The position numbers were made by a program, and so were the translations under genes. The notes under the pieces were generated by a model that saw only the letters and a program-made list of their open reading frames with translations, was not told where the DNA came from and searched no databases. From Cliona cf. orientalis (Eukaryota > Porifera > Demospongiae > Clionaida > Clionaidae): a DNA stretch of 64,000 nt. The stretch covers positions 29,837,079-29,901,078 of the forward strand of contig OZ005689.1 of NCBI GenBank assembly GCA_963930775.1. Direction: 5' to 3'. Numbering within the stretch: the first letter of the stretch is position 1; the number at the start of each line of letters is the position of its first letter. Positions 1 through 64,000 of the stretch are shown piece after piece.

Positions 1-299
1 AACATGCAATTTGATCACATAAAATGTGCAAGCTGACGTGTTTATTGGAGCTTTGGCATATCGAGGATTAAACTGGAGTTCTGGCATAACACTGCTACGA
101 TGAAGGTCATTCGACCTAGTGCACTTACGTTTGCGGCTAAAGCTTGTCTGCCTCTAAAGGTCATTCAACCTAGTGCACTCACGTTGGCGGCTAAAGCTTG
201 TCTGCCTCTAAAGCTTGTATTGAATCAATACAAAACGAGGGAACAGGACCGCCCACAGGAGTGGGGGTCCTGTTCCCCCGCCCCTGTGGGCATTTTTTT

Positions 300-330
<31 letters not shown>

Positions 331-2817
331 ACAGAGTCTAATATTGCATGTAGCTAATCACACTGTCTGCTAGTAGCCACAAGGGAACCCCTAGGGTAAT
401 AAGTGGTGGGAAAGGGCTGTAACTTGTTAAGCTTGTTAACCACTGGTGACGAATATTCAACAGCCATCTAGAAGGTTATTTATATAAAAGTACATCACAA
501 AGTTACTTTATCAGTCTTGGGCAGCTAGCAAAAAATGGCCTCATCTTCTCTTAGACTATCAGGTATTACTATAATTGTATACTATATGATCTATGTGTAG
601 GCCATAAATAAACCCATCATGTAACATGTCCACAAACTTGGGGAGCAGTCTGGGTGAGTGGGGAGAGTTCCCCCGGGGACAAAGAGCTCTTTTAACCCAC
701 CATTCCTGGTTCTCAAGGCCAGGCATCTAGCTTGCCTCCCAATACACAAATCATGTTTAGCTAAGAATTAAAGGTGTTTCTTTTTTGTGGGGGGGGGGGG
801 GGGGGGGGAGGGTATAAAAAGGAATTTTGTGAAGAGTCAGATGAACCAATGGAAACTGAATACCCTGCTGCATCGTGCAGTATTATACTCCCATCTTTAG
901 AAGAGCATATAGCCTCCAGTCATGGACAGCTGACAGACGTCACTCCCACCCCCTTTCCTTTTCTTTAAAACACACACACACACACAGGGCCCAGGTCTCC
1001 AAAAGAATTGATACACCTAGCTAGCTTCACTGATTAAATACAATACCATTATGATATGATAATTGAAGTGGATATTTTTGTCCCGCATGTGTTACAGTAT
1101 AAACGGATTACTTACTGATGAACTTTAACCCTTTGTGGTTTAGGATGGTGGGTGGTCAAAATAGTCCGTGCTGTTGTATGAGAGTGGGCGTCCTGGAAAT
1201 GTCGAGGGTGGGGCTCCTTGAACTGTTGCTCTATGGAAGTTCGGCCTGCTGGAAGGTGATGCGTACGCCCTTGCCCACTGAGACTCGAGAAGCAGTTGTT
1301 GCAATGTCTTATTTAGGTGCAGCATCGATTTGGGTATTTGCATGGCAACGTACTTTGCATTACAAGTGGAATAAGTGCAGCTGTACAATCGTGCAGAAAT
1401 GAACCATTACCCCATAATTGCGTAGGTGTGGCGTGCACAAGGATTCACGTGATCCGCGGTTTGGCGGAACGACTGTAAGCAGGGAAAATACCGAAGGGGT
1501 CAACTTGTGGCTAATTACGTCCAGAGTCCCAATTCACAAATCGATTCAGCCTCGCGATGAGGTAATTATGATAAAATGATGAAACCTATGATGAAATTGG
1601 GTGAAGACTGCTTCAAAATGTTTAGCTCACATGACAGGGTATTGGAGCCCAGAATTCGAACCTAGCGTAGAAGAGACCGTGGACTATCTGATGATATCAT
1701 TATGGTGTTTCTCTCAGTTCGCTTTCTCTAGCGAGCTCGCTTTCAGGGCTGGGAGATTTCCCTATTCAGTCGAGCACATGGCAGGTGAAGGTCAACCAGC
1801 TCAAGCCGCGCGCCCCAATATTGTACGCGTATACGGAGCATGCGCAGTTTGTCAATGTGTCCTAGATCGAATTTATGGCGGCGTATTCATGAGGGACTCT
1901 GGACGTAGTCTCTAAGTTTTATATATAGAAGAATCTATTAGCTTCTGAACTGCACACTGCTAAAATTAATGTACATGTACACATGAACACACTTTATGAA
2001 AACATTCCCAAGCAAGGCATACTTTTGGCATACATACACACACAACTGCCAGTTAGCAGGCCCCCCAGACATTCTACAAGAACAGATCATCAACAATAAT
2101 AATTATGTACAATCAGTGGTCCCCCCCCCCATACACACACTACTATGTGTTGTACAAGGCTTGGCGGAGGGGTTAACAAACCCAAAAAGGCCTTTGCATA
2201 TGCATCACATCACACTTTAAAGCAACATACTCCAAATCTTAAACAACTCACACCATACCATACCCCAGTCATTCCCTTACAAACTACAAATCAGCCATAC
2301 ACATTATACACACCCCACCCAAGTTGTTTGAGAGTGTTATGTTATTTGAGTAGCTATGCATATGAGTTATGATTAGGGTATATTCACATTAGGGTACATA
2401 AAATATATGTGGGTATGACATAGCTGATAGTTCAGACCAGCACCAGCTCTACAGAACGGGAGACTAGTCCAGGTCATTGTTTGTATAGTTGCGGTTACCT
2501 GACAATAAGGTGCCTAATTAAGTTAGATTTGGAGTAGTCTTATTCCCAGATCCGCCTCAAAGAAGGAGAAGATCTGGTATATGCATCGAGTGCTTTTTGG
2601 GATGCACAGGATGTAGCATGTCATGTGATTGTCATGACAACTCATAAATTTCGGTTATGGCAACACATCTACCACTCTCACGCATAGCAATGGTATTACC
2701 TACACCAGTGACATTAAATTTCTGAGACGCTATACAGTAGTTCAACACTCCTACCCTTATCTACTCCTATTAAGTATATATTAACTGCAGCTATAACATG
2801 CACTCCATAACAACACT
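1..2817. other. gene-poor left flank
   Basis: No open frame here has recognisable protein similarity or splice structure. The stretch holds a 54-bp tandem duplication at 103-210, a short GC-rich hairpin at 252-290, a CA microsatellite at 300-324, a G homopolymer at 789-808 and another CA run near 970-986. The open frames at 1118-1402 and 1601-1915 have no recognisable domain and are treated as chance. Confidence 0.6.
103..210. repeat. two-copy 54-bp tandem repeat
   Basis: Two copies of a 54-bp unit, 103-156 and 157-210, start AAGGTCATT and end GCCTCTA. They differ at only a few positions. 54 is a multiple of three, so the repeat stays open in one frame, but there is no other sign of coding. 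Confidence 0.9.
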
Positions 2818-2849
2818 AGAGCTTTAGATCTTATGTTACAGTCGTGTCG

Positions 2850-3453
2850 TTGTTGTTGTTGTTGTCATTGTCGTCGTGAGCACAAAAATCGCCATATCTC
2901 GAGATGTAGACGTCTAAGCGACTCATAAGCATAACGAATCAATCGAATTCGGCGAAAAACTGGCTTCAGTGTCCGTCAAGTTGATAGGCACGGTCCATAG
3001 GCGTCACAAATAGTGCCTTTTTGTTAGCTAACGTAGCCACGCCTATCGACAGTGTCTACTCAATGCATAATGCATGCCCATTGTGTTGTCTGCTCATGCG
3101 CACAACTAAGTAGCCGAGAATAATAATTATTATGACAGGTAAAAATCATCGAAATTATATATACTCCATCCGAATCCGCTGATGGAGCTGAAATCTGCAG
3201 CCCTATGGAACCAAAACATAATGTAAGTAGGCTATACTACATTACAATAGACTATTGTACGTATCACCTAGTAGTCTAGTTCTAGTACAGAGAGTGTTTT
3301 TGTCACCAGACCTCCGGTAGCTATGACATTGTACAATTATAAGCAGCATTTCCACTAATTATCTGAAGTTCACAAACTTATAGCCATGCACACAAAGCAA
3401 TTCTATAGATTGCACAATGTGCGCGCGGGGTATGTGCTCTACAGAGCTCTAGT
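2850..3453 (+). repeat. dispersed repeat with CTCTACAGAGCTCTAG end
   Basis: One end carries a GTT/GTC-rich stretch followed by CACAAAAATCGCCA. The other end reads GGGGTATGTGCTCTACAG then AGCTCTAG. A diverged copy lies in the opposite orientation at 47806-48150 with the same two ends, and a lone copy of the terminal motif occurs at 11063-11095. This points to a dispersed non-coding element of about 350-600 bp. The class is unknown. Confidence 0.55.
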
Positions 3454-3584
3454 TTGATATAAACTATCATTATCTCCCTCCATACCCAGTTGTACAGCTT
3501 TCTTCTGGATAGTACACATCAAATAGTCTCTCTCTCTCGACCTCTGGTTTTAGATCTTATGTTACAGTACATTCTTACATATTA

Positions 3585-3893
3585 GTTAGACACTGTTTAG
3601 GAAGTTTCTACGTGATTTAGAAGACCGAAGGGCTCTATGTAGAATCCAGAGCGCAGCAAGGGTTTTACGGAGCCCTGAGGTCTTCCAAATCATGTGGAAA
3701 CCTCCTAAACAGTGTCTAACAAGTTTAGATCATAATAGTAAAACACTATAATAGCCCAAGGATACAAAGTTGTAGGGGTTCTATCAAAATCTTGTAGGGG
3801 TTCTATCAGACTTGTAGGGGTACTATTGCATATAGATACCTGCTAATGACCAATCAGATTGCAGTATTTGTTACAACTATGATCTAATCAGGC
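3585..3893. mobile_element. foldback MITE with adjoining repeat unit
   Basis: 3585-3720 is an almost perfect hairpin. It starts GTTAGACACTGTTTAG and ends with the complement CTAAACAGTGTCTAAC, around a GGGCTCTATG..GGAGCCCTGAGG core. The adjacent 3727-3893 segment starts TTTAGATCATA and ends TATGATCTAA, and holds three GTAGGGGT repeats. The same two modules recur around 50822-51396 in a larger symmetrical arrangement, so this is one repeat family. Confidence 0.75.
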
Positions 3894-5374
3894 ATATGGC
3901 CTCTCTGAACTAGACTAATTATTGACTTAGAGAATATATTTGGTAAGATAAATACAATTAACGTTTTACTGGCTTAAGAGGGAGAAAATTTTGAGGACTT
4001 GACCCCCCTCCTAGAATCATCAGGTGATATATAATCCCGCTATGGATCAATCAACACAAAAATATACCTTGAGGTAACCCTAATGAACACGGAACCTGTA
4101 TCTGTTTTTACGATGTCTTGTAAGCATAGTTACAGCAAAATGAAAAGTAATGAAGTAATGTGACAGTTATCCCAGGTTCTTCAACCTTTGATGTGGCTAA
4201 TGACACCGCTTTTAGCCCCGCCCATCAAACCGCAACGGCCACACCTCCATTTTCGTGGAAGCACTTCAGTCAACATGGATCACCTAGGCGGTGAACTTCT
4301 CGGCCATGGATGAGCTAGATAGCCATAGTCGTAGTTTCTTTGATTTATAACATTTTTGTCATTTGCAATTTTTAAAATGATCGTTCATTTGGCAGAGAGA
4401 GGTGAAAATTAACAAAAGTGCCACTCCCACTTTCTATTTAAAGCCTTCTTTTGAGAAACAGGAGGGGTAAGTTAAAAATTGCAAACGACAGATCTTTAGA
4501 TATTACTTACATAAGTACTATGAGCGACAGAACTCGTTGAACCATCTTGTTCCAACACCCCCCGCCTAGCACAGTCTACCTATTCCTACTACTAGCGGGT
4601 GTGGCTTAGGTCACATGACCTGTCAGTTAGCTGCTCCAGAATCGCTATTCAGAAGGTCTCTGCTGGCTATACATGGATGAATCATTGATAAAGTCAAAGG
4701 ATTATCACGTATGTACTGGATTTTCGGTGTAAAATTCGTCGATCTGGGAGATAGCTGTACGGTGGGCGGGGACCCTGCTATGAATATCATTATCGTGCGG
4801 GTCCCAGTCCTTAATGTGCCTGAGCAGTAAAGCTCCGAACTTCAGATCGGTCATGGCATGACACATGCTATTAATAGCGCAAGGCTAGCTTTATTTATCC
4901 ACAAGATTACGTCAGCCAAAAGAACACGTGAAGTTTGGCCAGCATTAATACTTGTCGGAGAAAGTAGCACTCAGCTTTTAATGTATTCGCTGGATATGTG
5001 TGCAAGTTAGTAGTTGATTCTGTGGATTTTCAGGTCTCAGAAGTGTTCTGTAAAGGCTCTGAATTTTAGCGCTATGCCGACATAGGTTACATCATAATTA
5101 CAAGATAATTACCTAATAATCGCAAAGTGGGGATGTAATCAAGTTGTAGATTACAAGTAGTCACCCCTGTATAAAATGCAAAGAGGCTCCCTACATAGCA
5201 GTTGGAGCAAATATGGCTGCCGTATGCTAACATTGGAACTAGTGTGTATGTAACTACTTAGTGTTTAATTACTTAGTGTGTAATTATGTACATGCTGGAT
5301 GCAATGAAGAAAGATATTTATGGTCTTTCAATTAGACTGATAAAAAAATGTGGAGAAAAATGAAGAAATGGGGA

Positions 5375-5580
5375 GAGGGAAGGGCCAGAGCCACAGGACT
5401 TGAAATTGACAGCCTTCTGCCTGTGGGCCCCCTTCCGCCCTAAAAAGATAGGGAAAAAAAGAAGGAAAAGAGTAATAAAACTGACTGACAAAATTGGGGA
5501 GAGAGAAGGGACAGAGCCACAGGACTTTAAATTGACAGCCTTCTGCCTGTGGGCCCCCTTCCGCCCTCAAAAAAAAAAAA
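5375..5580. repeat. 125-bp spaced duplication with A-rich tails
   Basis: A module of about 65 bp, starting near AGCCACAGGACTT and ending CCCCCTTCCGCCCT, occurs twice (about 5390-5442 and 5515-5567). Each copy is followed by an A-rich tract; the second ends in a run of A at about 5569-5580. This resembles a dimerised retroposon or a simple tandem duplication. No coding role is seen. Confidence 0.7.
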
Positions 5581-5663
5581 TAATAAATAAACAAAAAAAT
5601 CTACATGTAACCTAGTGTTTCCATTGTTATTTTCTATAGTAATTAAAAAATATTGCGTAATAA

Positions 5664-6108
5664 TTATATATATGTTAATTTTTTTCTTTTGGTAGACCTA
5701 GGTACTCTGGCTGATACTAGTGTTACTGGCTTTATTTGAAAGGATCTCTCACAGCACACCTTAAATACATCCATCATATAAGAACTTTCAAATGTCTGAT
5801 AAAATCTTTTGTCTTCAGTGATGAGATAAGAAGCACTAGTGTTCGACGCCTCGAGCCAGATGGTCACATCCTTTCGAAAACTAACTTGCTTTGCAGTTAG
5901 AGCACAGACACCAGTGTTTCCAATCATTGATGCTGCATTGCAAAAGGGGTTGACACCACCCAAACCCCCCACCCCTGTACTTTTTCCCATTTTTGTCACA
6001 AAAATGGGATAGGGTGTTGCAGAATCGTTTGATCTCATTCTGAGTGAAGGACATACCGTCCACCTGAAATACCTCCTCCGGCTCATCCCACAAATCATTG
6101 AACTGCAT
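5664..6108 (-). pseudogene. possible degraded coding segment, unknown
   Basis: Two overlapping minus-strand frames look complementary. The upstream frame (6108 to 5881) starts MQFNDLWDEPEEVFQVDG. The downstream frame (about 5884 to 5664) reads FRKDVTIWLEASNTSASYL and on to RVPRSTKRKK. Joining them would need a frameshift near 5885. The composition is protein-like, but I recognise no family. It lies just left of the ISL2EU-type element and outside its terminal repeats. It may be chance. Confidence 0.25.
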
Positions 6109-6778
6109 ACATAAAGATTTTATGATAATAATTTTACTACATCCCTAGTAGCTGGATAGTACCATAAATGCTCTAATTCTTTCTGGCTCGGGAGACCTAG
6201 CCCCAAAACAAGACCAGCCCACAATTGAGACCGGCATCTACATGTATAAACTATCCACCACTACCAACAAACAGAAGTACACTTAATTCTAGTATCTTTG
6301 AACTTTTCAGCTATCTCCACAATTTAGAAACATTCTCACTCGTCAGATAACTAAGCTAAATTCAATCCATAAGTATCCACATTAATTTTGTAAACTAGAG
6401 CAACTTTCTTTTGCTGACTTAGCGACAGTACAGCGCTGGCCGGTACAACCAACATTATATCGCATATGCATGGTGTTTGCTCAATATGCATGCATGTATA
6501 CCATGCACACCGTGCACATTCTTGTGGTTACTTCAGTGCAGTTCATATCATGCTGCATGACTGCATAATCCTGCAAGCTCTATACAGCTGTTGTTCAAGG
6601 TGCCCCTTCATCCTCACAATAAACCTGGCAGGCATGCATCACAAAGCCTTGTGTGAGGCACTATTATTTTCACCATGTGTACTCCTACACTACAATAGTG
6701 CATTCCTGGAAATGTGTTTTCTTCATCCTTAAACTTACAAAAGGCTGGTAATAACTAGCGTGATCAGCAATCTGTCAC
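6109..6778. other. intergenic, nothing recognised
   Basis: The stretch contains an open plus frame (6466-6732) rich in Cys and His from repeated TGCATG/CATGCA words. This is a composition effect, not a recognisable domain. The left end of the ISL2EU-type element follows at 6779. Confidence 0.5.
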
Positions 6779-6866
6779 GCAATAGCGGAATTTCATAACG
6801 AATATTTAGAGCGGACGAATATACGGTCAAGGGGTCATGGGCTCTAATTAGAAATAGTGGAGGCTT

Positions 6867-8170
6867 ATGCGCTTGAAGATGGTTCATGTTTGCGTGGTTC
6901 CTGGGTGTTCTAATCGGTTGGACAGGGAGAAGAACCTATCGTTTCACTGCCTACCGTTGAAGAATAAGACTCTACTATGGACGTGGATCCACAAAATCGG
7001 GCGAAAAAATCTTCCTTTAAACAATAATTCTCGACTTTGTAGCGCTCACTTTGTCAGTTCTACCAGAAGGTATCTAAGGCCCGACGAGTACCCTACGCTA
7101 AACCTACCAGTTCTAACTACTCCTGTTCGAAAGCGAAAGTCGCCTAAAAAACGTAAGCTTTGTACTGATACTATCAATTCAAGCAATGATGACTCAGCTT
7201 GTTCACTGGTAGCATTCCAGTGTGAAGAGTCAGGGATACAAACTGATATTTCCTGTGACAAGATTCAAAGTATGCTGTCTCACACTGAACAATTGGAAAG
7301 GTGAGTACTTGAGCTTGAGAAGCAACTAACGTCTCGATTATTTCGACTATCGAACATGATTGACGAACCCCAAAAAGTACTATTTTACACAGGATTTCCA
7401 GACTATGCTACACTATGGGCATGCTATGACTATCTTGGACCTGCAGTGAATAAATTAAACTATTGGGGTAGTGTCAATTCATCTGATGGGAAAAAAAATT
7501 CAGGCAGAACTCAATCCTTGCCACCTCTAGAAGAATTTTTTTAGTATCAGTTCGACTCAGACTTGGTCTTTTTGAGAGAGTTGGGAGATCGTTTTGGTAT
7601 TTCATTATCTACAGTCTCTCGTATATGTATTACTTTCTCTACATTAAACTGAAAGAAATACCTATGTGGCCTAAACAAGAACCTGTTCACTCATGTATGC
7701 CAGCTTGCTTCAAGCAACTCTATGCCACAACTAGGGTTATCATTGATGCTACGGATATTTTCATCGAAACACCATCATTGCCTGAACGGCAGCAAATGAC
7801 TTACTCTTCATACAAGAACCATAATACGTATAAAGCTTTAATAGGAATATCACCTGGTGGTGCAATTACATTTGTGTCAAAGCTTTTTCCTGGTTCTATA
7901 TCTGACAAAGAACTTACATGAAAGAGTGGATTACTGGATTTGCTACAAAGCGGAGACTCCGTCATGGCAGACAGAGGCTTTGATATTCAAGACGACTTGA
8001 CACCATTAGGGGTCAAAGTGAATATCCCACCATTTTTAAAGGGCAGAAAACAGCTAGATGAAGGGGAAATGATTGAAACAAGGTGGATAGCATCTCTTAG
8101 GATACATGTAGAGTGAGCAATGGAGAGGATAAAAAACTTTCATATTTTTGATAGGGTTTTACCAGCTTGA
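6867..8170 (+). pseudogene. THAP-domain DDE transposase (broken)
   Basis: The N-terminal 90 residues form a THAP zinc finger: CVVPGC, a Trp in LLWTWIHKIG, then LCSAHF and a C-terminal proline. This is the C2CH DNA-binding module many animal transposases use. A DDE_Tnp_4-type catalytic region follows, with IDATDIFIE, MADRGF and a final E near AMERIK. The reading frame is damaged by a TGA at 7302-7304, a TAG at 7542-7544, a frame change before 7625, and TGA codons at 7919-7921 and near 8113. The first break keeps frame, so it is a simple nonsense change rather than an intron. The start at 6867 could instead be the Met four codons later. It is convergent with the nuclease gene. Confidence 0.85.
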
Positions 8171-8300
8171 GTGAACAAATGTTTTTTTGTTTGTGCTGCT
8201 TTATCAAGTTTTTTACCTCCTTTGTGTAATTGAGTTCATGTTAATAACAATAACACAGCTGTTTGTGATTATTGATAATACCACAACATGCGCATAATTA

Positions 8301-10215
8301 TTACAGTATAAAAGATGGCTTATACATAGGATTGACAATCTCTGGCAACATATATGCATCAAAATAGCTTTCCAGTTCAGTACCATACCACGTTGCATCA
8401 ATCGAAATTTGTTCAATAGCCACTCCTTTAGTCGTGTACACACAGAAGTCGCACCAGTCATAGAGATCGATACCTACAAAGAATTGCAATTGAATTTGAT
8501 AATATGGATGGTTGCGCTTCAACCGGAGATTACCATTCTGAATTTCATAGCAAAAGTTTGGGTCACTACATGCATCTGTGGGGTTCACGTCTTCTTGCTG
8601 AAAGGGCACTTGCAATACCACAGCTTAGTAATGATGTTGGGTCATTAACAAAAGCATCTGGAGAAGCACCAAGCCAACCCATTATCGGATGTATAATGAA
8701 ACCACACTTACGTGTGGTTAACTTTGCATGTCCTTTTGATTGCATATACTTCACATACGCTGCACACACACTTGATTCATGCTTAGTCCCCCAATCTATT
8801 GCTGCAGGTAGGTGGAGTAGTGGTTTGGTGTAGAGGACACTTGTGAGAAGAGCAACTGTTTTTTCGTTCTGACACAGAATTTTTCCACATTTCGACCTTG
8901 TTATTCTTCTTGCTCTCATAGCAAACCATTCGGGTGATTGTATCTGTGTTCGTGTTTGTTCAATTAACATTCTTTCCTCGATGTGACATTCAAGCTCAAC
9001 TTAGCTTGTTTCAAACGAGAAATTTCAACACAATTTTCAGCGCATGGACGAACAGCCGCTACTACTCTGTGAACACTGGAAGCAGCATAATTGTGATCAT
9101 GCAGGGCTACTTTCATAGGTGCTCGGAGGAGTTGACTGAGACAAGAGGGACGATTCAGCTGTAGGAGATCAGTCCGTAACTTCTCAAGTCGCATTGGATC
9201 TGGATCACGCAAAGATTAAGGACGAGGGTCATACTGCGTCGGTATTGGACGTGGACTTCCTTTTGCACGAAGAAGCTCTTTCCTCCTAGATGTTAGTTCC
9301 AGTACAGGAATTGGATCAATTTTACGAGGCCTTGGTTTATTCCATTCCTGAAGACGCTGTGTACTAGTCAAAAAGTCAGGGAGTTGTCCAGACTTGCAAA
9401 ATTCGACCAATGCATAACAAGTGGCACCAACATGCTTACAACTGGCATTTGGTCCTTTTCCAGTGGGGCATCCACATTCAGCAGCAACTATATCCCAGGA
9501 CGTTGTATCTAATGATATAAGTACCTTGTAAACACGATCCTTTTTCATTTCAGGTAAGCAATTAGCTTTAACTGACATGTGGGAAGTAGATGTTCCAATC
9601 TGGATGTTTTGAACATGATCACAATCATAGAGGTACTTGGCGGATTTGTTCATTGATTTAAAATCACCAGCTGGTAAGCCGTCAGCCACAGTTCTGCAGA
9701 CGAAGTAGTTTATAAGCTGCCCATTCGTAAACATAGGGACATCCTTTTTGTCCGAGACTACTTTTCTGATATCCTTCCAAATGATCTCTTCAGATTCAGA
9801 TAGCGGCATTTGTGCAGAGTCACTACTCGATGGTAGAGTTTGTGGCACTAAATCAGGATTGGTGATATTGTTTGCCCAGCCATTACGAATGTAGGATTTT
9901 ACCCTGCAAAAATATAAAGTTAATATGCACTGCTTTTGTCTCATAAAGGGGAAAGGGAGGAGAGAGAGAGAGAATAAAGTTAATATACACTGCTTTTGTT
10001 TGGTGAGAGAGAGAGAGATTTAGGTTACTAGTATCTTACCTTAGGACCAAGTCTGCTTTTTTCCCGCGAACGGAAGCACCTCTGCACAAGAGCCATCGTT
10101 TAAGCTCGGGAATTTTAAGGCTGTTATGGTCCCGTCCATTTAGCGATGCCCCAGGAATATCTTTTGCCAACACGACAGCTTGTGAAGGCGATGTAGGTGA
10201 GCTTCGAGTAGCCAT
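8301..10215 (-). pseudogene. SAP-SWIM-YqaJ nuclease (broken)
   Basis: Exon 1 (10215-10040) encodes a SAP-like DNA-binding motif, IPELKRWLLCRGASVRG, and ends in a GTAAGA donor. Exon 2 starts near 9904 after an AG. It holds a SWIM zinc finger (CGCP, then SCKHVGATCYALVE) and then the YqaJ/lambda-exonuclease-like domain (RRITRSKCG, GWLGASPDAFV, NHPYYQIQLQFFV). Proteins of this layout accompany the transposase in ISL2EU elements. Breaks: a TAA at about 9216-9218, a frame change near 8975, and another near 8600 that removes the E-x-K catalytic part expected after the Asp motif. The C-terminal part runs to 8301. As read, the nuclease should be inactive. Confidence 0.85.
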
Positions 10216-10336
10216 ACTTGGCGCCGGCCATGCATTCTAATTAGAGCCCATGACCCCTTGACCGTATGTGCATCCGCTCTAAATATTCGTTATGAAATTC
10301 CGCTATTGCAGGCAGATCTGCACATGCACAGTAGCA

Positions 10337-10916
10337 TACCGTAAAGTCTGGTTAATAAGCGCATGCGCTTATCACTCTTGGTGGTAAGGAAACATGCGCC
10401 TATTAGACGATGTGCGCTTAATAGAGAGTGAAATTTTGGCCCCGCCCACTGCCAGCACGTTCGATCGCTCGATCACAAAAGCTAGCAAGTTATGAACACA
10501 GCGATTCTTGCAATAAGCTGTGTATTAATTCATGGCCGTATGATCGGAAGCCATCACTGGAAGAAAACCGTGGAAAAATAGCCAACTTCTTCGGCGAGAC
10601 TCGCTTTGAAGTCAAGGTCAAGAGTCCGAACTCGTCTCAGTGTAGCCTGGGTACGAGGCTAGTCTCAGTGGAACATCACAGTGTTGAGTGTAGCCGATCT
10701 CGTGCAGCTGGCTATCCGAGAATAGGTTGGTAAAGTTAGTTTTAGCCATGTAGAGCATGGAACTGTGACACTCTTGATCGAACGGCGAATACTACTGTCA
10801 TCTTTATTGGGCGTATGCGCTTATTAGACAATACTTAACGACAGGAAGGAAGCATGCGCTTATTAAAAAATATGCGCTTAATAGGCATGTGCGCTTATTA
10901 ACCAGACTTTACGGTA
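10337..10916. mobile_element. MITE, TACCGTAAAGTCTGG family
   Basis: The ends match in inverted orientation: TACCGTAAAGTCTGGTTAAT at 10337 and its complement ending at 10916. TA at the very ends would suit a TA target site. Many palindromic words of the type AAGCGCATGCGCTT lie just inside both ends. A truncated reverse copy lies at 47003-47370 and a related left end at 48313. The open frame at 10428-10733 is internal and not considered coding. Confidence 0.85.
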
Positions 10917-11202
10917 TAAATGGCATCATGATGAGCTTAAAGCAGGAGCATATCTTAAAGCTGCATTTCAAGTTTATGCTGTCAAAAATTTATGCAAATT
11001 CATCAAAATGGGCCTCAATAAATTTGTGCGCTTTTTATTTATGCATTTTAACCTTTCATGTTAACTAGAGGTCTGTAGAGCTCATACCCCGCGTGCAACA
11101 CTTAGCAGCAATAATATTGTTTTGATAGTGGATTACATAAGTTAATATATTATAATTATAATCTTGTCAAATATTGATATCATGTCCGACTCATTAATTT
11201 TG
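10917..11202. other. intergenic, repeat end only
   Basis: AT-rich, with a single copy of the ACTAGAGGTCTGTAGAGC dispersed-repeat end at 11063-11095. Nothing else was recognised. Confidence 0.5.
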
Positions 11203-12271
11203 TTACAATTTGCTAACTGAAAGAATAACATCTCTGTGATCCACATTTAGTCGTAGTGGAGGAGCAGACAATAGCTTTCGTGCGATATTATCACCACTTA
11301 CACCATCAAGCTGAATTATGCTCATTATAGCATTATGAAATAGAGTGACTTTATGAACTTCATCGTTAGTTGCAGCTATGTCAACTTGAGCAGTTGCATA
11401 TTCGGAGCACTTGCTTAATTTCATCATGGCATCGCATTTGGAGCATTTGGCAATAACATTATCATCAGTGTTGACCTTCGCTGTACAGATCAAGCAACCG
11501 TAATACTCTTCACTATAAGACACTACATCAATTTCTCCTTCAATAATCTTCCCATTTTCATTAATTTCCATGTCTGCAATCTGTCCGATGATGTCATCTA
11601 CTCGAGTGATTGTGCAGTTTTCTCCAACTGAAAGGTATGTGATTCCGCCGAATGATTTAATACTAGCACCAGCCAACTTGTAAGTTACCTTCAGCCATAG
11701 ATCCAATGTCTTTCCCACAAAACTACTCTGCCACAACCTGAAATGTCACCAACAATACAATCTTGTTTTGGAAGTCTCTACCATCTCTGCTTATCACTTT
11801 TGTGGAGTCGATGTGCTCTTGACCTTTATGGTTACTGTAACCTGCTGTTTGATTGTCATATTTGGCAATTCCTTCATGTTAATGACTCTAGCTGTTTGTA
11901 TGAATTCACCATCATCGACCTGAAATTTCTTAGGTGAGCTTTTTATTCAAGAGCATTCATTCAAGAGGAGTTCAGTTGTACCATCCGACTCTTTCACTTG
12001 ACAGTTGATCATGGATATAGCTTCTTGCTTAGCAAGGGATGAATCTAAAGCTTCTCTTAATTTTCGGTCAAATGAAACTAAACGAAGGCTTTTTTCCATC
12101 TGAAAGCTGACCATTGAAAGACTGCTTATTTTCATCCCTTTTGCTCCTTTTTATTGGAGATAATTGAGTGATTACACCATGGACTATAGCATTTGAACTT
12201 TGTTTTGCATCAGATACATCCCATTCCTCGAGTTTTCTCTTAACTGTTTTGCGAGGAGTAAAAGCAGCCAT
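11203..12271 (-). pseudogene. OB-fold/RPA-like protein pseudogene
   Basis: Three minus-strand segments read as one protein. 12271-12068 gives MAAFTPRKTVKRKLEEWDV and on to HGVITQLSPIKRSK. A frameshift leads to 12135-11947 (LRLVSFDRKLREAL). After a TGA at about 11947 the same frame continues as SPKKFQVDDGEFIQTARV. A further frameshift near 11780 reaches CGRVVLWEKTLDLWLKVTYK and a four-Cys segment (CLICTAK..AKCSKCDAMM). The alternating OB-like strands and Cys4 ribbon resemble replication protein A-type ssDNA-binding proteins, as seen in animal transposon-associated genes. No introns are needed, so a decayed single-exon copy fits best. The family call is inference. Confidence 0.6.
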
Positions 12272-12812
12272 AATAGTCGAGTTAGCCGATACAATGCACC
12301 AAATGAGACCTGTAGTCTTGTTCTGAAGTGTAGCAGGATCGATTTGTCACTATAATATTGAGATAGCGTTTTTTAGTGAATGCCTGGACTTTTATAGAAT
12401 CGACTTAGATGCATATTATAATTATTATAGTTTGTTATTACCATAATAGATTATAGGTACAATATAATTAATAGAATTTTATTTGAAATACGAGTTTTAT
12501 AATTGCATTACTGAATGGTAATAGCACAATAGCACAAAAAACCCTGTCATGCTGATCATGATCTGCTATAGAATCTAATCAGAACATTCACATACTACAG
12601 ACTATATTGCTATTGTTTTCTCATTTTTTCAAATAACTGAATGCAAAATAGCTGCATAGCCACTACTGATCAGCTGTAGATTTTGATGGGAACGTTCACA
12701 TACTACAGACTATACATGGTTAATTACTGTTGTCACTACAATGTCTTTATGATAGTATTGTATCATTCAAGTTTCTATACTGCCCAGCTGCTATATATTA
12801 AGCAACTTTCTT
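12272..12812. other. AT-rich spacer
   Basis: AT-rich. A short motif, TTCACATACTACAGACTATA, occurs twice (about 12588 and 12692). Both copies follow GATCA/GCTGTAGA or GCTATAGA words, so this looks like a small local duplication. No gene was seen. Confidence 0.5.
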
Positions 12813-12838
12813 TTGCATGGCTTATTACAAAATCTAAT

Positions 12839-13462
12839 AATGGCTGAGGAATTTTTTTATGCTGTTGACTGGGAGGAACATTTTAAGATTAAAGAAATGA
12901 ATTTATTGGATGAAATTGGTGAGCTAAACCGGACATTAAATGTTGAAAGGAGAAGAAATGATTTGGAAAGAGAGAATTTGCAAAGAGAGAGACAGCAATT
13001 GAGTCAAGCTCAACAAAGACTTGAGTGGGAGAGAGGTCAGTTGAGTGAAGAAAGAGTTTTCGAGTGGGAGAAACAGCAACTAGAGGCAGAAAGGACACGA
13101 GTTGCATGGCAAAGTTGTCAACTTGAAGAGCAGATAAGGCATGAGGACGAAAAGGAAGATTATGAATATGATAAGTGGCAGTTGAATATGAAAAAAAGGA
13201 CCATCAATGAAAGGTTAGAAAAGAAGAGAAGATTGAATCATGCAGCAGAAGGAAAGCAGAGTAATGATCAATTGCAGAAGGAAATACTGGGCTTGAAACA
13301 TAGGATTTATCAACAAGAAAAGGAAGATGATGAGAGGAGGAAGGAGAGAAAATTAAAAGAAGAGGCAGAAGAGAGAGGATAGAGGAGGAAATAAAACAAA
13401 GGGTCAGAATTGAAGAGATAGAACGAAAAAATATCAGGGAAGAACTGGAGAAAGAAAATTGA
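12839..13462 (+). CDS. Glu/Arg-rich coiled-coil protein, frameshifted
   Basis: From MAEEFFYAVDWEEHFKIKEM (Met at 12839; an upstream in-frame Met at 12813 is also possible) the protein is a long charged coiled coil with repeats such as LERENLQRERQQLS and LEWERGQLSEE. The first frame stops at 13380-13382. The next frame continues the same composition without interruption (RIEEEIKQRVRIEEIERK) to a stop at 13460-13462. This suggests a one-base frameshift in a protein of about 210 residues. The upstream region has no splice or TATA signal I could fix. The family is unknown, and coiled-coil composition alone gives no function. Confidence 0.5.
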
Positions 13463-14539
13463 AAGTATTCATAATCTTTTGTGAGAAAAATTATATGGGA
13501 ACATTAAGTCATTGCATCTTCTAGTTTGTAAACTACTGTACGATTATTATTATAGCTATGTAGCTAGTAGATCCCAGTATGGACATGACACATGGCACGA
13601 CTTTCTAGATAGCTTGAATATTGTAAGCTATAATATTATGCTGAGAAATACTTTTACTGGTTTTGGTCATGTTATTTTGCTCTGTGTGGCCTTCAACTTT
13701 GGATGAGTAGTATTAGTCTGTCATTCAATGAATGCATGCATGATATGCTGTTGCATGCAATAGTATCACATATTATCTCTCAATATATAAATTGGGGATT
13801 GTGGGGCAACGATAGTGAGAGTAACAGTAACTAACACAAAAAAAAACACACTCATTAGTACACATTGACATGAACATCAAACATGACAGTAATACATTCC
13901 ACTGGATTCAATCAGATTGTGAATCAATGTCTATTATTATAATATGCACAAAATTTTCCTGGGATGGGCCAAATGAAAAATTATTTAGGATATGTGGCCA
14001 ATATATCCACGGAAAAAAACCTCGGAGAGGAAAAATTATGAGGGGAAAAAACCAACATAAAAACATCCTAGGGGCTATATAACAGAGACTTGAGTGTTCC
14101 TTGCGGGTCCGGGATTGGGGTCGGGGTGTCCACCTGGCATGCCGGTCTTCCATGATGCAAATAATGATGGAGATCCAGTATCTGTGAGCTAGATGGTGGA
14201 GATAGAGCATAAATACTGAACAAATTTTGCGTGATTGACAATTCGCCATGGCCCAGTTTCCAGTAGGGAAAATTCTGCAAGATACCAGCCCCACTCCGCT
14301 AATCTAGCATGCAACCTCCTACTACTGGATTAATTCTTTTCTTGTTCAATGATAACTTCATTGAGCATTGTTGGAGTTTTCTTCACCTAGGACTTGAGTA
14401 TACAATCTTCACCTAAGACTCCATGGCACAGGCATCTGTATCTAGGACTTAATACTTCACCTGGGACTTATTTACTTGCTTGTAGACCATATTGATTCAG
14501 AACTGTATGGCACATCTCTTTTGTATAAATCGTTGTGAG
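13463..14539. other. intergenic, no gene recognised
   Basis: Open frames here (13870-14082 and 13908-14294) have no domain and are probably chance. From about 14385 the phrases CACCTAGGACTT and ACTTGCTTGTAGAC appear. They recur near 14870-14960, so they belong to the higher-order repeat that follows. Confidence 0.5.
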
Positions 14540-15290
14540 CCTATATGATTATCTGTATTTTAGGCCATCTTCTAACTACTCTAGTAGTAGTTGGCCTTTC
14601 TATTCTGTGCATAGTGTGAATTTGTGTATGTATTTTGAGTGAGCCAACTATCTATATATATGATTATCTGTATTTCAGACCATCTTGTAACTACTCTAGC
14701 AGTAGTTGGCCTTTCTATTCTATGCATCATGTGAATGTGTGTATGTTGTTTGAGTGAGCTAACTGTCTGGAGTTATATCCGCATTTCAGGCCATTTCCTA
14801 ACTACTTTAGTTGTTTCTATTTTGTGCATAGTGTGTATCTATTTTAGTGAGCTAATAGCGTGTTCACCCATGACTTGAGTTTCACCTAGAATTTATACCT
14901 GTTCTTTACCAACTTCACTTAGGACTTGGCCTAGGACTTATACATGACTTGCTTGTAGACTACATAATCATACCAGAGTGCATGGGGATATATGTTTTTG
15001 TACAAAATTTAATATAATATTTGTGGGTATACGACTATAATATGTGCATTTCAGGCCATCTTCTAACTACTCTAGTATAATATAGTAGTTGGCCTTTCTA
15101 TTCTGTGAATGTGTGTATGTATTTTGAGTGAGCTAACTATCCGGAGTTATTGTTACAGTATGATTATCTGCATTCAGGCCATCTTCTAACTACTCTAGTA
15201 GTAGTTGGCCTTTCTATTCTGTGTTGATTGGATTGTTGAATGTTTGCATGTGTGTGTATGTATATGAGTGAGCTAAATTTACTATCTACT
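14540..15290 (+). repeat. five diverged copies of a ~110-bp repeat
   Basis: Copies start near 14562, 14677, 14787, 15053 and 15176 with (A)GGCCATCTTCTAACTACT. They continue through AGTAGTTGGCCTTTCTATTC and TGTGTATGTATTTTGAGTGA. Spacing is about 115, 110, 266 and 123 bp. The longer gap holds a second copy of the CTAGGACTT/GCTTGTAGAC block. Each copy contains a short hairpin, AACTACTCTAGTAGTAGTT. It is non-coding. It lies beyond the Helitron endonuclease end and might be part of that element's tail. Confidence 0.75.
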
Positions 15291-15688
15291 TATCTGGAAA
15301 TGGTTGAGACGTTGGTTGAATGGTATATTGAGATGTTACCAATATCTGTATGAAAATTACTTATGTATATGGCTCCTCCAAATCAATTAGTAGTTTCTTA
15401 TCTCCTCTGAGCTCAAAATTGATGCAGGCAGGCGGTGGTAATGGTCATCAATATGTAATTTTCTATTGAAATGGTCATCAAAATCGCTTGCAAAAAAGGA
15501 GGCGGTATACTTTTGCATTGTGCTCCTAATCACAAAATGCATGCAGGCGGAAATTAAGGGGGATGAGAAACTACTAATTGATTTGGAATGGCCTAATTAT
15601 TATGAGTATAATAATATTATGTATAATATGCTGTGTATGTATTGGTGACTTACGTATTATTTGGTTGCAATGATCCAGTGATATGAGA

Positions 15689-15947
15689 TTACAATTGGAG
15701 GGACAGGTAAGTGGCATCATGATCTGAATAATATGTGTCAACCACATCAATCAATGCATCATCAGCAGCACCGTTATAGTAGATGTGGTCCAACAGTGAC
15801 CCAGAGTCAGTAGTAGGTACTTGAACAAGTTGAGAAAATCTGTTGGAGGACATCAGTTGGAGCAATGGAGATGGATTTGGAGAAAGCAGGTTTTCATTGA
15901 AATCTCCAAGAATGATGGTGGGCATTGTGTGGGGAAGGTTGGATATG
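15689..15947 (-). pseudogene. Helitron AP-endonuclease, C-terminal half
   Basis: The minus frame encodes the C-terminal part of an exonuclease-endonuclease-phosphatase domain. Visible motifs are IILGDFNENLL, SLLDHIYYN and YYSDHDATYLSL, which hold the conserved Asp/Asn and the final S-D-H of AP-type endonucleases. It stops at 15689-15691. Its N-terminal half lies at 43303-43680, beyond the 27-kb insertion. With the insertion and one TA removed, the joint reads LLNHYISNLPH in frame. Animal Helitrons often carry this endonuclease after the helicase, and the helicase lies next to the other half. Confidence 0.85.
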
Positions 15948-15949
15948 TA

Positions 15950-16270
15950 CACTGTAAAAATGGTGTGGTGAGCGTCACTACCAAATTTGGTGATGTTCAC
16001 TACCTTGGTCCCTCACTAGCCTGTGGTGATATACTTAGTTGGTGATGCTCACCACAATTTAGTAGGCTACTGGTGATGTTCACTAGAAGTTAAGAGCATG
16101 TTAGTGAGGCTCACAACTTCTGATCATAGTATGTTGGTGATGTTCACCAGCATGCTAGTGAGGCTCACAACCATCAGAGTAAGTTGGTGACATTCACTAT
16201 AAAGAGGTATAATGCAGTGATGCTCACATCAGAGTACATGTGTATATTGGTGATGCTCACCAGCCTACAT
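15950..16270 (+). repeat. left subterminal repeat array
   Basis: After the CACTGTAAAAA end, short quasi-palindromes recur about ten times: GGTGATGTTCACTA, TTAGTGAGGCTCACAAC, GGTGATGCTCACCA, GGTGACATTCACTA. The common core is GTGA-N4/5-TCAC. The same core appears at the other end (43140-43299), so it is a likely binding site for the element's own transposase. Confidence 0.85.
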
Positions 16271-16373
16271 CATCATCATCACATTGTTATTATTTTGCAT
16301 GCGTGCACTGTGTACATGAGGTGAATATTTTTTGTGATTATGACAAGAGTGATACGCTTAGCCTATAAGTCTA

Positions 16374-19300
16374 CTAAGAAAATATGTGGTACTTTGTAGA
16401 AATAAGAAGACTATGATCTCTACCTACTGCTTTTGTAAATATAAGGGGGTGGTAATCAACGAGTTGTCCATGATTACAGATCAAAATTGAGTTCGTGGGC
16501 ACAACTTCATAGGCATGATAGTGGTGCTGAAACGCATTGGTGATGAAAACAGAAAGAACAAAAAAGCACTCTAGATGGGGTGTCACAATGATCTCATCTA
16601 TGTTCCCAAATATTGGTGTGTCATCCTCAATGCCACAAACCACGACAGTCCCCTTCCTGTATGTTGTTCCACTGATGACGGCAGACACCACCCTGTATAT
16701 AATATGCATTGCTATAATACATGCACAAGTTTTAAGGAAAGATACCTCTCAAAAGTGTAGCAAGTAAATAGTATTATTTATACTTGGTTGTTAACAGACC
16801 CTTCCACAAATGACTAAGTATGTATACGCAAACAATCCATGATATTTTTAATTATCTATCACACACCTGAACCTCTGCCACCTGCCACATCCCCCCCCCT
16901 CCCCCACCCAATCCCATCATAAAAAGTTGTACACGCACCTTTGAACCACAGAATAACCGTTAAGTTCAGGTACAGCTGCCTCAAGTTCCACCTCATAATT
17001 CAGCTCCAACAGCCTTTCCTTTAATATTTAATACATCACCAACATGATTGTAGAGCAAATCAATTAGACATGAAATGACACTTCAGGGGAATATATAGCG
17101 TATTATACCTCCAGTGTATTCTGGTTTTGTTCTTAAGTACTTTGACGGTTCAGACATCTGATAGCACATGTACAGCTGGTGGTGACTTGCAAGAGTTTTA
17201 GCTATGTTCTTGAAGTTGCCAAGCACACGAGCCAAGTGCTTAAAGTAACTATGCTTTGCTTCATAGCGCATACACCACATTCGGCTCAGAGGACCACACC
17301 TATATTAAGATACAATTCGCTCATGTGAATAGGAGCTGTGACGCATATACAGTGTACACAAAGCGAGTTTACATACCACTTCATCCATGATGGTAGGTGT
17401 ATCATGTAATGCATTTTGGGAATGAGGCGCCTCTCAGGATAAAGATCCTTGAAGTCTGTCAGAAAGTCTTCCACGAGCATTGCTACATAGTCAGCCTTGT
17501 CAGCAGTTGTAACTGGTGAAAACATATAGTCCATGATGGTCAAGAGTAGCAGAAAGTTTTCCCAGAAGCTGTCACCTTCAGGAACAAAGTGTCCAATAAG
17601 TAGTGGTAAAAAGCGTCCTAAACACCATATCTGAGTAGCTGCATGTAGCCAACGAGAATGACAATGAATTCGAACTGCATGCACTCCCACATGCATACAG
17701 TGTAACCGTATGTATTATTATACTGTACGCATGCATGCATGCACACGCCATTACAGGAACGGACCTAATAGCGAGCAGGAAAAGTTTAAGACACACATGT
17801 ACATGACTGTGATTTAATCATATGCATATGCATGTGGTCAGCCAATTATTGGCTGACCACATGAATTATACATCAAAGAAATATGGATACTGAAGGCATG
17901 GGGGACCACTATACACTAACTATAAAAGATAATATGCATACCGGATTTGTTTTAGGTGTCCCTCTGATGTGAGAGAAGCTGGTGCAATTTCGGTTGGTTT
18001 ATTCTTCACTTCTGATAGCCCATAATTCATTGAAGCTATGCGGTTATTCAAAACATTCAGAGAAAACAATTTCTGTTCCCGGACAAGGTAGATCAATAGA
18101 TGGCGCATACAGAGTTCTAGCGATCCCTCCAAAATATCATGCATGATATCAGGAACCATGCCAGTTGTTACATGGAAGTACTGGCACATATTCAGCACTG
18201 AATTGCATACTACACCATAGGTTGTGGCCATGTGGTCATGTAGAGGTCCTCTTAGGGCTTCACAATGAGAATTGTACATCTCCTTTGTGCGCAGCTGGAC
18301 AGCAGATTCAGTGAACTACAGAAACGAAAGAGAGATATCACTATTATGTGTATGTGTATATATACAAACTAGTTTGTGGCACAGTTAACTATAAATCAGG
18401 AAAAATAGGAATACATGATAACCTTTAACCTTTGTTTGCATGTCTTCATCCACTACCATACAATACTGGCATTTACGAAAAGCAGACGCAAGGGCTTTGA
18501 TACCTCCAATATTCCAGGCAGCAAGGTTATCTGCCGACAGAACAGTCAGTGTACCACGAAAGGCCATTGCCTTACCATCAAACTGAAAGCAAACTCCCCC
18601 CTCCTGTAGTAATTTTAATCTATAAGTTGTACAAGTACAAGTATAATATATATTATTGCTTTACCTTCTCCAGTTTCTGTATGGACTCAACAATGGGTTT
18701 TAGAATCTCCTCTATGCCATACTTGACTATAATGGGATTTTTAGCAACACAGAGAAGCTGGATACTTTTCAGAGAAGACCTGAACTTAGGGTGAAGGTTC
18801 CCCAGCAAATAGTACACCAGACCTAAAATATAATTAATATTATATTATAGGGTAGACACGGTGTGAGTAGTGTATGTTGGGGGAGGGGGGGTATGGATCG
18901 ATCTGTGCCCATCCACTCATTTCGTCAGCCCCCCTATCCAAAACGATTATCTTACCCTGTAGCTACATATTTACCCAGCTTATGTTTTTTAGCTTTACTG
19001 CCAATGGGATTGCAAATCTCCACCTCATCAAAGTACAGCTGAATCTGAAGAGCACAAGGATCTTCTTTGAAAAGCTCAGAATTCAGATACAGTTCGCCAT
19101 CACAATAATCTCCTAGCAGATTTCCTGGTAAGCTATGTGAATTCATTATCTGGAAGGCAACACAATGAAAATTAATGATGAATGCATTAGTATAGTACAT
19201 GAAATAGTGAAACAAGCCATGTATTTTTCCACAATATGTATTGTAATTGGTTAGTGAGTATACATGTATATCACATTATGTACCTGTTCACAGACAAGAT

Positions 19301-20180
19301 CCATCTGCAATGAACGCTGAAGTGATTCTAGGAGTGGAATATCATAGCAGCAGTCACAAATCTCCTTTAATTTTCCATTTACTTCCTCATAATGACGCCC
19401 TAGAACCCGTTCTACAGGCTCCTATAATCATGAAAGGATACATATTCACATGTAAAAAGAGTATCAAGTTAAAATCCTTACAAGGAGATTGTAATTCTGC
19501 CGGTAGTATTTGCGTTGAAGGTACTCAGTTTCGAGGCCATCAAAAGGGTAAGGGAAAGAATCATCTAAAGAATCCATCAGAGTTCCTTCAGATTGATGCT
19601 TGTGAATATTTTCCTGTATGATAAGGACAACAGAAACTTATCAAAATAAGAACATTTTAACTGCTTATCACAATGTATAATAATATAATAATACATGCAA
19701 TATGCAGTTTATTATAATATAATTATCATAATTATCTAACCTGTAATCTCTCCATGGCATCTCTCCAGATACCTCGGAAGTCTTGCACAATGCCATTGAG
19801 AGCTACTTGGGTTATTTTACGCTCTTCACGTGTCTTCAGGAGGAACAGGGCCGCCAATCTCTGGGGATCAGCATCAACAGACCTTGTCCTTTCAAATCAT
19901 TTCCCCAGTCATCCATCTGCAGATCTTCGTCTGCCTCCAGCCCAAGCCTGCCATTTGTGATAGCTTGGGTTGGAGCTGGGTTGGATGTATTTATCAATGC
20001 TTCTCGATGCTTACGGTAAACATGAGACCGAAATGACTCAAAGTTTTTGTATTGATCTGTACAGGAGTTGATACCACACAGGATACGTAGGCCAGGATCA
20101 TAGCGATGGGTGCCCATGTGACGAAGAACAGTGGAGAAACTCTTTCCCACGAATAAGTTGCAGATAATACATACATACAT
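16374..20180 (-). CDS. C2H2-headed transposon protein (DILEG family)
   Basis: This is a multi-exon gene read from MYVCIICNLFVGKSFSTV (20180). Exons with GT..AG borders lie at about 20180-19757, 19614-19482, 19422-19282, 19150-18974, 18819-18665, 18588-18432, 18314-17943, 17643-17373, 17301-17108, 17015-16939 and 16694-16374. The N-terminus has C2H2-like fingers (CIICNLF..H, CGINSC, FRSHVYRKHR). The middle carries FRGTLTVLSADNLAAWNIGG, a CQYC pair and VPDIMHDILEGSLEL. The C-terminus carries LIPKMHYMIHLPSW and RYEAKHSYFKHLARVLGNFK. Proteins with this motif order are repeated in fish and cnidarian genomes and are thought to come from transposons. One frameshift near 19890 in exon 1 may inactivate it. 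It is the best candidate for the 27-kb element's transposase. The catalytic residues are not known to me. Confidence 0.75.
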
Positions 20181-20598
20181 TCTCCTGGTCAGGCTTGATC
20201 CTTATTAAAGTAATAGATACATGTATTAATGGACTACATACCAGTATTAATAACACTATGTCAACACACTTACCACAGGCTTCCCTGGATATATCCAAAA
20301 GTGTAATCGCTGATCGTCGTGCTGTGGCAAACCGCTAAGTGGGTACGTACTTGGCTTCTCAGCAATTCGCCTGGTAAAGTGCAGCTGCATGCAAAGTATG
20401 TATTATGTCCATACACCATGCAACACGGATATGGATTGCCCGCGCGCGCGTAACGTACTTTTCACGTGATACGTACAGCGCATGCGCAGATCCTCGCGCC
20501 TTTACGGCAGCTGCAGCTGCACTTGCGTTCAAAAACTGAGCTGGCTGGAGAAGGTTCTTTTTGCCGAATCTAACCACCGCTGAGAGTTAGTAGCCCAC
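20181..20598. promoter_or_regulatory. left part of split divergent promoter
   Basis: This is the region upstream of the C2H2/DILEG gene. With the 12.49-kb insertion removed it abuts 33091-33108, giving about 430 bp between two divergent start codons. It is GC-richer than its surroundings near 20440-20580, with a run of alternating CG at 20439-20452. An open frame at 20359-20577 with an alanine run is probably not coding. The separate CACTA element at 48611 has a similar 400-bp gap between its divergent genes. Confidence 0.45.
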
Positions 20599-20600
20599 TA

Positions 20601-20952
20601 CGGTGGCCGAGAGAGACACACACGCGCTATGATTCGACCTTAAGCGATTCGACCGTAATCCATTCCACTGTAAGTGATTCGACCCTAAGCGATTCAACCT
20701 TAAGCGATTCGACGCTAAGCGATTCAACCTTAAGCGATTCGTTGGTAAGCGATTCGATCGTAAGCGATTCGACCGTAAGCGATTCGTTGGTAAGCGATTC
20801 GACCGTAAGCGATTCGTTGGTAAGCGATTCGACCTAAAGCGATTCGACCCTATAGCTAATCGATTTGTTATAGTTAGTCAGTGATTCCACCCTAAGCGAT
20901 TCGTTGGTAAACTATTCATCTTTAAGCGATATTCGGTTTCTTGGTACACGAT
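20601..20952 (+). repeat. left TIR: 15-bp minisatellite array
   Basis: A unique outer end of about 40 bp (CGGTGGCCGAGAGAGAC, then ACACGCGCTATGATTCGACC) precedes about 17 units of the type GTAAGCGATTCGACC. Variable last letters are GACCG, GACCC, AACCT, GTTGG and GACGC. The array becomes irregular after 20850. The units are head to tail with no spacers. Confidence 0.93.
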
Positions 20953-22516
20953 TCAACCTTAAGGTAGCTAAACAATATATAATGTAAGCGAGTTAGCTAA
21001 TCACGTGACGTTAATTAATATTATTGCCTACCTCGTGCATATCCGCATGTGAACTTGTCTAGTACCTCACGTCATACCATGAATGTTGACGGTAAGTGAT
21101 CTATATAGAGCTATATTATCGTCTTTGAATAATAATTATTATGAATTACCCGTACTGATCTGCATGCACGGCAGAAGCCTAAGCGTTGGCTCGGGGGCGC
21201 GGCATATATGAGCGACATACTCAGCCTCTGATGATATATCGGCGGGAACTAATTCAATTTGATAGCTTCAGACTAGCTTGTATCTAATCGGCTGCATTGT
21301 CATTTTATGAGATTTGTGTGTGCGTTCTGATCATTATCTCTATAGTTTTTGACTGCTATAATATATAAATACACTGCTGCATGCAAACTGTCACATACAG
21401 TGGGCGTGGTTTTGCAAAAGCTGGGGTGACCATGCAGCTGAATATAGGAAACTAGATATAGGTGTGCATGGTCTATAAAAGCTTAGCTTTTCCACTCGCA
21501 TGAAGCCATACCAAATTAATTATTCATTTCTCGGATTCTGCGGGTCTATAGCTAATGGCTGATTAAAAATTATTTTGTTTTTAATTAACATTCCTCACAT
21601 TATGATAATATTATTATAGTGACAGGCCAGGAGTACTCTTTGAAAAGAGCACTCTTGGTCTGCTACTGATAGTGCTATAAGCTAAACGATCGAAACTGCT
21701 TTAGAATGCAAGTATATATTCACTACTAAAATATTAATGATAGCTAGCTGGCTCTCTGTGGACTGGTGCATGCATGATGCTCACAATTTGCCAGGCCACA
21801 TCTCTTATTAATTATTATTTTTTTAAAATGCTGACCACCCTGGTCTGTTTCCAGCTCCTTTTTATCCGAGAAACAAAGCATCAAATTGGTATGACCTGAT
21901 GTATATATAGCCACTATAGGGCACAGCAGGAAAGTGCCATATGCATTTGCGCTAATTTAAATACATGCCTACATACTATTAGCACCTTCCTGTTGTGCCC
22001 TAGTAGCTATATAATAAGGCCACACCAAATGAGACATTAGTTTCCCGTCCACCGGCACCGCCCACCCCTTGCTGAGTGAGCCGCCTGTTTATTGCATTAT
22101 TGCATTAATATTGCCAAAAACAATGCTATAGACTGACTAACGTCATGATCAGTGTACAATAATATTGTTATAGTATCATAATTAATATAGTATCATTGTT
22201 ATAATAATATTATAATAATAATGATACTGATCGTTGCATTGGACAGTCCTGAAGTCCGACGATGATCGACAAAGTTCGGCAAGCTTCTTCAATTCGGCAA
22301 GGTCAATAACGTCAATGAGATTCATGGAATATCATGATACATATAATACACCACCCGTCCGCATCCTTTTGCAATTATGATTGTGCTAACATTTAAGGCA
22401 TGTAATTAGTATTTCCAATTTTTAAACATTCGGCTTGCTGCGCACAGCCTATAATTGTATCATTTTCAGCTTTTGGGTATAAAGTATGATTATGCAATAA
22501 AATCTATTAATAATGA
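20953..22516. other. leader region inside the 12.49-kb element
   Basis: No confident gene. A short ATG with a strong donor (ATGAATGTTGACG before GTAAGTG, at 21079) could be a first coding exon of the integrase gene, but I could not connect it. 21860-22045 is a long imperfect palindrome. Confidence 0.4.
21860..22045. repeat. imperfect palindrome / foldback MITE
   Basis: The arms read AACAAAGCATCAAATTGGTA and on to TAGGGCACAGCAGG on the left. The right arm, read as complement, gives ACTAATGTCTCATTTGGTG and on to TAGGGCACAACAGG. Arms are about 70 bp around a loop near 21950-21980. Non-coding. Confidence 0.65.
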
Positions 22517-23109
22517 TACAGTGGAACTTCTCATAACGGACCCTCCCAGGAGCGACCACCCACTATATATAACGGAAAACCGCTATATGGAACGGATTGA
22601 ATTTGCCATAGACTTAGTACATTACGAACCTCCGAGGAGCGGACAACCTCTCAATTCTCTATAACGGACGGATTGTTCGGACCCGATTGAACCTCTCAGT
22701 ACAATTTTACTTCTAAATAGCGGACGGCCAGGAAGCCACACCCCTTTTCACGGCCAGTGACGTAATCATGATAGCCTAGCCAAGCCCTTCCCCTTTTGTA
22801 GGAGGGGTGCTATCTTGAAGGTGGGTCCAGGGAGAGACTAATGGCTATTATGCATCAATGCATGATACAATTCAAGTGTATACACAGTACTTATATTGAA
22901 GTAGATTCAAATCCAGCTCATATCCTGCTTTCCTATTGATTCTTTCTCCATTCACCTCTGCAAACGCTAAATAGCTATATAGCTATCATAAAGTGTAGAC
23001 TATATTATATTATTATGTAAATTGTCTCCGCTTCTGTAAAGGGACAACCTCCATATAAAGGACAAAAGGCCTGCTCCCAATGTGTCCATTATTCGGAAGT
23101 TCTACTGTA
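22517..23109. mobile_element. MITE, TACAGTGGAACTTC family
   Basis: The left end reads TACAGTGGAACTTCTCATAA. The right end, read as complement, gives TACAGTAGAACTTCCGAATA. TA lies at both borders, as in Tc1/mariner-type MITEs. CGGAC words recur inside (ATAGCGGAC, AACGGAC). The open frame at 22455-22664 crosses the border and is not real. Confidence 0.75.
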
Positions 23110-23317
23110 CCAGCAATAATAATTATGATGATTATGCATGTTATTAATACTGTAACAGTGTGAATTAAGGACTTCAAAATCCTCAGTTGGCTACAGGGCA
23201 ATGTGGCATGTTCTACAGAACAAGTATAAGCTAACAGTAAAACGGTAAATTAATTCATAATAGTTAATTAGCTATGGTCTATAATATCTCCAGCTAACTT
23301 TATTATGTCCATGCAAT

Positions 23318-25292
23318 ATGAATATTAGAGATGTAGTTATGAGGTTATTACGACAACTGGACCAAGAAAATGTCATTCATCGACAGAAAAGGCGGCTTAG
23401 AAGAAGAGCTTACATTAGTCGAGTATGAGTATAATAATTATTATAATTAATATACCCATGGCATTGCCAGGACATAATTTCCATACATTAATTTTGTATA
23501 CCAAGAAGCTTCTACATTGACCCCTTGAAATGAAGTACAAGCATGGGGAGTGGGCGCTTGGCAATGCCCGGGACACTATTATAATTACTATGGCATCCCA
23601 TGCATGCGGGCCAAAATTGCAATGTACCGTATTTCCTCGAAATCTCGCCGCACCTCGAAATCCCGCCGCCCTCGAAATCTCGCCGCACCTATAAGGAGGC
23701 TAGGTTCCAACAAACGCCGCCCTCGAAATCTCGCCGCATGGAAAAGGGTCGTCGGATTCAAAGTACGCGGAATGCAGGTGCGCAGTGCACGCGCACGATT
23801 TGCACTATCGAAATGGACGAGTGCGCAGGCGCGAGGCGGGTGAGTGGACTAGTCGCCGCCCTCGAAATCTCGCCGCCCTCGAAATTTCGCCGCAGGGTGC
23901 AGCGACTTGAAATTAAATCTCGCCGCGGCGAGATTTCGAGGAAATACGGTATGTCATGTTTAAGCGCCCATGGGTGCGTATCCAGGACACTTCTGAAGTT
24001 CTGAATCAGTACTAAATTATAGTCTGACTCATACATGCATGATGTTAATTATTATAACATTTATTGTACATAAGATTATAATAATATTATACCCATATTG
24101 TAATTGTACAGGGGCCAGACTTTGTCTGGCACCTCGACGGTTATGACAAGTTGGCTCCATATGGACTTTACATTCATGGGTGCATTGATGGGTAAGTTGA
24201 ACTGTCTATAATTATTATTGTTATAGTTGCTCTATACCATCTAGTTTCTCCAGAAAGATAATATGGTTATATGTAGCTTCAACAAATAGACAGCCTGGAG
24301 TTATACTGCAGTATTATTTAGAAGCTGTAAACAAGGCCAATGGTATTATAATGTCATGTTATTTTTAATTTCTGCCATAATTATTATTATGCATGCTGAT
24401 AGGATGTCCGTCAGTACTCCAATTTGATTGTGGTAATGAACATGTGTCCATAGCATCAACACAATATGCGATGAGGGAGAACGATGACGATAGTTTTGCA
24501 GGAGATAAAAGTTTTCGGTTTGGCAAATCCACATCAAACACAGTAAGGAATCTAGCTTATATTTCATGCATGCATATACTATTATACTAATAATTATGAT
24601 TACATCAGAGAATTGAGGGTATGTGGTCACAATTGCGAAAGCATACTACTGGCTGGTGGATAACTGCTTTCAAGGTTTATTATTACATCAATATAAATTG
24701 TACCCTACATGTATAATAATATTATTATCAATTTTTAAAGGAGATGGAAGCCCAAGGAATTTTCAACACCCATAATACAATACATAGGTTGTTGGCTAGC
24801 ATTAAACTTTATAAAATCTATTATACTTATTATTACTGCTGTATTATCCAATTCAGGAAATGTCTGGCTGTTGTTTTTAAGTCACTCTTGCAAAATGACT
24901 TAAATGAATTCGTTCTTTACTGGAACACTCACAGGATCAGAAGCTCTAAACATTACAATTGTATTAGTGGAATCCCCAATGATTTGCACGATATGCCTGC
25001 TTACTATGGTCAGTATATAAGATAATCAAGTTTATAAACTTGAATATTATTCCTATAACATTAATTTCTGTTTTTAGGTACAAGCAGTTACCTACAATCG
25101 ATCAATTTTAATGTTTGGTATACTGCTCTGATGACCGAAGCATGTTCCCCACCTCCAATGTACGACAGCAGGTTCTATCAAGAATGCTATGAGCTAGTGC
25201 ACAACACACTTGGTGTAGATCTTCACAAAGACATTACTCATAGCAATTCACTTGAAGTGTACAAATTTCTCATTACATCACTGTACATATGA
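23318..25292 (+). CDS. rve/DDE integrase-type protein (5' end uncertain)
   Basis: Exons read in frame through GT..AG borders: about 23318-23424 (DVVMRLLRQLDQENVIHRQK), 24112-24191 (GPDFVWHLDGYDKLAPYG), 24245-24341 (FSRKIIWLYVASTN), 24402-24542 (GCPSVLQFDCGNEHVSI), 24609-24675 (RIEGMWSQLRKHTTGWWI), 24741-24788, 24857-25008 and 25078-25292. The catalytic triad of an integrase core is present: D in WHLDGYDK, D in QFDCGNE, E in RIEGMW. Multi-exon genes with these motifs are widespread in fish and cnidarians. No stop interrupts the eight exons. It is the likely mobilising enzyme of the 12.49-kb element. The true start lies upstream and is not fixed. The 23425-24111 intron holds two MITEs. Confidence 0.82.
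23455..24000. mobile_element. TGTCCTGG-type MITE split by another MITE
   Basis: Pieces resembling the 26533-26696 element (GCCAGGACA, CCTTGAAATG, GGGCGCTTG, CCCGGGACACTA, and AAGCGCCCATGGGTGCGTAT with CCAGGACAC near 23960-23985) flank an inserted palindromic element at 23625-23951. Everything lies in an intron of the integrase gene. Confidence 0.55.
23625..23951. mobile_element. MITE, TACCGTATTTCCTCGAAAT family
   Basis: The ends are inverted matches: TACCGTATTTCCTCGAAAT on the left and ATTTCGAGGAAATACGGTA on the right. The inside is dominated by repeats of CCGCCCTCGAAATCTCGCCG on one strand. The open frames across it arise from this repeat. It sits in the integrase intron, inside an older MITE. 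Confidence 0.85.
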
Positions 25293-25544
25293 CACTATAA
25301 TACATTAATAATTACGAGTTCAATCTTCTGTTTCTCCATAATAACATTGTATGAATGCAAACAGCTGAGCATTAAATAATAATCATGAGCAGTAATAAAA
25401 TTTTACTGCTGCAGGTTATTACAACAATAATTGTGGTTGAACTGGTTAAGAATAAGATGAGAAGTGAGTAAGCTACAACGTTGACTTCAATATTATTATT
25501 TGCAGTAACTTCACTCCGAATTTTCTTCAGTTGCAAGTATCAAT

Positions 25545-28500
25545 TCAAATTCCCTGAAAATCTGCAATTATGCATAATAATAAATTAATTAATTCATAAT
25601 GAAATTGGATGTCTACATCTACTTACATCTTCACTGCATGGCCTCAATGCTGGGACTCTCTTTAAGCTCTTGTTGATTCCCAAATAGAGTTGGCACTTCT
25701 TATTTTCCAGTTCCCCAGCCTTGGAATCAGCAAGAGCACGAAACGTGTCCAAGTTACTGCGATCATCTTCAGTATGGTCAGTCTAAGTTTTCATAAAACG
25801 TATAACTATGACATTGATAAATACAACCAGATGTATGACATGTAGTCGAGCTCAGCTCCAGAACATGCTATGGGTCGTAGGCAAGAATGGACAAATAGTA
25901 CAAAACTCCTGTATAATAGTATTGCACTTATGTCGTGGTACCGGTGTCATAGGATAATATTTATTTAGATATTATTATTAAAATTACCAAGTTGTTTGCA
26001 GTCCTCCGGTCCGAGTAAGCCAGCATCCCAGTAAAACACTCCAGAATCACCTATAGTATAGACACAACATACAATAAGTACCACACGTGTATATACACCG
26101 TACGGTACCCACCTGCACCCCCCCCCCCCCACACACACACACAAACACACACACGCTTACCACTCCAAGAGAATATATGTCACTTCTCACACTGTAGTTT
26201 CCATCACTGAATTCAGGAGGGCGGTACCCATTCGTTCCCGGAAGTCCATCACGAGCGTTGATCAGAGTTACATTACCCACAGTTTCTGGCATTTGTATGG
26301 AGAAACCAAAGTCTGCCAGTTTAGCTGTCAGGTGTTCATCCAACAATATGTTGGACCTGTATAATAGAAGTACTGTACTTAATCTATATGGAATGCATGG
26401 TCCAGTTTAGTGTAAGAAAACAGTACTTTACAAATTTTCATGTTGTTTATACAATATTATGGAGTGATTGATGACCTTTACCATAAAACATGCTGTTTAA
26501 ATTATTTTTCCATACTCTCTACTAAAATTAATTACCATAGTGTCCTGGGTAAGCGCCCATGTAATTTTAGCCCACATGGGTGCTTACCCGGAATCAAAAT
26601 TCCATACATTTGTATGGAACCTGCTACAGTGACACCTTGAAATGGGGTACATGGGTGTTTACCCGGGAGTGGGTACTTGCCCAGGACACTATGGTAAGTA
26701 CTACAATTCAATACTAAGTCTTACGAGTTTATATCATGATGAACAACTGCAGGTGTTTCACTATGTAAATATACAAGCCCACACGCTGCGTCCCGTAATA
26801 CTCTGGCCCTCTTAAACCATGTGAGTGGACTGTAAATCTGTAATCACAAGACACCATCTTTGTATGCATACAATTAATGTGTCACTCTAACCTCTAACTC
26901 ATGGATGTTTTTGAAGAGTGAATACCTCTTCATGAGAGGGTACACAAGACAAGGAGGCTTCTCACAATATCCCATCAACGGTACTAAATTTGGATGGCGG
27001 TACCTATAATATAATATTGTGCAGGTGTTACATGCATTATGTGGGAAAAGCATACTACATGCCGAAATTCACAATACACACCTTGTTAGAGCATTTATTT
27101 CAGTCCGCAACTGTGTAGTAACTTTCCCTCTCAGCATGCTTACACCACGCTATGGAGAATTCACACTGTATTAGTAATACCAATAGCAAATTTGAGCATA
27201 ACTTACTTCAGTCAATTTTTTAATCGCCACACTACAACATCTGATTTCTCCTTCAAACACCATGCCAAATCCCCCTCTTCCAATAACAGTTTTCTCTGCA
27301 AAATTGTCCGTAGCTTTTTGTAATTCACCAAATGTGTATACCATTGTTGATCCTGTAATAAATACAATAAATATGCAAATACATGTAGTCATGAATGAAT
27401 TCAATATTCACTATAGTAGCTCTTTGACATCGTACATGTATAATAATATGTAGCTATACATATTTTACCCATTAGTTGGAAAGGGTCATCATATATATGT
27501 ATCCACAACATCAACATTAGTATTAACATGATTATTGTTGTATATTAGTGTGAGGAATTTAATTATGTGGTTTATACCATCAACATATTTTTTGTGATGA
27601 ACTAGTGGCTCGTCTGCACTCAGATTATCTTGAGTCTGAGACTGGGAAGTGAACTGAGATCCTGACTGGGAAGCAAACTGAGATCCTGACCGGGAAGCAA
27701 ACTGAGATCCTGACGTTACAGAACTTGTAGTACCTGATAAGATCAACAAGGCATGTGATCATTCCACCACCACTACTGCATGTACCTACATGTAACTGTC
27801 ATGACACACTCACCTGTTTTTTGTCGTTCAACAATTATGGTTTTAGATGAGCATCGGTGCCATCCAGCATGGATGGAACATCTGTATGTTCCAGGGGAAC
27901 TAATCCAGAGTACAGGTGAATTCCCAGGAATTTCTTTGTCCACTGAATTCCATTTATACTCAAAATCAAGGGTATGCCCACTAGCAATGCAAAAAAGGGG
28001 GATCGACTCTGTTCCTGTGAGTACTATTTTACTTGGGGACTGATGGATTATACTCAAGGCACCTGTTGAGAGCATGTGTATACAGTAAAAAATGATATTC
28101 AAAATTAAGAGCTAATGAAACATACCATCTGCAGTATCATCCTTCACAGAAAATTTCCCATCCGAATCACAAGTTAGCAATTCTATGTCATCTGATTATA
28201 ATAAATAACAATATTGAAACCTTGCACATCACATTATATACACAACTAAGAGTCACAAATATTTAGGCATATAACGATTAATGCAGGACAAAAATGTAGT
28301 GTTAGTGTGATAAAAATTTCTACGTATACAGTATTAAACTGTGGCTGTATATTATTATGTATGTAGCATCGCATAACCTTTCTGTATCATTACAACATGA
28401 TAGGAATCATCTTCCGGGATATAATCCAGTGGAACATCATTTGTGGCAGAAACGTCACTCTTTAAACCATAAACTTCAGCTCGTGTGTACATGACACTAT

Positions 28501-30831
28501 CCAGTCCGAGTGCACCAATACCACCAGCATACTTCACTGCAGTAAAATGTATCATACTGGTGGCAGCAATCGTCAACTTCTAACATACCAACTAAATCAT
28601 TCGGATTTGACTGTGCAGGGGGTGGGGGATTCTTCTCTCGTCTCTCTTTCAATTTTGATCCCTGGATTGATATACAATGTGGCTAGTTAGTACCTCCATC
28701 ACAGGAACAATCTGTCAGTAAAGGACAACTATCCTGCCCCAGAGTGTCTGCTGTTCACAGATTCTATTATATACAAAACTTACAATGAGGCTGTCCACAA
28801 ATCCAATGCTGAGCTTCATCTGAGCAGCATGTCTTTTTTGCACCCTTAGATACTCACTAATTGTCCATGGACGATCACCAATGGGTTTGTTGGGTACTTC
28901 TGTGCCATCAATCCTAAATAGCCTCAGTTCATACATGTAGGAATCATCCTCTTCAAGATCAATATCCAAGGCATCTGCACATATCTCGCACAGCTCCTCA
29001 TACGATGCAGAACTCGGGCAAGAAACTTCAACATACTTATCAGACTTCACATGTGAATTTCTTTTCCTGGATCGCCTCATTTGACACACACGTAACTATA
29101 TTAAAAGGATGATATCAGCGATGATCGCTTAGAATCACGGACACTACCGAAATTCAAGCTGGTTGTTGCATAACACACTGCATGCGTAATGCATGCTATA
29201 TATAGGCAAGGTTAGCTATAATTATCCATGGGATTGTGTAAGGCAAGAGAATGCGTAAAATCTGAACAGTGGTATTAAAAGCAATATGCTGCTAGTAAAG
29301 CATTTGCACATACTGATTTTTAAGTCCCAGAAAGGCTCCATCGAGGCCCTGAACTTTCTCATGATTTTACCATAGGTTTCATCATAATATTATTAATCTC
29401 ATAACCACAGAAAAGTAAATTGCTACTGGGCATGTAATTTTTTTATTCATACCATTTCAGTGCTGGCAATTCTAGCTTTCCCCAGCTGTTTTCGGGCATG
29501 TCGTTGGGCATCTCTACCTCGAACAAGAGCATCAAGAGATTCTTGTGGAACCATACCTCCTATCAGGAGCACATACATGCAAAGGAAAAAGGGGAGTAAT
29601 GAACAGCTATATACACATAGTGCATAGAACAACTGTTTACAACATTCTAACGCATGATGGTCAGACAATCAGGTGAATATGACATACTGCTAAGTATTAA
29701 TCATGGTGTTATTGCTGCTAAGGATATAGATGCACAATGTGAAAAATGAATACACCCAAGTACGCATGTTAATGTGGTACGGGGTCACTTAATCAGAAAA
29801 ATAATTGTCGCATACAAGTGGTTCAGATTATAGGATTTGGTTGCACCCAATCAGATTTGAGAATTAAATATATTGCATAGAGTAATGATTTACTAGTGGT
29901 ACCATATGGCAGGTAATTTTCGTGGGGACTAATTTTTGTGGAAAGTCCGAAAAGGCCCTCAAAACTAATTTTCGTGGTTTTAAATTTCGTGATAGCAACC
30001 AGTCCAGGGGCATGGCACTGCTGCACTAAACGATGATGTAATCGATACAAGCACTCGTGATCTTCTTTGTTACAAAGCCATACCTACAGAGACTTGGACA
30101 AATAGCATGAGACAGTGTCAAAGATGCTATCAGCTGGTTACTATACTGGAAAGTATTGGCCACGCTGCCACGATGTTTGTGGCCACGTCCATCATCATGG
30201 ACTCGCATTGTACCATATCACTGTAGGCATTAATTTTCGTGGGTGGAAAATTTTCGTGACTGCCAAGTCAACCACGAAAATAATGAAAATTAGCACCCCA
30301 CGAAAATTACCAGCCATACGGTATGTGTGCACAGTTGTTTGCAATTACATATGACGTTTTTTTTTTCACAATTATTGCATTCCGCCAGAACAACTAGCTG
30401 TATAAATGGTCACCAGACCCCTCTTTCCCTCTGATTAGAGTGTGGCATGTGAGATTGCTACAGGCACATACAGCAATCAAGACCAAAAAAATGGGCCCGA
30501 TCAATTTTGATCCTGGTCATAGGTACAGTATCAGTACAGCGCATAGTGACCACGCATCTCGCAAGGCCCTTGCTACATATATCAACAATCCGAAAGATTA
30601 CGCATGCATACTAGGAAGCTAGTCATGTTTATAATATATTGTAGTGTGTTTACTAATACACTCACCGCTAGCGCCGAGAGGTCTAGCTGTGGTTCGGGAG
30701 CCGCCCGTTGTACCAGTCGTTGGACTCTCAGAAACATTTCTCAACGCTTCTTGAACCACATTTGATACTCCTTTTACTATTTCCTCTCGTGCTGCTTCTA
30801 TTTTCCTGGATCTCAGCCATCGCCCTGCCAT
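25545..30831 (-). CDS. Ig-domain plus Pelle/IRAK-like kinase
   Basis: A 16-exon gene from MAGRWLRSRKIEAAREEI (30831). Approximate exons: 30831-30666, 29559-29453, 29095-28784, 28664-28592, 28538-28379, 28193-28125, 28063-27813, 27734-27578, 27355-27207, 27152-27083, 27004-26892, 26839-26730, 26357-26163, 26050-25987, 25782-25627, 25553-25545. In order: a charged N-terminus; a ubiquitin- or RA-like segment (KYVEVSCPSSASYEEL); an Ig-like domain (IPLFC, EYKW, GTYRC); three SGSQFAS repeats; then a kinase with GRGGFGMVF, VAIKKL, TEINAL, VHHDINS/SNILLD, DFG and GYRPPE. Pelle/IRAK kinases act in innate immune signalling, and FGELQKATDNF before the P-loop fits that group. His replaces Arg of HRD. No signal peptide or membrane span is seen. 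No stop interrupts the model. It lies wholly inside the 12.49-kb transposon, so it is a possible captured host gene. Confidence 0.82.
26533..26696. mobile_element. MITE, TGTCCTGGGTAAGC family
   Basis: The left end is TACCATAGTGTCCTGG and the right end, read as complement, is TACCATAGTGTCCTGG as well. The internal text includes AAGCGCCCATG and ACATGGGTGCTTACCC, which pair. It lies in the kinase intron between the exons ending HHDINS and starting SNILLD. A scrambled relative is at 23455-24000. Confidence 0.8.
29900..30323. mobile_element. MITE, AATTTTCGTGG family
   Basis: The left end is TACCATATGGCAGGTAATTT and the right end, read as complement, is TACCGTATGGCTGGTAATTT. Both continue TCGTGGGG. 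Inside, TTTTCGTGG and its complement recur several times near both ends. It lies in the first intron of the kinase gene. Relatives are at 42053-42513, 51858-52326 and 63742-63930. Confidence 0.85.
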
Positions 30832-31365
30832 GTCTGCCTGCTAGCCCGCTTCTTTCTAACTGGAGCCCACCAATGTCACACGTGTCTCGTTCCCGGACCA
30901 CACAGTAACACCACAGAGTCTCGTTCCCAGATCACAGATCTCGCGCATGCATACATGTCAGGTCAGTGACTGAGTGGGCCAGCCACCTCAACAGCAGTCC
31001 TAACTGAACACCAAGGCTTAAATAAGCTTCATCTCAAGAACTTGTGGGTTTTGTAAAGCTCCTGAACTTCTCTATTGACCCCAAATTCATGATAAGCATC
31101 GTTACTAGTTTCAATAGAATTGATTAATCCACCCACAAACTGAATAGGAGCCTACATGTATCTTAAAACTGCAGCCATGTAGAATTATGATACTGACAGT
31201 AAGATGCATAGCTAATACTATCATAGTAGCAGCAATGCGGTATTATTACTAAATAATGCTACCATTGCACCATCAACCCAGTCTGGCCCCTGACAGTTGT
31301 CGTTGCACATAACTGTGCTTGTACAGTCCTTGAAATTGTATAATTATGCAGTGAATTAGATTGTA

Positions 31366-32575
31366 TTATAAAATCATGTATGATGTATACCTACTTTCTT
31401 CTAGGTTGTTTAGCATTGTGATTTTTTCAGCCTGCATAATAGTATTATAAGAGTACAATAGGCGTAATATTTAATGTGATTTAGTACATGATGATGCTTA
31501 CATCATTGTAGTTGAGATCATATACATCCATCACAAGCCTGATAATGACCTCTGGCCATAGTACAGATGCTCCGTAGCCATAATTCTATAATAATTAGTA
31601 ATCATAGTAGCTAAATCACCTTTAGTATAGTCAATTTTTGTACTAAAAATTCATCAAGTTACACTCATAGATTTCCCAGGGCATAATCTTTCAGTAATCC
31701 ACGTTAGTATCTCTGGAAACTGATCCTTCGTGACAACCAAATTAAAATTTTGATACCGTAGACCTTCTATAAAAATTAATTACATGTAATAATAATATTA
31801 TTACTCAATGATTCCACTCGATATATATATATAACAATTAGATGAAAGTACCATACAATATTACATGAATAGCAATCACCTCTTATTTTTGGCGGTCCAT
31901 TCATAAAAGCATCATGGCGCCAAGATGGGATCTACAGACAGTACATGACATTAATTTTCTTTGTACCTGCTTGTACAGTTACAGTATCAATCAAGATTTG
32001 CTTCATTACTGGTTGTGATCATAGCCATAGTGACCAATCAGAACCAACTTTGCATGGCCTTGTCGGCATGCGCCATAGAGCAAGAACCGAAGTTCATCAG
32101 AACCCATTTCCCTCCTCGAGGATGGGATCTAATTCAGAAATACGCCCCAGAAAGCACTCAATGTGTACCAGACCCTTTCTGGGAACAAAACTAAGACTAT
32201 AACATTGAGGTGATCTGGAGCATGGTTATATTGGAGATTCACCTATTGTGCAGCCAATTTGGAGGCGGGGGGGATAATTTATTGATACAAAAAAATTCTC
32301 AACCTACCTTGCCATCTGCTATGTCCTGGAAGTGCTGCCAGTTGTCGCAGAACCACAGGTATAGCTCATTGATGCTAATATCCTTGATTTGCCTATCAAT
32401 ATAGTTTATTAAAAGTTAGAAAATTAGATAGCTACCATCACGGACACCCGACGTGACAGTTTATTGAAATTTTGATACCAACTAACGTTTTTCCCAAGAG
32501 AGGTTTAGGACTGTCTTCTTCATCACTAGATCTAATAACTATCACTTCGTCACTGCAGCTGCCTGTGATAGCCAT
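31366..32575 (-). CDS. small six-exon gene, unknown function
   Basis: Read from MAITGSCSDEVIVIRSSDEE (32575) through exons 32575-32487, 32392-32309, about 31935-31882, 31770-31665, 31586-31499 and 31436-31366. Phases agree at all borders and the stop is TAA. The product is about 150 residues: an acidic, Ser-rich head with a possible SUMO-interaction-like stretch (VIVIRSSDEE), then DISINELYLWFCDNWQHFQD, NLVVTKDQFPEILTWITE and VLWPEVIIRLVMDVYDL. No family was recognised; the body looks all-helical. It is the outermost gene of the 12.49-kb element, next to its right terminal repeat, and is transcribed in the same direction as the kinase. Confidence 0.65.
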
Positions 32576-32712
32576 TTTATGGCCAGGTACTAGGTGAGTC
32601 CGTGGCAGGGGCGCTGTGGGTGGGGTCACCTAACTGTATATACGCGCGATTTATCGAATGCGGGAAATTCCCTAATTCAGGTAGCGCACTAATTGCATAC
32701 GGTCCGCCGTGT

Positions 32713-33090
32713 CGAACCAACGAATCGCTTTAATACCAGAGAATAGTTGAACCGCCTACCAACGAATCGCTTAGGGTCGAATCGCTTAAGGTCGAATCGC
32801 TTACCAATGAATCGCTTAAGGTTGAATCGCTTAAGGCTGAATCGCTTAGCGTGACACCACAGCTATAGGGTCGAATCGCTTAAGGTCGAATCGCTTATCA
32901 ACGAATCGCTTACGGTCGAATCGCTTACCAACGAATCGCTTAAGGTTGAATCGCGGCTTAGCGTCGAATCGCTTAAGGTTGAATCGCTTAGCATCGAATC
33001 GCTTAAGGTTCAATCGCTTAGGGTCGAATCGCTTACAGTGGAATGGATTACGGTCGAATCATAGCGCGTGTGTGTCTCTCTCGGCCACCG
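32713..33090 (-). repeat. right TIR: 15-bp minisatellite array
   Basis: This is the inverted partner of 20601-20952. Units read AATCGCTTAAGGTCG and AATCGCTTACCAACG, and the outer end reads ATCATAGCGCGTGTGTGTC then TCTCTCGGCCACCG. The two arms share the terminal 40 bp almost exactly but differ in the order and number of units, as expected for minisatellites that evolve by slippage. Confidence 0.93.
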
Positions 33091-33703
33091 TAGCCCACAG
33101 TTTTAAGCATGGAATTCGCGGAGAGGTCTGTCGATGAAATGGCAGAGTAGCTGACTTTGGAGAAATTTTCAGAAAATACTGTGCGAATATTCAAAGGTGA
33201 GCATATAGACTAGCTATACAAATTTAATCTACAGTACATCGGTTTAATACCAATATAGCTAGTATCTAGTCCATATCAGTTAAGAATTAATAATATACTT
33301 TTAGAAGTTATTTCGTAAGCAGAAGCAAAGAAAGTGCTTCAGTCTAGCTAGCTATTAAACTATCTAACTAGGGCAGCTGCGATGACATCATAATTTCAAC
33401 CATTTTGGGGAGATCATCGCAGCTGCTCTACCTAGACACTTTTTTTTTTGTTATTCCACTTACTAAATAAGAAGGTAGTGGTGATATATCAATTACTAGT
33501 AAATAGTTAGCAGGATTAGTCTCCAGGGTCAGTATTGCAGGATTTATCTGAACACTGCTGCCACATATATGTTCGAACAATGGTTTATCTGTTAACCATT
33601 TATAATAGTATGTCAGAATCCAGCCCCTGACCCCTCTCATAAAAAGGCCTTGTCCATTCTTTATATAGCTATATATAGGAGGTCCAGCAAAGTTAGCTTT
33701 GTA

Positions 33704-34027
33704 ACGACGCAAATGCGATCCCGACCCGATCGCAATACGCCGGTACGTACGCTGCCGCGATATGGGTTTGCGTGTACGTGGACTGGAGGGGCTGGGAGGT
33801 CTGGGGCTGCGTTGTGAATGGTTAGCAGGGTTAGTGTGGGAGGGGCTGGGTTGTGTAGGGTTTGTCTATAAAATAGTTGAAATCACGGCTGGCAGCAGCA
33901 ACAACGGTGGTGGCGGAGTGGTTGGGCTCTTATGTATGGGAAGAGCGGGTTCGAATCTTGCCGTACACTTTGACTTTTTTCTTTTTTTTTTTCCCTGTCC
34001 AATTTTGATAGATCGCATTTGCGTCGT
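33704..34027 (+). mobile_element. SINE-like element with tRNA-type promoter
   Basis: Bounded by a perfect 17-bp inverted repeat, ACGACGCAAATGCGATC. Inside are an A-box-like TGGCGGAGTGG (33911-33921) and a B-box-like GGGTTCGAATC (33948-33958) at tRNA-like spacing, close to Ser/Leu tRNA heads. A second copy lies reversed at 41399-41819. GAGGGGCTGGG and GGTTAGCAGGGTTAGTGTGG words recur upstream. It lies in intron 1 of the SAM gene. A SINE inside inverted ends is unusual, so it may be a MITE that picked up a tRNA-like sequence. Confidence 0.7.
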
Positions 34028-34297
34028 AACAAGCTTTCCCTCAGTGTGTCTTGTATTTATATTTAATAAGTTGTATATAGTCCGCATAGTCTTGGTTAAT
34101 ATGGTTATGCCAGTTAGCTACACTGCACCTCCTTTTTAGAAAACGAAGTGGACGGAGAAGCTTTCCTTCTTCTAAATGATGCTCAAATAAAGAGCATGGT
34201 CAAAGCAATGGGGGCACAGATGAAACTTATAAAGAAGAGAGATGCTTTAAATAACTCAAAGCATGTGGTAAGTCCCTTGCAATAGGTGTATCCATAA

Positions 34298-34483
34298 TGT
34301 GACATATGCTAGAATGCATTGTACTTGTAATAATGATTATGTCATATCCTGTGATGTATTATGATGTATGCTTGTATTGTTGTATTTGTGTCTGTATATA
34401 AAGTGTATGCACGTATGTATTTGTTCAGTCTATCATCCTCTCTATAATAATATCCTTGTCAATACTAAACGCCAATCACCACA
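34298..34483 (+). repeat. Gypsy 5' LTR
   Basis: 186 bp, TG..CA ended, with a TATA box TATATAAAG at 34395-34403 placed for transcription into gag. It matches the 3' LTR almost base for base. Confidence 0.95.
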
Positions 34484-34505
34484 TGGTGGCAGCGGCGGGA
34501 TAGCA

Positions 34506-35357
34506 ATGGCTAACTCGATCCCAATCGCAACCCCGGAGCAATTCGACTTCAGGAAACCGGACGAGTGGCCCAGATGGAAGCGCCGATTCCAACAGTTCTT
34601 GAGCGCCTCCGGATTGGACAAGGAAAGCGATGAGAGGAAGGCGAGTACGCTTCTCTACTGCCTTGGTCCTGAGGCCGACGACGTGCTGACCTTAACCAAT
34701 ATAGAGGACGCAGACCGGAAGAAATACTCGAAAGTAATCGAGAAATTCGACGCACACTTCAAGGTTCGGAGCAACGTGATATTCAAACGTGCTCAATTTA
34801 ACAAGCGAGACCAATTGGAGAGCGAATCAGCTGAAGAGTACATAACGGCTTTGTACAGCTTGATCGAGACGTGTGACTATGGTGCCATGAAGGACGAAAT
34901 GCTAAGAGATCGACTCGTTGTTGGCATTCGCGACGCAAAGGTGTCGGAAACTCTCCAGATGTACGCCGATCTGACCCTTGATAAAGCTAAAAAGGTCATT
35001 CGCCAAAAAGAAGCCGTGAAGGAGCAGACCCAGCAGCTGCACACAGCAGACCACAAGAGCCTGGAAGAGGTCAGGAACTCTAGACCACGCTGGAGTAAGA
35101 ATGCTCATAATCGCAACACGCATCGTACACGCAGAGATGCCAAAGATAAGAAGGGCACTACAAAAGGGCAAACAAGCCACAACTGCACCAGGTGTGGACA
35201 AACAAAACACAAACCTGGAGACAGATGTCCAGCCAAGGAAGCAACCTGTAGGAAATGTAACAGGAAAGGTCACTATGCTGTAGTATACTTCTCAAAAACA
35301 GTTGCAGCATCAGCACACGAAGTGAAACGGAAGACTCCGCATTTCTGGGAGCACTGA
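34506..35357 (+). CDS. gag: Gypsy gag polyprotein
   Basis: Start chosen at MANSIPIATPEQFDFRKP (34506), the first Met after the primer-binding site; the longer open frame begins inside the LTR. The 283-residue product has a capsid-like region (WPRWKRRFQQFLSASG, YCLGPEADDVL, VVGIRDAKVSETL) and a basic tail with two zinc knuckles. The first is CTRCGQ..H..C. The second is CRKCNRKGHYAVVY, where the last Cys is Tyr. Gag would package the RNA into particles. The lost knuckle Cys hints at decay. The stop at 35355-35357 falls before the protease, so a frameshift or readthrough would be needed for pol. Confidence 0.85.
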   Translation: MANSIPIATPEQFDFRKPDEWPRWKRRFQQFLSASGLDKESDERKASTLLYCLGPEADDVLTLTNIEDADRKKYSKVIEKFDAHFKVRSNVIFKRAQFNKRDQLESESAEEYITALYSLIETCDYGAMKDEMLRDRLVVGIRDAKVSETLQMYADLTLDKAKKVIRQKEAVKEQTQQLHTADHKSLEEVRNSRPRWSKNAHNRNTHRTRRDAKDKKGTTKGQTSHNCTRCGQTKHKPGDRCPAKEATCRKCNRKGHYAVVYFSKTVAASAHEVKRKTPHFWEH

Positions 35358-35360
35358 CTG

Positions 35361-38216
35361 GAAACGGAGACACCAGTTGGACTAGTACACTGAAAATAGC
35401 TGGGACGAGAATCCAGTTTAAACTAGATACTGGGGCAGAGGTGACCGCGATCTCGGAGACAACCTACCCTACCACAAACTGGACAAAATTCCACTCCAGA
35501 AGGCAACCAGATCTCTCCAGGGACCAGCAGGCAAATCGCTAAACGTGCTCGGACAGTTCACGAGAAGGGTCTCACGTGCAAAGAGATCTAGTAATGAAGT
35601 CATTTTCGTAGTGCGAGGACTAAAAAACAACCTCCTTGGACTTCCTGCCATCAAGAATCTACACCTCATCAAGAAAGTCGACTCGACGACCACCACAACA
35701 ACGACAATCCGAGAACGATTCGCAAAAGTGTTCGAAGGACTCGGCACACTGGGAGACGAGCATAAAATTCAGCTTAAAAATGACGCAGTCCCGTATTCGT
35801 TGTGCACTCCTAGAAATGTACCTCTACCTCTACGGGACAAAGTGCGAGAGGAGCTGGAGCGAATGGAGTCGATGGGCGTGATCTCCAAGGTGGACACACC
35901 CACTCCCTGGTGTGCTGGTATGGTGGTGGTGCCAAAGAAATCAGGTGATGTAAGAATTTGTGTAGATTTAAAACCGCTAAATGAGAGTGTCTTGAGAGAA
36001 GTGCATCCCATACCATCAGTTGATGAGACTCTAGGCAAACTAGCCGGGGCCACGGTATTTAGTAAACTTGACGCAAACAGTGGGTTTTGGCAAATCCCCT
36101 TGTCTGAAGATTCCCGCCTACTGACGACGTTTATAACACCCTTTGGGAGATTTTGTTTCAATAAGTTGCCATTTGGTATATCTAGCGCTCCCGAGTTGTT
36201 TCAAAAGCGTATGAGCAAGCTACTTGAGGGCCTAGAGGGTGTTGTATGTCACATGGATGACGTACTGGTGGTAGGGAATGACCAAGAGCAGCATGATACG
36301 AGATTAGTTGAAGTATTCAAGCGAATCGAAGCAGCAGAACTGACTCTGAATGCTGCTAAGTGCGAGCTGAGCAAACAAAGTGTCAAATTCCTCGGACATT
36401 GCATCAGCAAAGAAGGGGTCCGAGCAGACCCTGACAAAACTGCCGCTATATGCAGAATGGAACCCCCTAATTCAGTTGCAGATCTGAGAAGATTTATGGG
36501 GATGGTCAACCAGATGGGCAAATTTTCCCCCAATATAGCCGAGATCGGTAAACCACTACGCGAGCTTCTGAGTACGAAGAGAGCATGGCTGTGGGGCCCA
36601 GAGCAAGAACGAGCCTTTAACGAGCTAAAATTGGAGCTAACACGTCCGACAGTGTTGGCTTTGTACGATCCAACAGCCAAGTCTAAAGTATCCGCAGACG
36701 CTTCGTCCTTTGGATTGGGAGCGGTTTTGCTGCAGGAGAACAGCAGATGTGAATGGAGACCTGTAGCTTACGCTTCGCGTTCCCTCTCGGAAACAGAGAG
36801 ACGCTATGCGCAAATTGAAAAAGAAGCGCTAGCGGTGACCTGGAGCTGTGAAAAGTTTTCGGATTATATCCTCGGAAGCAGGTTCGAAATTGAGACAGAC
36901 CATAAGCCATTGGTACCCATATTGAGCAGCAAGCATCTGAACGACTTACCTAGAGTACTCAGATTCAGACTGAGAATGGCCAAGTTTGATTACAGTATCA
37001 GCCATGTACCTGGGAAGCTACTTTACACCGCAGATGCCCTCTCGAGGGATCCAGCCCCAGAGCAGGAGCCGACTACTCTACAGACGGAGGTGGAGACGTT
37101 TGTAAAGACTCTTCCAGCTTCAGAGCAACGGCTGGAGGCATATCGTCAAGCACAAGAGCAAGATGAAGAGTGCACGCAGGTGAAAGAGTACTGCAAGATG
37201 GGCTGGCCGAAGAAGCAGCTCATACCTCCTAACCTTACTCCTTATTGGAAGGCACGAGATAGCCTGACGATTTGTAATGATTAACTGCTCTATAACTCAC
37301 GTATAGTTGTTCCCAAGTCGATGCAGCAAGAGATGCTGTGCAAGATTCACTCTGGTCATTTGGGAATAGAAAAGTGTAAGAAACGCACTGCCACATCGGT
37401 GTGGTGGCCGGGAGTGATGCAACAGATTTCTCAACTTGTGCAGAACTGTGGGGTTTGTGCGAAACAGAGCAGACCGGGAAAGGAACCGCTGATGACGTCC
37501 GACTTACCCAAGTATCCCTGGCAGGTTTCGAACTAAACAGGTTGAACTATCTACTAGTAGTAGACTATTTCTCTAGGTACCCTGAAGTAATCCAGTTGAC
37601 ATCTACCACATCCGCAAGTGTCATATCTGCTTTGAAGTCAGTGTTCGCGCGACATGGAATTCCCGAGATTGTGAGAAGCGACAATGGGCCTCAATATTCA
37701 TCCTCAGAGTTTGGAAGCTTTGCAAGCTCATACGGGTTTCAACACCTCACAAGCAGCCCAAGATTCCCACAGAGCAATGGGCAAGCTGAAAGATCGGTTC
37801 AAACAGTCAAGAACTTACTAAAGAAATCAGACGACCCATATACATCTCTATTGAGTTACCGAGCTACCCCGTTGTCCTGGTATGAGCTGAGTCCAGCAGA
37901 ATTGAGCATGGGGAGAAGACTTCGAACGTCAGTCCCTCAAACTGATAAGATGCTCATTCCGCAATGGCCCTATCTGAAAAGCTTCAGAGAATTGGATAAA
38001 CAACAAAAACAGAAGCAGAAAGAGAACTTTGATTTGAGACACCGTGCGAAAGAGCTTCAGCCGATACCGAACGATACTGAAGTATGGATCACAACCGAAA
38101 GTAGTTTCACCCGCAAGTCGACCACAATCGTATGTAGTAGAGACACAATCTGGACATATCGAACGCAATCACAGCCAGTTGACTGTCGTACTGAGAGAGA
38201 ACTCGGGAGACTCTGA
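35361..38216 (+). pseudogene. pol: Gypsy pol: protease, RT, RNase H, integrase (broken)
   Basis: The aspartic protease motif LDTGAEVTAIS lies near 35423, but its frame breaks before the main open frame at 35545-37284. That frame holds reverse transcriptase (VPKKSGDVRICVDLKPLN, PFGRFCFNKLPFGIS, and the catalytic box as HMDDVLV) and RNase H (VSADASSFGLGAVLL, ETDHKPLVPI). A single TAA at 37282-37284 then interrupts it. Integrase follows with a zinc module (HSGHLGIEKCK, CGVCAK) and D, D, E positions in VVDYFSRYPE, RSDNGPQY and NGQAERS. A frame change with a probable small deletion falls near 37530. The copy is not autonomous. Confidence 0.92.
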
Positions 38217-38327
38217 AACTCCTCAAGTGAATCAGCAGCCAGCAGTTGAAACTGAAACTCCACGCAGAATGACAAGATCGAGAACTGGCGCTGCTGTCAA
38301 TCCTCCTAATCGACTTTAAGGGGGAGA

Positions 38328-38513
38328 TGTGACATATGCTAGAATGCATTGTACTTGTAATAATGATTATGTCATATCCTGTGATGTATTATGATGTATG
38401 CTTGTATTGTTGTATTTGTGTCTGTATATAAAGTGTATGCACGTATGTATTTGTTCAGTCTATCATCCTCTCTATAATAATATCCTTGTCAATACTAAAC
38501 GCCAATCACCACA
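38328..38513 (+). repeat. Gypsy 3' LTR
   Basis: 186 bp, the match of the 5' LTR. It is preceded by the polypurine tract AAGGGGGAGA and followed by the target duplication CATAA. Confidence 0.95.
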
Positions 38514-41398
38514 CATAATACAATGTAAAATAATTTGGTGTGGAATATAATACTTTCTTCTTTTTAATTTTCTCTCCATGATAACTAGAGACATGCAGGG
38601 CCGGCCCTGGCCGGCCTGTTTGTGGTGAGCCTGAGCTGACCGTAACTGAGACCGAAAAGTCATAGATTATGAAGACCATGCATGTTAATAGCTGGCAAGA
38701 CAGCCTCATACGTAGCTGCCTCGGTTTACACTCTTCATTCTTGCTATAGCTATACTGTCTAAAAGCACGAGTGTGAATTTGTAATTCGCTAAATTAGAAT
38801 GGCGTACATGTATATACGGCCTATAGCCCAGGCATGTGCATGAGAATGTGGAGTAGAATATTTCGCGTTTTGTACATAGAGCTACCTGGGTATATGACCT
38901 AATATTATTAACAATAATATTATATTTCCTTTTGTCAGCCCCAACAGATTTCTGCTAAGGCAGTCACACCTCAGGATATATTTTCTACCACTAGAGAGGT
39001 ACGTATGTACTTTAATTTTGTACATAGTTCGTGTTATACTTGGCAACTTACTCAGTTGGTGACTTCACATAGTTCATCAGCAGACTCCGAGGACAGTGAA
39101 GAGGAACAAAGCTACATCACTAAACAAGTAACTATTAACTACATGTGTAAGGATTATTAATTAGTGCTTGCATATATAGAATTATATTATCAGGGTTGCT
39201 TTGCTCTTCAAGTTGCAGTACCTACATTAAAAAGTATGGCAAGTACAACTGTGATTCAATTCCATTATAATATATACTTGTAGGATATTTCATCATTGCC
39301 TTCAGACGAGGAAGGAGATGAAGTCATTGAGAAGAGTAGCCAACTGCATGAGAAAATGGTATGTGAAACACATTTTAATTTAAATGCACATTACGCCACA
39401 CTATTATATTATGCATTATTTCATGATTATAGAGCGATGTCCTATCGAGGAGGACCACTACGACTTCTAAAGATGACTTTGAGGGTAATCACAAGCAGGT
39501 ATGTTTAGAACAGTCGATATGCATCATACAAGGAGAGAGCTCCCTTCACTCACTCACTCCTTATCCTGCACATGCTGCATCCTGCATCATGCAGTGCATA
39601 CATACATACGACATACATGCTGCAGCATTCGCGCACGTGATAGTACAGTATAGTGCACCGCATGAATAACAGTATAGGTAATGTGGATATCTATCTATGT
39701 CAGCACGTCTTTCTTTAACTAGAGTGAACCAAAACGGCTCAAATTGGATCCAGATGCTACTGTTGTGAACACATGGACTAGGGTGGCATCAAAGAAAAAA
39801 AAGGAGGCACAACTTCCCATGCCATTTGATTTGCCCCTCAACTTTCAGCCCTATATTCAGGCTGGACTTGATGAAGAAATCTTACTGGGAAGGCACGAGC
39901 AAAATTTATAACTAGCATTGCTGAGGCAATTTATCGCTTCATGAGCTACCCGACCAAGGAAGAGTACGAACATGTGGCAAACCAGGTTGTAAAGAAGTGG
40001 GGATTTATGGAAACCAAAACTGGTCATGTAAGTTTGATATGGACCCTTAATTTACAAATACTCAAACTTATTGTGTATGCTTTCATGTTACTTAACTACA
40101 GGGGTACCTTGTAGAAGCATTAAAAGAACGTATGGCATACCTGCGAAAACCTGATGGTGAGAAACGAGGGAAAGGGAAAGCTACTCCGACACCTTCCAAA
40201 CCAGCTCCTCCCCTGATGCCATCATCTCCTGTAGTGCTGGAGCCTCCTGGTGAAGACAGAGCCTCACACGAACGGCATTTGAAATGCTTAAAGCACGAGT
40301 GCAGGATGGTTCATCCCAATAAGCAGGTATATACATATATCACATGCAGGCTTCCAGGGAGGAATATAGTTACAAATAAATTAGGAGCTCATATAAACCA
40401 AGCTCTCTTTTCTGCCCCCCTCCCCCCTTATGGAATTACGATGAGTATTAATTTTCTCATAATTATTTTGATTATTTGGTAACTCAGGATTTAATGAAGA
40501 GGACCTTTGCATTCCGGCGTCAGGACCTCCTGGAGGGTACCATTACTACCGAGGATATGTTTTCTATCTATCCTCCACTCAAATATCGTGACGAAGTATG
40601 TTACTTTAATGGTTCAGGGCCCCAATATACATAGTAAATTAAGGCACCTAGCATTTTTGTGGGAATAACATTTCAATGTATATGTAATGCTACTATCAAC
40701 GCAGCCAATTGCCAACCCATTGTACCTTAAATTTGGGGATAACAATAGATTTTTCCGTTTTATAATAATATAGTTGTTAATGTTGTACATATATGTCTGC
40801 AGATCATCTGTGAATTTAATCGAATCATGGGGAAAGATATTGCCATTGAAATTAATGAGAAATGGCCAGAGTTGGGTCAGCAAATCATAAAATTGGCCAA
40901 AAAGGAATTGGACAACCATTTGATTCAGGACTTCCTGAAGGATCTACCCGAAGAGTTACCTGAAGGTGGGTTCTGGCATGTGGATGCACCTAAAATATGC
41001 ATATGTACAGAGTACATAGTCAGAACTATTTTAGCAGGAATTAAATTTGGAAAATTGGCCTCGATAATGTCATGAGGAGTCTATAGGACCTGTTGATACA
41101 TCATAACTAATTAATTTTGATTCCTTGCCAAATTTTCAGGCCTTCACAAGTATGCTGTATATTATTTAATCACCTTATACTGCAGATGGAGAGAGTGTTC
41201 TTGCTATGTGTCTCCTGTACTATTTACTACCAGATACACGAGTAAAACCTGACCATACACGTGTGCTGACACTAATAGAGGTAAATTTGTAGTGACTATA
41301 GCTCTCAAGAGCACATAATTAATTTTATACACTCCATGCTCTGTGTTTGCATCTATATAAGGCATAGGAAGGTATTGAAGGTTGGGGGGGGGGGTGTT

Positions 41399-41819
41399 AT
41401 GACGCAAATGCGATCTATCAACACTTAGAAAAATTCAACAGGGAAAAAAAAATCAAAGTGTACGGCAACATTTGAACCCGCTCCCATATATAAAAGCCCA
41501 ACCACTCGGCCACCACCGTTGTTGCTGCTGGCAGCCGTTATTTCAACTATTTTATAGATAAACCCTACACAACCCAGCCCCTCCCACACTAACCCTGCTA
41601 ACCATTGACAACCCAGCCCCTCCAGTCCACGTATACGCAAACCCTAGAGACTAATCCTGCTAACCATTCGCAACCCATCCCCAGACCTCCCAGCCCCTCC
41701 CACACTAACCCTGCTAACCATTCACAACCCATCCCCTGACCTCCCAGCCCCTCCCATCCATATCGTCCAGTGATCGCGGCGGCGTATCGCGAACGGGTCG
41801 GGATCGCATTTGCATCGTT
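41399..41819 (-). mobile_element. second SINE-like tRNA-headed copy
   Basis: Reverse copy of 33704-34027. The A-box-like TGGCCGAGTGG (complement of about 41502-41512) and B-box-like GGGTTCAAATG lie at matching distance. The ends read ATGACGCAAATGCGATC and, as complement, CGATGCAAATGCGATC. The CAGCCCCTCCCACACTAACC block is repeated three times, which makes it longer than the other copy. A G run of about 23 bases follows at 41821-41843. It lies in the last intron of the SAM gene. Confidence 0.7.
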
Positions 41820-42052
41820 GCGGGGGGGGGGGGGGGGGGGGGGTATGATCTGGTATGTGTCTTCCCCCACCCACCCTCCCAAAATGATATTGATTATAAC
41901 TTGTATTTTGTACTAAATGCTCAGTATGATACCCGTGTTGCCAAGGTGTAAGTGATCATGCATATTATATTGACGAGACGGGTTAAGAGCAACTAAATAA
42001 TTGTAAGCCTTAATTGGGATGCATTTGACGATGTATCAGATTCTCATGCAAC

Positions 42053-42513
42053 TACCGTATAGCGGGAAACTTTCGTTGGTGCTAATTTTTGTATGATTGA
42101 CCAAAACACCCTTAGAATAAATTTTTGTATTTTTTATTTCACATGCTTGCTGCGGGAGATTGCGCGCATGCGCAGCTGATAGCGCTCGCACTTACATGCA
42201 GCATATTATGGTAATGCTAGCATCACTGGCTTCCTTGATCGTATTAAATCAATGCCGATAGCGGTCCACTGGGATCAGAAAGGTCACTCCGTTTCGACGC
42301 CTTGGTAAAGAACCGATAAAGAGACATCGTTCAGTGAGGTAGCCTTGCATTTAGCACCTGCTGCTAGCGACCGCGTGCGGCCGTGGTAGGCTTATAGGTC
42401 AAAGGTCATGTGCGCAAGGTTCAAATTTTCACAGTTCTTATTTTCGTATAAGGGATGGAGCATACGAAATATACAAAAATTAGCACCATACGAAAATTTC
42501 CCGCTATACGGTA
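42053..42513. mobile_element. MITE, AATTTTCGTGG family
   Basis: The left end is TACCGTATAGCGGGAAACTT and the right end, read as complement, is TACCGTATAGCGGGAAATTT. Both lead into TTCGT-containing words and AATTAGCACC or its complement. It lies in the last intron of the SAM gene. Confidence 0.88.
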
Positions 42514-43139
42514 TTACATGCAATGCATTCATTCTTGCAATCAGATTACATTAATGTAATAGCTACTGTGGTAGATGTGGGCTGGTGTTGCTACAGTTAA
42601 ATTTTTTTATGATTAGCTATGTTTACCACTAGTCGGTATTGCACATGCAGGAGGGAGATAGTATCAAAGATGCAGTCCAAGGAGTACCAACAGCTCAGCC
42701 CTGTATTGTTGTGAGGGGAACATTGGATGCAATTAAGGAAGCAATCCTGGTGGTGGAAAAGAAGACCATTACCACTCTCCAATCGAAAGAATTGCCGTTG
42801 ATCCTACTAGGTGCCTTTTATGCATACAACATGCATTACACAGAAGGATGCAAGAATTTATACAGCTTCTTTGAAGTTGCCTTTCTGGATCACAAGAAGC
42901 CGACTAAGAAGACCAGACTATCCGCAATAGTTGCTAAGCTTAGCAACTGTTAAATGTATGCAACTGCTATTATTATGGAGGTATAATAGAAGTTATTATA
43001 ACCATTTCTCTCTCATGGAGCTGGCTTGTACTGTAACACTATTATTATGACATTGTCGTTATTATTGTGCATAACAATTTTATTATTGCAATTTTATTGA
43101 ACGAACAAGTGATGTCACTATACAGTAATTTATACGATG

Positions 43140-43299
43140 TAGATGACGTGAACATATCACTAATAAAACTTGGTGAACATCACTAATAAAAAGTAGTGAT
43201 CATAAAAGGTGACCCTTCACCTCTCAATTTTCGGTGAATATTGTGGCAAGATTTTCACTAATCTTTTTTGGTGACGTTCACCATCTCGTTTTTACAGTG
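43140..43299 (-). repeat. right subterminal repeat array
   Basis: Repeats of GTGAACATCACTAATAAA, GGTGACCCTTCACC, TTTTCACTAATC and GGTGACGTTCACCA precede the TTTTTACAGTG end. The motifs share the GTGA..TCAC core with the left array at 15950-16270. Confidence 0.85.
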
Positions 43300-43302
43300 T
43301 AG

Positions 43303-43680
43303 TGGTTGAGAAGAGGTAAGAATGCCGTTAGAGGTTGGTTTGGACATCTGTAGACGGCCATAATACACATCCTGCAGCCAGAATGAGTAGAAGTTGCCAC
43401 GATGCTCACTACCTCCAGCTGAGGTGGATGTTGGAGGTTGATTCTGATAGGTTGTAGTGACCTTGAACATAGTATCATTATCCCACCCTTTGCTAAATCT
43501 TCACTGTTTGTCTGCAGACGGTCCAACCTGAAAACCTGACATTCATCTTGTATAGGCAGATAGTTATGCTCAACATGTTGATGAGGTTTAAGGAATGTTT
43601 CAGTGAAGCACATGATGTTGGTTTGCCTCATAGCTTGGTCTGTGACGATGTCTCCACTTAGCCAAATATGAGTGTATTAT
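43303..43680 (-). pseudogene. Helitron AP-endonuclease, N-terminal half
   Basis: The minus frame reads MCFTETFLKPHQHVEHNYLP, GGIMILCSRSLQPI and CIMAVYRCPNQPL, then LLNHY at the insertion point. ICFTET-type and VYR(C)P motifs are typical of AP endonucleases in Helitrons and non-LTR elements. Upstream, NNWMKIGHLN in a neighbouring frame joins it to the helicase tail. The C-terminal half is at 15689-15947. The apparent read-through into KTRW belongs to the transposon end, not the enzyme. Confidence 0.83.
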
Positions 43681-43800
43681 TTAGATGACCAATTTTCATC
43701 CAGTTGTTGCTAGGCAGACTCGGTACATTTGGTACTGGTTCACTGAGGAGGCTTTGGTTGGACAATCGCTTCATTTCGCTTATAACATCCACACTGACTT

Positions 43801-46800
43801 TTATGTTGCGAGGCTTGAAGTTTTGATGAATAGTCCTTCAAGTGTCTTGACACAGCTGAAAGCAACGTATGCCTGGCCTGCATCAAACACTTTGCCTACC
43901 ATATCAACCACAATCTGATCCATTATCAACCCTTGAACTTTATGAATGGTTGTGGCCCAGGCTAGCACGAGTGGGAATTGTCTTCTACTTACTTCAGCAG
44001 CTTCGTTTTTCCCAATGCAAAACACTGCCTCATGTCGGCTGATTGGTACAGCTTCTGGATGTTGGCTACGATAATGGCTTTGTGCAATTGCCTTGGCACC
44101 AACTCGAGAATGATCAAATATGACAAGTACCAAGGTCACTTCACTACCAGTTTTGATGATGGCTTGAACTGTTCCTCTTGCGCCATTCACCAATCCATCT
44201 GAGACATCAACGTTGACTGTTAGCATCACTTTGGCACCAACAGCAAGACGTAGTTCACCAACTAGTCCACCTGTCTTAGCTTTGCTTTCTGGCATACTCA
44301 AGTTAAGGAGTTGGGTATGCTTGTCCTTATCCTTGTCAATGGATTTGATGACCTCATGCTCTCTTTCTGGAGCAAGCTCTTCAAGCTTCAACTGGTTTTT
44401 GTTCATCCACATGATGATTGCGAGGATAGGCATGTAGTGCATCGTGAGGGTAGTTTGGATGACTATCTGATGGTTCTTGATTCTAGTACTTTGATGTCCT
44501 CATCAGTGCAGGTGGCAGTGCGTACTCGACACAAAAGTTGTGCAAACTGGCTATCCCCTCTTTGTCTCATGATCTCATCTAGCTCAATCATCTTGAACTC
44601 ATCTAACCAGAGGGAGCCAGACTTGTGGAGTCGAGCATAGGCATCACCAACCTGTGCAAACACATGTGGTTGTGCTACTGGTCGTAGTTGGTAAAGGTCA
44701 CCAACGGCAAGTATACTGATATTTCCAAAGGTTGTATCATCTCCTTTACCCTTCAGCTGTTGGAGTCGCTTGTAAATTTGCAACAGCATATTGGATCCAA
44801 CCATAGAGATCTCATCAATGATGAGCAGTTGCAGATTAGAAAGCTTTGTTCTGTGGGTGTTGAGCTTGTCTTGAGTGAGAGGCTGGATGGCAAATTTAGA
44901 CGTGCCAAGTAAAAGTGCAGAGTGCACTGTCATCCCTTGGATGTTGAAAGCTGCAACTCCAGTGGGTGCTGTGAGTAACACTGTAACATCCTCAGGTTCT
45001 ACTTGCCCGGAGAGGCGCAATAGTTTCACAGTGTCTCTGTGTATAAGGGAGATGATGTAACTCTTTCCTACTCCACCAGGACCACTGAGAAAGATTCTAT
45101 ATGGTTTGTGAAAGTTCACAGCTTGCCTCTGCTTGGTGTTTAGTCCTCTCATGAGCTCACGGTACTCGTCAGGTGGAATCAGCTCCCTGTTGGTTTCCAA
45201 GTCAAACCTCTGCAGCAAGGGGGCTGACTGCTGCTGAAAAAGTGCTGCATTGGCATCCAAATCTTCCTGTTCAATGCGTCTCATTTCCTCAGCTCCCTCT
45301 GCTTCAGCTTGTGCTTGTTATTCTGCTGCACCTGGAGCTACCTGGTCCCATGCATGCTGGGGTGGTCCATGCTCGGTCAGATCATCAATGGCTTCATCAA
45401 TCTCTGTGGCATTTTGAGTATACTTCTGTTCATTCTCCAAAATCTCATCCATCTCATCTTCAAAATGACTGCGGAAGTCCATATATCCACCCAGTAGGTC
45501 TGAGCTTTCATCCCTCCATGGAACATACAGCATTATCTTGGACCTGTATACTTTGCTCGGTTCTTTCTCCTGGTTGAATCGATGGAAGCGAATGATGGCT
45601 TCCCTCCTGCGCTTGTACATTCGTCCTAGATCACCCTGGAGTTTGATGCTTTCACATCTACCGCTGTTCCCATCCTCAGTTGTTGGCAATGCATCGGTGG
45701 TATCATCTTCTGTGAGTTCTTGTCCACTGCGAGTGGTGTAGTTGGCAGCAAACTCTGCAAGGCACATACCATTGAGCTGATGAGGTCTAGCAGCATATCT
45801 GTCTATCAGGCTGGTCTGATAAATATCTTTTGAGTCTTCATCCATGTGTTCAATCTGGTTGATGGGCTTTAACAGGGATACTCTGTCTTCCTTTGCAGCT
45901 GTGTTAATAAAAATAACCTAAATAAAAATATTCAGTTGCTTTAGTGGCAATGACAGAATTCTGTAGACTGCTTCTTGAGCACTGACTTCACGATGGTTGA
46001 GGAAGACTGATCCAAGACGCCTCAGCTGGGTTCTGATATCTTCGCTACCACTTTCTTTAGACACCTATTTCAGTAGTTCCCCCATGGATCGTTCACTTTT
46101 GAGCATGTATGCAGCAATGTACATCACACATGCATATGGATCTAGGATATACTGCAGATCCATGTTGGCTTTCCATACTCTGATGATGTCTGGCTTGTAG
46201 GTGTTGATCCATGACTCCGATCGTTTTCTCTGCATGACAACACTGTTTCCTGTGGAGCAAATCTTTAGTCCGCACAGGTACATGTCAGGTGTTACTTTTG
46301 CTTTCAGAAGGAGTTCATCCATGTGATGTCTTCAGGAGTGTCCTTGTCATCTAGAATTTACCGTACAGCAGCTAGGGCTTTCACTGCCTGCTCAGCTTGT
46401 TCTTCTGGATATGTGGCAGCAGTGGACTGGCGAGCAATTACTGTCTGTGGGCTTGGAGGACGAGGATAGTGGAATCGACACTTGCCATGTCTCCTACATG
46501 TGGGTGAATGGTGATGTTTCTGAACTTTGGAGACCAATTGAGCTAGCTCTTCATCATCTGGGATGTTGCATTTGACATACTGGTCAATGAAGCTGCACAC
46601 CTCTTCATCAGTGTTGATAATCAATTTGGGTGCATCCTTGATCCAGAGGATGGTGTGAGCATGAGGGGATCTCTTGCTTGAAATTCAATTCTGATAGCAT
46701 AGTCGACTAGCTCACCAACTGGATGAGCTGTGCTCTTTAGGAAGATCTGAAAAAAGGTGTTGAGACGATACTGGAAATGTCTGGCTGCAGTGACTGGATT

Positions 46801-46911
46801 TTGTCTCAACCATTTGCTCTTCTCTTCAAAAGACATTGTCTTGACATCATCATCAGTCAGTATGGTGCCATACTGTCTGGCTATTGTCTGGATGACGTCT
46901 GGCCACTGCAT
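43801..46911 (-). pseudogene. Helitron Rep/helicase (broken)
   Basis: Segments in order from 46911: a Helitron_like_N region (NPVTAARHFQYRLNTFFQIF, STAHPVGELVDYAI) with a HUH-type SPHAHTILWIKDAP present only in a shifted frame near 46665; ICSTGNSVVMQRKRSESW; and then a Pif1-like helicase with Walker A GPGGVGKS, TAPTGVAAFNIQG, LLIIDEISM, and the C-terminal WATTIHKVQGLIMDQIVVD and AYVAFSCVKTLEGL. Breaks include frame changes near 46660, 46340 and 44450, a TAA at about 46360 and a TAA near 45318. Rolling-circle transposition needs both the HUH and helicase parts, so this copy is dead. The N-terminus stops where a MITE fragment begins, at about 47003. Confidence 0.88.
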
Positions 46912-47002
46912 GTCTGCTGCCGCAGGTGTGATTCAGCGGGTGAAAGGTTGGAGCACTCTGAGGTTGGGAAGGCGGGAATCCTAGGCTCCAGGACTTCTAA
47001 TA

Positions 47003-47370
47003 TTCCAACCTATTTTCAGATGACCAGCTGCACGAGATAGACTATACTCAACACTACGATGTTCCACTGAGACAGGTTCGGACTCTTGACCTTGACGGAA
47101 GTGAGTTTCGCCAAAGAAGTCGGCTATTTTCCACGGTTTTCGTCCAGTAATGGCTTCCGATCATACTCCCATGAACTATTAGAGAGCTTAGTCAAAGAAT
47201 TGCTGTGCTCATAACTTGCTAGCTTGTTATTGAGTGCACGAACATGCTGGCAGTGGGCGGGGCCAATACTTCATTCTCTATTAAGCACACATAGTCTAAT
47301 AGGCGCATGTTTCCTTACCACCGAGAGTGATAAGCACATGCGCTTATTAACCAGACTTTATGGTATGCGC
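47003..47370 (-). mobile_element. truncated TACCGTAAAGTCTGG MITE
   Basis: Reverse copy of about 10337-10740. The intact end is at 47370 (TTAACCAGACTTTATGGTA). It shares GAGACAGGTTCGGACTCTTG- and AAGAAGTCGGCTATTTTCC-like stretches with the full copy. It starts abruptly at about 47003, next to the Helitron Rep remnant. Confidence 0.8.
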
Positions 47371-48312
47371 ATAATAGTTATCTGACAGTAATGCATCTCA
47401 TGCACCCCAGTTACTGTCAGATAACTATTTTGTTGGTAGTTCACCTCAGTTCATCACTGATGATGACCCACCCCCTTCCCATAGCCGGCAAATTGCCTTT
47501 GGTATACATTACTATGGTAACAACATCTAATATCACTAAGATCATTCTCCAGTAGAGCATCCACAGTCAAGTCATGTTCAAAATCTAACAAAACAGAGCT
47601 ACCCTAGCCCACATTAATTCAATCAGTGTACAGTGCCTGTATGGTGGAGCATTGGTATACCATAGTAACAATACTAAGTACCTTAGATGATTTCCAACAA
47701 GCTCTAACTGCGCTGCAAACTTTGGTTGCTAGGCAACTACCAACAAATATTATTATACATGTCCACAGCTGTGTGTATGAGCAGTGTGCAAAGTTTACAT
47801 ATACAACTAGAGCTCTGTAGAGCACATACCCCATGCGCTCAGCAATACTCTGCTGCATAGCTGTTTTATGACTTGACGACCCTTTCCAACACTGAGCTTG
47901 AGCATGCGCAGTTGCATCAGCATACTAAAAGAGTGGGTGTGGTTGATAAACCACAGGCATGCTGAACAGAAAATGCACGATTTGTAGCACTAATAAGCCT
48001 TTTTGAGCAATTCGAAGCGTGTACAAACCAGTTTTTCACCAACATCTACCGACTGGTTGTGCTTACAGCATGCACAAACACCTAGAACCTAGAACTTGAG
48101 ATCTGGCGATTTTTGTGCCGACAACGACAGACAGTCAAAGCGATTGCTTTACCCCATGCGCATGCGCGCAGGGTAACTACACGTTTACTCATCCATGCAT
48201 TGATGATATCTAATCCAGGAAGTAGACAAGCAACCTGCAAGTTATAGCCAGTATAATATTATAGAGCCCATCCTGTAACTGACTTGTAGTATGTTAACCA
48301 CTAATGAGCCTA
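47371..48312. other. intergenic with repeat copy
   Basis: A short inverted pair around 47368-47433 (AATAGTTATCTGACAGTAA and complement) is followed by the dispersed repeat at 47806-48150, the reverse of 2850-3453. No gene was seen. Confidence 0.5.
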
Positions 48313-48610
48313 TACCGTATACTCTGGTTAGTAAGCGCATGTGCTTATAGTGGTAAATGGAAGGACAGTATGCGCTTAATAAAGGATATGCGCTTATATG
48401 ATACATAACCACGCCCACAAATGTTTGGGCACATGATGGATGCGAGACCCGCTCACAGTAGCGCTAGCTGGCTTGATCGATCCAGCGCTTTAGCTGCCGC
48501 TCAAGACGACGAGTGCTGGTAATTTGTCTGAAACGCGATCTTCTTGCATGACAGCGTTATTCGTGGCCATCATTTCTCCAAAGATATCTGACTCCTGGCC
48601 AGTCAAGGTC
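48313..48610. mobile_element. left part of a TACCGTA/GCGC MITE
   Basis: It starts TACCGTATACTCTGGTTAGT and contains GCGCATGTGCTTA words like the 10337 family. The matching GCGC-type sequence (CCTATTAAGCGCATGCGCTT) appears at about 59808-59830, on the other side of the CACTA element. This suggests that CACTA inserted into this MITE. Its far inverted end was not found. Confidence 0.5.
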
Positions 48611-48870
48611 CACTACTAGAGTATTTACTTCCAAACTTATTCTGAATATTGTTCGCATGAAAAATATCTGATTTTCCCCTAAATTTGGTATAAACTTCAA
48701 CTGAAATTCTTCTGAATTCATATCTGAAAATGATACAACTATTATATGACAGTTTATCTGAATACTATCCAACTTTTGTCTGCTTTTTCTTCCTGGTTAA
48801 GCCATCCTTAGAATGTGAATATCATTAAAACTTATCTGAAAATTATCTTAATTATTATGATAATAATATT
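48611..48870 (+). repeat. CACTA left subterminal array
   Basis: Motifs TTCTGAAT, ATATCTGATTTT, AACTGAAATTC, TATCTGAAAATG, TTATCTGAATAC and TTATCTGAAAATTATC recur about every 20-40 bp. They are in inverse orientation to those at 59400-59786. Such arrays bind the transposase or its helper in plant CACTA elements. Confidence 0.8.
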
Positions 48871-49400
48871 ATATATTAATTCCACAGAAATTCAGTAGCT
48901 GAGTAACAACAAATTTTAAATGAATATGATATACAATAGCAAGTGACAACAGCCAGGTCACAGGCTTTCTTTCTTACATAAACCTGCTGAATTTGATTTA
49001 ATTGACTATTATGCATGCCCCAAACTTTCATGAGGCTATCAAATTTAAGTTTGAATATGTGTACACGTAGTTCATGTGAATTGTGTCCACAACAATATAA
49101 GCACAGGATATGTACATGTAAGGGGAAGCAAAGTCCTAACATAATATATTAATATTTACTAAATTACGGGAAGCAGTGTGTAAATTTTGGCAAAGATTGT
49201 CATATGAATTACACAAACACAATACGTGCATGTGAAGCTAAATGTAGAATGTTGACTGTTAGCCTCTTAAATGGTTTAATTAGCAAACATTTTTTGGAAC
49301 TGTTAGAAGTATGGTATGCAAGAAAGAGAGCCTGAGGTTTAATAAGAATACACAACTTGATGTATGCTTACAATACATGTGTACATACAATGAGGTCCAG

Positions 49401-52400
49401 TCATTGTCCTGGAAACTTCCTTTTTGGTACACGTTTTCCTTTGAGAACAACCTCTTTGAATATGTCTTTCCTTGGAGGATTACCAAGAATGTACCCCTTC
49501 GTGGATGTGTTTTTCTCGATTCTTTCAATTTTCCACTGAAACATGTCGTCTTTCTGTAAGAGTTAACAGGTTAATACCAGCAACAAAAAATCCCTTTATT
49601 ATTAGGACTTACTTCAAGCTCATAAAACATGGACTTCATCTTTCTGTTTGTTCTTAAATTGGGTGGGATTGTTCGGGGAAGGTGCACATCATCTAACTCA
49701 TCTTCAGGATCATCACACATGTGCTCAACAAATCCCACTTTACAGAAGATATCTGCAAACATGCAATGAATAATATAACATTGTATTTCACATTAGGACA
49801 TAGTTTTATACTTACATGTACATATACTAGAGGCACTGAAATATTATTATGGTAAACCCTTTATATATAGTTATTCGGCAAAGGATGCTGCCTAACATGG
49901 ATGGGGCTTTAACATTCACTGGTGTCTGAGTTGATGGCAACCATCACCCGCACTGTACTAGAGCACAAATTATCTTCCACATGATCTGTCATTTTTCTAT
50001 TAAATGCACACTTCTTCAGTAACACATATTCTCAGTCCCAGATCCCACCCACAAGAGGGAAAGGGTATTGAAACATTAATTTGGTTTTGTGTGTCATCAT
50101 GCACATGACTGCACATGGTCCAATCCAGTGATTGCTGTGCATGCAGAATCATGAATTGGTACATCCCTCTTCTCACTGGCATGTGCATACTGTATTAGCC
50201 TTGTTTACACTTAATAAACGAGAGCTCTATAAAGAGAGTACATAACCCATGCACTGCATCTACACATTGCAGTGTATATCTGCATAGCCTGTCCCATGTC
50301 TGGTTTGACCTACATGTACATGTATAGAGGTAGTACAATTAAACTGACTAGGCTCAGTGTTGTAGCCATCACACCCGTTCTAAATAGGGTACAGTAAGAT
50401 ACTGGAATACGCAGGAAGATGGAGGACTACCATCTATTGAAGTATCACGAATCCTTCAGAACATGATCGCTGATACATAGAACTCACCATTCACATAAGA
50501 TATGAATACTCCAGTACCAATTATATCATCATGAAATGTGATAACAACATCATCTCTGTAAATGTAGATAATGTGGTAACTTATATTATAGGTGAAAATT
50601 ATTGCAATGGTAACTTACCCCGGTGAAAAAGTATCTGGACCAATCTTAGTTGATGGATCCTAAAATGTTAGGATATTGAATGGTGAACCAAAGCATTGTG
50701 ACGGTAATCTAGCTACATGTTTACGATTAAAATTATAGAAGATATCGATCATACACCTCGGTTATAGTAGCTATATATCTTTAGTGATTGCCGAGTGCTT
50801 TAGCATGAGGCATCCTAAATATTAGTTAGATACTGCTTGGGAGGTTTCTATGTGATTAAGAAGACCGAAGGACTCTATATAGCTTTAGATCATAGCTGTA
50901 ACAAATACTGCAATTTGATTGGCTACTGATAGGTATCTATATCTCATAGTCACCTACAAGCTTCTCATAGTCACCTACAAGATTTCATAGTCACCTAAAA
51001 GTTTTGCCCTCTGGCTCTAGCAATACAAAGCTATATGATCTAAACTTGTTAGACACTGTTTAGTCGGTTTCTATGTGATTTAGAAGACCTCAGGGCTCTC
51101 ATAGAACCCTCGCTTCGCTCGGGATTCTATATAGAGTCCTTCTGTCTTCTAAATCACATAGAAACCTCCTAAACAGTGTCTAACTTATATATAGAATCCT
51201 GAGCAAAGCGAGGGTTCTATGAGAGCCTTGAGGTCTTCTAAATCACATAGAAACCAACTAAACAGTGTCTAACAATTTTAGATCATATAGCCTTGTATTG
51301 CTGGAGCCAGGGGGCAAAACTTGTAGGTGACTATGATATATAGATACCTGTCGGTAGCCAATCAAATTGTAGTATTTGTTACAGCTATGATCTAATCTTT
51401 TATTATACCTTTTGCCCTGTGCCCCTCTCGGTAGGATAAATCCCACAGATACCGTAACCGAGGTGTATAACCTATATGTACATGCAGGGTCATGCTTCCC
51501 TCCTACAACTTTCACAGTATGCTCTGTATGTATAGATCTATGGTACTTACCTTAACTGCTGCAAGTACTGATTTGTTAAGTTCTTTCCGACTCTCTATCT
51601 CTTGTTCATAAACCGTCTATCATTATACAAATAAAATATACGTAGGTAAGGATTATATGTATGTATATCACATTTGAAATCTCATCATCCTTCAATTTGA
51701 TACGACACTCAAACTTTCAGGACCTTGAAATAAACCTTACCGAGGTGAGATTTCAGGGAAGTTTGGTTACGGCAAATTTGGTTGGGAATTAAATTTGGCT
51801 GCAACTCCACCACACCAAAATTTCTCACTTGCATTCACATGTACATACACCCTACTTTACCGTATAGCTCCAAATTTTCGTGGCACAATATTTTCGTGAA
51901 TTTCGTGATTTGAGTTCTGATCACGAAAATTTTCCTCACAAAAATTTAGTATTATTGTGGGTGTGGCTACATTCTGTGTGCACATGCGTATTGCAAGCGC
52001 GATCATGTGTACGTGTAGAGTACAGTACGCATGCGAAACTAGTCAGCTAACGAACATGTGAACTATGAAACGAAGCATTGAGTGGCCCATGCACGTCTTC
52101 TCTAGTTTCTTTTCTTTTCACACTATGTACTAGCATTCTAGCTTAACGCCGAGCCACGTGCAATTGTGGGCAGAGCGACAACGTGAATTGTCCGAAATGC
52201 CACGGCGTGGTGGCAATCACGAAAAAATGTGGCAATCACGAAATTTTTATCACGAAAATTTCAATCATGGGATTTTCAGAAATTTCACGAAAATTTTGAA
52301 CCATGAAAATTTGGAGCTATACGGTATTTGAATAGAAGCCACATCCCAACTAAATAAATCGGTACCTACCGTATTCGCTCGACTAGACGCTGCTCTCAAT

Positions 52401-54422
52401 TAGTCCCCACACCTCTGGAAGTGCTGAATGAAATAGTCGCTGCTCTCGAATAGTAGCCGTGCCACGCCTACTATTCGAGAAGCACATAGCACATGGACTT
52501 GCCTAGCAATTCATTCTTGATGGCAGGTACATGATAAACATTTAGCAGTATTCTAGAACAAGTTCTAATCTTTTACATCAGCAAAAGGGCCAAAATCTCC
52601 TAGATCAGTGGTATCAATTGACCGTTTCTCTAAGGATTACCTCTCTGGCAGCTACTGGTATTAATAAAAGCCACTCTCGAATAGTCGCTGTTTTAGGATA
52701 AACGCCACACAAATTCAGGTGATAAAATAAATAGTAGCCATGGCGTCTGATCGAGCGAATAAGGTACACATACTACAATATTATTATGTATAATAGCTTT
52801 CATCCACTGATACCTGGGTAGCTTCAGTTCCATCTGGCTGGTCAATACTTCCACTGCTGCCATGTACACCATCCATTTGGTGTTCAGGGGAACCACCAGA
52901 TTTAGAGGTAGACCGCTTCTTATGCTTATTCTGAGTTTTTTTCTTGAGCAATCCCTGTATGGATTGGTATAGTCAAACCTGGCTCAAGCATCTAAACTGG
53001 TACAATGTACAATGTCCATGTACCTTTTTTGTCAAATAGTACTTCCGTTCTGATAGCGACTTAGATAGAACAATATCTATTTCTCGAGTATGACCTTTTA
53101 AGGCAGGACACTCCGCAATAATCTAAAATGATCATTTGTATCAACAGTGAAATTATTAAACATCTGATAAAAACCAAGACTTACTAGTTTGTGGATATGA
53201 CTCCGTTCAGCAGGTGTTAACTGAGTGCTGATTTTACCAGAGTTCCATATCTTCGTTTCTTGTGCACCAAGCTTTAAGGCATGCTGTAATTAATATAGAT
53301 GCATGTACATCACTCAAGCAGGGTTTCATTTGGGGGGAGCGGGGGGCACTAGCTCCCCCCCCCCTTGGAAGCTTGCTGCCTCCCCTTGAGAATATATAGC
53401 CACCAACCATACACACAATTGGTAGCGATTCCGGACGATCGACCGAGGCGCATAAAAGCGGTTGTAACTCAGCAACGGAGGGGATTGACAACAAAAAACA
53501 AAAACCACAAGATAGCTTAGGAAATTCTCTTTCATTTGAGCCTTGAAACGAACGAATCGGTTTAGTACACGCCTTGCCGATTTAATTTTTAGCTCTATGG
53601 AAAAATGTATGGAAAAACAATAATTGGCGCGTAAATCGGGCACCCTTCAACCTTTCAACAAAAAACACATATCGCTGAATAGGCCTCACCGAGTGGAAGC
53701 TATCGACACCTTAACCATATAAATTGCTATTGCCGCCAGTTAGCACCATCGAGCCGAAAAATTAGGCGTCCGGAATCGCTACAATTGGGTCTCAAAAGCC
53801 ACCAGAAACAGTCTCACCCCCAGACCCCCTAATGTACTAGAACTATATTATTTGGGGCGAGCCTGAGCGAGCCCCGAATACACGAGAAACTGGAAGCGGT
53901 GTACATATAATAATATATTATATTTATTTGTGCGTGATGTTGCATGGCAACAACTCAATGCGCATGCTCAGACACCACGTGGTAGACCATACCTGAAAAT
54001 AACCACAGCTACTATAATATTAGAACATAATATTATACAATGTCATACTACTATAGCTGCAATATACGTGTACGTGTATGTGTACATACCCGAAAAATTT
54101 TCTTGGCTTCAGAGAACTTCTTATCAGTAGAGAGGTACTGTTCAGCAGTGAAGCTTTTCTTTTGTTGAGTGGACGTGTTCGCAGCATCATCCAATTCAAC
54201 AACTGACGGCGGAGTCAGTGACATATCACGGCTATGGTTGATTATTGAACATCCTTCTCCCCCAGTTCCTTCATCCGATGCGCGTGGTGGCATCTCTATT
54301 TGGTTGTTACCACTACTTACGCTTGAAGCATTCTGCTGCTGTTGACGCCATTCCAAAAATTGCTGAAAAAGAGAAGTGTCTGATTCATCCACAGTACCGA
54401 TACCAACTGCTTTCGCCGCCAT
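49401..54422 (-). CDS. CACTA second gene, unknown function
   Basis: Start at MAAKAVGIGTVDESDTSLFQ (54422; an upstream Met at 54455 is less likely). Nine exons with GT..AG borders: about 54422-54090, 53282-53186, 53123-53023, 52955-52815, 51617-51551, 50659-50619, 50557-50487, 49754-49613, 49553-49401. Features include a Gln-rich stretch (FLEWRQQQQ), an acidic/Ser region, a Lys-rich basic patch (LLKKKTQNKHKKRSTSKS), DDVVITFHDDIIGTGVFISY, and LDDVHLPRTIPPNLRTNRK. It ends KRKFPGQ. I recognise no domain. Its divergent position next to the transposase suggests a helper or DNA-binding role like the second gene of plant CACTA elements, by analogy only. Intron 4 holds a foldback repeat cluster's neighbours and two MITEs. 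Confidence 0.65.
50822..51396. repeat. large nested foldback repeat
   Basis: A symmetric arrangement. A unit TTAGATCATAGCTGTAACAA and onward (50881-51045) is mirrored at 51275-51396, ending TTACAGCTATGATCTAA. Between them are two hairpins that start GTTAGACACTGTTTAG and end TAAACAGTGTCTAAC (51047-51183, and a partial one to 51273). CATAGTCACCTACAAG is repeated three times. It is the same family as 3585-3893. It lies in an intron of the CACTA second gene. Confidence 0.8.
51858..52326. mobile_element. MITE, AATTTTCGTGG family
   Basis: The left end is TACCGTATAGCTCCAAATTT and the right end, read as complement, is TACCGTATAGCTCCAAATTT, a perfect 20-bp match. ATTTTCGTG and TCACGAAAAT words repeat near both ends. 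It lies in an intron of the CACTA second gene. Confidence 0.92.
52367..52766. mobile_element. MITE, TACCGTATTCGCTCGA family
   Basis: The left end is TACCGTATTCGCTCGACTAG and the right end, read as complement, is TACCTTATTCGCTCGATCAG. Inside, CTCTCGAATAGT words recur near both ends. A relative is at 56677-57065. It lies about 40 bp from another MITE in the same intron. Confidence 0.85.
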
Positions 54423-54821
54423 TATCCAGTGGCATGTGAAAGTCATGCATATCAAATATAGGATCTAATTGTATAACCTACCAGCTGGCGCTTCACCGAT
54501 TCACTTCATACAAGATGATAAATATTTATTAAACTCGATCTCCACTAGCTCTAGTCGCACTCCTTAACCTTGTGAAAGTTCAAATCTATTGGTCACGTGA
54601 TATAGCGGGATCGCGTCCGGTACCGGATACCGGGTCTCGATCTCGCATTCGCGTATACGTGTACGTGTAGCATAATAGCATAGTCCCCGCGAGACCCCAC
54701 CCTGGCCCTCGGTCTGGGGACGAGACTACGTGTAGCATAGCATGGAACCGAAATCGTGCATTCAAGCATTCAACGATGAGCGTTATTTGGAATCGGGGGA
54801 AGGTTTTATTACCCAGAAGGT
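54423..54821. promoter_or_regulatory. divergent CACTA promoter region
   Basis: 399 bp separate the two start codons. The middle is GC-richer than the flanks and holds quasi-palindromes (TCCGGTACCGGATACCGG, TACACGTATACGCGAATGCG-type words) and two copies of ACGTGTAGCATA. No TATA box is obvious. This single region should drive both the transposase (plus) and the second gene (minus). Confidence 0.55.
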
Positions 54822-57800
54822 ATGAGCGACTTCACAGAAGATCTGGAGCTATCGGAGCCATTTGATCCTACAGGATATTGTTCAGAGTCGAGAAGTTTGT
54901 TTGGCGAGGATATACCCTTGTTGGATCCCTTTACGCAAAGCCAGGCGTCGCCGGGAAAAGATGAGGTATAAAAATATATTTAATGTCAAGTACAGATTCT
55001 GTACTGTGCCAGTGTGTGTGTGTGTGTGTGTAATGCACACACTTTCGCAATTATACAACTCAATACACAAGAATTACACTAACACTCAATGGTCGCCCCA
55101 TGGGTACCATGCATGGGGTATGAAGAACAAGTTGGTAGTGCAAAGCGTACCGTACCCTTCTTCTATAAAGGGGCTGGCACCCAGACTAACCAGCCTGGGG
55201 GACTAACAGATGGTGATGCCATACTTCATACATCATAGTTAAGCTATTCAGTACCTCAGGGTTTCTATCAAGTACATTATAATTATTTTTACATAAGTTA
55301 TTTAACTTTCCCATACATCTCTTGCAGCATGACACTCGTTTTCTGTTGGATGAACCATTTCATGACCATGACATACAGCTTTGTGACCCTTTTCAACAAA
55401 TTCCCAAGTCGGGATTATCTGCACCAAGTTTAAAAAGTAGCTCTGAGTCAGATGATGAAGATATACATTCATCTAACTCATCACCTATGTTTAGTTCAGA
55501 TGATCCATTCATACCATGGCAAAGTTCTGGTATTGAAGAAAATACAGACTTATTATATGAATCTTCTCCTGTGACTATTAATCAAGCTCTTGCTATCATG
55601 TTTAACTGGTTTGCAAGCTATCCGGGTATGAGTAAAGAAGCATTCGATCGTCTCCTATTCATTCTACATTCTTATATTTTGCCAACAGGGAATAGTCTTC
55701 CAGCAAATTATGCCAAAGCGTACTCAATCATCAACAATAGACTTGTTCCTGTGCAGACTTACCATTGCTGTGTCAATGATTGTATTATTTATCGAAAAAC
55801 ATCCGAGGATGATTTTGAAAGTTTACAGTGTTGTCCCATGTGTGGCGAGCAGCGGTATGAACCCGAGACAAAGATACCACGGAAGGTTTTCAAATATATA
55901 CCATTGCAACCTCGGTTGCGGAGAATATTTGAGGACAAAGGTATGTCCCGACTCGTTCAGCAGCATCAAAACGTACATCTTTCGAATGACGTGCAAGACA
56001 TACACCAATCTTCAATGTGGAAGGAACTATATGATCTTAATGGGCCTTTTTGTAATGATCCAAGAAGTATCTCTTTGGCACTTTGTTTGGATGGAATGAA
56101 TCCTTTTTCCAAGGATAAAGTGCAGTACTCAATGACACCTATTACACTGTCGTTGCTCAACCTTCCTCGGCATATCCGAAATCAAGCAGCATCCATGTTT
56201 CTTGTGGGAATTATCCCAGGGAGATCTGAACCTTGTGACACCGACCCTTATATAAACATTCTAGTGGATGAGATTATCGAAATAAACGATAATGTAAGCA
56301 TGTATGATGCATATCAAGAGGAATTTTTCAAACTGAAAGTGGCCATTGTACTACATGTCGTGGACTATCCTGGGCAGAGCAAATTATTTCACTGCCAAGG
56401 TAAATTCAATATCATGATGTATTGGGTGCAGCCATTGCTGTAACATTGATTAGGAATGTAGGGTTTAGTATAGAGAAGGGGGGGGGGCATCCCGGGATTC
56501 CCCTCTGACTGGCACCCCCCCCCCCCCCCCCAAAGAAATTACCTAGTAATATATATAGCCTTGTTCCAGACCCTGTTGAAAGCTTTTCAATGTTGCATAC
56601 TGAAACATTGAAAGATTTTGGAGCATGCATGGCTAAAATTGTTTCAATAGCATCTATCCCTTGCTTATTATTGGTATATTCCATATTCGCTTGATCAGAC
56701 GCCGCTCTCGGTTAGTCGCCGCACCTCCAGAAGTGCTGAACGAAAATTTAATAGTCACCACTCTCGAATAGTAGCCGCGCCGCGCCTGCTTTTCGAGAAG
56801 TACGCAGCACGTGGACGTGCCTCATGACTCATTCTCAATGGCAAGTACACGATAAACAGTCCAGAACAAGTTCAAATCTTCTTCTATATTACCAAAGGGG
56901 CCAGAATCTCCTAGATCAGTGGTGTCAATAATATTGACCGTTTCTCTAAGGATTGCCTCTCTGGCAGCCACTGATATTAATAAATGCCGTTCTCGAATAA
57001 ACACCGCACGAACTCTGGCAATGAAATAAATAGTAGCCACAGTGTCTGATCGAGCAAATACAGTAGTTCTAGTAAGTATGTGCACAGTGCTAATACATTT
57101 TTTTTGCAGGTGCTGGAGCGTATGCCGGCTGTGCCTATTGTACAATGACAGGAGAGCATTCCCGCATATTAGATAAAGTCTTATATCCTGACCACAGATG
57201 TTTCCTCTGTCCTAGCAATTTACTTCGACGCGACACCACTAATTATCCACAAAAATCAAAGAATTTCACTCTTCCCCCATTGTTAAAAACTACAGCATTC
57301 ATTTTTGAAGCAAATATGGCTTTTATTCAGGAATGTGACAAAAAAAAGAGAAAGCACATTTTACAGCAAACTGGATGTAAAGGACCTTATGCTTTGCAGA
57401 GATGCCCCTTACATGAACGGATTCTTAATACTCCAGTGGAACCAATGCATGCGATTAAGAATGTTATCACCCGTATAGTTGACTTAATTAGTGGGAAAGA
57501 GGACTCATTCAAAGTACGCAAGGAGGAAGAAAAGCGTAAGAGGTTTCGTTCATCTTGGGTGACTGGAGAAGATTCAAAGCTACCAGCAGCTCCATTTGTT
57601 CTATCAAAAGAGGAGATCATTTTGGCTAATAATCGTGCTATACAAGTACGTGTTCCTTCGGGATTCGATTGGCGACCTCGAGCAGTATTTGGTAAACCAT
57701 CTGGAATGAAATCTCATGAATGGAAGCAAGTTGCTACACATGGAATATTAAAGTTCTGTCTACGTAACACACTTGGACATCGACAAAGACAATCAATATT

Positions 57801-58785
57801 TCAACTTTTTGATGTTATTTCTAAAATATGTTCTGAAGAGATGAATCCGATACTTTTGAGTCAGATTGAAGAGGAAGTACACAAAGCTCTAGCACTAATT
57901 GAACGAGATTTACCAGTGACTGTCCAAGTCATTATGCTTCATCTACTTCACCACTTACCTATGTATCTTAATCGATTTGGTCCAGTCTATGTGTTTTGGA
58001 TGTTTTCGTTCGAGCGTTTTAACTCATGGATAAGCAGAAGAGTGTTGAACAGACGATATCCTGAGTCCAACGTCGTTGAAACGTATCGTTTGTCTGAGTG
58101 GGCACAGTTTATGCAGATATCCAACCAGCTTCCAGGTGGTTCTATTGCAGAAGATGATAACGACCATGATGGTAAAGTTTCAACATGTGCACAAGACTGT
58201 AAACAAGAGTTTCTAACTGCAGAATTACTTAAAGATTTACATCTACACTACTATCAGGTATCAAAAGAGTACCAGGAACTACATGACAGATACAAAAACG
58301 AAGTCAGACAGGGAAGAAAAGGTCGCATACCATCTGTCCCAGCCATGTCAGACTGGAAACCAAATGTGGATGTACCATTGACCGAGTTGCAGAAATTAAT
58401 ACATCGACAGATGTCAACCCAAGGTGCTATTACATTGATAAAACACTTCTCGTATCAAGATAAGCATCACCGTACTGTAAGGCTTTCTCGTGCAGATGTA
58501 GAACGTGATTTTTCGCATACACGATGTTCGTATGTGTCCAATACCTCTAGAACAGAAATTGGGCGAATAATGTCCATTTTTAAGCATACGCTGGGGGTAA
58601 ATCACACTGTGTTTGCTCATATGTGCTGGTTTGATGGCCCATACGCAGACAGTGATAGTCATCTATGTTATGTGTTCACACGAGCAGCACACGTCACTTG
58701 TGCCTGTCACAGAAGTAAGCCACATGTGGTGGCTGTGGATGATGATGAACCAGAAAAATTATGGATTCTAGATCTATTTTTGTAA
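54822..58785 (+). CDS. CACTA transposase, Transposase_21 type
   Basis: Three exons, 54822-54965, 55328-56399 and 57110-58785, join in frame with GT..AG borders to give 963 residues with no internal stop. The N-terminal 100 residues are acidic. Next come a Cys pair region (YHCCVNDCIIY, QCCPMCGEQRY) and the Tnp2/Transposase_21 core LCLDGMNPFSKDKVQYSMTP with LPRHIRNQAASMFLVGIIPG. After the last intron come AGCAYCTMTGEH and a DUF4218-like region (LHHLPMYLNRFGPVYVFWMF, SFERFNSWISRRVLNRRYP). This family cuts and pastes CACTA/EnSpm elements. The start codon is the first Met with a Ser/Asp/Glu-rich run and a good donor. A MITE lies in intron 2. The intact frame suggests recent activity. Confidence 0.92.
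56677..57065. mobile_element. MITE, TACCGTATTCGCTCGA family, diverged
   Basis: The left end reads TATTCCATATTCGCTTGATC and the right end GATCGAGCAAATACAGTA. The inside matches 52367-52766 (CTCTCGAATAGTAGCCG, GAAGTGCTGAACG, CCTAGATCAGTGG-type phrases). It lies in the second transposase intron, just before the acceptor at 57108. Confidence 0.8.
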
Positions 58786-58896
58786 TTTTTTATCGTGGTA
58801 TTAGTTAATTATTATACCAATAATGAATTCATTAACCACAAATTAGCAATTCAAGCATGCAGTAGCGTTAACTAATTTTGCTTGGTTCCTGTGTTA

Positions 58897-59361
58897 TCAC
58901 ATCTTCAACTTCTTAGCACATGGAGCTTGGGCTTCCTCGCCATCCACATTTTCATTAGGCCGTTTCTTGTATACTCTCTTCCAACTAGGTGGCGTGTACG
59001 ACACTCCCCTGACATTGAAACAAGCTTGGCTAGGATACTTGGATGCCTCTTCTAGATCATAAATATCGTAGTACCATGAATCAGAGCTGGCATCACTATC
59101 TCCAGACACGCTGCTCACTTCTTCATTCCCTGCAGATACAGTTGTAGGTTTATCTTCTAGATCCTATGATTCTGCAGCTTTATTTTTATCCACTTCAGAT
59201 TTCCTCTGATCATGATCATTGGCTTCCTTCTCGCTTTGGTCGTACTTGATAGTGTTTTGGTTTTTTTCACTCTCTGTTTCTGTGACGCTGGTAGCCATAG
59301 TGAGTGAATCCAATGGTTTTGTACTATTTTCAACTTCACAGCTGCTTTGATTTCTAGACAT
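58897..59361 (-). pseudogene. CACTA third ORF, acidic protein with internal stop
   Basis: From MSRNQSSCEVENSTKPLDSL (59361) the frame is rich in Glu, Lys, Asp and Ser. After a TAG at about 59164-59166 it continues in the same frame, DLEDKPTTVSAGNEEVSSVS, to a stop at 58897. The tail has SDSWYYDIYDLEEASKYPSQ and a basic end (CAKKLKM). The product would be about 150 residues if the stop were read. It is convergent with the transposase gene and starts just inside the right subterminal array. No family was recognised. Confidence 0.5.
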
Positions 59362-59399
59362 GTGACTCTTGAACTGAGCATGTGCAGTTGAATTTCTGG

Positions 59400-59786
59400 A
59401 TCTGAAATAATTCAGATAAAGTTCTGTACACTTTCAGAAGTAAGATATTTATGTCTGAAAATTTAGATAATATTCAGATACCAGAATAGTCAGATCATTG
59501 GTCTCTGAAAAGTTAATTGTCACTTAGAAGGTATTCAGACAATACATAAATTCAGAGAATAGAGTTATCAGTAATTCAGAAGAAATTTATACAAAGAGTA
59601 TTTTGGTGTTACATTACCAGACAAATTTCAGAAATAGATTTTAGAATTCAGATAGTATTTATGTTCATTGATCGTTCATCTGAAAAAATTTAGATATAAT
59701 TCAGAAATATGTTATAGAATTCAGAGGAAGTTCCATTAAAATCAGAAACTTTTATATTACTTTCAGATAAATTGCCTCTTGTAGTG
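59400..59786 (-). repeat. CACTA right subterminal array
   Basis: About fifteen copies of TTCAGA(T/A) words (AATTCAGATAAAG, ATATTCAGATACC, TATTCAGACAATAC, AATTCAGAAGAAA, ATTCAGATAGTAT, AATTCAGAAATATG) lead to the GTAGTG end. Confidence 0.85.
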
Positions 59787-59864
59787 GTCAGGTTCATAGA
59801 ACGCCACGCCTATTAAGCGCATGCGCTTAATAAACAATAGCTTGTGACGAGAAGAGAGCATGTG

Positions 59865-60050
59865 CTTGCTTTTTGAGTAGCCGTGCACACATATAAGTGT
59901 ATGATATTAAGTATCGAGAAAAGCAAGCGTAGGGATGTATAGTGGGTATGATACGTTATCCCTACAAATCTTGTTTGTGTATTTTTTGGCACTGCCATCC
60001 CTACTTTTTCCTTCAATTTTATTCAATTGTTTTTATACTTGTTATTGTTC
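59865..60050 (+). repeat. dispersed repeat, TTGCTTTTTGAGTA end
   Basis: Starts TTGCTTTTTGAGTA and includes TAGGGATGTATAG and TTTTGGCACTGCCATCCCTA. It matches the complement of 63600-63715 over about 110 bp. Another piece (CATCCCTACTTATAGAGTC, near 61150) recurs near 63435. This is a non-coding repeat family of unknown class. Confidence 0.65.
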
Positions 60051-63000
60051 TTTTTTTAGAGCCCTCGGGTGATTGTCATCAATTTCATCCATGCCACCTA
60101 GCTGACTAATTTCATGGGGACAGAGGCTGGGCATGAAACTCTACATACCATTGTGACCTGACAATATTATTATGGTTTGCGTATTCATTGTTATTTATAA
60201 ATGCTTAGAACTAGCTTTTTTTTCTGGACCAAGCTACATCCAACTGTGCTCCAACAGTAATACAATATTATAGGGAAGTAGGTACACCTGGACCACTGAT
60301 TCAGCATGTTTGTGCGATCCTACGTAGCCTTTGTGTCAGGCCTGAGCTATGGTACCGCAACATACAGTGTTTTCAAACTTAAATATTCCTGTAAGTGCAA
60401 ATCCCAGGCAGTCATTTGATAGCTAACTAGGACGTCTTCATTTGCATCACACACTATTGAACATACATCAGTGGGATTCTCGAGGTAACCAGCTAAACTG
60501 ACCTGCGAATGAAGCCACGCCCCTCGTTATCTCGATCCTGAAGCTGGCTGACCGCGAACTTGACAGAAGGCCGTTTAGAACCAAGTAGCGACGAAAATCT
60601 GTTTCGGGAGCGTATCTTATAGGCCAGTAAGTTTACTGCTGGTAGTAGCCACCATAATCTTTAGTTCACTGAGCTGATCGATCAGCTGAGCGCTTGAGCG
60701 CTCGAGCAGGTCCTGGCGCATGCGCGCCACTGACATCGGTCACATGACTTCACCATGGCAACACCATATGAGCATGCGCATTATATGGCAAAATGGCTCA
60801 TCAGATACACCCACTCGCAAAATGCGCTGTACACACCCACAATTAAATCGCTGTCTTGATAACACAAAACGAGCGTGCCACAGACGTGCGCGCTCAAAAA
60901 TGGAGTGGATTTATACTCGAACTAAGGTGAGCGGTCATGGTAATCTTGAGTTAGCCCAGGAAAAAATAAAGAAAGAAAGAAAGATTGAGGAAATGGCTAT
61001 TTTTTAACATCAAATTATGGAGTTGATGAATGATCTTGGTCTTGTTAGATAGATAATTTGCTGTGATTTTGACACTTAGAAATCTTACAAAATTACCTGT
61101 TTTGAGATATTTTGATATTTATAATGTATTACATATATAGAGTATCCGTGCCATCCCTACTTATAGAGTCTACCGACTCTATGATACTGGCATTCATCCA
61201 CATTTTTAGCTCAAAGCCATCCACAGAAATTTACTGGCGGCATGCAAAATGTTAACTGTTATAGGCTAGTACTCAGGTAATTTTCCCACCTTTTGCCATA
61301 AAAAGGGTAGCTCAAAGCCAGCCTAACCTTCCAGCTTGTTGCCTGCTGCTCTCTGAATTCAAAATAAACTATTCTAGTGAAAGCACACCCAATTAACATT
61401 TTTTGGTCAGTATAGTATACCCGGTAGCTTGTGTGTACTGCTCTGTGTCAACAGTACACAGCTATACTGTACCAGGGACTATAGGTATACCTATCTCTTA
61501 GGTAACATACTACAAAACATGTTATAACAGCCAGCCACCACAAATAATTTACAGCCAGAATAGAAAGCAGAGGCTTTCAGTTGCTGGAGTGACATGGACT
61601 GTTGACAAGGATCCAAAACAGCTACCTATCCACAGAAGTGACAGAACAGCTCCCCCTGTACCGAGACTAAGCATAGGCACTGTGCGGTATAGCTCAATGC
61701 AAGTCAGGGGCCTGCCATGCCTTGTTGACCTTCTTGCCATGATATCCATGCAGCTACGTAGCTACAACTGGTTTGCAAATCTGCAGATTAGTGTGACCAT
61801 CTGTAGAAGATCCTGATGCTTTTGCAGCATGTGGTAGCTAGCTTAGTAGGTGGCGATACCATAGCTGCAGTTCAAAACTTGTCAAGGCAAAAGCAAGTTT
61901 TTTGTGCACTCAGTTCGAATGACCAGCCATCCTCACTTTTAAACCAGCTAGCTCCATGTAGCCACCGAATAAAATAGCTTCATCTACACTAGAACACTGG
62001 CAGAACTGGGCTAGCTTTATATGTACCTCATGCATAATCAGCACTTTCCATAACATTATAGTACAAATTGGTTATAGTAAGCCCACTCTTGGCATTAGGG
62101 TTTATACTACTCCTGCTTTGTGTAATTCGCTAATACCACTCGTGGTTGTACTATAACCTGTATATATTGTGGGTCACTGTAATTCAAAATTTCAAATTCA
62201 AATATGGATTGAGTAAAGATTTGAATTATGTGGACAAGGTACTATTACATATCACCAAGGGCTTATAGACCCCAGAGGGGGAGAGGGCATGCATGTAACT
62301 GGCACCTGGCGAACTTCAAATCCATAGGCTAAATATAGTATAATCCACATTATCAGTCCATAGCACTAATGCAATCCAGATAGCAGCTGTTACTATAATT
62401 GGGGCGAGCCCCCACATAAATGGTACAGCTGTGCGCGAATTTTATAGTATCATATATTATTATTATGGTACGTTGGTCATGCGAAATTATATACCCAGTG
62501 ATGCTCTACGGACATAAATGCGAAACATTCTATTGCGCATTCTCATGCCTGGGACACGGGCCGTATATACGCCGTTCTAATTTAGCGAATTGCAAATTTA
62601 CACAGGCTCCAAAGGAGGAGAGAGCGAGACAGAGCTCGTCATCAGTTTAACAGTGCAAGGACCAGCTAGCATAAAAATTGCCAGATCAGTAGACATTTGA
62701 GCAACACCTAAGCATAACAATCCGATCAAAATTGGCTTCATATTTGGCAAGGCCCATAAGTGGGCATATATTATAGCCTAAGACAAGTATGCCCTACTTA
62801 GAATCTGTGGCCAACCTCCTCTGTGATACATATATACCGTACGACAGGTTTTAATTGCGTAGTTTAATAATTGCGTTGTAGTCAAGTCAGGCCAAATTGC
62901 GAATCCAATAATTGCGATAGACGACCCCGTACCGTACTCTAGTATACGTGCACGTTTACGTTTACGAATCTATTAATTATATAGAGCGCGAGACACAACA

Positions 63001-63599
63001 TTCTATTTATGTGTAAAGTCATAGCAGTGTGCTGGGCAGAAAGAAGTCGAGAAGCATAGAATCAGCAAATGACGCCAAAAATGGCCAACAAAGCGTTTCT
63101 ACGAAATCCACACAAATCATGCGTTTGGAACTCCATAAGGAGTATTATAACACTGCAGTTTGGACTCGCAAATGCGGTATGTAGCAGTTAGTGTGGTAAC
63201 AGACAGACAGACACACAGAACGACTACAGTAACCCTCGTGCATGCACCGAGGGTTAATAAGTCTCAAGGCCAACATGGCATACCTGATTGTTTCTATGGA
63301 TGTTTAAGGGTTTGATAGATACATGTAGAGGATACATTGTACGTGCATAGATCGTGAGTAAAAAAAATCTTAAAATTTTGTTTGCTCTCAGTTATTAATG
63401 TTTTGTTCTGCATATAGCATATTCGGAGCATCCCTACTAATAAACTCTACCAACTCTATGATAGGAACTAGCAGGTATCATGGTAATTTCATAGCATAAT
63501 CATGCTACATGTATGTTATGCTATAATATATGAACATGCCATAAACCAAAATCAACCATTAGAGACACACTTGGGACAGCTTCAAACTTATGTCCTGAT
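60051..63599. other. right flank, no gene recognised
   Basis: Open frames at 60720-61007, 61549-61816 and 62420-62650 have no domain or splice context. The stretch contains a GAAA run near 60968-60982, the CATCCCTACT repeat pieces at about 61150 and 63435, and a lone TACCGTACGACAGG half-MITE end near 62836. Confidence 0.5.
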
Positions 63600-63715
63600 T
63601 AAAGATGAAGTAGGGATGGCAGCACCGAAAAGTATACACACAAGATAAATTTTGTAGAGATAATCACAATCTTTACATCCCTATATTTGCTTTTTGAGTA
63701 CGAGAGTCAATATAT
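63600..63715 (-). repeat. reverse copy of the 59865 repeat
   Basis: Read as complement it gives ACTCAAAAAGCAAATATAGG and onward to GGTGCTGCCATCCCTACTTC, matching 59865-60050. Confidence 0.65.
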
Positions 63716-63741
63716 GCATCAATGACACTAGCTGCATGATA

Positions 63742-63930
63742 TACCGTGGATCTGGAAATTTTCATGTAAAGGTATGATAAATTTTCGTATAAAAAATATT
63801 TTCGTAGTAACAACCCCTTACTGCATTAGCGTTAATAGTGCAGGCTAATTTTCGTAAGATTAAAATTAATTTCGTAGCCACCATCGACTACGAAAATATT
63901 TTTACAAAGAAAATTTCCAGATTTACGGTA
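63742..63930. mobile_element. MITE, AATTTTCGTGG family, short
   Basis: The left end is TACCGTGGATCTGGAAATTT and the right end, read as complement, is TACCGTAAATCTGGAAATTT. TTTTCGTA words repeat inside. It is the shortest of the four family members in the window. Confidence 0.85.
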
Positions 63931-64000
63931 GTGTATACTAGAGTAAATATTAGACCTCAGCAGGAAATTGAGGCAAAGTGGGGAATGGGCAGATATTCCA

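Follow-up and report, generated by a model that had tools for sequence, protein, structure and literature searches.

The window, that is, the whole stretch of 64,000 nucleotides analysed here, contains a DNA transposon with minisatellite terminal inverted repeats (TIRs), in which a transposase gene and a multidomain protein kinase gene lie in convergent orientation. The borders of the element, its target-site duplication (TSD) and its terminal arrays are as follows:

20599..33092, no strand: whole element, 12,494 bp, with ends TACGGTGGCCGAGAGAGA (inverted ends, 24 bp identical, and flanking 6-bp TSD)
20593..20598, no strand: left TSD GCCCAC (6 bp), identical to 33093-33098
33093..33098, no strand: right TSD GCCCAC (6 bp), identical to 20593-20598
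20631..20849, + strand: left minisatellite array, 15-bp unit GATTCGACCGTAAGC (TRF, 14.6 copies)
32763..33060, - strand: right minisatellite array, inverted 15-bp unit GATTCGACCGTAAGC (TRF, 19.4 copies)

The TIR starts TACGGTGG, directly inside the TSD, and the left and right repeats align at 190 of 212 positions (90%); the inverted arrays of a 15-bp unit described in an earlier note on this DNA are thus present. The 8-bp flanking duplication TAGCCCAC of the same note does not abut the left end, and was dropped for the 6-bp GCCCAC. The sequence CGGTGGCCGAG lies at 20601 (+) and 33090 (-) and, with at most one mismatch, has three matches within the window (two of them exact) against a chance mean of 0.12, and CGGTGGCCGAGNNNGA is found 201 times genome-wide (102 + 99), against 1 + 1 for the reversed-pattern control. 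With these borders, the TSD, the inverted arrays and a transposase gene inside, the element is a real transposon, as had been proposed.

The first of its two genes is read on the forward strand:

23159..25292, + strand: IS3EU-type transposase gene, 5'-truncated (Pfam rva_4 1.9e-35; exon models)
23159-23244, 23329-23422, 24112-24191, 24245-24342, 24403-24542, 24609-24674, 24741-24787, 24857-25008, 25078-25292, + strand: transposase exons

The rva_4 match agrees with the integrase-type DDE enzyme named in the earlier note. The exons 23159-23244 and 23329-23422 were modelled by spliced alignment to the relative transposase P0001, which has a Pfam rva_4 match and an HTH_21 match below the cut-off, and the transposase introns are, at most positions, common to the relatives. 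The second gene is read on the reverse strand:

25511..32575, - strand: kinase gene encoding 825 aa in 21 modelled exons (from the exon model and the P0122 match)
exons 32575-31395 and 29559-29453, - strand: N-terminal region of the kinase gene (exon model)
31395..32575, - strand: 5' exons of the kinase gene, earlier called a small unknown gene (P0122 joins this region and the kinase in one protein)
28784..29095, - strand: exon of a ubiquitin/PB1-like beta-grasp domain, low-confidence model (mean pLDDT 59; three sequences in the alignment)
27814..28062, - strand: exon of an Ig-like domain (mean pLDDT 91.7; MALT1 Ig TM 0.80)
25627..27352, - strand: kinase-domain exons with the VAIK lysine, HHD replacing HRD, and DFG (Pkinase 2e-33; motifs read from the model)

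The protein is laid out as an N-terminal region, a beta-grasp-like domain, an Ig domain and an RLK/Pelle-like kinase, and is 38% identical (316/842, E 2e-176), nearly end-to-end, to P0122, a protein of 830 aa from another source that was found by protein search with the kinase region and is compared here at the protein level. Because P0122 joins the two regions in one protein, the supposed small gene is read as 5' exons of the kinase, and the three genes first claimed become two. The first kinase model (16 exons, start 30831, 730 aa) was likewise replaced by the model with 21 exons, which was built by hand, a spliced alignment of P0122 having given wrong exons in weak regions; the first model's exon 30831-30666 could be spurious, or else an alternative first exon. 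When residues 90-380 of the replaced model served as a protein query, no match reached E<=0.001, a weak negative given that even P0122 was missed.

The Pelle/IRAK-like kinase with an Ig domain withstood closer inspection. The kinase domain matches Pfam Pkinase at 2e-33, which does not fit an alpha-kinase, has BIK1 and IRAK4 as its best matches in the PDB, and falls on the RLK/IRAK side of the larger kinase tree (100/100), with AU p values of 0.30-0.35 for three groupings inside the RLK/Pelle/IRAK group. Homology of the kinase domain is therefore common to this protein, the IRAK/Pelle kinases and the plant RLKs; unlike the IRAK/Pelle family, of which an N-terminal Death domain is the mark, the window kinase has no Death domain match in Pfam scans of the modelled proteins, carries HHD and not HRD, has Ig and beta-grasp-like domains, and lies inside a transposon. 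The Ig-like domain is weak in Pfam (Ig_2, 7.6e-5, 23.3 bits, cut-off of 27 not reached), but the best PDB match of its confident model is the second Ig-like domain of MALT1, a paracaspase and not a kinase, with which only the Ig fold is common. For the beta-grasp-like model, the leading PDB matches are PB1, UBL, LC3 and FERM folds, the best at E 0.022.

A search of the genome for further copies with the ends of the window element recovered a second full element (C6:2377802-2395380), with the same ends, including the TACGG..CCGTA termini, its own TSD GTATGA and the same kinase gene, so that the reservation in the earlier note that no second element with these ends might exist does not apply. 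The two copies align over 9,272 columns at 94.3%, an alignment that covers the kinase gene together with the majority of the transposase exons; the splice sites of the modelled exons are preserved and the indels are all in-frame. Three places in the window element depart from this alignment:

22377..22384, no strand: junction at which 598 bp of the C6 copy, with two 5' transposase coding exons, are absent (window/C6 alignment)
22520..23107, no strand: stretch without C6 counterpart, probable nested insertion (gap between aligned pieces)
23627..23952, no strand: stretch without C6 counterpart, probable nested insertion (gap between aligned pieces)

The transposase gene of the window, earlier described as intact, is consequently without two 5' coding exons present in C6, and the 598-bp stretch has in the window element only a 40-bp match elsewhere, outside both exons. 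The two unmatched stretches are probably nested insertions, judging from the alignment; conversely, about 4.3 kb of the C6 copy are not matched in the window element. Between these two close copies, which differ by only 27 coding changes in the kinase gene, this gene shows signs of constraint, with a dN/dS of 0.35 for the whole gene (p 0.009; 15 nonsynonymous changes in 1,929 sites, 12 synonymous in 546) and of 0.14 for the kinase domain (p 0.005; 3 in 689 and 6 in 196, respectively). Constraint is not significant in the part before the kinase (0.56, p 0.25) or in the transposase (3 and 2 changes, p 0.28).

Related kinases also adjoin diverged transposases of the same genome. Downstream of 10 of the 18 sampled multi-exon transposase relatives there is a kinase match at E<=0.01, and of two others a weaker one (E 0.046 and 0.12), all ten and both weak ones on the strand opposite the transposase, i.e., convergent; for L066, the transposase strand was taken from the genome-wide listing of transposase places. 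Six of the 18 have no kinase match at E<=1 within 4.4 kb, a distance that may be too short, or the kinase may have been lost there. None of the 42 control stretches (152 kb) has a kinase match at E<=1, and the Fisher value for 10/18 versus 0/42, 5.8e-7, is indicative, since not all control stretches are independent, some being near-copies or overlapping. Introns are common at most positions among the group A kinases, and three clusters are common to the kinase and transposase trees: {E8,E35,E11} (99/98 and 99/98, respectively), {E14,E59} (99/98 and 100/99), and {E31,E6b,E18,E64} (100/98 and 83/86, with E60 joining in the latter). Group A does not form a single clade in the transposase tree, nor in the larger kinase tree, in which E2 and E78 are separated from the others. 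The lysine, the aspartate and DFG are preserved in the E35, E11 and E8 kinases, which are 33-40% identical to that of the window, and other models lack or alter key residues (E2 has HQC, E14 neither VAIK nor DFG, E18 neither the glycine loop nor VAIK, E59 DMG, E64 no DFG, and E78 DFS). Neither the N-terminal nor the Ig region was recovered for E8 and E11, and borders or terminal repeats were looked for and not found for the E8 element. The C11 relative is bounded by a 6-bp duplication, CTGATC, which was read first with the right end, the left copy being located later; its ends are TATGG (right) and TGTGG (left), and its 41-bp arrays are of a different minisatellite. Among the six elements with both ends examined, a 6-bp TSD is present in five (window, C6, L005/L006, L008 and C11) and was not seen in L003. 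A second IS3EU-type lineage of this genome carries a HECT-type gene.

The termini, the TSD and the rva_4-type transposase fit the IS3EU/GingerRoot superfamily of Repbase as described in PMC10045372, with TA..TA termini (occasionally TG..CA in GingerRoot), 6-bp TSDs, TIRs and an integrase-like transposase, and the window element would accordingly belong there rather than to a novel integrase-driven class, as the earlier note had suggested. It differs from that description in the inverted minisatellite arrays of its TIRs, in the many conserved introns of its transposase and in its canonical protein kinase gene; the words "kinase" and "minisatellite" do not occur in the main text of PMC10045372. 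Fungal IS3EU families, according to PMC12730594, have ends TAYGG..CCRTA and 6-bp TSDs and carry TET/JBP and alpha-kinase genes, the latter opposite the transposase. The window element resembles them in TSD, ends and orientation of the kinase gene, whereas its kinase is of RLK/Pelle type with beta-grasp-like and Ig domains, and no TET domain was matched in Pfam scans of the modelled window proteins. None of the 11 alpha-kinase matches in the genome lies near a listed transposase place. In a literature search that covered few subscription papers, a transposon-carried kinase was seen only in PMC12730594, and no paper joining IS3EU with HECT was found.

We consider it reasonably probable that the element belongs to a long-established lineage of IS3EU-type cut-and-paste transposons with many introns, whose members typically carry two genes in convergent orientation, one for an integrase-like DDE transposase and one for a kinase of several domains, the latter acting as an element-encoded effector and not as passive cargo. 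The transposase would bind the ends and the internal short-repeat arrays and move the element via 6-bp staggered cuts; because another member has a different unit, it is the array itself, and not the unit sequence, that recurs. The kinase might be a soluble non-RD enzyme made by the element, which could phosphorylate host cell proteins, such as signalling or silencing factors, and so raise the odds of transmission of the element, these being the least certain steps. A wider proposal, offered tentatively as possible, is that the IS3EU-type plan combines a transposase with a signalling enzyme (RLK/Pelle here, HECT-type in the sister lineage, alpha-kinase in fungi) that rewires host signalling or silencing, the enzyme being swapped and the convergent place retained.

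The kinase could instead serve the transposition reaction by phosphorylating a host repair factor or the transposase itself, which would control the timing or frequency of movement. The pairing with the transposase and the clusters common to both trees are in line with this role, as is the differently folded kinase opposite the transposase in TET-carrying fungal IS3EU (PMC12730594), but the modelled beta-grasp-like and Ig domains would resemble host-signalling adaptors and the HECT-type gene suggests varied host-directed enzymes, which makes this role rather unlikely. Damaged motifs in several relatives and the six without a kinase match could point to a neutral hitchhiker, retained merely by its position between the ends; this is improbable in view of the dN/dS values, the undamaged splice sites and reading frame of both copies, and the catalytic residues preserved in E35, E11 and E8.

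That the element recently picked up an IRAK/Pelle gene of its host as cargo, the reading envisaged in the earlier note, is very improbable, although the host-like architecture with full introns and the kinase domain, whose nearest PDB matches are RLK/IRAK kinases such as BIK1 and IRAK4, speak for it. An exon-wise scoring of 61 out of 967 candidates gave matches of high identity along the length of the gene at the two elements only, and no closer donor copy outside the element in this assembly; identity to the remaining kinases listed is about 28-37%, except for C1:21850927 at 48%. The kinase at C1:20640644 is 57% identical to P0122, and the surroundings of these two C1 places were read at most in part. 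Capture of this kind is not supported because, besides the lack of a close donor, diverged relatives of the transposon have related kinases at the corresponding convergent position; P0122, from another source, also has the same architecture. With related kinases at this position in distant relatives of the transposon, the kinase seems to be a long-standing functional component of the element and not a host gene that was stolen recently. That no transposon exists, and a host kinase gene is flanked by minisatellites by chance, has nothing beyond the host-like gene in its favour and is refuted by the two insertions, which have different flanking sequences and each a perfect 6-bp duplication, by the 201 end matches and by the internal transposase. 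The observation of the earlier note is therefore confirmed for the transposon, its arrays, DDE enzyme and Ig-bearing kinase, and corrected for TSD length, gene and exon number and transposase integrity; of its interpretation, the transposon-borne immune-type kinase is retained, and recent capture and a novel class are not.

Most eukaryotic transposons of the cut-and-paste type are not known to encode much besides a transposase. In this genome, a kinase with several domains, of a type employed in innate signalling, has remained associated with a transposase through families that have diverged. Should the kinase be an effector, whether DNA transposons manipulate the host cell via signalling enzymes becomes a testable question. 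Transposon-carried kinases also suggest one source of new kinase architectures, and those of the window type may get annotated as host immune genes.

The element of the window (20599-33092) has demonstrated borders and target duplications and holds two genes, a transposase gene (+) and a kinase gene (-), the latter under coding constraint and co-occurring with related transposases elsewhere in the genome. Its inverted ends, TACGGTGGCCGAGAGAGACACACA, are identical over 24 bp, with inverted arrays of a 15-bp unit inside both; GCCCAC flanks both sides, and this 6-bp duplication replaces the 8-bp TAGCCCAC of an earlier note, which arose because the right terminal repeat ends in TA. The same note had proposed a search for other copies with these ends, and they do exist: a pattern search of the 217-Mb assembly, where the window occupies G000:C1:29837079-29901078, gave 102 and 99 matches to CGGTGGCCGAGNNNGA genome-wide versus 1 and 1 to the reversed pattern. 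Among the 100 CGGTGGCCGAGNNNGA matches listed, 33 inward-facing neighbouring pairs lie less than 20 kb apart, 29 of them spanning 0.70-2.3 kb and the other four 6.8, 10.3, 12.5, and 17.6 kb; the family therefore includes many short, presumably non-autonomous members. Two of the long spans, G000:C1:13567189-13577466 (10.3 kb) and G000:C5:8928533-8935363 (6.8 kb), had no match in the transposase search. Perfect 6-bp duplications occur in five of the six elements with both ends inspected (window, C6, L005/L006, L008, and C11), and the sixth, L003, has no target duplication. For complete IS3EU families, PMC10045372 gives TA..TA ends and duplications usually of 6 bp.

The transposase search returned 138 matches in the genome, the only near-identical places being the window and a second element on contig C6 (2377802-2395380), with a duplication of its own, GTATGA. 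Window 23953-33036 forms with it a single alignment (9,272 columns, 94.3%) spanning most of the transposase exons together with the kinase gene, and window 23108-23626 aligns at 93.8%; splice sites of the modelled exons are conserved, indels are in frame, and divergence outside the exons of the gene model then in use is 3.1% (173/5,574 sites). Aligned to P0001, a protein relative, the C6 transposase has 11 exons covering 1-368, and the window transposase has a reliable start only from 23159. A 598-bp C6 stretch holding the first two of these exons is absent from the window element, where its sole remnant is a 40-bp match elsewhere, from outside those two exons; the window copy is thus unlikely to be autonomous.

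The kinase gene is larger than was first described. Of the three genes formerly placed inside the element, the small one of unknown nature (window 31395-32575) and the kinase gene prove to be one, since both are matched within a single 830-aa protein, P0122, its first part corresponding to the former and its remainder to the latter. P0122 ranked second in a protein search with the kinase region (56% identity across 95% of the region), the first by score being a plant protein, P0121 (34% identity to the kinase region); P0122 is carried by a 2,749-base JGI contig, which we infer to be a transcript copy because so long a frame lies on so short a contig. When window exons 32575-31395 are connected to the sequence from 29559 on, the frame holds and the gene has 21 exons encoding 825 aa (316/842 identical to P0122; BLASTP E 2e-176), and the C6 copy encodes 834 aa without internal stop, the gene being open in both. 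A further exon, 98.8% identical in the C6 copy, may on its sequence be an alternative first exon:

Window 30831-30666, - strand: candidate alternative first exon, 166 bp, open, with an in-frame splice to the kinase gene's second part

A further kinase exon at G000:C1:20640644-20640868, with 57% identity to P0122, possibly belongs to another element kinase.

Between the window and C6, the whole kinase gene shows 15 nonsynonymous changes over 1,929 sites and 12 synonymous over 546 (dN/dS 0.35, Fisher p 0.009), figures which, like those following, rest on small numbers of changes in one pair of copies. For the kinase domain the counts are 3/689 and 6/196, respectively (dN/dS 0.14, p 0.005), and for the portion preceding it 12/1,240 and 6/350 (dN/dS 0.56, p 0.25); the transposase has three nonsynonymous and two synonymous changes (p 0.28).

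The kinase domain is a Pkinase (Pfam, 2e-33), with BIK1, IRAK4, IRAK1, and BAK1 as PDB neighbours. Placed in a tree beside 17 kinases of the same genome, seven plant RLKs, and two fish sequences, of which one is called IRAK3 by its source, the element kinases fall on the RLK/IRAK side at 100/100, a value for the side only and not for the place within it, from a bootstrap that had not settled; the 17 are single-exon matches (18 fetched, one dropped), and intron-rich host IRAK genes, if any, are not among them. At least 22 single-exon kinase matches, with about 30% identity to the query, cluster at G000:C4:10336000-10812000. The Ig domain of the window kinase is sound and is also present in the diverged relatives E35, E59, and E78; it was not recovered in the E8 and E11 models. 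The exon preceding it, in the N-terminal half, gives a beta-grasp model of low confidence (mean pLDDT 59; best PDB match E 0.022). No clear membrane segment was found in the window kinase, the highest 19-residue hydropathy mean (1.51) lying within the kinase domain. The HRD position reads HHD in the window kinase and P0122, HQD in E35, E11, E8, E14, E59, and E78, HLD in E31, E6b, E18, and E64, and HQC in E2, in a tally omitting E20 and E66, whose models are too poor. Among plant non-RD kinases, immune receptors are enriched.

Pairing of kinase and transposase was sampled in 18 multi-exon transposase relatives, hand-chosen from the 138 matches, over 4.4 kb at the transposase 3' end (L051-L068), a design that fixed side, not strand. 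Kinase matches at E<=0.01 occur in 10/18 (L051, L052, L057, L058, L059, L061, L062, L063, L065, and L068) and weak ones in two (L064, 0.046; L066, 0.12), all 12 on the strand opposite to the transposase; the remaining six (L053-L056, L060, and L067) have no match at E<=1 in these 4.4 kb. The same search found none at E<=1 in 42 control stretches (152 kb), comprising the window outside the element, short elements, and intronless transposase loci, some overlapping or near-copies. Most of the modelled transposases of these relatives have 41-46% identity to the window transposase (33-52% overall) and, where coverage is good, its intron positions; kinase introns lie at mostly common positions in the window, E35, E11, E8, and E78, and partly in E2 and E20. 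Three kinase subtypes (A, B, and C) are distinguished; since E14, E59, E31, and E6b, which belong to B and C, also show a short motif from the beta-grasp exon, the subtypes may share a single ancestral gene. Kinase and transposase trees have in common the clusters {E8,E35,E11}, {E14,E59}, and {E31,E6b,E18,E64}, the last joined by E60 in the transposase tree, the agreement being read at these clusters and not at the deeper forks; neither the transposase tree nor the larger kinase tree unites group A in a single clade. The partnership appears from these comparisons to be old, and members also seem to have been copied recently, because E31 and E6b, on two contigs, align over 3,139 and 1,940 columns at 98.9-99.1% identity.

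No ends were found for E8. For E11, inverted arrays of an unrelated unit led to the right end, TATGGAAGCCGAGAAG, followed by CTGATC, and the left side, fetched afterwards, reads CTGATC and then TGTGGAAGCCGAGAAG:

C11:6463065-6473834: E11 element, CTGATC on both sides, left array of a 41-bp unit (TRF)

This one relative therefore has minisatellite ends as well, built from another unit.

Intronless rva_4 transposase loci of the same genome, which make up a second IS3EU-type lineage, have, downstream and convergent, a HECT-type (E3 ligase-like) frame in three cases:

L019:3-1136: HECT-type frame, 3.9e-8, the only one of three over the Pfam cut-off
L029:2416-3486: HECT-type frame, 5.8e-5, 23.3 bits versus a cut-off of 23.9
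L018:157-693: HECT-type frame, 0.0043, under the cut-off

The scan took four frames from ten intronless loci, three being these candidates, and excluded the flanking frames of L017 and L021. Eleven alpha-kinase matches occur in the genome, none near the places listed by the transposase search. PMC12730594 describes TET-carrying fungal IS3EU families with the TET gene between oppositely oriented transposase and alpha-kinase genes, and a rust-fungus set with TAYGG..CCRTA ends; the partial literature searched yielded no description of IS3EU elements with an RLK/Pelle-type kinase. In the mechanism proposed, the transposase would bind the minisatellite arrays, and the kinase would be a soluble enzyme acting upon host proteins. 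That the kinase instead regulates the transposase is less favoured, since the domains of its gene resemble host signalling adaptors and the sister lineage pairs its transposase with another signalling enzyme; both points favour a host-directed effector.

Outside the element, window 34300-38520 appears by eye to be a Ty3/gypsy-like LTR retrotransposon, with broken gag-like and pol-like frames and near-identical terminal repeats, apparently within a multi-exon gene adjoining the kinase-carrying element. Long frames at 43801-45917 (-) look by eye like a P-loop helicase of PIF1/Helitron-like type, and those at 55283-58785 (+) likewise resemble a CMC/EnSpm-type transposase.
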